Shown: positions 1 to 38,484 of the stretch, piece by piece | How the letters are laid out: every line of letters starts with the position of its first letter | Numbering within the stretch: position 1 is the first letter of the stretch | IMG/VR virus record: IMGVR_UViG_3300025632_000035 | Span: 1-38,484 of that record | DNA: 38,484 nucleotides | Source of the DNA: a virus | Direction: 5' to 3' (one strand) | The notes under the pieces: generated by a model | Seen by the model: the letters and a program-made list of their open reading frames with translations, nothing else | Told to the model about the DNA's origin: nothing | Database searches by the model: none | Translations under genes and position numbers: made by a program

Positions 1-31
1 TATAGGAAAAAGCCCTATATATAACAGCGTT

Positions 32-223
32 TTGAATGAGTACCAAAATAATGACACTAGTTCAAAACTAGTAATGAAGTACGCAACTAACCCGACTTCA
101 AGACAGCAATTTATTGCTAGGTCGTTGCAAGTAAAAAGTGACAATGCTGTCACAATGTTAGCTAATAAAAAGCGACTAACTAAAAGAGAAAAGGCAATAT
201 TAAAGATGATGACAGGGAAATAA
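32..223 (+). CDS. Small hypothetical phage protein, possibly 5'-partial
   Basis: I do not recognise this protein. It is small, about 63 residues, polar, and basic at its C-terminus (KKRLTKREKAILKM), which would suit nucleic-acid binding, though no domain is evident. The listed start is a TTG without a clear Shine-Dalgarno sequence. The same frame stays open to the left edge of the window, so the real start may lie outside it, or at the ATG at 74. Its stop codon lies inside a perfect hairpin (209-233). Confidence 0.45.
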   Translation: MNEYQNNDTSSKLVMKYATNPTSRQQFIARSLQVKSDNAVTMLANKKRLTKREKAILKMMTGK

Positions 224-233
224 ACCCTGTCAT
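209..233 (+). other. Perfect 9-bp inverted repeat around a stop codon
   Basis: ATGACAGGG (209-217) is exactly complementary to CCCTGTCAT (225-233), with a 7-nt loop that contains the stop codon of the preceding gene. No U-run follows, so this is a weak candidate for an intrinsic terminator. It could instead be an mRNA-stability hairpin or an operator. Confidence 0.4.
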
Positions 234-258
234 AATTCAGCCATAATTATATTGTATA

Positions 259-269
259 ACTTGGCTTAA
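259..269 (+). repeat. 11-bp direct repeat ACTTGGCTTAA, copy 1
   Basis: ACTTGGCTTAA at 259-269 recurs exactly at 841-851. Each copy lies in the leader of a transcription block: the 290 gene for the first, the amidoligase structured leader for the second. This may be a shared regulatory site, but two copies of 11 bp could also be chance in AT-rich DNA. Confidence 0.35.
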
Positions 270-289
270 CAAAAAGATAGAGGTATCTT

Positions 290-493
290 ATGACTAAAAA
301 AGATTATGAGAAAGTCGCTCGAATTATTGGTAAACTTACAGCGAATAATTGTGAAAGTTTAACAAAACAAAACTTGATTAATGAATTTTCAAGTTTATTC
401 AATGAAGATAATTACAGATTTTCACCAAGAATGTTTCAGAAGGCTTGTGAGCTTTCAAGAGATTTTAACAACATAACAGCTAAAGCGAGGTAA
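290..493 (+). CDS. Small conserved-type phage protein, function unknown
   Basis: This 67-residue protein is preceded by an AGAGGT Shine-Dalgarno sequence 5-6 nt before the ATG. It resembles a common class of tiny early phage proteins: an N-terminal helix after MTKKDYEKVARIIG, and a C-terminal motif of the type 'NYRFSPRMFQKAC'. No function is known to me. The next gene starts 2 nt downstream of its stop, so it probably belongs to a short operon of three microproteins. Confidence 0.6.
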   Translation: MTKKDYEKVARIIGKLTANNCESLTKQNLINEFSSLFNEDNYRFSPRMFQKACELSRDFNNITAKAR

Positions 494-495
494 AT

Positions 496-651
496 ATGAA
501 TGATTACAGAATATTCAATCCAATATTTGATGAAGATATGATTGATAAATTAGATATTGAATTACTAGACGAAGATTTCATTGAGCAAGACGCACTCACA
601 TATTCTGAGCAATTAGAAATCAACAGAGGTTTAGCACAATGGTTAAAATAA
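496..651 (+). CDS. Acidic microprotein (51 aa)
   Basis: This is an ATG-started frame of 51 residues, very acidic in its first half (FDEDMIDKLDIELLDEDF). It begins 2 nt after the previous stop and overlaps the next small frame by 13 nt. The acidic composition could suit a DNA-mimic or inhibitor-type early protein, but that is inference and no family is recognised. The tight packing between two other small frames is the main support that it is real. Confidence 0.5.
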   Translation: MNDYRIFNPIFDEDMIDKLDIELLDEDFIEQDALTYSEQLEINRGLAQWLK

Positions 652-782
652 AAGATACTAAAAGCACTCAATCATTTACAGATTGGGTGCTAGACTTTCA
701 AGAGCAACACCAAGAATTATTATCTGAAAATAACTACGAAGATATTATACTTGAGAAGGCTGTGGATAACTTTGACAAATAA
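639..782 (+). CDS. Acidic microprotein (47 aa)
   Basis: This 47-residue frame starts at ATG 639 inside the end of the preceding gene and stops at TAA 780-782, just before the palindrome at 786. It is mostly helical and acidic (DFQEQHQELLSENNYEDI). I do not recognise it. Overlap coupling and position at the end of a three-gene run support translation. No clear Shine-Dalgarno sequence is seen. Confidence 0.45.
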   Translation: MVKIKDTKSTQSFTDWVLDFQEQHQELLSENNYEDIILEKAVDNFDK

Positions 783-785
783 TGT

Positions 786-823
786 TTGACAATATCCTAT
801 ATTAGTTTATAGGGTATTATCAA
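786..823 (+). promoter_or_regulatory. 16-bp near-perfect palindrome containing a TTGACA box
   Basis: TTGACAATATCCTATA (786-801) and TATAGGGTATTATCAA (808-823) form a stem with 14 Watson-Crick pairs, one G-U pair and one mismatch around the loop TTAGTT. The left arm starts with a consensus -35 hexamer, but no good -10 lies 16-18 nt away. A weaker pair, TTAGTT (802-807) and TATTAT (825-830), is spaced 17 nt. The element may be an operator over a promoter or a terminator-like hairpin. It lies directly upstream of the amidoligase leader. Confidence 0.5.
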
Positions 824-856
824 GTATTATGTGGTTTAATACTTGGCTTAAATTAT

Positions 857-976
857 GTGAGGTAATTCTAGCTTTAACACTAACAGTAATGAGATGGAAA
901 CAACAAATTCCAAACTTGTTAAAGTACTTTCATTATGGCTTATGATGTTATTGTCTAGGCTAGAATTATAACTCAC
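857..976 (+). ncRNA. Candidate structured RNA in the amidoligase leader
   Basis: The untranslated stretch folds by eye into a closed multi-helix element. P1 pairs GTGAG (857-861) with CTCAC (972-976), and 863-872 with 959-968 (10 bp), separated by a small internal loop. P2 pairs 873-879 with 917-923 and contains a hairpin, 895-899 with 908-912. A second hairpin pairs 931-936 with 942-947. The amidoligase Shine-Dalgarno (985-989) follows P1 by only 8 nt, so a cis-regulatory role is plausible. I could not match it to a known riboswitch. Confidence 0.5.
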
Positions 977-995
977 AATCTAACAGGAGTCTTTT

Positions 996-2183
996 ATGAC
1001 TTTACTACAATTTATACGACAACCTGTCTTTAACTTATCTAATGAGCAAATTAGAAATGTGTTAGACGATAGTCAACTACCAAATGGTTGGTCAGCAACT
1101 ATGGTACAAAGATTTATTAATCAATGTCCATATGACAATCTAGTAGATTCACTCAATGACAGCTATTATGATTTGAGAAATTGCCATGATTGTGGCGATG
1201 CTATGTATGATGATGATGCCTACTTATGTTATGAGGGTGATTATACGATTTGCTCTGATTGTTCAGATTCTAATTATTATTATTCAGAGAATCGTGACAC
1301 ATATATTCATAATGATGATTATGATGAGTATGATTCTGACTATGATGATGAGGGTTATTCTGGTGTTCACAGATACGAAACAAATGTCCTTGACCACCTT
1401 GACTTCCAACTCACAGCTAGTGAGCAACAGCAACAAAACAAGGGTAAGAAACTCTTGTATTGTGGTGTTGAATTAGAGGTCGAGAGGAGAAACGATTGTC
1501 CAGATGATATTGCCCACCATATCAATACATCTGTACTACCAGACTTTGCTATCTGTAAATCAGATGGCTCACTTGACAATGGCTTTGAGATTGTGACAGC
1601 ACCAAGTACTTATGCTATGCACAAAAAGAATTGGTCAAAGTTCTTTGATGACGAGCAATGTCGAGACAATCTGAAGGGTTGGTCTACAGATACAGCAGGA
1701 CTTCATATTCACTTATCAAGAAATGCTTTAACACCTTCAGAGATTGGTAAAATACTTATATTTATCAATGACGAAACCAACAAAGATTTCATTGACCAGA
1801 TTGCTGGTCGCTCATCTCATCAATGGGCAAAGAAATCGCCCAAGAAAATTACAGATGCTTTCAATTCTTCAGACAAGTATGAGGCTGTCAATACATCACA
1901 CAGGAATACAATCGAACTTCGTATCTTTCGTAGTAATGTATCCAAGCATGGTTTCTTTCGTGTCTTAGAATTTGCATTTGCATTATCTGACTTTGTCAAA
2001 TCAACTTCAATAGCTTTGACAAGTTTACACTACACAGCTTTCTTTCGTTTCATGTCTAGACCAGAAAACAAATCGACTTACCCAAACTTATCAGCTTGGT
2101 TAATTCGTAAAGGTCACATCAATGGAAAGCCTTCACGCTCAATTAGTGAGCAAGAAGAACTAACTAGCACAGCTACTAACTAG
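996..2183 (+). CDS. Putative amidoligase (Amidoligase_2-like) with N-terminal zinc cluster
   Basis: This is a predicted ATP-dependent carboxylate-amine ligase of the glutamine-synthetase-like amidoligase superfamily, which forms amide bonds between amino acids, peptides or proteins. Visible motifs are GVELEVE (157-163), DGSLDNGFEIVTAPST (190-205), GLHIHLSR (235-242) and TIELRIFR (305-312). These match the strand motifs that carry metal- and ATP-binding residues in this family. Residues 63-89 hold a CxxC-x11-C-x7-CxxC cluster that probably binds zinc, followed by a very acidic linker rich in Asp and Tyr. AGGAG lies 6 nt before the ATG. The next gene, a glutamine amidotransferase, starts 12 nt downstream, which fits a coupled pathway. 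The substrate is unknown. Confidence 0.82.
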   Translation: MTLLQFIRQPVFNLSNEQIRNVLDDSQLPNGWSATMVQRFINQCPYDNLVDSLNDSYYDLRNCHDCGDAMYDDDAYLCYEGDYTICSDCSDSNYYYSENRDTYIHNDDYDEYDSDYDDEGYSGVHRYETNVLDHLDFQLTASEQQQQNKGKKLLYCGVELEVERRNDCPDDIAHHINTSVLPDFAICKSDGSLDNGFEIVTAPSTYAMHKKNWSKFFDDEQCRDNLKGWSTDTAGLHIHLSRNALTPSEIGKILIFINDETNKDFIDQIAGRSSHQWAKKSPKKITDAFNSSDKYEAVNTSHRNTIELRIFRSNVSKHGFFRVLEFAFALSDFVKSTSIALTSLHYTAFFRFMSRPENKSTYPNLSAWLIRKGHINGKPSRSISEQEELTSTATN

Positions 2184-2195
2184 AAAGGGTAACAT

Positions 2196-3143
2196 ATGTG
2201 TTTAATTATTAAAACTGACAATCCAAGTCAACTACATAGTGGTTTATTAGAAACTGCTTACGAAAACAATCCAGATGGTTTTGGTGTAATGTTTTGTAAC
2301 AATGGCAAACTACACACTCACAAAATCGTACCCAAGACTTTCAAAGATGTTGAAAAGCTATGGGATAAATACAAGAATGTTGATTCTGGTATGGGTATCC
2401 ACTTCAGATTCAACACCAATGGAGATACTAACCGAGCTATGTCGCACCCTTTTGAAGTCTTATCCAAAGCCAAAGGTGATGACAGAGATATGTGGGTAAT
2501 GCACAATGGACCTCAACTTCCTACACCCATGATTGACAACAACAAATCTGACACACATCAGTTTGTCAAATGGGTATTACGACCACAACTCTCAGCCAAT
2601 CCCAAACTACTACACAATGCAGAGTGGCAAGAAATGATTGAGGAACTTATTGGTACTGACAAGTTATTATTTCTTGATGGCAAAACCAAAGAGTTTGTCA
2701 TCTTCAACGAATCTGAGGGCAAAGATATGGACAATGTAGGTTGGTTATCCAATACCTATTCTATCCAACCTTCTAGCTATGGTGTGCGTGACAAGTACTA
2801 CGACTTCGAAACTAACACCATGAAAGATGTTGCCAAAGACAAATACACTTGGGCATATGATGATGAAGATTGGGCATACTCTAGCTATGGTGGTGGCTAT
2901 CGTACAGTACCACGACAAAAATTCACAGGTCAGACATCTGGCAAAGTCATAGACTACACAGCCGACAAAGGGGGGCAAGTAGATACTAAAGCTGTCGAAG
3001 ATGATAGCTTGATGTACAATGGCAAACATCTACAATGGGATGACCTGTGTACTAGAGACAGAGAAGAACTTGTCGAACTATGCGAAGAAAATCCTGTGGG
3101 TGTAGCAAGTTACATTCACACCAACATTACAGGGGGCAACTAA
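2196..3143 (+). CDS. Class II glutamine amidotransferase-like Ntn hydrolase
   Basis: This is a predicted glutaminase or amidotransferase of the GATase II fold. The protein starts MCLII, so Cys2 would become the N-terminal nucleophile after Met removal, with no propeptide. Family-typical motifs follow: NNPDGFGVMF (24-33), a FRFNTNG segment (70-76), HPF (84-86) and VMHNG (101-105), the last equivalent to the Asn-Gly of the oxyanion hole. The last 100 residues are Tyr/Asp-rich and unassigned. It most likely supplies ammonia to, or trims, the product of the adjacent amidoligase. The pairing with amidoligase and AIG2-type enzymes has been described for other phage and bacterial loci. Confidence 0.82.
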   Translation: MCLIIKTDNPSQLHSGLLETAYENNPDGFGVMFCNNGKLHTHKIVPKTFKDVEKLWDKYKNVDSGMGIHFRFNTNGDTNRAMSHPFEVLSKAKGDDRDMWVMHNGPQLPTPMIDNNKSDTHQFVKWVLRPQLSANPKLLHNAEWQEMIEELIGTDKLLFLDGKTKEFVIFNESEGKDMDNVGWLSNTYSIQPSSYGVRDKYYDFETNTMKDVAKDKYTWAYDDEDWAYSSYGGGYRTVPRQKFTGQTSGKVIDYTADKGGQVDTKAVEDDSLMYNGKHLQWDDLCTRDREELVELCEENPVGVASYIHTNITGGN

Positions 3144-3144
3144 T

Positions 3145-3927
3145 ATGGACTTCACACCTAACATTAACTACTCTTACAATAACGAATACATCTTTGGTAT
3201 TCCATTCAACAAAAGCTACCAACTACTATGTCGCACCACACGAACTATAAATGGTGTGACCGAAGATGTCTGGGCAAACACCCAGAAAATGTATGCTAGT
3301 GGAGAAATGTTTCCTAGATTCATGCAACTATCTGACATTGAGTTTGGTGTTATGAAATCTAACAAAGAGATAATCTTCAACACCACCAATACAGATATGA
3401 ATATACCCAAGAAAAACTATACACATTTTATTATCAAGGGTACAGCAATATCAAATGGAGAGTGGCACAGATTATCTACACCTCAAGATACTGTTAGGTG
3501 GTCTGCATTTGAACTCAAACACCTACGACACAATCGTACCATACAGCAATCTTATCCACACATGATGAATAGATTACAGAATACTTATGATTCTGGTCAG
3601 ACATTGTGGTCAAAGCTATGCGACTATTCTCTTAGAACTGTGAGAGAGATAACAACTAGGCAAAGATGTCAAGCTGTAACAAAAGAATTATCCAGACAGA
3701 GATACTTCAACAACTTCAAGCTACCTCGTACAGCTAAGACTATTCAGTTTGAGACTATACAGTACGAAGTATCTGCTAGAAAGAAGAGAGGTTTGTCTCT
3801 TGGTACACCTCGTGTCAAAGGACAATCAGTAATATCATCTGTGTTCAACTATCCATTAGAGAACAATCACAGATACACATTGAATTGGTCATCACTACGA
3901 CACGCACATAATGGTTATGCAGTATAA
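3145..3927 (+). CDS. Hypothetical protein in the amidoligase cassette
   Basis: I do not recognise this 260-residue protein. It starts 1 nt after the amidotransferase stop, with the purine-rich AGGGGG as its likely ribosome-binding site, so it is almost certainly co-translated. It is basic, Asn- and Tyr-rich, and soluble by eye, with no Cys pairs or membrane spans. A Lys/Arg-rich stretch near residues 165-225 (TTRQRC, SARKKRG) may contact nucleic acid. Its position suggests either the acceptor protein or a partner of the amidoligase system, which is inference only. Confidence 0.7.
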   Translation: MDFTPNINYSYNNEYIFGIPFNKSYQLLCRTTRTINGVTEDVWANTQKMYASGEMFPRFMQLSDIEFGVMKSNKEIIFNTTNTDMNIPKKNYTHFIIKGTAISNGEWHRLSTPQDTVRWSAFELKHLRHNRTIQQSYPHMMNRLQNTYDSGQTLWSKLCDYSLRTVREITTRQRCQAVTKELSRQRYFNNFKLPRTAKTIQFETIQYEVSARKKRGLSLGTPRVKGQSVISSVFNYPLENNHRYTLNWSSLRHAHNGYAV

Positions 3928-4115
3928 TACCGATTGTATACCGAAAGATTCCGATAGGTACTGATATCGAGGTAAGTGGGGTAATGACTATCTCTTATAT
4001 ATAAAATATATATATATATAATAAAAATTGTATGTATATAGTAATATATAGGAGTCTTCCGCCACCCATTCTACCAAAAGCGTACCTCTCGGTATCTATC
4101 GGTAGTCTATCGGTA
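3928..4115. other. Candidate replication origin: inverted iteron clusters around an AT-rich tract
   Basis: On the + strand three to four units of about 11 bp run head to tail: TACCGATTGTA (3928-3938), TACCGAAAGAT (3939-3949), TCCGATAGGTA (3950-3960) and a degenerate CTGATATCGAG. In opposite orientation lie TACCGATAGAC (4105-4115), TACCGATAGA (4095-4104) and TACCGAGAGG (4085-4094). Between the clusters is an almost pure A/T stretch, about 3994-4050, including a run of alternating TA. Iterons at helical spacing beside an easily melted tract are the hallmark of initiator-bound origins. An operator array is the main alternative. This 229-bp gap holds no convincing gene. Confidence 0.55.
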
Positions 4116-4133
4116 TAATGCCTAATTATTTTA

Positions 4134-4161
4134 TTGACAAAAGAAAGGATTATGATATGAT
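4134..4161 (+). promoter_or_regulatory. Candidate promoter TTGACA-16-TATGAT
   Basis: A consensus -35 TTGACA (4134-4139) and a TATGAT box (4156-4161) are spaced 16 nt, immediately after the iteron region. The expected start of transcription lies just inside the first microprotein gene (ATG 4157). It would therefore mainly serve the genes from 4275 onward. Confidence 0.45.
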
Positions 4162-4273
4162 TACATTTACAATATTTGCACTAGGACTAGCTACAGGAAT
4201 GTTGGCTACTTATATTACATACTGCATATGGGTAATCTGTATGTGGATAATTAATCAGAAGAGGGGGATATGA
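4157..4273 (+). CDS. Single-span membrane microprotein (38 aa)
   Basis: The peptide MITFTIFALGLATGMLAT... is almost wholly hydrophobic, forms one predicted transmembrane helix (residues 2-33) and ends in a basic QKRG tail. AAAGGA lies 5 nt or so upstream of the ATG. The next tiny gene follows after 1 nt. Such peptides are often missed by annotation. Function is unknown; membrane location is inferred from composition. Confidence 0.5.
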   Translation: MITFTIFALGLATGMLATYITYCIWVICMWIINQKRGI

Positions 4274-4274
4274 T

Positions 4275-4349
4275 ATGGAAACTATATTAACTTATATAAT
4301 CTTAATTGTTCTTGGTACTCTCGTACTTTGGTGGGGGACAACACGATGA
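4275..4349 (+). CDS. Membrane microprotein (24 aa)
   Basis: METILTYIILIVLGTLVLWW with a short TTR tail is a 24-residue hydrophobic peptide, one membrane span. GAGGGGG (4261-4267) lies about 7 nt upstream as a possible Shine-Dalgarno sequence. The stop overlaps the ATG of the next gene (ATGA). It is too short for similarity arguments. The evidence is ribosome site, overlap and composition. Confidence 0.4.
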   Translation: METILTYIILIVLGTLVLWWGTTR

Positions 4350-4870
4350 GACTAGATAAACACCTACCACCCAACGCAATACAGGTCAGATATGTACACC
4401 CATACTATGAAGGGGTGTATGATGATGAGGATAACTTTGTAGAAGAATACTGCACCAATGAAAGTACAGCTACCGATGTATACAAACTAATCAGAAAAGC
4501 ACATAGGGAAAAACAATCTTACTACTACCGAAGAAGAACTAGAGGTTTATCATCTGAAGATGCTAGGAATTATGGCTCTTGGGTAGACAGACAGCACACT
4601 ACCGACATACCTAAATACAACATCAAGGTCAGGAAACTTGGTCGCAGAGTTGTCATTGAATACAACCCAGAGTATGCACTCAAGATGTTTGAGATACAAA
4701 AACAAAAACTAATCAATGCAAACAAACCCAGACACAGATCTGCCCCAAAGGTATTTATGGATGCCCAAACAGCCGCACAAGAACGAGCTAGGGTAAGTAT
4801 AGAAGATATGTTTAGAGACATGGAGTTAGATACATCATTACTACCATCAGAAAGGAATGAACATGAATGA
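4346..4870 (+). CDS. Hypothetical basic protein (174 aa)
   Basis: This is an unrecognised soluble protein with many Tyr, Arg and Lys residues (SYYYRRRTRG near residue 60) and a helical C-terminal third (TAAQERARVSIEDMFRDMEL). The start at 4346 is preferred over an in-frame TTG at 4328 because it forms a 4-nt ATGA overlap with the upstream membrane peptide. Its end overlaps the next gene's start. It lies between the iteron region and the cyclotransferase. Binding to nucleic acid is possible from its charge but not shown. Confidence 0.62.
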   Translation: MRLDKHLPPNAIQVRYVHPYYEGVYDDEDNFVEEYCTNESTATDVYKLIRKAHREKQSYYYRRRTRGLSSEDARNYGSWVDRQHTTDIPKYNIKVRKLGRRVVIEYNPEYALKMFEIQKQKLINANKPRHRSAPKVFMDAQTAAQERARVSIEDMFRDMELDTSLLPSERNEHE

Positions 4871-5156
4871 GATAGGACAGAAAGTATCCAAGAAAGATTT
4901 GAATCTCGTACAAGTAGAATGGCTCGACGCAATGTCGGATGATAACACTTGGCAAGAACTAGATGAACTACGAAAACAAAAGCTAAGACCTGTCACCTGT
5001 GTCGGTTGGCTGCTAACACAAAATTCAGAGGTGACTATACTTATATCATCATTCGATGAAGATAGTCAATGTGGTGGTGGGGGTACAGTTATACCTACTA
5101 ACTGCGTACAAAAAATTACGAAGGTAAGGGAGAAAAATGACGACACAAACAACTAG
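4863..5156 (+). CDS. Small conserved-type phage protein (97 aa)
   Basis: The pattern 'VEWLDAMSDDNTW ... ELRKQKLRPVTCVGWLL ... VTILISSFDED ... GGGGTVIPTNCVQKI' is one I associate with an uncharacterised small protein seen in many tailed phages, with no known function. ATG 4863 is preferred over ATG 4857 because AAAGGA is then spaced 6 nt. It overlaps the cyclotransferase gene by 20 nt, so translational coupling is likely. Confidence 0.62.
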   Translation: MNEIGQKVSKKDLNLVQVEWLDAMSDDNTWQELDELRKQKLRPVTCVGWLLTQNSEVTILISSFDEDSQCGGGGTVIPTNCVQKITKVREKNDDTNN

Positions 5157-5562
5157 CCTATTTGTATATGGCACACTCAAGAGGGGGCACAGATTGAATA
5201 GTGTGCTAGGCGGCGGCTCAACTTTGATATACCCTGCCATAACACTATTAAACAACTACGACTTACAGGGATATGCCGACGCATTTCCTATAATGACACT
5301 AACAGAAGAAGGAGAAGGATACAGAATATTGGGAGAACTATATTCAGTAATGCCCTCTGTCATGGATAGGGTAAACTCTATCGAGGGTGGTGCGGGTTAC
5401 ATACCATACATAGTAGATGTGAGACCGATAGATTCTAATGAGAAAAGAGTAGAACAAGCAATCACATTTATCTATCCTAACACCGACAAGTACATGACCT
5501 TATCGCCTATCAATTCTACCAAGATGTCTGACATAACAGGGGAAGTAAAGGTGTGGGCATGA
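5137..5562 (+). CDS. Gamma-glutamylcyclotransferase (AIG2/GGCT-like)
   Basis: This is a predicted cyclotransferase that removes gamma-glutamyl groups as 5-oxoproline, acting on free gamma-glutamyl amines or on amidoligase products. Motifs are VYGTLKRG (10-17), which forms the substrate loop; FPIM (50-53); GELY (66-69); and NSIEGGAGY (80-88), whose Glu83 aligns with the catalytic Glu of the family. At 141 residues it is the usual size. A Shine-Dalgarno GGGAG precedes ATG. It forms the third enzyme of the amidoligase and amidotransferase cassette, though five small genes separate it from them. Confidence 0.85.
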   Translation: MTTQTTSLFVYGTLKRGHRLNSVLGGGSTLIYPAITLLNNYDLQGYADAFPIMTLTEEGEGYRILGELYSVMPSVMDRVNSIEGGAGYIPYIVDVRPIDSNEKRVEQAITFIYPNTDKYMTLSPINSTKMSDITGEVKVWA

Positions 5563-5738
5563 TGCATTTTGTAACAAGTCTGATGATGATTATATGTTTG
5601 ACTTGCATACCAACGGCACTTATGATAGGAGTGTTTACCGATCCTTACTACAGGAATCCGCTTGTATTTGGGATACTAATTTTTACAGTTATGATAGGAG
5701 TATTTATATGGCAAGAGACCCATACAAGAAAAAAATAG
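5559..5738 (+). CDS. Two-span membrane protein (59 aa)
   Basis: The frame starts at ATG 5559 in a 4-nt ATGA overlap with the cyclotransferase stop. It encodes two hydrophobic segments (about 4-24 and 38-54) separated by a short polar turn (TDPYYRN) and ends in a basic HTRKK tail. Topology suggests a small inner-membrane hairpin. Function is unknown. Confidence 0.55.
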   Translation: MMHFVTSLMMIICLTCIPTALMIGVFTDPYYRNPLVFGILIFTVMIGVFIWQETHTRKK

Positions 5739-5959
5739 AAAAAGAAGAAGATATACTTGAAGACGGAGATTTTGTTTTAGATGGATACAGTATTCATTTA
5801 GACAAGAATGTTGCAAAACACAATGATGATTTGGAACAAGATATAAACGATTACGAAGATATACAGGAGGACTATGCCTTTCAATCCGAAGACACACAAC
5901 CTATTGCAGTCGACAGATTTGTCAGTCGCTTTGGAAAAAGCCGTCGATCATCTAGATAA
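5708..5959 (+). CDS. Acidic hypothetical protein (83 aa)
   Basis: ATG 5708 is chosen because AGGAG (5696-5700) is spaced 7 nt upstream. A longer in-frame start at 5594 would lie deep within the membrane protein gene. The product begins with basic residues (MARDPYKKKIEK), then a highly acidic middle (EEDILEDGDF, DDLEQDINDYEDIQEDY) and a basic tail (RFGKSRRSSR). No family is recognised. Confidence 0.52.
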   Translation: MARDPYKKKIEKEEDILEDGDFVLDGYSIHLDKNVAKHNDDLEQDINDYEDIQEDYAFQSEDTQPIAVDRFVSRFGKSRRSSR

Positions 5960-6197
5960 CTCAGAGACAGACGAGCCATTTATTTGTGTAAAAACTGATA
6001 AGCCTTTCTCATTGAAGATGAGGTTTCATCAATACATCAAAGCCTTTAAGGTGCAGATGAAAGATGTAGCAGAGGTAGATGAGAATAAATATGACCACCT
6101 TACCTTTACCGATGAAGGAGATAAAGAATTAATTATTACTTCTTCCTTAGAGAAAGACCAATTAGTATTACTAACAGATGAAGGAGACATACTATGA
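5874..6197 (+). CDS. Hypothetical protein (107 aa)
   Basis: A strong AGGAGG lies 5 nt before ATG 5874. The gene overlaps the preceding one by 86 nt, so this stretch is read in two frames. The protein is soluble and mixed alpha/beta by eye, ending in a repeated acidic pattern (LTFTDEGDKEL, LLTDEGDIL). No known domain is seen. It overlaps the next gene by 4 nt. Confidence 0.62.
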   Translation: MPFNPKTHNLLQSTDLSVALEKAVDHLDNSETDEPFICVKTDKPFSLKMRFHQYIKAFKVQMKDVAEVDENKYDHLTFTDEGDKELIITSSLEKDQLVLLTDEGDIL

Positions 6198-6523
6198 AGA
6201 AGAAAGATAAACAACTAGAGGATGATGTAAAACTTTTTGCAGATTGCTGTTCTGATTTGAAAAAACCAATAGCAGAATTATCCAAGAAGTATCCTATAAA
6301 CATGATACACTCAGCACTCATGGAAGTAGGACTTCGTATGTCTATGCTTAGCATGGGTACAGAAAATACTATGGCTATCTTTGAAACAATTATGAGTAAC
6401 TTAGGTGGCTATGGTACACTCATAGACCAAGACACTCGTGCCATGAGGGAACGAGGTGAAGATGAACTAGATGCAATAGAGAATTGGGAATACAATGTCA
6501 ACATCAGCAAGACCATCCATTGA
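6194..6523 (+). CDS. Hypothetical helical protein (109 aa)
   Basis: It starts in an ATGA overlap with the upstream gene, with GGAG close by. The N-terminus is Lys-rich, then an amphipathic helical core with several Met residues (ALMEVGLRMSMLSMGTENTMAIFETIM) and an acidic end. I do not recognise it. It resembles small helical-bundle phage proteins of unknown role. Confidence 0.6.
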   Translation: MKKKDKQLEDDVKLFADCCSDLKKPIAELSKKYPINMIHSALMEVGLRMSMLSMGTENTMAIFETIMSNLGGYGTLIDQDTRAMRERGEDELDAIENWEYNVNISKTIH

Positions 6524-6674
6524 CCATGTGCCAACACAGTTAAAGTATTGGGCAGACAAAATGTACGACGCAGAATTTGAAGACAGGTGGAGAGCCTATC
6601 ATGAGGCTAGGACTATCTACTTAATGTACAAAAGACTTAACGATGAAGGAATAGAATATGAACCAAACTTTTAG
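6495..6674 (+). CDS. Small hypothetical protein (59 aa)
   Basis: This frame begins at ATG 6495 inside the end of the previous gene and stops at TAG 6672-6674 inside the next one. It bridges what would otherwise be a 134-nt gap between two genes, which supports it. The sequence is Trp/Tyr-rich (KYWADKMYDAEFEDRWRAYHEARTIYLMYKRL) and likely all-helical. Function is unknown. Confidence 0.55.
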   Translation: MSTSARPSIDHVPTQLKYWADKMYDAEFEDRWRAYHEARTIYLMYKRLNDEGIEYEPNF

Positions 6675-6909
6675 AAAGATAACTCCGAATAGTGGAGCCT
6701 CTTGGTATGTAAAATGGACAGCAAGTATTATTATGATAGTAGGCATGGTTATGACAGCTATAGAATTTACACCATTTAATTTATTCTTTCACTTGGGCGG
6801 AGTCACAGGTTGGTTTATTGTAGGATGGATGTGGCACGACCGAGCACTGCTAACAGTTAACTCAATAGCCATGTTCATATTCGCAGTAGGTATCTTGTTA
6901 AACTTTTAG
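6658..6909 (+). CDS. Membrane protein (83 aa), DUF6552-like
   Basis: The protein has three hydrophobic segments (about 19-37, 43-59 and 65-82) and the distinctive core NSGASWYVKWTAS followed by FHLGGVTGWFIVGWMWHDRALL. From memory this fits a small membrane family of marine phages (DUF6552). That assignment needs a profile search. It overlaps the preceding gene and ends just before a promoter at 6911. The role is unknown, probably in the host inner membrane. Confidence 0.62.
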   Translation: MNQTFRKITPNSGASWYVKWTASIIMIVGMVMTAIEFTPFNLFFHLGGVTGWFIVGWMWHDRALLTVNSIAMFIFAVGILLNF

Positions 6910-6910
6910 C

Positions 6911-6938
6911 TTGACAATTTATTTACATATGATAATAT
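6911..6938 (+). promoter_or_regulatory. Promoter TTGACA-16-TAATAT
   Basis: A consensus -35 TTGACA (6911-6916) is spaced 16 nt from TAATAT (6933-6938), 20 nt before the ATG of the next gene, which has its own AAAAGGAG ribosome site. The -35 is extended as TTGACAAT, as at 786 and 9059, suggesting a common class of early promoters. Confidence 0.6.
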
Positions 6939-6957
6939 ATAAAGAAAAGGAGAACTC

Positions 6958-7095
6958 ATGACAATAGATATAACTGACTACGATAGACTTACATCGGACA
7001 ATCAAGTAAGACTTTTAAATATACTTCTTGATACAAATAAAAAGCTAGAAAGAATAGCCATTGCCTTAGAAGAAAAAGAAAAGGAGAGCAAATGA
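6958..7095 (+). CDS. Small coiled-coil-like protein (45 aa)
   Basis: The ATG is preceded by AAGGAG at 7-8 nt spacing and by the 6911 promoter. The product, MTIDITDYDRLTSDNQVR... ending IAIALEEKEKESK, is a short charged helix with regular Leu/Ile spacing. The stop overlaps the next start (ATGA). It is the first gene of a small operon running to 8093 and beyond. Confidence 0.58.
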   Translation: MTIDITDYDRLTSDNQVRLLNILLDTNKKLERIAIALEEKEKESK

Positions 7096-7364
7096 AATAT
7101 GATGTAACGACTAGCCATATGTTTACACAGCATTGGATTGTTGAAGCTAAAGATAAAGACCAAGCGGCGGAAAAAGTTGCCAACGGCAAAATAAAATTTG
7201 ATAAAACTTCCAGAAAGTTTGTATCTGATAAACTAACAATGGGGTTAGTCACAATACCAGATGTAGCCATTCGTTCTGTAGAACCTCTCGAAGGTCAAGA
7301 ACAAGGCTTTGAAACATTTGATGTAGATGTACAGGGAAGTTATGGAGGTACAGACCCAGAATGA
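7092..7364 (+). CDS. Hypothetical protein (90 aa)
   Basis: It is translated from an ATGA overlap with GGAGAG upstream. The first 35 residues (MKYDVTTSHMFTQHWIVEAKDKDQAAEKV) look like the short beta-hairpin plus helix fold of small phage DpnD/PcfM-type proteins, where 'W.VEA.D.D.A' is typical, but this is only a resemblance. The tail is acidic. Function is unknown. Confidence 0.58.
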   Translation: MKYDVTTSHMFTQHWIVEAKDKDQAAEKVANGKIKFDKTSRKFVSDKLTMGLVTIPDVAIRSVEPLEGQEQGFETFDVDVQGSYGGTDPE

Positions 7365-7477
7365 TTATAGATGTTAGAAGTGACGAGTGTGTTTATATTA
7401 CTATAAATAATACTGTGTATTATATTGATGATTCAACAGGCGAACGCATTATGAAAAAATGGAAAGAAGAAAAATAA
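7361..7477 (+). CDS. Microprotein (38 aa)
   Basis: ATG 7361 overlaps the previous stop by 4 nt. The peptide is probably a small beta-sheet (YITINNTVYYIDD) with a basic end (RIMKKWKEEK). It fills the 114-nt space between two genes, with the next ATG 1 nt after its stop. Function is unknown. Confidence 0.48.
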   Translation: MIIDVRSDECVYITINNTVYYIDDSTGERIMKKWKEEK

Positions 7478-7478
7478 A

Positions 7479-7694
7479 ATGAAAAATGTATTAGCAACCT
7501 TTACCATACAAGACAACGGCTATGAATACTTTGACTATGCCCTCTTTCCAAGAGGGATGTCTAATGATGAGATGTTAAAAGAAATGTTTGAACCTGTTGA
7601 TGATAATGAGGATAGAACATTTAAGATATATAAGTTACAAGAGGTAACCAAAGAAACAGAAGATGTGTTAAGAGATTTACACATAGCATTTTAA
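7479..7694 (+). CDS. Hypothetical acidic protein (71 aa)
   Basis: It starts 1 nt after the previous stop. It is acidic, with an aromatic N-terminus (FTIQDNGYEYFDYALFPRGM), and likely a compact alpha/beta protein. No domain is recognised. A copy of the GGGGGCAC motif lies at its 3' end and serves as the next gene's ribosome site. Confidence 0.55.
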   Translation: MKNVLATFTIQDNGYEYFDYALFPRGMSNDEMLKEMFEPVDDNEDRTFKIYKLQEVTKETEDVLRDLHIAF

Positions 7695-7702
7695 GGGGGC
7701 AC

Positions 7703-7870
7703 ATGAAAGAGCCAAAAGAAATACATTTAATGGATAAGCAAATAATTATAAACATCATGGATAAGATAAAAGAACAATACAATGTAGACAATCTAAAAGA
7801 AGATTCATTGGATGCTTTTCTCCATCTGTGGGATGAATTAAAGGAGGCTATCTATGCCAAAAAAAGATGA
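7703..7870 (+). CDS. Small helical protein (55 aa)
   Basis: The only purine-rich tract before the ATG is GGGGG (7695-7699), part of the repeated GGGGGCAC motif, which would have to act as its ribosome-binding site at a close spacing of 3 nt. The product is a charged helix (IINIMDKIKEQYNVDNLKEDSLDAFLHLWDEL). It overlaps the next gene by 17 nt. Function is unknown. Confidence 0.5.
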   Translation: MKEPKEIHLMDKQIIINIMDKIKEQYNVDNLKEDSLDAFLHLWDELKEAIYAKKR

Positions 7871-8093
7871 TGAGTTGGTCATACCAACAGAACTATTAGA
7901 GAAAGACCCTAATGAACTTGCACAAAATGAGAGCGAGATACAAACGATAATATCGTATCTACAAAAAACTCGTGAGAATATTAGGTCAGCAGAAAAAGCA
8001 GGTAAGAGAATTACTAGCAAGACAGCAAAGGTAAAGACACCCGAGCCCGTAACACAAGGCAGTATACTTGATGTACTGATTAAGGATGTATAA
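7854..8093 (+). CDS. Hypothetical acidic/basic helical protein (79 aa)
   Basis: An AAGGAGG ribosome site lies 7 nt before the ATG. The protein has an acidic N-terminal half and a Lys-rich second half (SAEKAGKRITSKTAKVKTPEPVTQG). Its stop overlaps the start of the nuclease gene (TAATG), so it is probably expressed with the recombination module. No known fold is seen. Confidence 0.6.
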   Translation: MPKKDDELVIPTELLEKDPNELAQNESEIQTIISYLQKTRENIRSAEKAGKRITSKTAKVKTPEPVTQGSILDVLIKDV

Positions 8094-9055
8094 TGGATTT
8101 ATTAGACTCAGTTAAGTTACCAAAGTATGTATACGAAGACGGTAAACCTAGACAAAATGTATGGGATACTTCAAGCCTATCATCTTTCCTAGCTTGCCCT
8201 CGTCTGTATAATCTTACAAACCTAAATGGTTACAAGATGAAATCATACGGCACAGTAACAGGATTTGGGTCAGCAGTACATGACGGTTTTGAAATACTGG
8301 ACACAGGAAAGTTTAACAAAGAGAGCAAAGAAGAATCCATAAATAAAGCCATTAAGTATGTGCTAGAAACATATGGAGAAGATTTACAAAGTGCAGAAGA
8401 CAAAGCAAGGGGACTTGAGGCGGCACTCAGAGCAATAGTATGGAGAGCAGAAGAATATTGGGATGATACCATTACAATAGCTTCCATGCCCGATGGTGCC
8501 CCCTGTCTCGAAACAAGATTTGAAGTACCCTTTGGTAATCACAGGTTCTCTGGTCGTATAGATAAGATAGTTTTATTTGCAGGGGAGTTATACTTGTGTG
8601 ATACAAAGACAACTAAAGCGGCGTTGAGTGAGCAATATTTTAAAATGTACAGACCAAACAACCAGGTGTATGCATACTTGTGGGCGGCTCGTGAAATCAT
8701 GGGGTTACCTGTTAAAGGTTTTATTATTGAAGGAGTGCAAACAGGTGCTAACTTCTGTAGATTTAATCGTACAGTATTTAATGTATCTAAAACTTCTATT
8801 AATGAATGGTACATGGATGCACAGTACTCATTATCTGTAGCGGATTCTTTTTGGGATGCGGGTTACTACCCTGCAAACTTTACCGCATGTGGTAACTATG
8901 GTGGCTGTAAGTTTAGAGAAGTGTGTGGCGAATCACCAGAACATAGGACTACATTACTTAACGAAGACTTTGATAGGCAAGTGCATGAAAGTCTACATCA
9001 AAAGGGTGAGTTAATTCATGCAGAAGATTTATTTAAAAAACAAAATAAAAAATAA
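8093..9055 (+). CDS. PD-(D/E)XK nuclease with Fe-S cluster (RecB/Cas4-like)
   Basis: This is a predicted DNA exonuclease of the PD-(D/E)XK superfamily (PDDEXK_1 group). Catalytic motifs are GSAVHDGFE with His63, GRID with Asp157, LCDTKTTK with Asp170 and Lys172, and QVYAY with Gln191. Cys35 together with Cys266, Cys272 and Cys278 would bind a 4Fe-4S cluster, as in AddB and Cas4. The gene precedes a Sak4-like ATPase and an SSB-like protein, so it probably processes DNA ends for recombination or replication. Confidence 0.85.
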   Translation: MDLLDSVKLPKYVYEDGKPRQNVWDTSSLSSFLACPRLYNLTNLNGYKMKSYGTVTGFGSAVHDGFEILDTGKFNKESKEESINKAIKYVLETYGEDLQSAEDKARGLEAALRAIVWRAEEYWDDTITIASMPDGAPCLETRFEVPFGNHRFSGRIDKIVLFAGELYLCDTKTTKAALSEQYFKMYRPNNQVYAYLWAAREIMGLPVKGFIIEGVQTGANFCRFNRTVFNVSKTSINEWYMDAQYSLSVADSFWDAGYYPANFTACGNYGGCKFREVCGESPEHRTTLLNEDFDRQVHESLHQKGELIHAEDLFKKQNKK

Positions 9056-9058
9056 TTG

Positions 9059-9086
9059 TTGACAATTTTTGTCAATATGCTATTAT
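9059..9086 (+). promoter_or_regulatory. Promoter TTGACA-16-TATTAT with operator-like palindrome
   Basis: TTGACA (9059-9064) and TATTAT (9081-9086) are spaced 16 nt, 20 nt before the ATPase ATG. The -35 is part of a perfect 7-bp inverted repeat, TTGACAATTTTTGTCAA (9059-9075), that could bind a dimeric repressor. AGGAGA provides the ribosome site of the gene that follows. Confidence 0.65.
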
Positions 9087-9105
9087 TACAATACAGGAGA
9101 TAAAT

Positions 9106-9921
9106 ATGGCAAGTATTAGAAATCATACATCAACTGATGTAACTAAATTACTTCTCGTTGGAGATAGTGGCTCGGGTAAAACTGCAACGCTAGCAACACT
9201 AGCTAATGCAGGTTACAACCTACGCATACTAGACTTTGATGATGGGTTAGCTATCTTACCAGAGTTCTTAATAGACTCAGCGGTGGATAGAGTAAGTTTC
9301 GTAACACTAAAAGATCCAATAGGCAAAGCAGATGCATTTCGTAAAAGTGCAAACTTAATTGGTAATTGGAAAGATGGTGACGAAGACTTTGGGCCTGTTA
9401 ATAAATGGACAAGTAAAGACGTTCTAGTTATTGACAGCTTAACATTGATGGGTGAAGCGGCTTTAAGGGGGGCACTATCGTTTAATAACAAGAAGCCTAC
9501 CGACCAAGCTACTCAACCAGAGTGGGGAACCGCCGCTCGTGATGTGCAAAACATTGTTCAATATATAACAGGTTCAGAAGTTCCGTGTAATGTGGTAGTG
9601 ACCACACACATGCAATACATGGAAGGAGACACGGGAGTTTCCAAGGCATACCCAACTAGTGTCGGGTCTAAACTATCTACTAAACTGGGTAGGTATTTTA
9701 ACTGCGTGTGCAGAATAGATACTAGAACATCCAGTAAGGGAACTGAGCGTACCTTACGAACTGTTTCAGATCATAGAATGGATTTAAAAGTAACGGCTCC
9801 AAGTTTACTTGAGGCAAACGTTCCTTTAGATTTAGCTAAGTTATTTGAAGCTATTCAAACAAGTGCTCGTAAAAAATTGTCGAAAGACAATGTCATTAAC
9901 ATCAAAACAGGAGGTAAATAA
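9106..9921 (+). CDS. RecA-fold ATPase, Sak4-like recombinase (AAA_24)
   Basis: This is a predicted phage nucleotide-binding protein of the AAA_24 / Sak4 type, a minimal RecA-like ATPase that stimulates single-strand annealing. Walker A is GDSGSGKT (19-26), with the typical follow-on ATLANAGYNLRILDFDDG. Walker B is DVLVIDSLTLM near residue 108, and a VVTTHMQYM sensor-like segment lies near 165. At 271 residues it is of expected size. The SSB-like gene begins at its stop codon (TAATG overlap), the usual partner order for Sak4. Confidence 0.82.
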   Translation: MASIRNHTSTDVTKLLLVGDSGSGKTATLATLANAGYNLRILDFDDGLAILPEFLIDSAVDRVSFVTLKDPIGKADAFRKSANLIGNWKDGDEDFGPVNKWTSKDVLVIDSLTLMGEAALRGALSFNNKKPTDQATQPEWGTAARDVQNIVQYITGSEVPCNVVVTTHMQYMEGDTGVSKAYPTSVGSKLSTKLGRYFNCVCRIDTRTSSKGTERTLRTVSDHRMDLKVTAPSLLEANVPLDLAKLFEAIQTSARKKLSKDNVINIKTGGK

Positions 9922-10358
9922 TGGCAGATATTCAAAACTTTTTAACCATGCATCCAGACGATATACCAGAAACGCAGGTGCTACCAGAAGGTAGTTACGA
10001 CTTCGTTATCACTAGTTATCGTTCGGATAAAGTTGGTGAGAAGCAAAATGAGATTGTGCGTATCAACGTAAAGGCTCAAGCAGTTCTGGAATCAGACATC
10101 ACAGATGGTGATTTGGAAAACTGTGAACCAACCAGATTGGAGTTCTGGGCTACTAAAAATGCTCTGAAACAGGGTAACCCTGTTATCTCATTGAAATCTT
10201 TCTTGTTTAGTGCTATGGGCATGGACAAGGTAGGCTTTGGTGAAGCATTAGAGCAAAGCATTGGTCAAACATTTAGCGGTGTTGTGAAACACGAAATGGT
10301 TGGCAGAAATAAAGATATACTACAGGCTTCGGTCAGTCGTATATTGAAAGCGGCATAA
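9921..10358 (+). CDS. SSB-like protein accompanying the Sak4-like ATPase
   Basis: This 145-residue protein opens with 'TQVLPEGSYDFVITSYRSDKVGEKQNEIVRINVKAQ', a beta-rich, OB-fold-like pattern typical of the DUF669/SSB-like partner encoded next to phage annealing ATPases. It is translated from a 1-nt TAATG overlap with the ATPase gene and GGAGG upstream. It probably coats single-stranded DNA. Direct DNA binding is inferred from context rather than from motif identity. Confidence 0.62.
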   Translation: MADIQNFLTMHPDDIPETQVLPEGSYDFVITSYRSDKVGEKQNEIVRINVKAQAVLESDITDGDLENCEPTRLEFWATKNALKQGNPVISLKSFLFSAMGMDKVGFGEALEQSIGQTFSGVVKHEMVGRNKDILQASVSRILKAA

Positions 10359-10362
10359 TCAT

Positions 10363-11439
10363 ATGGGTGAGTATGCAGTGCACAGAAGAGTTGCGTCACA
10401 ACTTGTAGATAAACCACAGATCTGCATTGTTATGGATCATCCTTCCAACGACGAAGTACGTTTGAATAAAATACTTGCAGGTGATTTTATTATAAGCAGA
10501 ATCTGTACACAAGTCGGTATTGACATTAACAAATGCATGCTCACCCACGCATTCCAACTAAAGCCTGCACAGGACAACTTACAAAACTTCTTTCATAAAA
10601 GAAGTGAGTACAAAGCTTTATGCAAAGACTCTGAGTGGAGAACGCCTTATCCGATTACCACCTATGGATACCTCAAACAGGAGATGGGTCAAGACTTAGA
10701 ACGTTTGTATAATGAAATCAATGAAGCACAGCCTAACGTAATTATTGCAATGGGTAGTATTTCATTGTGGGCACTGACGGGCTTTGATAAGATTGGTGTG
10801 TATCGGGGTGCTGTGATTGAATCTTCTACGGATTCTCTTAACAGAAATTACAAAATTATACCTTCTTATAGTCCGTCAGCCGTCTTTAAAAATTATGGAT
10901 TTAGATATCATCTTTATTCAGATTATAAAAAAGCAAAACGAGAATCAAGAACATCAAAGATAAATTACGAAGAACGAGAACTTTGGATAGAACCAAGCAT
11001 AGAAGACTTATATACATTTGAAAGTAAATACATCAAAGATTTGGGTGACACCAAGCCTTTATCATTCGACATTGAAACAGCAGGCGGGCAGATAACTTGT
11101 ATTGGGTTTGCCCCCTCCTTAAACCACGCAATCGTTGTACCATTTACATATAACTATTGGGCTGAACCCGATAGGAAAAAAGCTTGGGCATGGGTTAAGA
11201 GATTATTAGAAGACGAGACCATAGTTAAAGTTGCACAGAACCAGACATATGATGTGTCATGGTTGAAGTATATGCAAGACATAGAAGTCAGAGGAACGAT
11301 CCACGACACTATGCATGCACAACACTCATTGCAACCAGAACTAGAAAAAGGTCTTGGATTCCTGGGCTCCACATACACTAACGAGGGTGCATGGAAAACT
11401 TTAGCCAAGTTTTCTGACAGCACAAAAGCCGATGAGTAG
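10363..11439 (+). CDS. DNA polymerase, N-terminal part: UDG-like domain plus 3'-5' exonuclease ExoI/ExoII
   Basis: This looks like the N-terminal half of a SPO1-type family A DNA polymerase. Residues 15-195 resemble a uracil-DNA-glycosylase fold, including IIAMGSISLWALTG (127-140) and IIPSYSPSAVF (165-175), where Ser replaces the usual His of the HPS motif, so glycosylase activity is doubtful. Residues 230-350 carry the DnaQ-type proofreading motifs: ExoI FDIET (Asp236, Glu238) and ExoII NQTYD (Asn293, Asp297). ExoIII is missing and is found at the start of the gene at 11967. The ORF ends after the WKTLAKF region, where intact relatives continue. Confidence 0.8.
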   Translation: MGEYAVHRRVASQLVDKPQICIVMDHPSNDEVRLNKILAGDFIISRICTQVGIDINKCMLTHAFQLKPAQDNLQNFFHKRSEYKALCKDSEWRTPYPITTYGYLKQEMGQDLERLYNEINEAQPNVIIAMGSISLWALTGFDKIGVYRGAVIESSTDSLNRNYKIIPSYSPSAVFKNYGFRYHLYSDYKKAKRESRTSKINYEERELWIEPSIEDLYTFESKYIKDLGDTKPLSFDIETAGGQITCIGFAPSLNHAIVVPFTYNYWAEPDRKKAWAWVKRLLEDETIVKVAQNQTYDVSWLKYMQDIEVRGTIHDTMHAQHSLQPELEKGLGFLGSTYTNEGAWKTLAKFSDSTKADE

Positions 11440-11804
11440 TGAAACGACCCAATTTTTTCTCAGCTAAATCCATAGATAAAGTATGGGATCAGCAATCCGA
11501 ATCTTATGTAAGATTGTGGCGAGCCGTCCTTGACCAACTGTTGCAAGATTTATTGTATGAAGGTAATGGTAAAGAAGATAGGAAAGCCCACATATATTCG
11601 TGGCAGTGGTTTGATAAAGATATAGAAGACTTTGAATCGGTGTGTGACTTGGCTGATTTAGATGCGGCTAGAACAAGGACAGAGATTAACAAACTAATGG
11701 AGAAGGTATATGGCAGTAACTATAAACGAAAATTTGAAGAAAGCAAAAGAGCTATTGAGTGGCGACAGAGAAAAAGAATACGGAAACAAAAAAGCCAATC
11801 ATGA
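11439..11804 (+). CDS. Hypothetical protein inserted between the polymerase parts (121 aa)
   Basis: The gene starts with GTG in a 1-nt overlap with the stop of the exonuclease half (TAGTG). The product has a Trp-rich helical body (YVRLWRAVLDQLLQDLL, YSWQWFDKDIEDFESVCDLADLDAARTR) of a kind seen in uncharacterised phage proteins, then a strongly basic tail. There is no HNH, GIY-YIG or LAGLIDADG motif. Its last 95 nt also encode the start of the next gene in another frame. Confidence 0.62.
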   Translation: MKRPNFFSAKSIDKVWDQQSESYVRLWRAVLDQLLQDLLYEGNGKEDRKAHIYSWQWFDKDIEDFESVCDLADLDAARTRTEINKLMEKVYGSNYKRKFEESKRAIEWRQRKRIRKQKSQS

Positions 11805-11976
11805 AAACATAGCTAAACTTTGGACTGCTTATCTTAAGACAGAAGTTTCTGCCCACGATGTAGCTATCTGTATGCTACTACTAAAAGTTGCACGACTACA
11901 ACAAGGAACTCCTAGTGCCGATACATATATTGATATGGTAGGGTACTCGGCTATTGCAGGAGAGATATGCGAATAA
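11710..11976 (+). CDS. DUF6378-like small phage protein
   Basis: The 88-residue product shows 'LLSGDREKEYGNKKANHENIAKLWTAYL ... VAICMLLLKVARLQQGTPSADTYIDMVGYSAIAGE', which matches my memory of DUF6378, a small helical family found in phages and prophages. The function is not established. It overlaps the previous gene by 95 nt and the polymerase gene by 10 nt, and its C-terminal coding DNA includes the polymerase ribosome site (GCAGGAGAG). Confidence 0.68.
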   Translation: MAVTINENLKKAKELLSGDREKEYGNKKANHENIAKLWTAYLKTEVSAHDVAICMLLLKVARLQQGTPSADTYIDMVGYSAIAGEICE

Positions 11977-13511
11977 TTAAAAATACAGAAATAGGCAAAC
12001 ACGAGTTATCTAAGAATCAAATGAATTGGGTGTACTGTGCTTTAGATTGCACACTTACTCATGAGATATGGACAAAGATTTACGAAGAGTTGGATGAAGA
12101 AGTAAGGGGCACATATCAATTTGAATTAAACAGCTTAAAGCCTGCGATGAGTATGATGTTAAAAGGACTCAAAGTAGATGAGGAGAAAGTACGTAGTATA
12201 AAGGAACCTCTTAAGAAGAATAGATTAAAACTAGAACGTATGTTACATTTGTTTGCCAATGCTGTATGGGGTAAAGATTTAAATCACAACAGCCCTGTTC
12301 AACTTAAAAAACTTTTATACGAAGAACTAAACTTACCACCTGTTGTTTCCTACAAGGGGGGCAAGCAAAAGATATCTACAGATAGAGCGGCGTTGGAACA
12401 ATTATCAGAAACATATCCAAGAGCCAAACCATTCTGTTACACCATACTAGCACTGCGTGATATCGACAAACACTTATCTGTATTGGCATCTACAAGAGAC
12501 AAAGACGGGCGTATTCGTTGCTCGTACAATGTAGCAGGCACAGAGACAGGTCGTTGGTCTTCTTCAGAAAGTCCTTGGCGTACAGGTACTAACTTACAAA
12601 ATGTGACGAAAGATTTACGCGCTGTATTCATACCTGACACAGGACAAAAAATGTTCTATGCGGATTTAGAACAAGCAGAATCTAGAGCGGTTGCATATTT
12701 AGCAGGCGATCAAAATTATATAGATGTTTGTGAGAGTACAGACTTGCATACAGAAGTTGTTAAAATGGTCTGGCCCAACATGGGTTGGTCTGGAGATCCT
12801 AAACAAGATAGAGCACTAGCGGACAAACCTTACTATTTGCATCACAGTTACAGAGATATTTGTAAACGAGCAGGACATGGTACTAACTATGGTGTTACGG
12901 CACACTCGCTTGCACGTCAGATTAAAATAAAAGTATCACAAGCTACAAGATTTCAGTTGCTTTATTTTGGTGGTATGGTATCATTAGAATCAGTAGAACG
13001 TTGGCATAAACAAGACATCAAGGGGGGCTTCAGAGAATTGATTGACCAAGGAGAAAAACTATCTGGCAATATGTTAAAAGTTAAAGGGGCGTTTCCTGGA
13101 ATCAGAGATTGGCACCGTGCTATTCGCTTAGAACTAAATGAAAAGGGTTGCTTGACAACTCCATTAGGCAGACGCAGACAGTTTTGGGATAGACTATCAG
13201 ACAATTCTACCTTACGACAAGCCATTGCTTATGTACCACAATCAACAATAGGTGACTTACTCAATCTAGGTTTGTACAGAGTATGGAATGAGTTGGCTAG
13301 TGAAGGTGTTGAAGTGTTGGGTCAAGTACATGATGCAATACTCGGTCAATGTCCTATAGATAAAATAGATGAACTAATGCCAAAAGTATTAGAAAGAATG
13401 CACAATCCATTGATGGTCGATGGACGTAAAATGATTATACCGTCTTCAGTTGAGATTGGTGACACATGGAAGGATATGAAAACATGGCACGGAATTACCC
13501 AGATTACATAA
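11967..13511 (+). CDS. polA: Family A DNA polymerase, C-terminal part (ExoIII motif plus polymerase domain)
   Basis: Replicative DNA polymerase domain. It opens with the last proofreading motif, YCALD (Tyr23 to Asp27), missing from the gene at 10363. The polymerase motifs follow: TGRWSS (194-199), TNLQN (208-212), motif A YADLEQAESR with Asp233, motif B R296-x3-K300-x3-H304-x3-Y308-G309, and motif C QVHDA with His455 and Asp456. Position 304 aligns with E. coli Phe762, normally Phe, Tyr or Leu, and here is His. The gene has its own ribosome site and start, so the enzyme is made as two chains that must associate. No intein or intron motifs were seen at the break. Confidence 0.9.
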   Translation: MRIIKNTEIGKHELSKNQMNWVYCALDCTLTHEIWTKIYEELDEEVRGTYQFELNSLKPAMSMMLKGLKVDEEKVRSIKEPLKKNRLKLERMLHLFANAVWGKDLNHNSPVQLKKLLYEELNLPPVVSYKGGKQKISTDRAALEQLSETYPRAKPFCYTILALRDIDKHLSVLASTRDKDGRIRCSYNVAGTETGRWSSSESPWRTGTNLQNVTKDLRAVFIPDTGQKMFYADLEQAESRAVAYLAGDQNYIDVCESTDLHTEVVKMVWPNMGWSGDPKQDRALADKPYYLHHSYRDICKRAGHGTNYGVTAHSLARQIKIKVSQATRFQLLYFGGMVSLESVERWHKQDIKGGFRELIDQGEKLSGNMLKVKGAFPGIRDWHRAIRLELNEKGCLTTPLGRRRQFWDRLSDNSTLRQAIAYVPQSTIGDLLNLGLYRVWNELASEGVEVLGQVHDAILGQCPIDKIDELMPKVLERMHNPLMVDGRKMIIPSSVEIGDTWKDMKTWHGITQIT

Positions 13512-14740
13512 AGGCTTGTGTAGATGCAGTTAAATATAGCCCCATTCCTAAACCATTTGCACAATGGACAGCTATCTCATCAATCGCAGGTGCATTGGGA
13601 AGAAAAGTTTGGTTTCCTATGCCTAACTATAACATTGGGTCTAACCTATTTGTTATCCTAATTGCATCGCCTGGTCGTAATAAATCAGTAAGTTTAATAG
13701 TACCTTTCTCAAAAGTATTCAGTAGACTTACATCACCTGTAGGTGCAACAGAAGAAGATCATAATTTTAATTCTGGTTTAGATGCATATGGATTACGCAA
13801 TCATCCTTTGTATTCTATACAAGATAGAATTACTCCAGAGAAACTTGCGGTTGATATGACTAAGATTACTCGTATGGATTTACGTTTATGTACAGAAGAG
13901 AATCCAGAATTTTATGATTCATCTTTGACTCTAGTAACTTCAGAGTTTGGTACATTCATGGGCAGGAACGAAAGATACTTGCAAATGTTTTTAACAGATA
14001 TGTGGGATGCAAAAGATCAGTACAGTCACAAAACAAAAACATCTGGTGAATATATTATTGAAGGGCCTTGTTTAAATTGGATTGCGTGTGCAACACCAGA
14101 ACAGTTTGTAGATAACTTACCAGAAGACGCAAGGTCACAAGGACTACTATCACGCATAATACCAATCTTTTACGAAGGCGAAAGAATACCACAAGACTTA
14201 AATCAAAAAGTTATTAGTGAAAGTATGCTCAACAATTTACGTAATGACTTAAGTCATGTTGCTAAAATGTATGGGCCTATGACTTTTCACAAAGATGCTT
14301 TTGATAAGGCCAATGAAGATATTTTTTACAACTTAAAACCAGAGCCAACAGATCCACACTTATCTGAGTACTGCCAAAGACGTGTATCCCACTTCTTAAA
14401 AATAGCAATCTCAGTGTCTGCTTCAAGACGTACTTCTCGTGAGATCATGTTGGAAGACTGGGAACTTACTAAAGAGATTATGTTTGATATGGAACAGAAC
14501 ATGCCTAAAGCACTGGAGGGTTTTGGTATGGCAAGAACAGGGCGTATTGCTCACGATATGAGGGTGTGGTTGGATGCCACACTTGCAGGCAAAAAGACGC
14601 ACATAAGTATGCGTGCTTTTAAACGTGAGTTACTTAGAAAGATTCCCAATCCTGGCGAATTAGATCAAACTATAAGAGCAATGGAAGATTCGGGTTACAT
14701 AAAAGTTGAAGGTAATTTAGTCTTTCCTTGTAAAAAGTGA
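13484..14740 (+). CDS. DUF3987-like replicative helicase/ATPase
   Basis: The protein resembles the DUF3987 group of phage ATPases thought to serve as DNA helicases. A Walker A-like loop reads ASPGRNKSVSL, with Lys and Ser aligned to GKS though the first Gly-x4-Gly-Lys pattern is altered. Later segments include LVTSEFGTFMG, DMWDAKDQYS and WIACATPEQF, consistent with RecA-like core strands. The C-terminus looks winged-helix-like (AFKRELLRKIPNPGELDQTIRAMEDSGYIKVEG). ATG 13484 is preferred because AAGGA lies 9 nt upstream; ATG 13466 is an in-frame alternative. It overlaps the polymerase gene. Confidence 0.68.
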   Translation: MARNYPDYIKACVDAVKYSPIPKPFAQWTAISSIAGALGRKVWFPMPNYNIGSNLFVILIASPGRNKSVSLIVPFSKVFSRLTSPVGATEEDHNFNSGLDAYGLRNHPLYSIQDRITPEKLAVDMTKITRMDLRLCTEENPEFYDSSLTLVTSEFGTFMGRNERYLQMFLTDMWDAKDQYSHKTKTSGEYIIEGPCLNWIACATPEQFVDNLPEDARSQGLLSRIIPIFYEGERIPQDLNQKVISESMLNNLRNDLSHVAKMYGPMTFHKDAFDKANEDIFYNLKPEPTDPHLSEYCQRRVSHFLKIAISVSASRRTSREIMLEDWELTKEIMFDMEQNMPKALEGFGMARTGRIAHDMRVWLDATLAGKKTHISMRAFKRELLRKIPNPGELDQTIRAMEDSGYIKVEGNLVFPCKK

Positions 14741-14769
14741 TTGATTGTTAAAATGAAAAATGTTATACT
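14741..14769 (+). promoter_or_regulatory. Promoter TTGATT-17-TATACT for the RNR genes
   Basis: TTGATT (14741-14746) and TATACT (14764-14769) are separated by exactly 17 nt, just after the helicase stop and 32 nt before the nrdA start. AAAGGA is the ribosome site. This gives the reductase genes their own transcription start within the replication block. Confidence 0.62.
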
Positions 14770-14801
14770 GCAAACTTTGCGTGTGAAAATAAAGGAAAAT
14801 T

Positions 14802-16550
14802 ATGAAACTAGAAATTGATATGACTAAAGACAATCTGCTACCTCAAAATGCAGTAGATATCTTACGAGATAGGTATATGTTACCAGAAGAATTAAGCCCA
14901 CAAGAGTCTTTTGCTAGAGCTTGTATGGCATTTGCTGATAATAAAGCACATGCTGAAAGGCTGTATAAATATGTATCTAATCTGTGGTTTATGTTTGCAT
15001 CACCACTCTTATCAAATGGGGGCACTTCAAGAGGTCTCCCTATATCTTGTTTCCTAAATTACGTACCAGACAGCCGTGAAGGACTGGCGGATCATTACAA
15101 TGAAAACATATGGTTATCTAGTATGGGGGGCGGAATAGGTGGTTATTGGGGTCATATTCGCTCACAGGGACAGTCAACTAGTACAGGTAATAAAACCACA
15201 GGGGTAATTCCTTTTATGCACGTAGTAGACAGCCAAATGCTTGCTTTTAACCAAGGTTCTACCAGACGTGGCTCATATGCCAGTTACATGGACATATCAC
15301 ACCCAGAAATCGTAGAGTTTATAGAGATGAGAAAACCTACAGGCGGCGATATCAATAGAAAGAATTTAAACATGCATCATGGTATAAACATACCAGACAA
15401 GTTTATGAAGGCTGTAACAGAGGATTTAGATTGGGATCTTATTGATCCGAACAGCAAAGATGTAGTACAAACAGTAAAAGCCAGAACTTTGTGGATTAAA
15501 CTTATGGAAACACGTATGCAAACTGGTGAGCCTTATCTAATGTTTATTGACACAGTTAACAAACATTTACCTAAAGAATTGAAAGCTAAAGGTTTAAAAG
15601 TAAATCACTCCAACTTGTGTAGTGAGATTACCTTACCTACAGCAGATGACCGAACAGCAGTATGTTGCCTATCAAGTTTAAACTTAGAATACTTTGACGA
15701 GTGGTCTCAAGATGAAATGTTTATCGAAGACATTATGCGTATGTTAGATAATACGTTGACTAGCTTTATTAAGAGTGCCCCCTCTAGCATGTGGAGAGCA
15801 TCTAAAAGTGCTGAGTCAGAACGCTCTATTGGTTTAGGCACTATGGGTTTTCATTCATACTTACAAAAAAATAACATAGCTTTACAAAGTCCTATGGCGA
15901 TGGGCCCTAACTTAAAAATATTTAAACATATTAAAAAACAAGCAGATCAAGTTAATCTGTTATTAGGAAAAGAACGCGGCGAAGCACCCGACATGAAAGG
16001 TTCTGGTAAAAGATTTGCACACATGATTGCTATTGCACCAAATGCAAGTAGCTCTGTTATATGTGGTAACACTTCACCAAGTATAGAACCCTTACGTGCA
16101 AATGCATTCTCGCAAAAAACATTAAGTGGTACGTTCTTAATTAAGAATAAGTACTTAGAACAATTATTAGAAAAGAAAGGAAAAAATACAAAAGATGTTT
16201 GGCAAACTATTATTACTAGTGGAGGAAGCGTTTCTACCTTGGACTTCCTCAATGATAAAGAAAAAAATATATTCAGAACTGCTATTGAAATCGACCAAGC
16301 CTGGCTCATTGACCTCGCAGGAGAAAGACAAAAGTATATCTGCCAAGCGCAATCGTTAAATTTATTTTTCCCACCTGATGTAGAAGTCAGAAGATTAAAT
16401 AATGTACACAAACGTGCGTGGACTAAAGGATTAAAAACGTTATATTACTTACGCAGTGAAGCTATCAGACGAGCAGAAAATATATCTGTTAAAGTCGAAA
16501 GACAAGTACGTGCAGATAGCGAAGAAGAATGCGTAATGTGCGAGGCATAG
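14802..16550 (+). CDS. nrdA: Ribonucleoside-diphosphate reductase alpha subunit, class Ia
   Basis: It reduces ribonucleotides to deoxynucleotides for phage DNA synthesis. The active-site set is complete: Cys83 (LPISCFLNY) and Cys288 (AVCCLSSLN) as the redox pair, Asn271-Leu-Cys273-Ser-Glu275 with the thiyl-radical Cys, Tyr548-Tyr549 (TLYYLRS) for radical transfer, and a C-terminal CVMC pair (577-580) for re-reduction. At 582 residues it is shorter than cellular NrdA and lacks an N-terminal ATP-cone, so dATP inhibition is unlikely. nrdB starts 12 nt downstream. Confidence 0.96.
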   Translation: MKLEIDMTKDNLLPQNAVDILRDRYMLPEELSPQESFARACMAFADNKAHAERLYKYVSNLWFMFASPLLSNGGTSRGLPISCFLNYVPDSREGLADHYNENIWLSSMGGGIGGYWGHIRSQGQSTSTGNKTTGVIPFMHVVDSQMLAFNQGSTRRGSYASYMDISHPEIVEFIEMRKPTGGDINRKNLNMHHGINIPDKFMKAVTEDLDWDLIDPNSKDVVQTVKARTLWIKLMETRMQTGEPYLMFIDTVNKHLPKELKAKGLKVNHSNLCSEITLPTADDRTAVCCLSSLNLEYFDEWSQDEMFIEDIMRMLDNTLTSFIKSAPSSMWRASKSAESERSIGLGTMGFHSYLQKNNIALQSPMAMGPNLKIFKHIKKQADQVNLLLGKERGEAPDMKGSGKRFAHMIAIAPNASSSVICGNTSPSIEPLRANAFSQKTLSGTFLIKNKYLEQLLEKKGKNTKDVWQTIITSGGSVSTLDFLNDKEKNIFRTAIEIDQAWLIDLAGERQKYICQAQSLNLFFPPDVEVRRLNNVHKRAWTKGLKTLYYLRSEAIRRAENISVKVERQVRADSEEECVMCEA

Positions 16551-16562
16551 AAAGGATAAAAA

Positions 16563-17522
16563 ATGTCAGTATTTAATAGTAGATCATATTATAAACCATT
16601 TAAATATGAGTGGGCATTTGAAGCCTATGATATGCAACAAAAGATGCATTGGTTACCAAGTGAAGTACCGCTTCATGAAGATGTCAATGATTGGAACAAT
16701 AGAATGAATGTAGGGGAAAAGAATTTAGTAAAACAAATTTTAACTTTCTTTACTCAAGGTGATGTAGATATAGCACAAGCTTATATGGATGTCTATATGC
16801 CTATGTTTAAACAACCAGAAATCAGAATGATGCTGTCTGCTATTGCAACTAGCGAAGCAAACCATGCACATTCTTATTCTTTGTTAAATGACACAATAGG
16901 TATGGATGATAAAGACTATAAAGCTTTTCAAGAGATAAAGGCCATGAATGACAAACATGAGTATTTGTGGCGTAATAAGGGGGGCACGGAGGAAGAGAAG
17001 ATTGTCAGAGACATGGCAGTTTTCTCTGCCTTTGGCGAAGGCTTGCAACTATTTGCTAGTTTCGTAATGCTCTTGAATTTTCAACGTTTTGGTAAGATGA
17101 AAGGTATGGGTCAGATCGTGGCGTGGTCTATCCGTGATGAGTCTCACCATGTCGAGAATATGATTAAGTTATTACATTGTGTATTAGATGAAATGCCTCA
17201 CGTATGGCATGATGATTTTAAAGCTACCTTGTACCAGATCTGTAGAGAAATGGTTGACCTTGAGGATAAGTTTATAGATCTAGCATTTAACTTAGGCCCT
17301 GTAGAAGGACTAGAACCAAGCGATGTAAAGCAATATATAAGACATATTGCTGACAGAAGATTGCTACAATTAGGCCTAAAACCTAATTATGGCGTAAAAG
17401 ATAACCCTCTCGAATGGGTCGATTGGGTAGTGAGTGGCGTAGAACATACAAATTTCTTTGAGAATAAAGCTACAGAATATGCCAAAGGTACTCTGACAGG
17501 TACTTGGGATGAAGCTTTCTAG
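16563..17522 (+). CDS. nrdB: Ribonucleoside-diphosphate reductase beta subunit, class Ia
   Basis: It supplies the tyrosyl radical to NrdA. Di-iron ligands are visible as an early Asp (QGDVD, about 67), Glu98 and His101 (SEANH), Glu159 (FGEG), and Glu193 and His196 (RDESHH). The radical tyrosine is conserved as Tyr105 (HAHSY). AAAGGA precedes the ATG. The final codons (Glu-Ala-Phe-stop) lie in an 8-bp tandem repeat (AGCTTTCY, four copies). No glutaredoxin or thioredoxin gene accompanies the pair here, so host reductants are probably used. Confidence 0.96.
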   Translation: MSVFNSRSYYKPFKYEWAFEAYDMQQKMHWLPSEVPLHEDVNDWNNRMNVGEKNLVKQILTFFTQGDVDIAQAYMDVYMPMFKQPEIRMMLSAIATSEANHAHSYSLLNDTIGMDDKDYKAFQEIKAMNDKHEYLWRNKGGTEEEKIVRDMAVFSAFGEGLQLFASFVMLLNFQRFGKMKGMGQIVAWSIRDESHHVENMIKLLHCVLDEMPHVWHDDFKATLYQICREMVDLEDKFIDLAFNLGPVEGLEPSDVKQYIRHIADRRLLQLGLKPNYGVKDNPLEWVDWVVSGVEHTNFFENKATEYAKGTLTGTWDEAF

Positions 17523-17544
17523 CTTTCCAGCTTTCCAGCTTTTC
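17513..17544 (+). repeat. Four tandem 8-bp repeats AGCTTTCY at the nrdB 3' end
   Basis: AGCTTTCT (17513-17520), AGCTTTCC (17521-17528), AGCTTTCC (17529-17536) and AGCTTTTC (17537-17544) follow each other without gaps. The second copy contains the nrdB stop codon. The array probably arose by slippage. No clear secondary structure was found. Confidence 0.6.
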
Positions 17545-17567
17545 TGGAGAGAAGGGGTAAATAAGTA

Positions 17568-17596
17568 TTGACTCAAAATCAAAAGTATGTTATTAT
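17568..17596 (+). promoter_or_regulatory. Strong promoter TTGACT-17-TATTAT
   Basis: TTGACT (17568-17573) and TATTAT (17591-17596) are spaced exactly 17 nt. The predicted transcription start falls at about 17603, right at the AAGGGGGGCAC copy (17604-17614). The transcript would begin directly with the long hairpin described at 17617. Confidence 0.68.
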
Positions 17597-17602
17597 TCTA
17601 AA

Positions 17603-17690
17603 TAAGGGGGGCACATAAGGGCAGTCCCATTGTAAAGGTTCTGAGCTGGGCAGCTCGTCCCTACCTTTGCAGTGGTCTGCCCTTTAGCTT
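17603..17690 (+). ncRNA. Candidate small structured RNA: long imperfect hairpin
   Basis: P1 pairs AAGGGCAG (17617-17624) with CTGCCCTT (17677-17684), 8 perfect bp. After a 2-by-1 bulge, P2 pairs 17627-17639 with 17663-17675, 13 bp including two G-U wobbles. The tip is GAGCT/AGCTC (17643-17647 with 17652-17656) with loop GGGC, whose GGG could pair with CCC at 17659-17661. TAGCTTTT follows P1. It may be a short RNA ending at its own terminator, or a leader attenuator for the downstream gene. It does not fold as a tRNA. Confidence 0.55.
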
Positions 17691-17699
17691 TTGTGTGTG

Positions 17700-18020
17700 A
17701 TGGAATTTTCCAAAGACGAACTAAAGAAGTATACTAAAGAATATCAAGTACGGGGCCGTGAGGCTTATTCAAAATCCCGTAGTCGCAAGACAGATCCAAA
17801 AGAATCTGCGAAAGCATATAGAGAATATCTGGACTGTCAAGCTATGGTAAGAAATATTAATTATAAAGTAAATCACGATACGTGGTTGTATGATGATCTG
17901 CCTGGTGGCAGGTTGGTGAAATACTTTAAAGTATTGGCATCTGGCGATCCAGAAAGACAGGGTCAAATTGTAGATGCTTTTGGGAGGGTATGTGTACCAA
18001 GAGAAAGAGACGAAGCATGA
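17700..18020 (+). CDS. Hypothetical basic protein (106 aa)
   Basis: The first in-frame codons upstream are TTG and GTG. ATG 17700 (MEFSKDELKKYTKEY) is the more likely start although no good Shine-Dalgarno sequence is present, perhaps because the leader hairpin controls initiation. The protein is Lys/Arg/Tyr-rich and helical, with a central DTWLYDDLPGGRLV. No family is recognised. Confidence 0.58.
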   Translation: MEFSKDELKKYTKEYQVRGREAYSKSRSRKTDPKESAKAYREYLDCQAMVRNINYKVNHDTWLYDDLPGGRLVKYFKVLASGDPERQGQIVDAFGRVCVPRERDEA

Positions 18021-18216
18021 TGGCTTTGCGAAAAAACTATACTACGATTTTCGTAGAACCAAAAAAGGTTTATCACATTGGGATAAACTAGACTTTAAAG
18101 AAAGAGATGAGTGGCGTGGTATCGCTCAACTTAAAAAGCGTGAGAGCAAATACTTTAAAAAACTAAGAAAACAGGCAGGAGAAAAAGATGAAAGACACAC
18201 TACAAGAATCGGTTAA
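17974..18216 (+). CDS. Small basic hypothetical protein
   Basis: This frame overlaps the preceding gene by 47 nt and the metallophosphoesterase by 29 nt. A GTG at 17992 preceded by GGGAGGG is an alternative start. The product is Lys- and Trp-containing (LYYDFRRTKKGLSHWDKLDFKERDEW) and helical, which would suit DNA binding. It is unrecognised, but its coding character and fit between neighbours support it. Confidence 0.5.
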   Translation: MLLGGYVYQEKETKHDGFAKKLYYDFRRTKKGLSHWDKLDFKERDEWRGIAQLKKRESKYFKKLRKQAGEKDERHTTRIG

Positions 18217-19420
18217 TGCTGTTGTATTAGCCAAAGGCAGTAAGTCCGAAGCATCAAGAAACTTAAAAATACCACGCACCACTTTAGTGAGTAGATTGGA
18301 AGCGGCGGAACGTGCTGGTATCACACCAACAGTTAAATCACCAGACTTAGAAGTTGCTTTAGCAGAGCAGAAAATGGCTAATGATTTACAAGTTAAGGAC
18401 TTAAAAAGACAGCTAGAAGAAGCTACATTGCAGAATGTAACCTCTAGTTATATACGTAAGCATGTATTTGAGTTAGGTAAATACAATGCAAGACCACCTA
18501 AATGGTTGATTAAATCATCGCCCGCAAAGGGGGCACCAGGTGTTCCTACTTTATTCCTAAGTGACTTTCACTATGGTGAAGTAGTTAAACCCGACGCTGT
18601 GAATAATCTAAATAAATTTGATAAAAAGATTTCGCAGTTGCGATTGAAGTCAACTGTAGAAACAGCTATCGATTTGTGTCAGAATCATATGGTAAACCCT
18701 AAGTACCCAGGCATTGTCTTGGCTCTCGGTGGTGATATGATGTCTGGTACTATTCATGATGAACTAACAGAAACAAACGACGGAACTTCTATAGACCATG
18801 TGTTAGAATTATTTGACCAGTTAGTCTGGGCAATCAATGCATTGGCTGATAAGTTCGGTAAAGTTTTTGTACCTACTGCATACGGCAATCACTCTCGTAT
18901 GTATCAGCAGTATAGAAACAAAGAAGCGGCTCATTTAAGTTTTGATTGGTTGTTGTATAATATGTTGGAGAAACATTATACTGCGGCTAAAGATGACAGA
19001 GTCCAATTTCAAATTCCTGTTGGATTTGACACGTACTATAAAGTATATAATACTAGTTACTTGCTTACACACGGAGACAGACTCGGTGTGAGAGGTGGTA
19101 CTGGTATCGTGGGGATGTTAGGCCCTATAGCGCGTGGAGTCCAAAAGGTAAGATCGGAATACGCTAACCTTAATAAGTCCATTGATATGGTTATTATGGG
19201 GCATTACCATCAGTATATTTCGATTAAAGGAGCTATTGTTAATGGCTCACTCAAAGGTTATGATGAGTACGCGATGGGTAATAGATTCGCTTTTGAGATA
19301 CCAAAACAAGCTTTATGGTTCACACATCCTCAGTACGGGGTGACTTTCCAAGTGCCTGTAATCGCCGAACAAGGCGTGCCAAAGGTGCCAAAGAAAGAGT
19401 GGCTACAATGGGCATCCTAA
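18188..19420 (+). CDS. Calcineurin-like metallophosphoesterase with N-terminal HTH
   Basis: A predicted di-metal phosphoesterase. The metal-binding set is complete and in order: DFH (126-128), GGD (181-183), GNH (233-235), a THGD segment near 290 and GHYH near 333. The N-terminus (LAKGSKSEASRNLKIPRTTLVSRLEAAERAG) looks like a Fis-type helix-turn-helix, followed by a coiled-coil-like linker, which suggests action on DNA or recruitment to it. Phage relatives are common, but their substrate is unsettled. AGGAG lies before the ATG. Confidence 0.85.
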   Translation: MKDTLQESVNAVVLAKGSKSEASRNLKIPRTTLVSRLEAAERAGITPTVKSPDLEVALAEQKMANDLQVKDLKRQLEEATLQNVTSSYIRKHVFELGKYNARPPKWLIKSSPAKGAPGVPTLFLSDFHYGEVVKPDAVNNLNKFDKKISQLRLKSTVETAIDLCQNHMVNPKYPGIVLALGGDMMSGTIHDELTETNDGTSIDHVLELFDQLVWAINALADKFGKVFVPTAYGNHSRMYQQYRNKEAAHLSFDWLLYNMLEKHYTAAKDDRVQFQIPVGFDTYYKVYNTSYLLTHGDRLGVRGGTGIVGMLGPIARGVQKVRSEYANLNKSIDMVIMGHYHQYISIKGAIVNGSLKGYDEYAMGNRFAFEIPKQALWFTHPQYGVTFQVPVIAEQGVPKVPKKEWLQWAS

Positions 19421-19431
19421 AAGCTGATTCG

Positions 19432-19459
19432 AGGGGGGTAGGTCTTGTATGTGCCCCCT
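19432..19459 (+). terminator. G-run/C-run hairpin before the lysis block
   Basis: AGGGGG (19432-19437) pairs with CCCCCT (19454-19459) over a 16-nt loop, right after the metallophosphoesterase stop. It could weakly terminate the upstream transcript, though only TTT follows. The 3' arm is a reverse-strand copy of the GGGGGCAC motif and lies within the spacer of the promoter at 19445. Confidence 0.4.
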
Positions 19460-19473
19460 TTGTCTGCTATAAT
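19445..19473 (+). promoter_or_regulatory. Promoter TTGTAT-17-TATAAT for the lysis/envelope block
   Basis: TTGTAT (19445-19450) and a perfect TATAAT (19468-19473) are spaced 17 nt. The spacer contains GTGCCCCC, a motif copy on the reverse strand. The first gene follows with GGAGG 20 nt downstream of the -10, so this promoter likely drives the block to 24219. Confidence 0.7.
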
Positions 19474-19492
19474 AGTAGTAACGGAGGAACTC

Positions 19493-19636
19493 ATGGAAAA
19501 TAACAAAATGACCCCACCTGTAGATTTTCAGATGGGTAAAGTAAAGATTGGCGGAGACGCTGTAAAAGTAGAGGAATCAAAAGATGACGATAACAAGAAG
19601 TCAGCTAACGAAAACAACGGAGAGAAAGATGCCTGA
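19493..19636 (+). CDS. Small polar protein (47 aa)
   Basis: ATG 19493 with ACGGAGGAAC just upstream is a far better start than the in-frame GTATG-derived start at 19445, which lies inside the promoter. The peptide is Lys/Asp/Asn-rich with no hydrophobic core (VKVEESKDDDNKKSANENN), probably disordered. The next start is inside its last codons. Function is unknown. Confidence 0.55.
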   Translation: MENNKMTPPVDFQMGKVKIGGDAVKVEESKDDDNKKSANENNGEKDA

Positions 19637-19904
19637 AGGTAAAGGAACTTACGGAACTAAGAAAGGCAGACCGCCTAAGAAAAAGAAACAAATGGGTAAA
19701 CCACCTGGGATGTTAAAAAAAATGAATACAGGCAATCCATTTTCAGCAGGTGCAAGCACAACTAAAAAGAAGGGAATGCCTACTGCAAGTAAAAAAGCAG
19801 CAGGTAAGCAAAAGCTAGCGGCTATGTACGGAGACCCTAAAAAAATAACTAGAGGCGATATTATTACTGCCGCTAAAATGAAGAAGAAAACAAAGAAAGC
19901 ATAA
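19629..19904 (+). CDS. Highly basic small protein (91 aa)
   Basis: ATG 19629 is chosen because GGAGAG is spaced 5-6 nt upstream; an in-frame ATG at 19584 lacks such a site. The product is extremely Lys-rich with Gly/Pro (KKGRPPKKKKQMGKPPGMLKK, then TTKKKGMPTASKKAAGKQK). It starts like an AT-hook (KKGRPPKKKK, close to the GRP core), so nucleic-acid or cell-wall polyanion binding is plausible. It overlaps the next gene by 1 nt. Confidence 0.6.
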   Translation: MPEGKGTYGTKKGRPPKKKKQMGKPPGMLKKMNTGNPFSAGASTTKKKGMPTASKKAAGKQKLAAMYGDPKKITRGDIITAAKMKKKTKKA

Positions 19905-20140
19905 TGATTAAGATTTGGTTACTTGTTGCTTTTATGTCATCACCTGGATGGCCATCGGTTAGAACACAAGCATTTGTGTATCCGAATGAAGGTATGTGCG
20001 TACAAGCACAAGTAGACTTTCTTAATTTTTATGAAACTCAACCAGACAGTTATAAAAATACTACAGTAATAGATGCTCATTGTTTAGAGTTTGAATCATT
20101 TGCTATTCCTGGGTTGCAAGACATGGGTTATGACAGCTAG
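19904..20140 (+). CDS. Small exported protein (78 aa)
   Basis: The N-terminus MIKIWLLVAFMSSPGWPS resembles a short signal peptide, and the mature part has two cysteines (positions 32 and 60), which may form a disulfide in the periplasm. It starts in a TAATG overlap after the basic protein. No family is recognised. Its place next to endolysin and holin suggests a role at the envelope. Confidence 0.52.
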   Translation: MIKIWLLVAFMSSPGWPSVRTQAFVYPNEGMCVQAQVDFLNFYETQPDSYKNTTVIDAHCLEFESFAIPGLQDMGYDS

Positions 20141-20267
20141 CAGTTGTAAGAATTGTGGACATGGGTGTCATTGCTCGAACAGTGGTAGTTGCAGTTCTTG
20201 TGGCTGTGCTAACTGTGAACATGAAACCGATAAAGAATCAGAAAGACTTTGGGATGGCGGATACTGA
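20130..20267 (+). CDS. Cysteine-rich microprotein (45 aa)
   Basis: The frame encodes MTASSCKNCGHGCHCSNSG followed by SCSSCGCANCEH and a charged tail, with nine Cys and three His in 45 residues, a metal-binding composition like small metallothioneins or zinc knuckles. It overlaps the previous gene by 11 nt and the lysozyme ATG at 20254 by 14 nt, neatly filling a 113-nt gap in a compact region. It lacks a strong Shine-Dalgarno, so coupling to the upstream stop is assumed. Confidence 0.5.
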   Translation: MTASSCKNCGHGCHCSNSGSCSSCGCANCEHETDKESERLWDGGY

Positions 20268-20685
20268 TAATCAAGGTATAGGATTACTAAATACAATATA
20301 TAATATTCTTGGTTTAAATAGCGAAGAAGAAATAAGTATGTTAGATTCTGATGAAATAAACAAATTAGCACTTGATGCTGGTTTTGATAAAGAACAAGCA
20401 AAAATTATGACAGCAATTTCATTAGCTGAGTCAGCAGGAAAACCAAATGCATTTAATGATAATGAAAAAACAGGCGATTTGTCTTATGGTTTATGGCAAA
20501 TAAATATGCTAGATAAACCCAATTTTAGAATGGGTACGGAAAGACGAGATCAATTTGGGATAGAAGATAATGATGCATTATATGATCCCAGTATCAACGC
20601 CATGGCGGCAAAAAATATATTCGACAAGCAAGGATTTGATGCTTGGTCAGTGTATAAAAGTGGAAAATACAAAGAATTTTTATAA
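20254..20685 (+). CDS. Lysozyme-like transglycosylase, probable endolysin
   Basis: The domain is of the SLT/lysozyme-like superfamily, which cleaves peptidoglycan glycan strands. Glu59 in ISLAESAGKPNAFN is the probable catalytic residue, followed by SYGLWQINM (77-85), DPSINAMAAKNIF (111-123) and AWSVYKSGKY. I prefer ATG 20254. A longer frame from GTG 20155 would add a hydrophobic N-terminal helix resembling a signal anchor, but that stretch overlaps the Cys-rich gene. A holin-like gene follows. Confidence 0.75.
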   Translation: MADTDNQGIGLLNTIYNILGLNSEEEISMLDSDEINKLALDAGFDKEQAKIMTAISLAESAGKPNAFNDNEKTGDLSYGLWQINMLDKPNFRMGTERRDQFGIEDNDALYDPSINAMAAKNIFDKQGFDAWSVYKSGKYKEFL

Positions 20686-20705
20686 TACATAGGTGGAGGT
20701 ATAAT

Positions 20706-21143
20706 ATGTTAGGTGGATTACCAGTAGAAATGATTACAATGCTAGGCTCTAGTGTTCTTGGTGGAGTAATGTCCATTTGGGGTCAGAGTATCAAAGCTAA
20801 ACAAGACCAACAAAAAATGTTATTAGCTAGAGCTGATAACCAAATGAAACACATTGATAAAGCTCGTGCATACGAGAACAAAGGCTTTCAATGGACTAGA
20901 AGAATCATAGCACTATCTGCTGTGGCATCTATTATTGTATGGCCGAAGATTGCTCCTGTGTTTTTTGATACAACAGTTATACTAACATGGACTGAATTTA
21001 CTAGAGGGTTTTTATTCTTAATCGAAAGCAAAGAATTGGTTATGGATAAATCATTTAATGGATTAATTATTACACCATTAGATACACACTTAATGTCAGC
21101 TATAATTGGATTATACTTTGGAGGTAGCCTTGTTAAAAAATAA
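20706..21143 (+). CDS. Holin-like membrane protein
   Basis: The 145-residue protein has an N-terminal hydrophobic stretch (GSSVLGGVMSIWG), a charged amphipathic section (KAKQDQQKMLLARADNQMKHIDKARAYENK) and further spans (IIALSAVASIIVWPKIAPVFF and MSAIIGLYFGGSLV). The layout matches a holin-type protein often found after phage endolysins in marine phages. GGTGGAGG is the ribosome site. Pore formation is inferred from position and topology. Confidence 0.62.
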   Translation: MLGGLPVEMITMLGSSVLGGVMSIWGQSIKAKQDQQKMLLARADNQMKHIDKARAYENKGFQWTRRIIALSAVASIIVWPKIAPVFFDTTVILTWTEFTRGFLFLIESKELVMDKSFNGLIITPLDTHLMSAIIGLYFGGSLVKK

Positions 21144-21906
21144 TTTACTATTAGCAGTTTTGCTAACTTTTATACTAACTGTGAGTTCTGTACCTGCGTG
21201 GGGAGATTCAACAAATGATAACAACGCGCAAACAAATTCATCAGGCAGTAATACTCAGATAACAGGTGGGTATACAGCCACTACAACAAACAACAATGAT
21301 GGTCAAACAAATACTACTACCACAACAAACAGTACTACTAATTCAACTACTGGATCTGACATACCTGTAGGGTCGGCAAATGCCCCCTCTTACTCAGCAA
21401 TGAGTCAAGATGTATGTTCTATGGGTATTAGTGGTTCCGTATCTACATTGGGTTTAGGTATTTCGGGGGGCAAACATGTCAGAGATTTGAACTGTGAACG
21501 CATAAAATTATCTAAGGTACTTTTTGACTACGGCATGAAGGTAGCGGCTGTGTCAATTTTGTGTCAAGATGAGCGAGTTTTTGAAGCGATGCTTATGGCA
21601 GGAACTCCTTGTCCGTTTGAAGGTAAGATTGGTAAAGAAGCTATTGACCAATGGGAAAAGTATGATGTTGAAAGACCAGACTATCAAGCTTACGTATCTA
21701 AGTTAGAAACTAGATCTCAGATTGATGCTGAATTAGCGGCTATTGAACAGGCTAAAATTGACCAAGCTATTATGGAACAAGAAGAAGCTGAGCGTCAAAG
21801 AATACTAGCTGAAGAAAAAGCGGCAGAGCAATTACGTTTAGAACAAACAATAGTTGAAACTGATTTAGAAACTAAGGAACAGAGAATAATTAACGTACAC
21901 AACTAA
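21130..21906 (+). CDS. Secreted Ser/Thr/Asn-rich protein with Cys core
   Basis: TTG 21130 with GGAGGT spaced 4 nt gives a perfect signal peptide (MLKNNLLLAVLLTFILTV, cleavage after AWG). The mature part begins with a low-complexity Asn/Thr/Ser region, then a conserved-looking core with cysteines (DVCSMGISGSV, LNCERIKLSK, SILCQDERVFEAMLMAGTPCPFEGKIG), and ends in a charged coiled coil. The core pattern recurs in marine phages in my memory but has no named function. It overlaps the holin gene by 14 nt. Confidence 0.62.
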   Translation: MLKNNLLLAVLLTFILTVSSVPAWGDSTNDNNAQTNSSGSNTQITGGYTATTTNNNDGQTNTTTTTNSTTNSTTGSDIPVGSANAPSYSAMSQDVCSMGISGSVSTLGLGISGGKHVRDLNCERIKLSKVLFDYGMKVAAVSILCQDERVFEAMLMAGTPCPFEGKIGKEAIDQWEKYDVERPDYQAYVSKLETRSQIDAELAAIEQAKIDQAIMEQEEAERQRILAEEKAAEQLRLEQTIVETDLETKEQRIINVHN

Positions 21907-23711
21907 TGCAATATCTTATAGCATTTTTAGTTACTTTTAGTTTTTTGTTTGCTTGGGACAAAGCTTTCTCTACTGAAGTAGACACTGGTAATATATTAAC
22001 CAATTCTACTTTTGGGACAGGCGACACTACAACTACAACAGGTTGGTCAACAAGTGGTGATGACGGTATTCACACTCATGGCGAATGGGGATTTCCATAT
22101 CAAACAGGTATGGATGATAGCGGTGGAGTACTAGCGTTTGAGGGGCATGAGGAAGATAATGTATACCAGGATGTAGATTTAGTTGGTGATGGCCATTTAA
22201 CACAACCAGAAATGAAGCAAGGCTTTACCTCAACCATGGGAGCAGACGTATGGTTTTGGAACAATATAGAAAACACACTTACTCTTAAACAAACTGTTAC
22301 AGGAGCTGATGGCTCAGTATCTACACAAGTTAGAGAGATAACTGGCACCAGCACTACAGATGGTAATACATTTAAAAACTACACAAATGTTTACATTCAA
22401 GGTTCAAATACACAAACAGATATTACAATCAGAGCAGAGTTATTTAATAAAACAGCAGGCACAGCTTATGATAACTCCCATCGTGGGCCAGATGTTGATA
22501 ATGTTACATTAAATATAACGTACAATGAGATACCCCCTATCAATGAAGATGCGCAAGATGCTATAGATGACATAGAAAATAACATACCTAAAATACCAGA
22601 AGATTGGTATGATGATTCTTACGAATATAAGCCCGAAGATGACTGGTCTTGGGAGGATGATTATGTTATAATAGAAGATGATTTTGAGGACTTTATAGAG
22701 TTTGAAGAATATAATACAGAATTTGAAGACTTTGATACAGTAGTTATTGAGGATTTTGAAGAGTTTGAAGTTATTGAATTTGAAGAACCAGGTTTGGATT
22801 TCTTTGAAGAAACTGACTTTGATATGGCACCACCAGAAGATTTTTTTGAAGAAGATTATGGTGATGTTGAAATAATAGAAGAAATATTTGAGGAGGAGTT
22901 TGAAGAAGAGTTTACCGCTTTCTTAGAAGAATCTGGAATGGCTGAAGAATTTGAGGCGTTCCTAGAAGAAGAAGGCATGACTGAGCAGGAGTTTTTTGAA
23001 GAGATAGCTGAGGAGGAGTTTAATGATGAACTTACTGAGGAATCTTTTGAAGAGATTGATGAGCCACTGGAAGATAGCACAACGGAGGAAGAAAGCCTTC
23101 AAGAGGTTGCTGAGAATGAAACAGAGGCAATGGAGCCAGAACAAATGGAGGAACCAGCTTCAGAAACTAAACAAGAAGATAACGTAGCAAATAATGAATC
23201 AGAACCCGAAGAGTCAGAACAAGAAGAACCAGAAGAAAAGGAATCCGATAGCGCAAGCGCTGAGGACACCGAAGTACAGTCAGAAGAAGATGGAGAGCAA
23301 GAAACTGTACGACAGGAAGTGGACTCCGAAGACGGGATTGCTACAGATGTTGCAAAAATAGAGAGCAAAGTTAATAAGAATTTAAAGAATGTAGCTAAGC
23401 AAATAGCTAAAATAGTAAAACAAAACACAAAGAATCTCACAAAAGAAGAATTATTTTTTAAAAATAATAACGGTTTAAGCGCTTATGCTGACCAAAATTT
23501 CTATAAATCAAAACGTATCTATGAAGGTAATGTAGGTTTATTTGAAACACAGGTTGACTTAGGCGCTTATTCCATGCAAATCTATGTAGGGGCTTCACTT
23601 GTAGAATATACGGGCTCAGACCCTATCCAAAAAAGAATAGAAAAATTAGATTTTTTATCTGGACAAAAAGCTGCAATTATGTTAGAATTGCAAGTATTAA
23701 AACAACAATAA
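21906..23711 (+). CDS. Secreted acidic protein with N-terminal beta domain
   Basis: The signal peptide (MQYLIAFLVTFSFLFAW) is followed by a beta-rich domain, about 30-210, that looks like a jelly-roll or carbohydrate-binding module (NILTNSTFGTGDTTTTTGW, YQDVDL, YTNVYIQG). Residues about 215-480 are a very long Glu/Asp/Phe-rich low-complexity stretch (EEFEAFLEEEGMTEQEFFEE repeats), then a basic helix and a short C-terminal domain. Export is clear. Function is unknown, and Ca2+ or envelope binding is speculative. It starts 1 nt over the previous stop. Confidence 0.68.
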   Translation: MQYLIAFLVTFSFLFAWDKAFSTEVDTGNILTNSTFGTGDTTTTTGWSTSGDDGIHTHGEWGFPYQTGMDDSGGVLAFEGHEEDNVYQDVDLVGDGHLTQPEMKQGFTSTMGADVWFWNNIENTLTLKQTVTGADGSVSTQVREITGTSTTDGNTFKNYTNVYIQGSNTQTDITIRAELFNKTAGTAYDNSHRGPDVDNVTLNITYNEIPPINEDAQDAIDDIENNIPKIPEDWYDDSYEYKPEDDWSWEDDYVIIEDDFEDFIEFEEYNTEFEDFDTVVIEDFEEFEVIEFEEPGLDFFEETDFDMAPPEDFFEEDYGDVEIIEEIFEEEFEEEFTAFLEESGMAEEFEAFLEEEGMTEQEFFEEIAEEEFNDELTEESFEEIDEPLEDSTTEEESLQEVAENETEAMEPEQMEEPASETKQEDNVANNESEPEESEQEEPEEKESDSASAEDTEVQSEEDGEQETVRQEVDSEDGIATDVAKIESKVNKNLKNVAKQIAKIVKQNTKNLTKEELFFKNNNGLSAYADQNFYKSKRIYEGNVGLFETQVDLGAYSMQIYVGASLVEYTGSDPIQKRIEKLDFLSGQKAAIMLELQVLKQQ

Positions 23712-23715
23712 TTAT

Positions 23716-24219
23716 ATGAAAATTATAGAAAAACTCTCAACATATGCCGCATTAATCGGCGTAATTGGAGCCATCGGTGGAGGCTTCTACACATGGGGCC
23801 AGTTCAATACTAGGCTTGATGCAATAGAATCAGCACCATCTGTTGACTTATCACCACTAACAGCCAAAGATAAAGAATTAGCTAACAAGATAGATGAAGC
23901 TTTACTATATGCCAATGAATACAAAGTAGACTTAATTGACAGAATTAAGAAGGTAGATGATAAAATCAAACCTACTGATTTAACTTTAGTATTTAAAGAA
24001 ATTGGCAAGATTAGAGAACAAATAGCTATGCTACCAGAGCCTGCTGATCTACAACCTATTTTAGAACAACTTCAAATGTTAGAAGAATATGGTTGGGAAT
24101 TAGAAGAGGATGTTGAAGAGTTAAGCAAACAAGTTGCAATCGTATCTAAAGAAAACGAACTACAAGATATTCAAATAGAAGAAGTTAAAACTTTAAACAG
24201 TAATCCGCTCGGCGGCTAA
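23716..24219 (+). CDS. Membrane-anchored coiled-coil protein (spanin-like topology)
   Basis: One N-terminal transmembrane helix (about 9-27, LSTYAALIGVIGAIGGGFYTW) is followed by a long charged coiled coil. The arrangement suits an inner-membrane spanin or a lysis regulator at the end of a lysis block, but no separate outer-membrane lipoprotein with a lipobox was seen. The gene ends in a 4-nt overlap with the convergent minus-strand gene. Confidence 0.6.
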   Translation: MKIIEKLSTYAALIGVIGAIGGGFYTWGQFNTRLDAIESAPSVDLSPLTAKDKELANKIDEALLYANEYKVDLIDRIKKVDDKIKPTDLTLVFKEIGKIREQIAMLPEPADLQPILEQLQMLEEYGWELEEDVEELSKQVAIVSKENELQDIQIEEVKTLNSNPLGG

Positions 24220-24227
24220 TCTTTTTT
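24205..24227 (+). terminator. Short terminator-like hairpin at the convergence
   Basis: CCGC (24205-24208) pairs with GCGG (24212-24215) around TCG, and TTTTTT follows at 24222-24227. The stem is only 4 bp, but GC-rich. It lies where plus- and minus-strand transcription meet, so it may end the lysis block transcript. Confidence 0.4.
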
Positions 24228-24899
24228 ATCGTTAAGTTTTTGATTTATTATTTTTTGTTCTAACTTATTACCATAACTTATAATAGCATCAATAGCTTCA
24301 TCAGATGAAGTAAGTCCTCTATCTCTAAGATATTTACCTATATACCATCTGGCATTTTCTGCTGTTTGAGAATCGGCATATTTAGTATCCATTGCACGAA
24401 CAAATACCTCTTCAGTTATAGCACTATTTTTAATTATGTCAGACGACATTTGATCATCTACACCTCTGTGACGGGCTTCATGCAGTAAAGTTCCTAAACC
24501 CTTTGGGCTATTCCATTGAGTATCATATACAGCAATAATATCTTTATCCCTAACCTCACGTTCAGGCCCTTTATCAGGATCTTCATAAAATTTTCTAGGG
24601 CCATGCTTAGCGTAATCTTCTGCATATTCTTCAACGCCCCCTATATATGTTGGATAAGTACTAGGATAATTACTTGGCACATATTGACCACCCACCCTTA
24701 ATTTAGGAGCGTTCTTATTCATTAGTTGATATACATAATCAGAATCTAAATCTTCTAAAGGGTCTAGCTGTGTCATCTTAAACAAATCATCAAGGTACCT
24801 GTAATTTCTCTCATCAGATAATTCATGTGGCCCAGTAGCATCCTTAAGTTGAATAGGCTCAGGTGGTCTTTTTAAATCTACTTTATATTTATCAACCAT
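24216..24899 (-). CDS. Zincin-like metallopeptidase, virion-associated
   Basis: Residues 138-146 (LLHEARHRG) give an HExxH motif (His140, Glu141, His144), with downstream acidic residues at 163-164 (TEEVF) as possible third ligands. The fold would be a minimal zincin, possibly acting in the virion or on peptidoglycan. It lies directly downstream of the giant virion protein with an 8-nt overlap, suggesting it is packaged or coupled with it. No signal peptide is present. Confidence 0.6.
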   Translation of the reverse strand: MVDKYKVDLKRPPEPIQLKDATGPHELSDERNYRYLDDLFKMTQLDPLEDLDSDYVYQLMNKNAPKLRVGGQYVPSNYPSTYPTYIGGVEEYAEDYAKHGPRKFYEDPDKGPEREVRDKDIIAVYDTQWNSPKGLGTLLHEARHRGVDDQMSSDIIKNSAITEEVFVRAMDTKYADSQTAENARWYIGKYLRDRGLTSSDEAIDAIISYGNKLEQKIINQKLNDKKD

Positions 24900-27800
24900 C
24901 TAGTCCCAACCTAATTCTAAGATTTCTTTTTTCATTAAAGAATTTTTTGTTTTGTTTTTCTAATCTATAATCAGTATAAAGTTCCATTTTAGCTTGATCT
25001 TGCAAACGGTCAATGTCTGGTATAAAAACCAAATTAGGGGGCACTTTAGAATTAAATCTAATTATTTCTTCAGTCAATTTCTGTATCTGTTCTTGCCCTT
25101 TGCGCATTCTAGAAGTATCACCTTCTTTGTTGCCTATAATAATTTCTTTAAAAGCGTTTGTTAGTCTAGTATTCATTCGACCTTTGTAAGCACTAGTAGC
25201 GCCACCTATTTTCTTTTCTAAAAACACAGCTTCTCTAGCCGCGGCAATTTTATTAGGTGCAAATCCAGCCGCTTTTAAAACTGCATCACTAAATCCTAAA
25301 TCATCACGCAACAATATTCCTCGCCCACTGTAAGCTTCACCTGTAAAGGCATACATGCCCCCCTTGTACGCATTTCGTATGAAGTTAGGAAACATTTTAG
25401 ATATAACCTCTCCATAATTGCCTTCTCTTATGCCATCATTTGCTATACCTTGAGCTGCTGTTATAAATACAGAACCTGGTGCTCCTAAAAATGCTTCTGC
25501 TCGTACACCTGTATTTAATCCAGCAATTGAAGCCAGTGCCCTAACTTGTGTAGACCATGGTAAGTTTCCTAAACCAACACGTCTTGATATATCCATATTA
25601 GCGTATGCGTTAAAAGCTCCTGATGTAGCAAAGGTAATCATCCGAGGACTAAATCCTACTTCATATAACATTTTTCTAAACTCATCTCTTATATCGGAAT
25701 CAATTCCTGTGTAGTATGAACGTACTATATTAACAAAGTCTTCTGCATCTTCACCACCTGGGACTGCAAAAACACCACCAGTAATCATAAGTGCAAGCAA
25801 CATCTTAGCAACCATTCTTCTATTCATTTTATTTTGAGTTTTAGATCTGTTAGGGTATGTTGTTTCAATTGTGTAACCCCCTTCTTTTTTTCTTATTACA
25901 GGCAAATTCATATAATTTACGTATTGACCAACCATTTGTGATATATAAGTCATAAATAATCCAATAGCAGAACCCCACTTTCGTCCAATCAATTGTCTAT
26001 TTATTTTTCCAAATACGCCAAAATTTTTATTGGTTACATATCTAGCTAATATTTCTGGTGTCAGTTTACCTTTATTATGTTCTATTTGAAATTGAAAATC
26101 TGCATCGTCTTCAAATAATAGTCGAGCATTGTCCAACATGCTTGGGTCATCAGTTGACATCCTGTACGCAGCAATAAATCCTGTTATACGTGAAAAAGCT
26201 TCCATACTATTAAATGCACCACCTATCAAAGTATTTTCTGCCGCACGTAAACTTCTAGCGTACAAATTCCCACCTAACATTTCTGTTATACCTGCTTCTT
26301 GAATAGCTTGTCCTTGTTTGATTGTACCATCAGCAATTGCTCTAGTAATAGCTTTGCCTAATCCAGGTCTGTCATCTGGAACTTTGTCGACATTTAAGAG
26401 CGCATCATTATATGAGCTTCCTTGAGTTATACCTCTTCCAACCATTTTTGATGCTGAAGCAACAGCTTTACTTAAAGCCAATGATGTTTTTACCGCTCCA
26501 GGCCCTGGTACAAAACTAGGATTAGTAAGCTCGGATAACATAGGGCCTGTATTTTGTATAGCTGAAAATATTTGTAAAAATGCTGAAGATATGTTGCCCC
26601 CCAGATACCACCAAAAACCCAATCTTCTAAGAGCAGCATGTTCTTGAACAGGACTATCTGCGTAGTCCATCCATTTAGTAATTAGCTTTTCTAAATTTGG
26701 ATCTTTAGTTTCTCTATTTTCTTTTCCTTTTGCATAGGAATCCGCATTTCTATAAGCTATTGAAATTTTTTTATTAAATCTATTTTTTGCAGTTTGAGCT
26801 GCCGCTGCTGAAATAAATTGCAGTGTTGATCTGGTAAAGTCTGTTTCATAGCCAGGCACACCTTCCATACCTACGCTTTTATCTTTGGGCATATAAAAAT
26901 ATTGAAAACCTGCAGTATAGTTATTTGTTTTTTCTTGCAATTCTAAAATAGTTAATTTTAATTTTTTATTTACTTCACTTCTAACTTCATTATATACTTT
27001 GGCATTGCTATCTGACAAAAAGCTGGAAACTTCATCTGCAGCTGATATTTCTCGTTTGTATAAATTTCTTAATTCTTCTATAGTAACTTTTTCTGGTTTA
27101 CTTACAGTCGCATCTGGGTATTGTAAAACCAATTCATTGTATTTTTGTCTTGCTTTTCCTGCAGTTCCTATTCCAAATGGAGTTTCACTTTCTATTTGTT
27201 CATATCGTATTAAACGACCTTGATCATCTTTTACAGCAATATAATAAGTACCATATCTAGACATTGGCGCATAATATCCTACAGATCTATCTTTGTAACG
27301 TTTAGCTTCTTTTATAAAACCATCTGTTATAAATTCTTGAGTGTTGTTTAAATCAGTCAATTCTTGTTCACTCATATATAAATTAGATTCTATTCCATAT
27401 AGTCTATTTTGATAATTGATACCTATCTGATTTAATAAATTTAAAACTCCCTGGCCTTCTTCTAATTCAAATTGTTCTACAAAAGCATTTTGCTCTTCTT
27501 CTGTCATTTGATTTAAGTCAGGTAATTGACCATTGTTTGGTAAAAATTTATTTACTAAACTAATGCCATCAATAAGGTGATCGCCATATTCACCAGAAAT
27601 TTGATCTTTTAGTATAGTTTTATTGACTGTAGCTATAACTCTATCATAGTCTTCAAAAGCTTCTGCTACATCACCTGTTAGTATAACTACTTCCCCTGCC
27701 TGAACAGAATTATTTTTATCACTACTAGCCGCAGGTGCTGTGAGTATAATTTGACCTTCTCTGTTTCTAGTATATTTAGTGTCAGTCATTAAAGCAATTA

Positions 27801-30800
27801 TGTGTGCTTTTGTTAGAGCTTCTTTTGCTGCAGGGTCTTGTTGTATTTGTAAATATTTTCTGCTTAATTCGCTTGCAAAATATTGAGTTAATTCGTTAGT
27901 ATAACTATTTCTTTTTTGTACAAAATTCCACAACGGTGTAAATGCTGGGTAATCAACAGCAAGTCTAGAATAATGTGCTATAAATTTATATAAGCTTCCT
28001 AGTTTTGCTGGAGTTACAGCGCCCCCTTTGACATATGGGTCATTCATTTGTACAGAATACTTTTCTACATCTCGTAGAATTTTTCTTTTCTCTGCTCTAT
28101 TAAGAGGTGTATATTGTTCAGAAGGAGGTGCCCCTGGATCATTATACATTTTAGACTGTTTAGTGCTACCTGTTTCTTTTATTGCTCTTATTGTTTTTCC
28201 AACAATTTTAGCATTGGGAAATATTGTTTTTATATCTTCTAAGTAACTTGTTAACTTTTTATTTTGTTGATAACCTTTGGTAGTGTATTTACCAACACCT
28301 GTACCATCGCCTTCGTAATTAGTAATAACAACTGTACCTCCGATTTTTAAAGCGTTTTTAGCTTGTAATAAAATTGTTTTTTGATTTTGTGCATTCTCTT
28401 CTGGTATTACATTTAAAACATTATTAATAGTAACTGTGTCAGATTTACCATTAGCCGCTCTGGACACAGTTTCATTATTTTGTTTTTCTGTTCTATTATA
28501 AGGATCGTATATATAATTTTTAACGCCTTTTTCATTTAGAAAAATGGTAGCATTGTTAAATTTGCCACCACCTATATCCATGTTAATTGTATTTTCTTTC
28601 CAAAAATTTTGTTTATCCAAGATATTAAATACTGCTGCTTTTCTGGTTTTGTTAATAGAGGTCTCTTCTGAAGTTACCACCTGTTCTTTTGTTTTCCATA
28701 AATCTACAGAATATGATTCTACTCTACCGTCCGCAGTTGCTTGGTATGACTTGTCTCGGTTGCCTATTATACCTGCATCAATCATTTCAAATATATCAGT
28801 TACATTACCAAAGTCCGCCCCCCTTAGAGAGTCAGCTAATGCATAAATAAATGCTTTTATTCTTTGAAATGCTCTACCTAGAATTGTGCCTGTGTTAAAA
28901 CGATTGACCATGTGAGCTGCAAATGCTTCAGATATAGCCTCTTCTGCTTGCTCTTCTAAATTTAAATTAGGATATTTTGTTTTAATGTCAAACTGTTCTA
29001 TCCAAGTATCTAATGCCGCTTTTCGCAATCTAGCATATTCTTGTGGTGTAAATAAACCTAAATCTTTTAATGCGTGAATAACTTCATGGTGCAGAGTGTA
29101 TAATGTTGCATCTTGATTGTTTTCATAAATATTAATATCAGGTCTTGCATTTAAAGCAATTTGTACTAATCGTTGACCTACTAAATATTTACCGTTAACT
29201 TCAAAACCTTCTTGAGAAAGAACTTTATCAAATACATCTAATTGAACTGTGCTTAAGCCTAGAGCATCTAATCTTCTTCTTAAGAGTTGTGCAACTTTAA
29301 GTGTGTTGTTTTTAAATCTTTCCTGCAAACGTGGTTGAGTGTTAGACATAACTGACCATCTTTCTGCCTTGGCAGAAACTTTAGTAGTCTTTGTAATAAT
29401 CTCTGTTTGTTCTAATCTTTTACGTAAGGCAGTTAGTCCTTTTACCGTTCCGTTGAATGCGTTCCAATTAAATATTGGTTCTATGCTTAATGAAGCAAGC
29501 AATTCATTTAGTCTAGCTCTATTTCTAGTTGCACTTAAAATTAGATTTTCGTATGCTGCAATCTTTTCTTCAACAGGTTTTCTTACAGCTGCCTCTTGAG
29601 ATAATAACCTAGGGTCATTCTTTAATGTAATTAAATTACTTTCTGCAGACATTATTGCTTTAGGTGAACCTACAGGAAGAAAGGCAAGGGGGGCACCTTT
29701 TGGTGTAAATGGATTCTGTAATAAATGTTCCCCTCTGTTTTTTATATCTTTTAATTCTTGTTTTAATTGAGCTTTTCTAAATAAGTTAAACTCACTATTT
29801 ACTTCTTTTTGTTTTTGTTTTATTAATTCTACAAAAGATTCGTAGTGAGGCGAGCCTGCAATCTTCCAACCTCTAAAGTCTAGCAACATTGCAAGTTCTT
29901 TTATTTCACGCAATCTTTGAGATACGCTCATATTAAATACAAACATAGGGCCTGCGTTGGGGTCAGCTAAGTCACTGCCTGTTATACTAGTTTTTTCTTC
30001 TTTACTTAGTGGTTGAATTATTTGAATTTTTGGATCTTGAGGTTGATTTACTTCTCTGCGCGCAGGAGGTACTACATCTTCAAAACGTCTGTTATTATCA
30101 ATTATGTCTCTGAGTTTTCTTCTGCCCCTAGTAATAAAATCTGTTACTGGTAAAACATCATCTCGGTAACCTTGAATAACTTCTTCACCAAAAGGGCCGT
30201 TAAATCCTAATTTTCTTAATTGTTTGTTGTCTTCTTTAGATAATTTGTTTTCTTTTTGTTCTGAAGCTAAATCAACAATGTTTTGTTTTCTTAAAGAGGG
30301 CCAAAATTTATTTACACTTTCACGAAGAGAATCACCTTCTAACTCGTCAAACTGTTGAGACCATCCTGGTAATAAATATTCTGGATATTGTGTTGGTCGC
30401 ACAATTGGTTGATCTTCTTCTGCTTCATTTTCTAATTCAGCTTCTAATGTATCTGCTTGTTTTTGATTTTTTCTGTCTTGTTCTAGTTGAACTGAAATTC
30501 TCTCAACTTCTTTTTCTCTATTTAAAAAAGAATCTACAGTTTTATTTGTAGAATCATTTATAACTCCTGTTTGTTGTAATTTCTTTTTTGCTTCTGAATA
30601 CTTTTGTCTTGTTTCAATATTGTCATCTAATATTAAATCTGCTTCATCGTTGTATTTATAATTAATTCCTTTTACTTCGTTATTTACTTTAGGAATTTTT
30701 TTAAAGATTACACTTTTTTCACTAGCTGGTATAAATATGGAAGTAGCGCTCCCATCTGCTGATGCGGTTTTTCCTTCGTACTCAACGATAAGTGTTTCGA

Positions 30801-32091
30801 TGCCATCTTTGTCTTTAAAACTACCTTTTAAAGTTAATTTTGGATCGTCTATATGATTATCAGATATTCTACCAGTAATGTTTCTAGCAGTATAAATTCC
30901 TGCTACACTTACACTGTCTCCGTATTCTAAATCGGTACCTTCTAAAGATGCAGGGTCTGCATCATAGTTTCCAAACTCGCCCTTAAAATCATCAGGTGCC
31001 CCCTTCTTGCCCATTAATTTAAATTGTTTAATTGTAGGTTGAATTACACCAAACCCGTAACCACCAAAGAAACCAGCGGCTGCGGCTTCCCCTATTTGTT
31101 TTGCAAAATCTTTATTTAAGTATACATCTTCAAATGATTTGCCAGCTTGTAAAAATTCACCACCTGTAATATTAAGAGTTTCTTGCACACCTTCTGCTAC
31201 TGCTTCACTAGCACCAACTACCGCCATGTGTTTAGCCAAAGATTTAGGATAACTTAAACCATCTCTCTTAACTTTGTTTTTAAGCTGTTGCATAGCTCCT
31301 TTTTTAAGGCTGTTTTTAAATTTTTTAGTACCTATCGTATTGGAAATAAACTGATTTGATACACCAAACAATCTCTCTGCGTAAGCATAAGGAATACCCA
31401 AAGCAAATGCTATACCCGCAACAGGGTCTTCCATAGTAGTTGCATCACCATCATCCATCGAATCTATTTGTGCGCCGTATATATCACCAATAGCAAATAA
31501 ATAAGTAGAAAGATACAAACCTGCTGCCCCGCCTGCTGCTGTACCCACTACAGGAAATGCAGAACCAACGGCACCCCCTATTATAGTTGCAAGCGCGATA
31601 GGAATAGTTGTAATAGCACCTTCAGACATAGTGCTTCCTAAATACTCTGTGAATGCTTTAAATTGTTTTTCGTCGTTTAAGACATCTTCTATTGTGCTTG
31701 GTCTTGGTAGTATAGAACCATCTGGTTGTTGCCTAAATATGTAAGCTGTTCTATCTAATTTGTATTGCTCGTAAACTCTTTGTGCTTCTGCTTGTTTATC
31801 TTCTGCACCAAAAATATCATAGATGCCCCCCATTACATTAGCACCAATTTGTTTTAAATTTAAAATTGAGCCTTTGGCTCCAGAGGTAAGAGAGTTGTCG
31901 TTTAGATTATCGGGTTCAAGCATGTTGACAGGTTGGAGTCCATACTTGTATGCAAACCCTTCTCCCACCATAAAGTTTTCAAAATCTTCTGATTTTAATA
32001 CGTCTGCAATTTCTTCGTAAGTAGAATTAGCTCCCACTTTTAATTGTGGTGCACCTGGTGTGTCAAACGTAATATACTTTACTTCTTCCAT
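24892..32091 (-). CDS. Giant polyvalent virion protein (2399 aa) with zincin and methyltransferase-like domains
   Basis: One continuous frame. Residues about 155-210 are glycine-rich and hydrophobic (TTIPIALATIIGGAVGSAFP), suggesting membrane insertion. A zincin motif HHEVIHAL lies near residue 1000. A SAM-methyltransferase-like domain lies at about 1165-1300: MDIGGGKFNNA, IYDPYN, VTINNVLNVIP and GGTVVITNYEGDG. Residues near 1800-2100 resemble the LPD38 region of large polyvalent proteins (GFWWYLGGNISSAFLQIF). The gene is among virion genes, so the protein is probably injected with the DNA. A strong Shine-Dalgarno precedes its ATG (GTAAGGATT). Confidence 0.7.
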   Translation of the reverse strand: MEEVKYITFDTPGAPQLKVGANSTYEEIADVLKSEDFENFMVGEGFAYKYGLQPVNMLEPDNLNDNSLTSGAKGSILNLKQIGANVMGGIYDIFGAEDKQAEAQRVYEQYKLDRTAYIFRQQPDGSILPRPSTIEDVLNDEKQFKAFTEYLGSTMSEGAITTIPIALATIIGGAVGSAFPVVGTAAGGAAGLYLSTYLFAIGDIYGAQIDSMDDGDATTMEDPVAGIAFALGIPYAYAERLFGVSNQFISNTIGTKKFKNSLKKGAMQQLKNKVKRDGLSYPKSLAKHMAVVGASEAVAEGVQETLNITGGEFLQAGKSFEDVYLNKDFAKQIGEAAAAGFFGGYGFGVIQPTIKQFKLMGKKGAPDDFKGEFGNYDADPASLEGTDLEYGDSVSVAGIYTARNITGRISDNHIDDPKLTLKGSFKDKDGIETLIVEYEGKTASADGSATSIFIPASEKSVIFKKIPKVNNEVKGINYKYNDEADLILDDNIETRQKYSEAKKKLQQTGVINDSTNKTVDSFLNREKEVERISVQLEQDRKNQKQADTLEAELENEAEEDQPIVRPTQYPEYLLPGWSQQFDELEGDSLRESVNKFWPSLRKQNIVDLASEQKENKLSKEDNKQLRKLGFNGPFGEEVIQGYRDDVLPVTDFITRGRRKLRDIIDNNRRFEDVVPPARREVNQPQDPKIQIIQPLSKEEKTSITGSDLADPNAGPMFVFNMSVSQRLREIKELAMLLDFRGWKIAGSPHYESFVELIKQKQKEVNSEFNLFRKAQLKQELKDIKNRGEHLLQNPFTPKGAPLAFLPVGSPKAIMSAESNLITLKNDPRLLSQEAAVRKPVEEKIAAYENLILSATRNRARLNELLASLSIEPIFNWNAFNGTVKGLTALRKRLEQTEIITKTTKVSAKAERWSVMSNTQPRLQERFKNNTLKVAQLLRRRLDALGLSTVQLDVFDKVLSQEGFEVNGKYLVGQRLVQIALNARPDINIYENNQDATLYTLHHEVIHALKDLGLFTPQEYARLRKAALDTWIEQFDIKTKYPNLNLEEQAEEAISEAFAAHMVNRFNTGTILGRAFQRIKAFIYALADSLRGADFGNVTDIFEMIDAGIIGNRDKSYQATADGRVESYSVDLWKTKEQVVTSEETSINKTRKAAVFNILDKQNFWKENTINMDIGGGKFNNATIFLNEKGVKNYIYDPYNRTEKQNNETVSRAANGKSDTVTINNVLNVIPEENAQNQKTILLQAKNALKIGGTVVITNYEGDGTGVGKYTTKGYQQNKKLTSYLEDIKTIFPNAKIVGKTIRAIKETGSTKQSKMYNDPGAPPSEQYTPLNRAEKRKILRDVEKYSVQMNDPYVKGGAVTPAKLGSLYKFIAHYSRLAVDYPAFTPLWNFVQKRNSYTNELTQYFASELSRKYLQIQQDPAAKEALTKAHIIALMTDTKYTRNREGQIILTAPAASSDKNNSVQAGEVVILTGDVAEAFEDYDRVIATVNKTILKDQISGEYGDHLIDGISLVNKFLPNNGQLPDLNQMTEEEQNAFVEQFELEEGQGVLNLLNQIGINYQNRLYGIESNLYMSEQELTDLNNTQEFITDGFIKEAKRYKDRSVGYYAPMSRYGTYYIAVKDDQGRLIRYEQIESETPFGIGTAGKARQKYNELVLQYPDATVSKPEKVTIEELRNLYKREISAADEVSSFLSDSNAKVYNEVRSEVNKKLKLTILELQEKTNNYTAGFQYFYMPKDKSVGMEGVPGYETDFTRSTLQFISAAAAQTAKNRFNKKISIAYRNADSYAKGKENRETKDPNLEKLITKWMDYADSPVQEHAALRRLGFWWYLGGNISSAFLQIFSAIQNTGPMLSELTNPSFVPGPGAVKTSLALSKAVASASKMVGRGITQGSSYNDALLNVDKVPDDRPGLGKAITRAIADGTIKQGQAIQEAGITEMLGGNLYARSLRAAENTLIGGAFNSMEAFSRITGFIAAYRMSTDDPSMLDNARLLFEDDADFQFQIEHNKGKLTPEILARYVTNKNFGVFGKINRQLIGRKWGSAIGLFMTYISQMVGQYVNYMNLPVIRKKEGGYTIETTYPNRSKTQNKMNRRMVAKMLLALMITGGVFAVPGGEDAEDFVNIVRSYYTGIDSDIRDEFRKMLYEVGFSPRMITFATSGAFNAYANMDISRRVGLGNLPWSTQVRALASIAGLNTGVRAEAFLGAPGSVFITAAQGIANDGIREGNYGEVISKMFPNFIRNAYKGGMYAFTGEAYSGRGILLRDDLGFSDAVLKAAGFAPNKIAAAREAVFLEKKIGGATSAYKGRMNTRLTNAFKEIIIGNKEGDTSRMRKGQEQIQKLTEEIIRFNSKVPPNLVFIPDIDRLQDQAKMELYTDYRLEKQNKKFFNEKRNLRIRLGLDG

Positions 32092-32143
32092 AATCCTTAC
32101 AACAATGTATTCAGGGCCGAAACCCTTAGTTAAAAACTAATAC

Positions 32144-32950
32144 TTAATTACCAGTATCAGATTCGTTTTTTTTATTTTTTTTAGTGTTATCATAAGTAGC
32201 AGTAACGGATTCACTAAGAGCTCCTCCAGAAGAATCACCACTTAATAATGCATTTATTTGTGCCCTAATCTTACCCATTTCCAATTTAATTCTGGTCTTA
32301 TCAGCTTCGCTTCCAAATTGTAATTGACTTTCTAAATCAACTAAACTTTTATTTAAAGCAGTTAAAGCAGGAGATGCTACTGTAAGAGCTAACACTTTTG
32401 CTACAGCTGAATTAAATTCAGGAGATCCTGGTGCATATTTATTCTGACCTGCTACAATGTTTACTGCATTATCATATGCAGTTGTAGTTTTAGGTCTTGC
32501 TGCTTGCATAGCTAATGCTCCTTTGTAATAAGCATCTGCTTCGGCTGCTGCTTTGCCAGCTATTTTTTGTTCACCAGCAGCTAATCCAGCAGATACATCG
32601 CTAAGCAAACCTCTTGCTTCTCCTGGGTTAGTTGGTCTAACCAATGACTGTCCTACAGAACTTATGTAATCAAATAATTGATCTCGTTTTCTTTCATTTT
32701 TAGAAAAATATTCACCAAGTTTACCAAATGGCCCTTCATATTTTTTATTAGCTTCTGCGATTGCGTCTTGCTTAATTTTGTAATTTGACAATTTGTCTTT
32801 CATGTAATCATCAAACCCTTCATCTACATTCTTTTTTGGTAGCTTTGGTAATTTTCGTAATATAGTCTCTCTTAAATCCAAAGGCAAATCGTCTAATGCG
32901 TCATCTGGAGGAAGTACTCCTGTACCTTTATTTATTTTTATATCAGCCAT
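32144..32950 (-). CDS. Internal virion-type protein (268 aa)
   Basis: The protein has a charged N-terminus and an Ala-rich helical centre (ALAMQAARP, NSAVAKVLALTVASPALTALNKSL) and ends in a Lys/Asn-rich tail. Such Ala-rich helical proteins next to a giant ejected protein are typical of internal or ejection proteins, but I do not recognise a named family. It lies 8 nt after the upstream gene. Confidence 0.55.
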   Translation of the reverse strand: MADIKINKGTGVLPPDDALDDLPLDLRETILRKLPKLPKKNVDEGFDDYMKDKLSNYKIKQDAIAEANKKYEGPFGKLGEYFSKNERKRDQLFDYISSVGQSLVRPTNPGEARGLLSDVSAGLAAGEQKIAGKAAAEADAYYKGALAMQAARPKTTTAYDNAVNIVAGQNKYAPGSPEFNSAVAKVLALTVASPALTALNKSLVDLESQLQFGSEADKTRIKLEMGKIRAQINALLSGDSSGGALSESVTATYDNTKKNKKNESDTGN

Positions 32951-32958
32951 AATCTATC

Positions 32959-33849
32959 CTACTTAAATGGTGACCAACCAAGGTTAGCTGCTATACCCAA
33001 ACCTTGTGCCCCTAGTCCAAGAGCTTGTTGGAAGAATGGCGCTGGTTGTTGAGCGGGTCTTGTTTGTGTTTTATTGTAAGGTGCAAACGATGCTTGACCT
33101 TGTATAATATCAGATACAAATCCAAGTTGTTGTTTTGGAAAGTCTCTTTCTTCTAAGAAGTTAGTATAATTAAGATCAAGAGCTTGTTGCTGTTGCCCTC
33201 TTTCTAATGCGCCTATACCTAATTGTTGTTGTACATCTGCCATGCCAAGATTTTGAGCTTGTTGTGCAGTTGCACCCATACCTAGAGCTGAGTCAAGTTG
33301 TTGTTTTCTATCTTGTTGAGATGCTTTTAATGCTGTCTCATAAGCACTTGCTTGTGCTTTAGTATACAAATCACCAAGACCTGTTTGTAAGTTCTTTTGT
33401 CTTTCTGCTTCTAATATAGCAAAACGAGAGGAATCCAGCCCCCCTGCTCCAACAGCTTGTTGTGCAATTTTTTGCTGTTCCATTAAAGATTGTTTTTTTA
33501 ATTCACCAGCTGATATATCTGCTACTTTTTTTTGATAGTCAGTCATGTAATCTGGCACGCTAGTAAGTGCTGGCGCACCTGACGCAGTTGCCGCTGTGAA
33601 TGCTTGACCACCTTGCAAGGCACCAATACCCGCCATGCCAAGGCCTTGTTGCATAGCATCTTTTTCTGCTTGATTAAATCCTGCTATTCGTGGATCTTGG
33701 TAAGCTTGATAACCTTCTTTAGCAACATCCATTGCTTCGCCAATAATATCAGCAGAAGGCTCTGCGATGTATTTTGGTATTGACATGCCTTCCGTAGTTG
33801 TTACTGGAGGAGGATTTTTACTCCCAAATAAAAAATCAAATATTGCCAT
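32959..33849 (-). CDS. Gln/Ala/Gly-rich internal virion protein
   Basis: The sequence is dominated by Gln, Ala and Gly helices (AEKDAMQQGLGMAGIGALQGGQAF, QQKIAQQAVGAGGLDSSRFAILEAERQKNLQ, GMADVQQQLGIGALERGQQQQAL). The motif around DSSRFAILEAER recurs in many marine phage proteins in this position. It is probably an ejection or internal core protein. The frame starts 1 nt inside the stop of the next gene (33849). Confidence 0.62.
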   Translation of the reverse strand: MAIFDFLFGSKNPPPVTTTEGMSIPKYIAEPSADIIGEAMDVAKEGYQAYQDPRIAGFNQAEKDAMQQGLGMAGIGALQGGQAFTAATASGAPALTSVPDYMTDYQKKVADISAGELKKQSLMEQQKIAQQAVGAGGLDSSRFAILEAERQKNLQTGLGDLYTKAQASAYETALKASQQDRKQQLDSALGMGATAQQAQNLGMADVQQQLGIGALERGQQQQALDLNYTNFLEERDFPKQQLGFVSDIIQGQASFAPYNKTQTRPAQQPAPFFQQALGLGAQGLGIAANLGWSPFK

Positions 33850-35576
33850 TATACTGTCTTCGCCTTTCCTAGTCCTGCCATTATGACATTGCCATCTTCA
33901 TCAAAGTATTCTGGCTCTTCTTCGCCTAAAAACTTTCTTCTTCTTTTTATGTAATTGTTAAAATCTTCTAACTGGTTAAATCCGCCACCTTGCGTTGCAA
34001 TATTTAATAAATCAGCTGCACTTCTTGGTTGTGTTTTCATTGCACCAGTTGAATCGAGTTGCATTCTTTTACCTACAGGAACTTGCATTTCTTTGCCGCC
34101 TGTAAGTACATCATCTGTATAAGGCATGGTGCCCCCTACATTAAACTTGTATGCATCTTCTGATGGAGTAACTGTGGTAGTATCTCCAGGCATTGCTGGT
34201 TGTGTAAATCCACCACCACTTTGTTGTTGATCGTTTCTGCTTCTTTTTTCTTGAACATATTCTCTTGCTGCAAATAATTGATTGTTAAATTTTTTTGCTT
34301 CTTTGTACTCTTTAGAATCTCTATCCATGCCTGTAGTATCTGTTACTTTTCCGAATTGAACCATTTCTTCTAAACCACCAGTTGTTTGCGGCATACCTGC
34401 TACTCTATAATAATTTTGCGTATCGTATCGTTTTATTAAATTGTTAAAAATATCACGACCGCCTTCAATGTCTCCAAGCTTTTCATAAAAGCCTTCTTTA
34501 GTCATTTCATCTGTATCTTCACCATCTTTATCTTTTCGAGTTAGTCTATCTTTTTTCTTTTTACCTAAGCCACCTTTAGTTAAAGCTTTAAACGCACCTA
34601 GTAAATTAAGATCTTCGAAACCTATATTACCTGTTAGTGGTGTATAATCTCCCATAAGACTAAATATTTCTTGAGCTCTTTGGTTGTCTTTTAAAGCTTG
34701 TAGTGGATCACTTGATGTAATAATATCTCTAGCTAAATTTTTTCCACTATCTTGTATTAGTCTTTTACCAGTTGCAGTTTTAGGGTCAAAAGATACACTG
34801 CCAGCACCTTCTTTTCCTCTTGCTGCTGCAGTTTGTCCATACACTTGCGCTAGTTGATTTGACATACCTCCTGTGCTATCATCTTTATCTCTTTCTCTAT
34901 CTTGATAATAGTTTATAATTTTTTGTTGTTGGTTAGCCTTAGATGAAACTACGTCACCAGCGCTTTGTAAACCTACACTAGCCATACTTTGGGCAGCTTG
35001 TCTTCTTTGCTCTGCAGGATCTTTTTCTTTATTCATATCTGATTGAGATGGGCTAGAATAATCTGTATCACCTATTCTGAAATTACCAGCTATTCTAAAA
35101 CTTGGAATGCCTTGTGGAGTCATTTCGCCAGCGCCACCAAGCATAGCTAGTATACCTGCTTCTTCTGGATTAATGTATGCTAGTTTCTCACCATCTGGTG
35201 CCATGTCATTTAAAGCGTCTGTAGCATCTGTAATACCAAACTGGTCTCTGTCACCTACTGAGCCCATCATCTGTTCGTATAACATAATGATTTGATCAGG
35301 GTTCATCTGTCTAGTATCGACGCCTTCTCTCATTAAAGCGCCTGCCATAGTGCTTATAGTGTCCATTTGAGCCATATCTTGATCTACTCCAGCTTTTGCC
35401 GCTTTCATAAATCCAGGTGTGTCATCTTTTTGTGATGGCAATTTGTAGAACCCAGGTACGCTTTTACGTACTTGTTTATTCATGAGAGCTGCCGCACCCA
35501 TAGGAGCTTCATTCTCTCTCATAATTACATCATTTTCTGAAACTGGGCCCGCCAGTGTTTCTATACCTTTAGCCAT
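33849..35576 (-). CDS. Hypothetical virion protein (575 aa)
   Basis: An acidic, Met/Gln-rich protein with Gly-rich segments and a low-complexity central region (DRERDKDDSTGGM, KKKKDRLTRKDKDGEDTDEM). No enzyme motif is seen. Its location between tail/stabilisation genes and the internal proteins suggests a structural or scaffold-like role. The ATG has no Shine-Dalgarno, but a TATAAT lies only 8 nt upstream, so the mRNA may be leaderless. Confidence 0.58.
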   Translation of the reverse strand: MAKGIETLAGPVSENDVIMRENEAPMGAAALMNKQVRKSVPGFYKLPSQKDDTPGFMKAAKAGVDQDMAQMDTISTMAGALMREGVDTRQMNPDQIIMLYEQMMGSVGDRDQFGITDATDALNDMAPDGEKLAYINPEEAGILAMLGGAGEMTPQGIPSFRIAGNFRIGDTDYSSPSQSDMNKEKDPAEQRRQAAQSMASVGLQSAGDVVSSKANQQQKIINYYQDRERDKDDSTGGMSNQLAQVYGQTAAARGKEGAGSVSFDPKTATGKRLIQDSGKNLARDIITSSDPLQALKDNQRAQEIFSLMGDYTPLTGNIGFEDLNLLGAFKALTKGGLGKKKKDRLTRKDKDGEDTDEMTKEGFYEKLGDIEGGRDIFNNLIKRYDTQNYYRVAGMPQTTGGLEEMVQFGKVTDTTGMDRDSKEYKEAKKFNNQLFAAREYVQEKRSRNDQQQSGGGFTQPAMPGDTTTVTPSEDAYKFNVGGTMPYTDDVLTGGKEMQVPVGKRMQLDSTGAMKTQPRSAADLLNIATQGGGFNQLEDFNNYIKRRRKFLGEEEPEYFDEDGNVIMAGLGKAKTV

Positions 35577-35584
35577 ATTTTTAT

Positions 35585-35613
35585 ATTATACCCCATATAT
35601 GTCGAGAAGTAAA
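35585..35613 (-). promoter_or_regulatory. Minus-strand promoter TTTACT-17-TATAAT
   Basis: On the minus strand TTTACT (35608-35613) and TATAAT (35585-35590) are spaced 17 nt. A GGGGGCAC copy (35614-35621) abuts the -35. The start codon is 8 nt from the -10, so the transcript would lack a leader. The gap (35577-35620) has no other gene. Confidence 0.5.
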
Positions 35614-35620
35614 GGGGGCA

Positions 35621-35983
35621 CTATACATTATCATCTGTAACCTCCATGATACTTGCTACAACGTTAAGTTCTGCCGACCCTGTTTTCTTTATTTTTAGTA
35701 GTTCCGTTGCCTGTAAGACAAGGGGGGCGGAGTGAAAACTATCGTTACTTACTTTTAAAAGCTCGTCAGATGAGTCTGCTTGTAATGTACGTTCGTTCTC
35801 TAAGGTGAAACTAACACCTGCGCTTGTTACTAGAAACGTTGCAATATGAGCTGGGTCTGTAGAATCTACATTAGATACACGCACAGATTTGACAATAGCC
35901 GTAGTGTCAGATGCTGCTGTGTATAGTGTAGTTAAACCGTTGTCGGTTAGTACAGCTTTGGCGTTTGTGTATACAATAGCCAT
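35621..35983 (-). CDS. Structural/decoration-like protein (120 aa)
   Basis: The start at 35983 (MAIVYTNAKAVLTDNG) is chosen because it overlaps the previous stop as TAATG; a longer frame reaches 35998. The product is beta-rich with the pattern LYTAASDTTAIVKSVRVSNVD and LVLQATELLKIKKTG ending in VVASIMEV, which I associate with small capsid or tail surface proteins of phages. No enzyme motif is seen. A function as tail tube or decoration protein is uncertain. Confidence 0.6.
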   Translation of the reverse strand: MAIVYTNAKAVLTDNGLTTLYTAASDTTAIVKSVRVSNVDSTDPAHIATFLVTSAGVSFTLENERTLQADSSDELLKVSNDSFHSAPLVLQATELLKIKKTGSAELNVVASIMEVTDDNV

Positions 35984-36171
35984 TAGCTTAAAAACCAACT
36001 CATTGAACGTTGTTCTGTTTCGCTTGATATACGAATAGGTATCTTACCTTCTGATTGATCTCGTAATCTAAGCATGTTTATTAGAGCATCATATGTTCTA
36101 GCAAAGAGTGTATTCTCTTTACGTTCTTGATATGAAAGCTCTGGATAAACTCCTCTAGTATATAATCCCAT
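35983..36171 (-). CDS. Small hypothetical protein (62 aa)
   Basis: It starts in a 1-nt overlap with the stop of the upstream gene and stops in the TAATG junction of the downstream one. It is basic and helical (YQERKENTLFARTYDALINMLRLRDQS). Such small genes commonly lie beside tail assembly genes. I do not recognise it. Confidence 0.55.
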   Translation of the reverse strand: MGLYTRGVYPELSYQERKENTLFARTYDALINMLRLRDQSEGKIPIRISSETEQRSMSWFLS

Positions 36172-38060
36172 TATCTAGTCCCGTCTGCTTGACCTTCGGC
36201 ACGCCATGTACCTAATCGCCATGCTGTGTCTGTAGCTGTTGATTCCCATCTACATTGAAACGAACGACCTCTTGCGCGTAGATTTAATTTCTTTGTGCTA
36301 GATGTGACAGCAAAAGCTCCTTTAGTTGTTTCAGAATCATTGGGATATCTCTTACTCTTTAATGTAAAGTTAAGTGATGTACCTTGTGAAAATGTTGTAT
36401 CTGGAATAATTCTACTCATAAATATTATATTATCTCCATTTTCATCTCCACTAAAGAAACCTGTTTCTAAAGAAGCTGATAGTGCTGACCCGTCATCGTT
36501 GCTTCCCGATTCGTGACTGAATGCTTTTTTGTTTGTTGCGTTTACAGCAATAGGGTTTGCAAATATACCCGCGTCTGACCACGCTGTACGTTCTAAAGAA
36601 CCAACAGACCATGTTTGATCTATGTAGTTGTATATAACGTATTTGTCAATTTCTGTTGAGCCTGCTGAAGCATAGAACCACCATACTTCGTTGAACTCGA
36701 TAATCTGTGCGGCAAAAACTTTTTCTCTTTGTGTTTGTGAAAAGTCATCAAATACTCTGTTAAGCACAGGACAGTTTAAAGTTGATACTGCACCGTCATA
36801 TGCGTAGAAGTTATTTGTGCCCATCCAAAACGTGCCCCCTTCGATCATGGCTGCTGCGTTTTTAGATATAGTTCCTGATGCCTCACCAAGTTGTTGGAAT
36901 GAGAAGGTAAAAGGGGGGCCAACAAATTGCATACCATAAAGGTCTACATCTGTCCATACGTAAATTTGCCCACGACCTTTTTCTGCCGCTTCTATGTTTG
37001 TACCTGTACCAAGTTTCTGTGAACCTGCTGTGTTTGTTATTTGTGCATTCCAGACGCTTAAACTTTCTTGTGATGCGAATCTAATTGTTGTTCTGTCATA
37101 ATCTGTAGAACCCTCTGGTGTTGTGCCAAATACACACAAGTGTCTATCTGGTGTAGATACAAGAACTTGTCCAACTTTAGTTGGTACTTGTGATGCATCT
37201 CCTGATAATGTGTTAGTTATATAATATGCTAGTGTGGTGCCTCTTGTAGTTTGATCAGCAATAAATGCACTTACATCAAAGTAATAAATAGTGTCTTCTC
37301 CACCACCTACAGCTGCTACAATGTCTTCACCCCATGCGTCCATAGACCATACCCTAGGTGATAATACAACACCCGAAGTAGAACGTGCTGTTCCCCAAGA
37401 TGATGCGCCCCATAAACCTGCGCCAAAACCATAACCTGTAAGACCATCATCTGGCCCGTTGTTTGTTAAATATCTTACTACAACTGAACCACCGCCTGTA
37501 GTTGAACCTGATGAAGCTGCTCCTGATATTCCAGGACTACCTGAACCACCTGATACTGCTGTTAGTGTGTATGTGTTTGCATTTACGTATACTGCAAAAT
37601 ATTCTCCAGCTGCTACAGTTACTCCGTCTACTGCTGAACCAACTGATGATATTACTACACGAGATGATGGGCTAGTGCTTGCTACTCCATGATTTGCATG
37701 AGTAACCGTGATAGTACTTGTACCTGCACCACCTGTGGTAAATGGATTTGTTAATGTAGTTGGATCTGTTCTAAAAGGTGTGATATCATATATTACGTTA
37801 CCATACTCTACGTAAACATGTGTACTTGTTCCATAATAAATTACTTTTCTACCTTCTATATCTCTGTGAGGTAATATGTTACGAGGAACGCCGTTAAAAC
37901 TTGCGGAAGAAAAAGCATCACGTTTTGCCCAACCACCTATCTTCTCAGGTTGTCCGTAACGAAATCTTACTTTATCTGCATCGGTGTAACGCATTGCCGC
38001 TTGGTAATCAGTTATTTCTGTAATTACTCCTGCTGGTGGTGTTAATTTTACTAATGGCAT
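36171..38060 (-). CDS. P22 gp10-like packaged DNA stabilisation/tail protein
   Basis: The start at 38060 (MPLVKLTPPAG) lies 1 nt after the upstream stop and is preferred over an in-frame ATG at 38147. It has the conserved N-terminal 'DADKVRFRYGQPEKIGGW' and later repeated beta-strand motifs (IYVWTDVDLYGMQFVG, FWMGTNNFYAYDG, EVWWFYASAGS, YVIYNYIDQTWSVGSLERTAW). These are typical of a beta-propeller-like stopper/stabilisation protein that closes the head-tail channel in podoviruses. At 629 residues it is of expected size. Confidence 0.72.
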   Translation of the reverse strand: MPLVKLTPPAGVITEITDYQAAMRYTDADKVRFRYGQPEKIGGWAKRDAFSSASFNGVPRNILPHRDIEGRKVIYYGTSTHVYVEYGNVIYDITPFRTDPTTLTNPFTTGGAGTSTITVTHANHGVASTSPSSRVVISSVGSAVDGVTVAAGEYFAVYVNANTYTLTAVSGGSGSPGISGAASSGSTTGGGSVVVRYLTNNGPDDGLTGYGFGAGLWGASSWGTARSTSGVVLSPRVWSMDAWGEDIVAAVGGGEDTIYYFDVSAFIADQTTRGTTLAYYITNTLSGDASQVPTKVGQVLVSTPDRHLCVFGTTPEGSTDYDRTTIRFASQESLSVWNAQITNTAGSQKLGTGTNIEAAEKGRGQIYVWTDVDLYGMQFVGPPFTFSFQQLGEASGTISKNAAAMIEGGTFWMGTNNFYAYDGAVSTLNCPVLNRVFDDFSQTQREKVFAAQIIEFNEVWWFYASAGSTEIDKYVIYNYIDQTWSVGSLERTAWSDAGIFANPIAVNATNKKAFSHESGSNDDGSALSASLETGFFSGDENGDNIIFMSRIIPDTTFSQGTSLNFTLKSKRYPNDSETTKGAFAVTSSTKKLNLRARGRSFQCRWESTATDTAWRLGTWRAEGQADGTR

Positions 38061-38061
38061 A

Positions 38062-38484
38062 TTATCTCGCTGTTGTTGGTACACCCTCTGATGATACAAA
38101 TGGGTGTTCTGCAAATGCCATGTAAATATACGTTCCCCCAGAAGCATTTGAGTCTACATCGGTTGTTCTTACTTTAAAACCATTTGATAAAAAATCTAAC
38201 CCTCTTGAACCAGAATCTCCTTCAGCTTCAGTAGTATTTGTTTTTAAACCTTGCATTGAACCATCATTAAAAGGTTCTCTTTTATTATCTACTATTCTCC
38301 AGTGGTCTGAACCGTCTGTTCTTTTAGTCATCAACCAAGATGGTTTTAGTCCACAGAACACCATAGGCCCATCTGCATTGCCATTACCTGTGTAGCTACC
38401 AATTTTACTGTAGCCTTGTATTGAGCGAAAAGAATACATGACAAAATCACTATTATTTTTGTTCATTACATCATTTTGTTCAAC
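38062..38484 (-). CDS. Tail fiber/spike-like protein C-terminus, DUF7483-like (partial)
   Basis: The frame is open to the right edge, so the N-terminus is missing and the ATG at 38466 is not the real start. The sequence reads 'SIQGYSKIGSYTGNGNADGPMVFCGLKPSWLMTKR ... LDFLSNGFKVRT ... GTYIYMAFAEHPFVSSEGVPTTAR', a pattern I associate with DUF7483 at the C-termini of marine phage tail proteins. It likely acts in receptor recognition. Confidence 0.68.
   Translation of the reverse strand, partial: VEQNDVMNKNNSDFVMYSFRSIQGYSKIGSYTGNGNADGPMVFCGLKPSWLMTKRTDGSDHWRIVDNKREPFNDGSMQGLKTNTTEAEGDSGSRGLDFLSNGFKVRTTDVDSNASGGTYIYMAFAEHPFVSSEGVPTTAR

Follow-up and report, generated by a model that had tools for sequence, protein, structure and literature searches.

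A conserved promoter-hairpin module behind ribonucleotide reductase genes of uncultivated marine phages points to a virus-encoded RNA switch or small RNA

What is encoded in the short gap that separates the ribonucleotide reductase (RNR) gene nrdB from the next gene in a virus genome known only from its DNA? In the stretch analysed here (the window; positions 1 to 38,484 of IMG/VR virus record IMGVR_UViG_3300025632_000035), nrdB, the class I RNR small subunit gene (16563-17522, plus strand; PHROG 86, E 2e-86), is followed by a gene for a 106-aa protein of no assigned function (17700-18020, plus strand), for which relatives exist, no PHROG matched and Pfam gave a sub-threshold match only. A first-pass annotation of the sequence proposed that a promoter in this gap drives a short, independent hairpin RNA of about 85 nt.

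The proposed promoter was read correctly. It is of the sigma70 type, with TTGACT at 17568-17573, a 17-nt spacer that includes TG at 17588-17589 (extended -10, TGT-TATTAT) and TATTAT at 17591-17596 on the plus strand; TATTAT is followed by TCTAAATAAGGGGGGCACAT and then by a hairpin with the end CUGCCCUUUAGCUUUU, the segment between promoter and hairpin being AAGGGGGGCACAU. With the distance to the -10 element as the sole guide, transcription is predicted to start at 17603-17604, ~7 nt past the -10 element and 13-14 nt ahead of the main stem, in agreement with the ~14 nt originally suggested. A consensus scan did not make a single promoter significant (59 promoter-like sites in positions 1-20000 versus 68 in shuffles); the case for its reality is its conservation among orthologues. 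Among 48 distinct orthologous promoters TTGAC[A/T] is kept, 41 have the 17-nt spacing and 41 have TGn ahead of the -10 element; the TG lay outside the search pattern, whereas the invariance of TTGA and TAnnnT is partly built in because both were required by that pattern. Most spacer positions carry less than 0.7 bits, and no strong binding element is visible in the spacer. Upstream, between nrdB and the promoter, lie AGCTTTC(C) repeats (17520-17560) that resemble the terminator tail AGCTTTT, and similar repeats are present in the relative L029.

The predicted RNA folds far better than expected for its composition. The 89-nt RNA spanning 17604-17692 has a free energy of -43.1 kcal/mol compared with -29.2 +/- 3.2 kcal/mol for shuffled sequences (z -4.4; 0/200 as good), and z is -3.3 when it is folded with 161 nt of context. 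The main hairpin, P2 (17617-17684), consists of an 8-bp helix (17617-17624/17677-17684), a 13-bp helix (17627-17639/17663-17675) and a 6-bp helix (17642-17647/17652-17657), so that the first two helices of the 8 + 13 + 5 bp originally proposed are confirmed and the third is longer by one pair. The tail of the hairpin, UAGCUUUU, runs to 17692. In the minimum free energy (MFE) fold, GGGGGC at 17607-17612 pairs with GCUUUU at 17687-17692, which is both the 3' strand of this basal helix, P1, and the U-tract at which transcription presumably terminates. Because the G-run pairs with the terminal GCUUUU, which was missed in the first-pass annotation, the hairpin begins at about +3 rather than +14, and the hairpin described earlier forms the top of a larger fold whose closing base pairs lie no more than ~3 nt from the predicted start of the RNA. 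A suggested loop pseudoknot between the GGGC loop and UCCC did not hold up: L004, which among variants sharing this fold is the nearest, does not keep it (loop GAGCA, flank ACCCC), and the whole apical domain is missing in L002 and L013. We also considered pairing of the G-run with the 3' arm of the hairpin as an antiterminator and rejected it, since it is possible in some members (GGGCA repeats) and is not conserved. Searches of the window with Rfam 15 and for tRNAs gave no match at gathering scores and no tRNA.

To learn how widely this arrangement occurs without selecting for the element itself, we anchored a survey on the exonuclease/phosphoesterase-like gene three genes downstream (18188-19420, plus strand; PHROG 284, E 1.5e-38), which yielded 80 loci. 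Eleven of these end before reaching the 3' end of the RNR gene; in all of the remaining loci (69/69, which include near-duplicate contigs and so represent fewer than 69 independent events) the promoter and the motif G5-6-CA[C/G] lie within 260 nt behind the RNR gene. The module order is promoter, G5-6-CA[C/G], terminator-like hairpin and next ORF, with promoter and motif checked in all 69 loci and the following hairpin in the distinct variants that were read. The upstream gene is nrdB in 53/69 loci and an unrelated class II (B12-dependent) enzyme, identified by three Pfam matches, in 16/69, documenting that the module survives replacement of its upstream neighbour; nrdA/nrdB (14802-17522) in one subclade and the class II RNR (L188:4571-6493) in another occupy the same slot beside the element. 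The downstream neighbour also varies (the 106-aa family, a 2OG-oxygenase-like gene recognised by eye without a family search, and others). Among relatives of the 106-aa protein (L001-L013), L001-L005 and L013 share the promoter, GGGGGGCAC and the outer stem and differ in their apical parts, and relatives found through nrdB (L025-L037 and L075) have, immediately after nrdB, a promoter, G5-6CA[C/G] and a hairpin that resembles a terminator; the module is absent from a more distant, Pelagibacter-phage-like group of the nrdB-found relatives. Outside this circle of viruses we found no counterpart. Searches for DNA similarity to isolated phages matched nrdB alone, and element-only queries gave chance AT-rich matches; MW202713, the nearest deposited phage by exonuclease (45% identity), has no element upstream; the class B motif described below occurs in 0 of 84,980 bacterial and archaeal genomes, and no exonuclease relatives were found in these genomes. 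Rfam gave no gathering-score match for L006, L160, L187 and L188, and lenient searches of seven relatives gave only two weak matches up to E 2, far below the gathering score. In the literature searched, which covers the field in part, we found no description of the element.

The RNAs fall into three classes, of which class A includes the window. All 36 distinct class A RNAs folded into one closed hairpin each, with pairing between the G-run and the U-tract (P1) in every MFE structure (L033 after extension to its true, full U-tract), and in most members only 2-3 nt separate the hairpin from the predicted 5' end. The stem sequence changes completely among relatives while pairing is kept. The first-pass annotation had named absence of covariation as evidence against the proposed RNA, and the stems do co-vary: in an alignment of 26 class A sequences, 92.3% of the cells in paired columns are paired compared with 81.8% in shuffles (0/500 reach this value), the covariation score is 0.416 compared with 0.211 (0/500), falling to 0.18 or less when the partner is slid by one base, and 11 of the 13 aligned P2 pairs show compensatory changes. 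Moreover, whole-sequence chimeras with exchanged 3' halves averaged -16.8 kcal/mol compared with -26.8 kcal/mol for native RNAs, with 27/552 as stable as native. P1 appears less secure than P2; most of its G-U pairs are invariant and, therefore, uninformative alone. In the majority of class A relatives GC or CUG precedes the U-tract; support for P1 comes from GC, present at this place in most members, and from the L028 and L030 lineages, where CAG faces CUGUUUU, maybe through a single event.

Class B (54 contig stretches, L105-L158, from a DNA pattern search) has a separate terminator hairpin with a conserved domain of ~75 nt between it and the motif, and its two helices covary (0.347 versus 0.197; 0/500 shuffles). 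The domain reads GGGGGGCACRAAGAACCUU..AGUUUGGGGA..UUCCACA, a covarying RNA absent from Rfam; we rejected a protein-coding explanation for it because the codon-position pattern is weak, start codons are missing and, in several members, the reading frame is broken shortly ahead of the motif. Class C (two sequences) has a canonical GCAGC..GCUGC-U7 terminator and a weak fold (z -1.4). Classes B and C lack a long 5'-terminal duplex and keep the motif and the terminator. The layout of the module thus survives swaps of its middle domain, the upstream RNR gene and the downstream gene. The features of an intrinsic terminator, a G+C-rich stem followed by a U-tract (4-7 U), are present in classes A and C and in most of class B; in a few class B members the tail is C-rich (CUUCUCUCUU in L119 and L143) and would make a poor terminator. 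In class A the U-tract has only 4-6 U and is often separated from the stem by AGC, so that termination could be weak.

The motif itself, GGGGGGCAC at 17606-17614 (plus strand; G5-6 CA[C/G] in relatives), is shared by all three classes and by every one of the 69 surveyed loci, and occurs four times in the window compared with 0.03 expected. It had been taken to form the 5' end of the RNA, which fits its position near the predicted start in the window; in several relatives, including the L026/L027 group, it lies 27-71 nt past the -10 element, and in class B 13-76 nt. The related sequence GGGGGCAC has 16 copies on both strands of the whole window, where a second-order model predicts 0.2; Gly-Gly codon pairs strongly prefer GGG-GGC (14 of ~80), which accounts for part of this excess. 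Behind the exonuclease gene, a terminator-like hairpin AGGGGGGYAGG..UGUGCCCCCUUUG (19430-19475) overlaps a promoter-like TTGTAT-17-TATAAT, the -35/-10 spacer of which contains the complement of the motif, with GTGCCCCC as the copy; this part of the spacer is kept in many relatives, the hairpin-less L188 included. On the minus strand, in an intergenic gap at 35585-35621, GTGCCCCC lies just upstream of TTTACT-17-TATAAT (35613-35585).

Judged by sequence comparison, the arrangement is not a product of chance, and the module points to a viral RNA of an uncharacterised kind, either a switch or a small RNA. Because a promoter ahead of a terminator is kept across this divergence and implies a short RNA as the default product, the function would be either the short terminated RNA or controlled escape from termination. 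The most natural reading of the locus appears to be a promoter-driven RNA of ~85-90 nt. The proposal of a short promoter-driven RNA is, thus, backed by the 69/69 conservation, the co-varying stems and the promoter; the RNA may or may not be independent, since the next ORF starts 8-30 nt past the U-tract in almost every variant that was read, a spacing that would suit an attenuated leader just as well.

We tentatively favour, at somewhat less than an even chance, a leader RNA that is transcribed from a sigma70 promoter, terminates early and controls whether transcription proceeds into the exonuclease/lysozyme block. We infer the start and end of the RNA, its termination, the gating and a relieving factor from sequence, and suggest the following course. 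A host-type RNA polymerase would initiate at ~17603; the nascent RNA would expose GGGGGGCAC, after which the long hairpin would fold and cause intrinsic termination at GCUUUU(U). By default, this would yield a discrete RNA of ~50-130 nt (~89 nt here) with its base closed by pairing of G-run and U-tract. Once termination is relieved, with a factor recognising GGGGGGCA as a plausible agent, transcription would read through into the exonuclease/lysozyme block. We favour a gate in cis because the next start codon lies right behind the U-tract and lysozyme genes lie downstream of the module in both class A and class B. No antiterminator gene was found among the window proteins scanned against PHROGs and Pfam, which comprise part of the ORFs. 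In a bolder version, which we regard as fairly unlikely, the RNAs would form a phage-specific family headed by G6CAC with interchangeable middles (classes A, B and C), in which a factor recognising GGGGGGCA opens the terminator closed by G-run and U-tract; if true, phages would have a previously undescribed way of gating transcription that is linked to genes of nucleotide metabolism. Of note, the window gene behind the element lacks a Shine-Dalgarno sequence (UUUUGUGUGUGAUG, 17685-17702), L002-L005 have GGAG there, and it is conceivable that the 5' G-run, bridged by the hairpin, serves as a ribosome-binding site for the next gene.

The same features could serve other ends. That the invariant G5-6CA[C/G] adjoins a hairpin of variable sequence would suit a phage sRNA acting in trans, in which the terminated hairpin is the end product and 5' GGGGGGCAC, freed from the U-tract, pairs with C-rich targets (e.g. 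GUGCCCCC) or binds a protein. A perfect complement, UAUGUGCCCCCUU, lies at 19449-19461 in the window, and TGCCCCC follows the exonuclease in 33/41 class A, 8/16 nrdJ-type and 4/4 unclassified loci. However, this site is missing in 17/17 class B and 2/2 class C loci, all of which keep the motif, and elements of the CAG type still face GUG there. Motif and site, therefore, do not co-vary, a role in trans through GUGCCCCC sites is weakened, and we rejected an antisense function at the 19449 site as not kept across classes; because the G-run is also predicted to be paired with the U-tract, we consider an sRNA in trans somewhat unlikely. We rate as unlikely a 5'-terminal protective hairpin or RNase III site, by which the hairpin at about +3 would shield or set the 5' end of downstream mRNA in read-through transcripts, in the way of the T7 RNase III sites located behind promoters: in most of class A the hairpin starts close to where the RNA is predicted to begin, it has the look of an RNase III substrate, with an asymmetric loop between a lower and an upper stem, and the next start codon follows at once, yet such a role needs no U-tract, and classes B and C dispense with the long duplex while retaining motif and terminator.

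Alternatively, a phage regulator could bind GGGGGCAC as its DNA operator, the hairpin being an unrelated terminator. The surplus of GGGGGCAC and the copies of GTGCCCCC at the two further promoters described above, with spacer copies in relatives, would fit; against this stand the contribution of GGG-GGC codon pairs to the genome-wide excess, a motif position that varies from ~+2 to ~+70 relative to the promoter, and the absence of the motif near the second promoter in class B, which together leave an operator improbable. Finally, a G-run with its first C near the start, followed by an attenuator and located beside RNR genes, recalls initiation slippage and nucleotide-sensing attenuation of the Bacillus pyrG type. 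Because the G-run is displaced from the -10 element in relatives, by at least 27 nt in L026, L027, L201, L204, L206, L209 and L213 and by 13-76 nt in class B, it is not at the initiation site in many of them; we rejected reiterative initiation of this type and regard slippage as very improbable.

The leader-RNA reading that we favour has a precedent in layout. In phage lambda, the late promoter pR' is followed by the promoter-proximal terminator tR', giving a short 6S transcript; the system is controlled through the antiterminator Q, with a Q-binding element in the promoter, and termination is relieved late in infection. As in lambda, a sigma70-type promoter here precedes a terminator between replication-type genes and a lysis-gene block, with a short RNA as the predicted default; the relation is one of layout only (for context, see PMC7171158). 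Unlike in lambda, the distance from start to terminator is ~50-130 nt here compared with ~190 nt, RNR is upstream in place of Q, with no Q homologue among the scanned proteins, and the G6CAC motif, which can move relative to the promoter, and the closure by G-run and U-tract are particular to the element. The put RNA of phage HK022 suppresses pausing and termination (PMC9378689). Like the RNA proposed here, it is structured, is encoded close to a phage promoter and acts in cis on transcription, whereas in our element a single long hairpin is itself terminator-like (sequences were compared through Rfam only). RNase III processing sites of phage T7 are hairpins that lie between genes, a short way behind promoters, and contain an asymmetric internal loop. 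The class A hairpin shares the loop and the place behind a promoter; it differs in its host-type promoter, conserved U-tract and G-run, and the long duplex is confined to class A. Like Rfam families, the element is a conserved, covarying intergenic RNA, although no Rfam covariance model matched it at gathering scores, and it adds covarying phage RNA classes missing from Rfam. Almost nothing is known about how uncultivated marine phages programme their transcription; the module would represent a conserved control point, one that is directly testable by in vitro transcription without a host.

Two further features of the window deserve mention. A 2399-aa minus-strand protein without a Pfam match (24892-32091) faces the plus-strand block, and the DNA polymerase (10363-13511) is divided over two ORFs that are separated by two small ORFs and match successive portions of PHROG 17.
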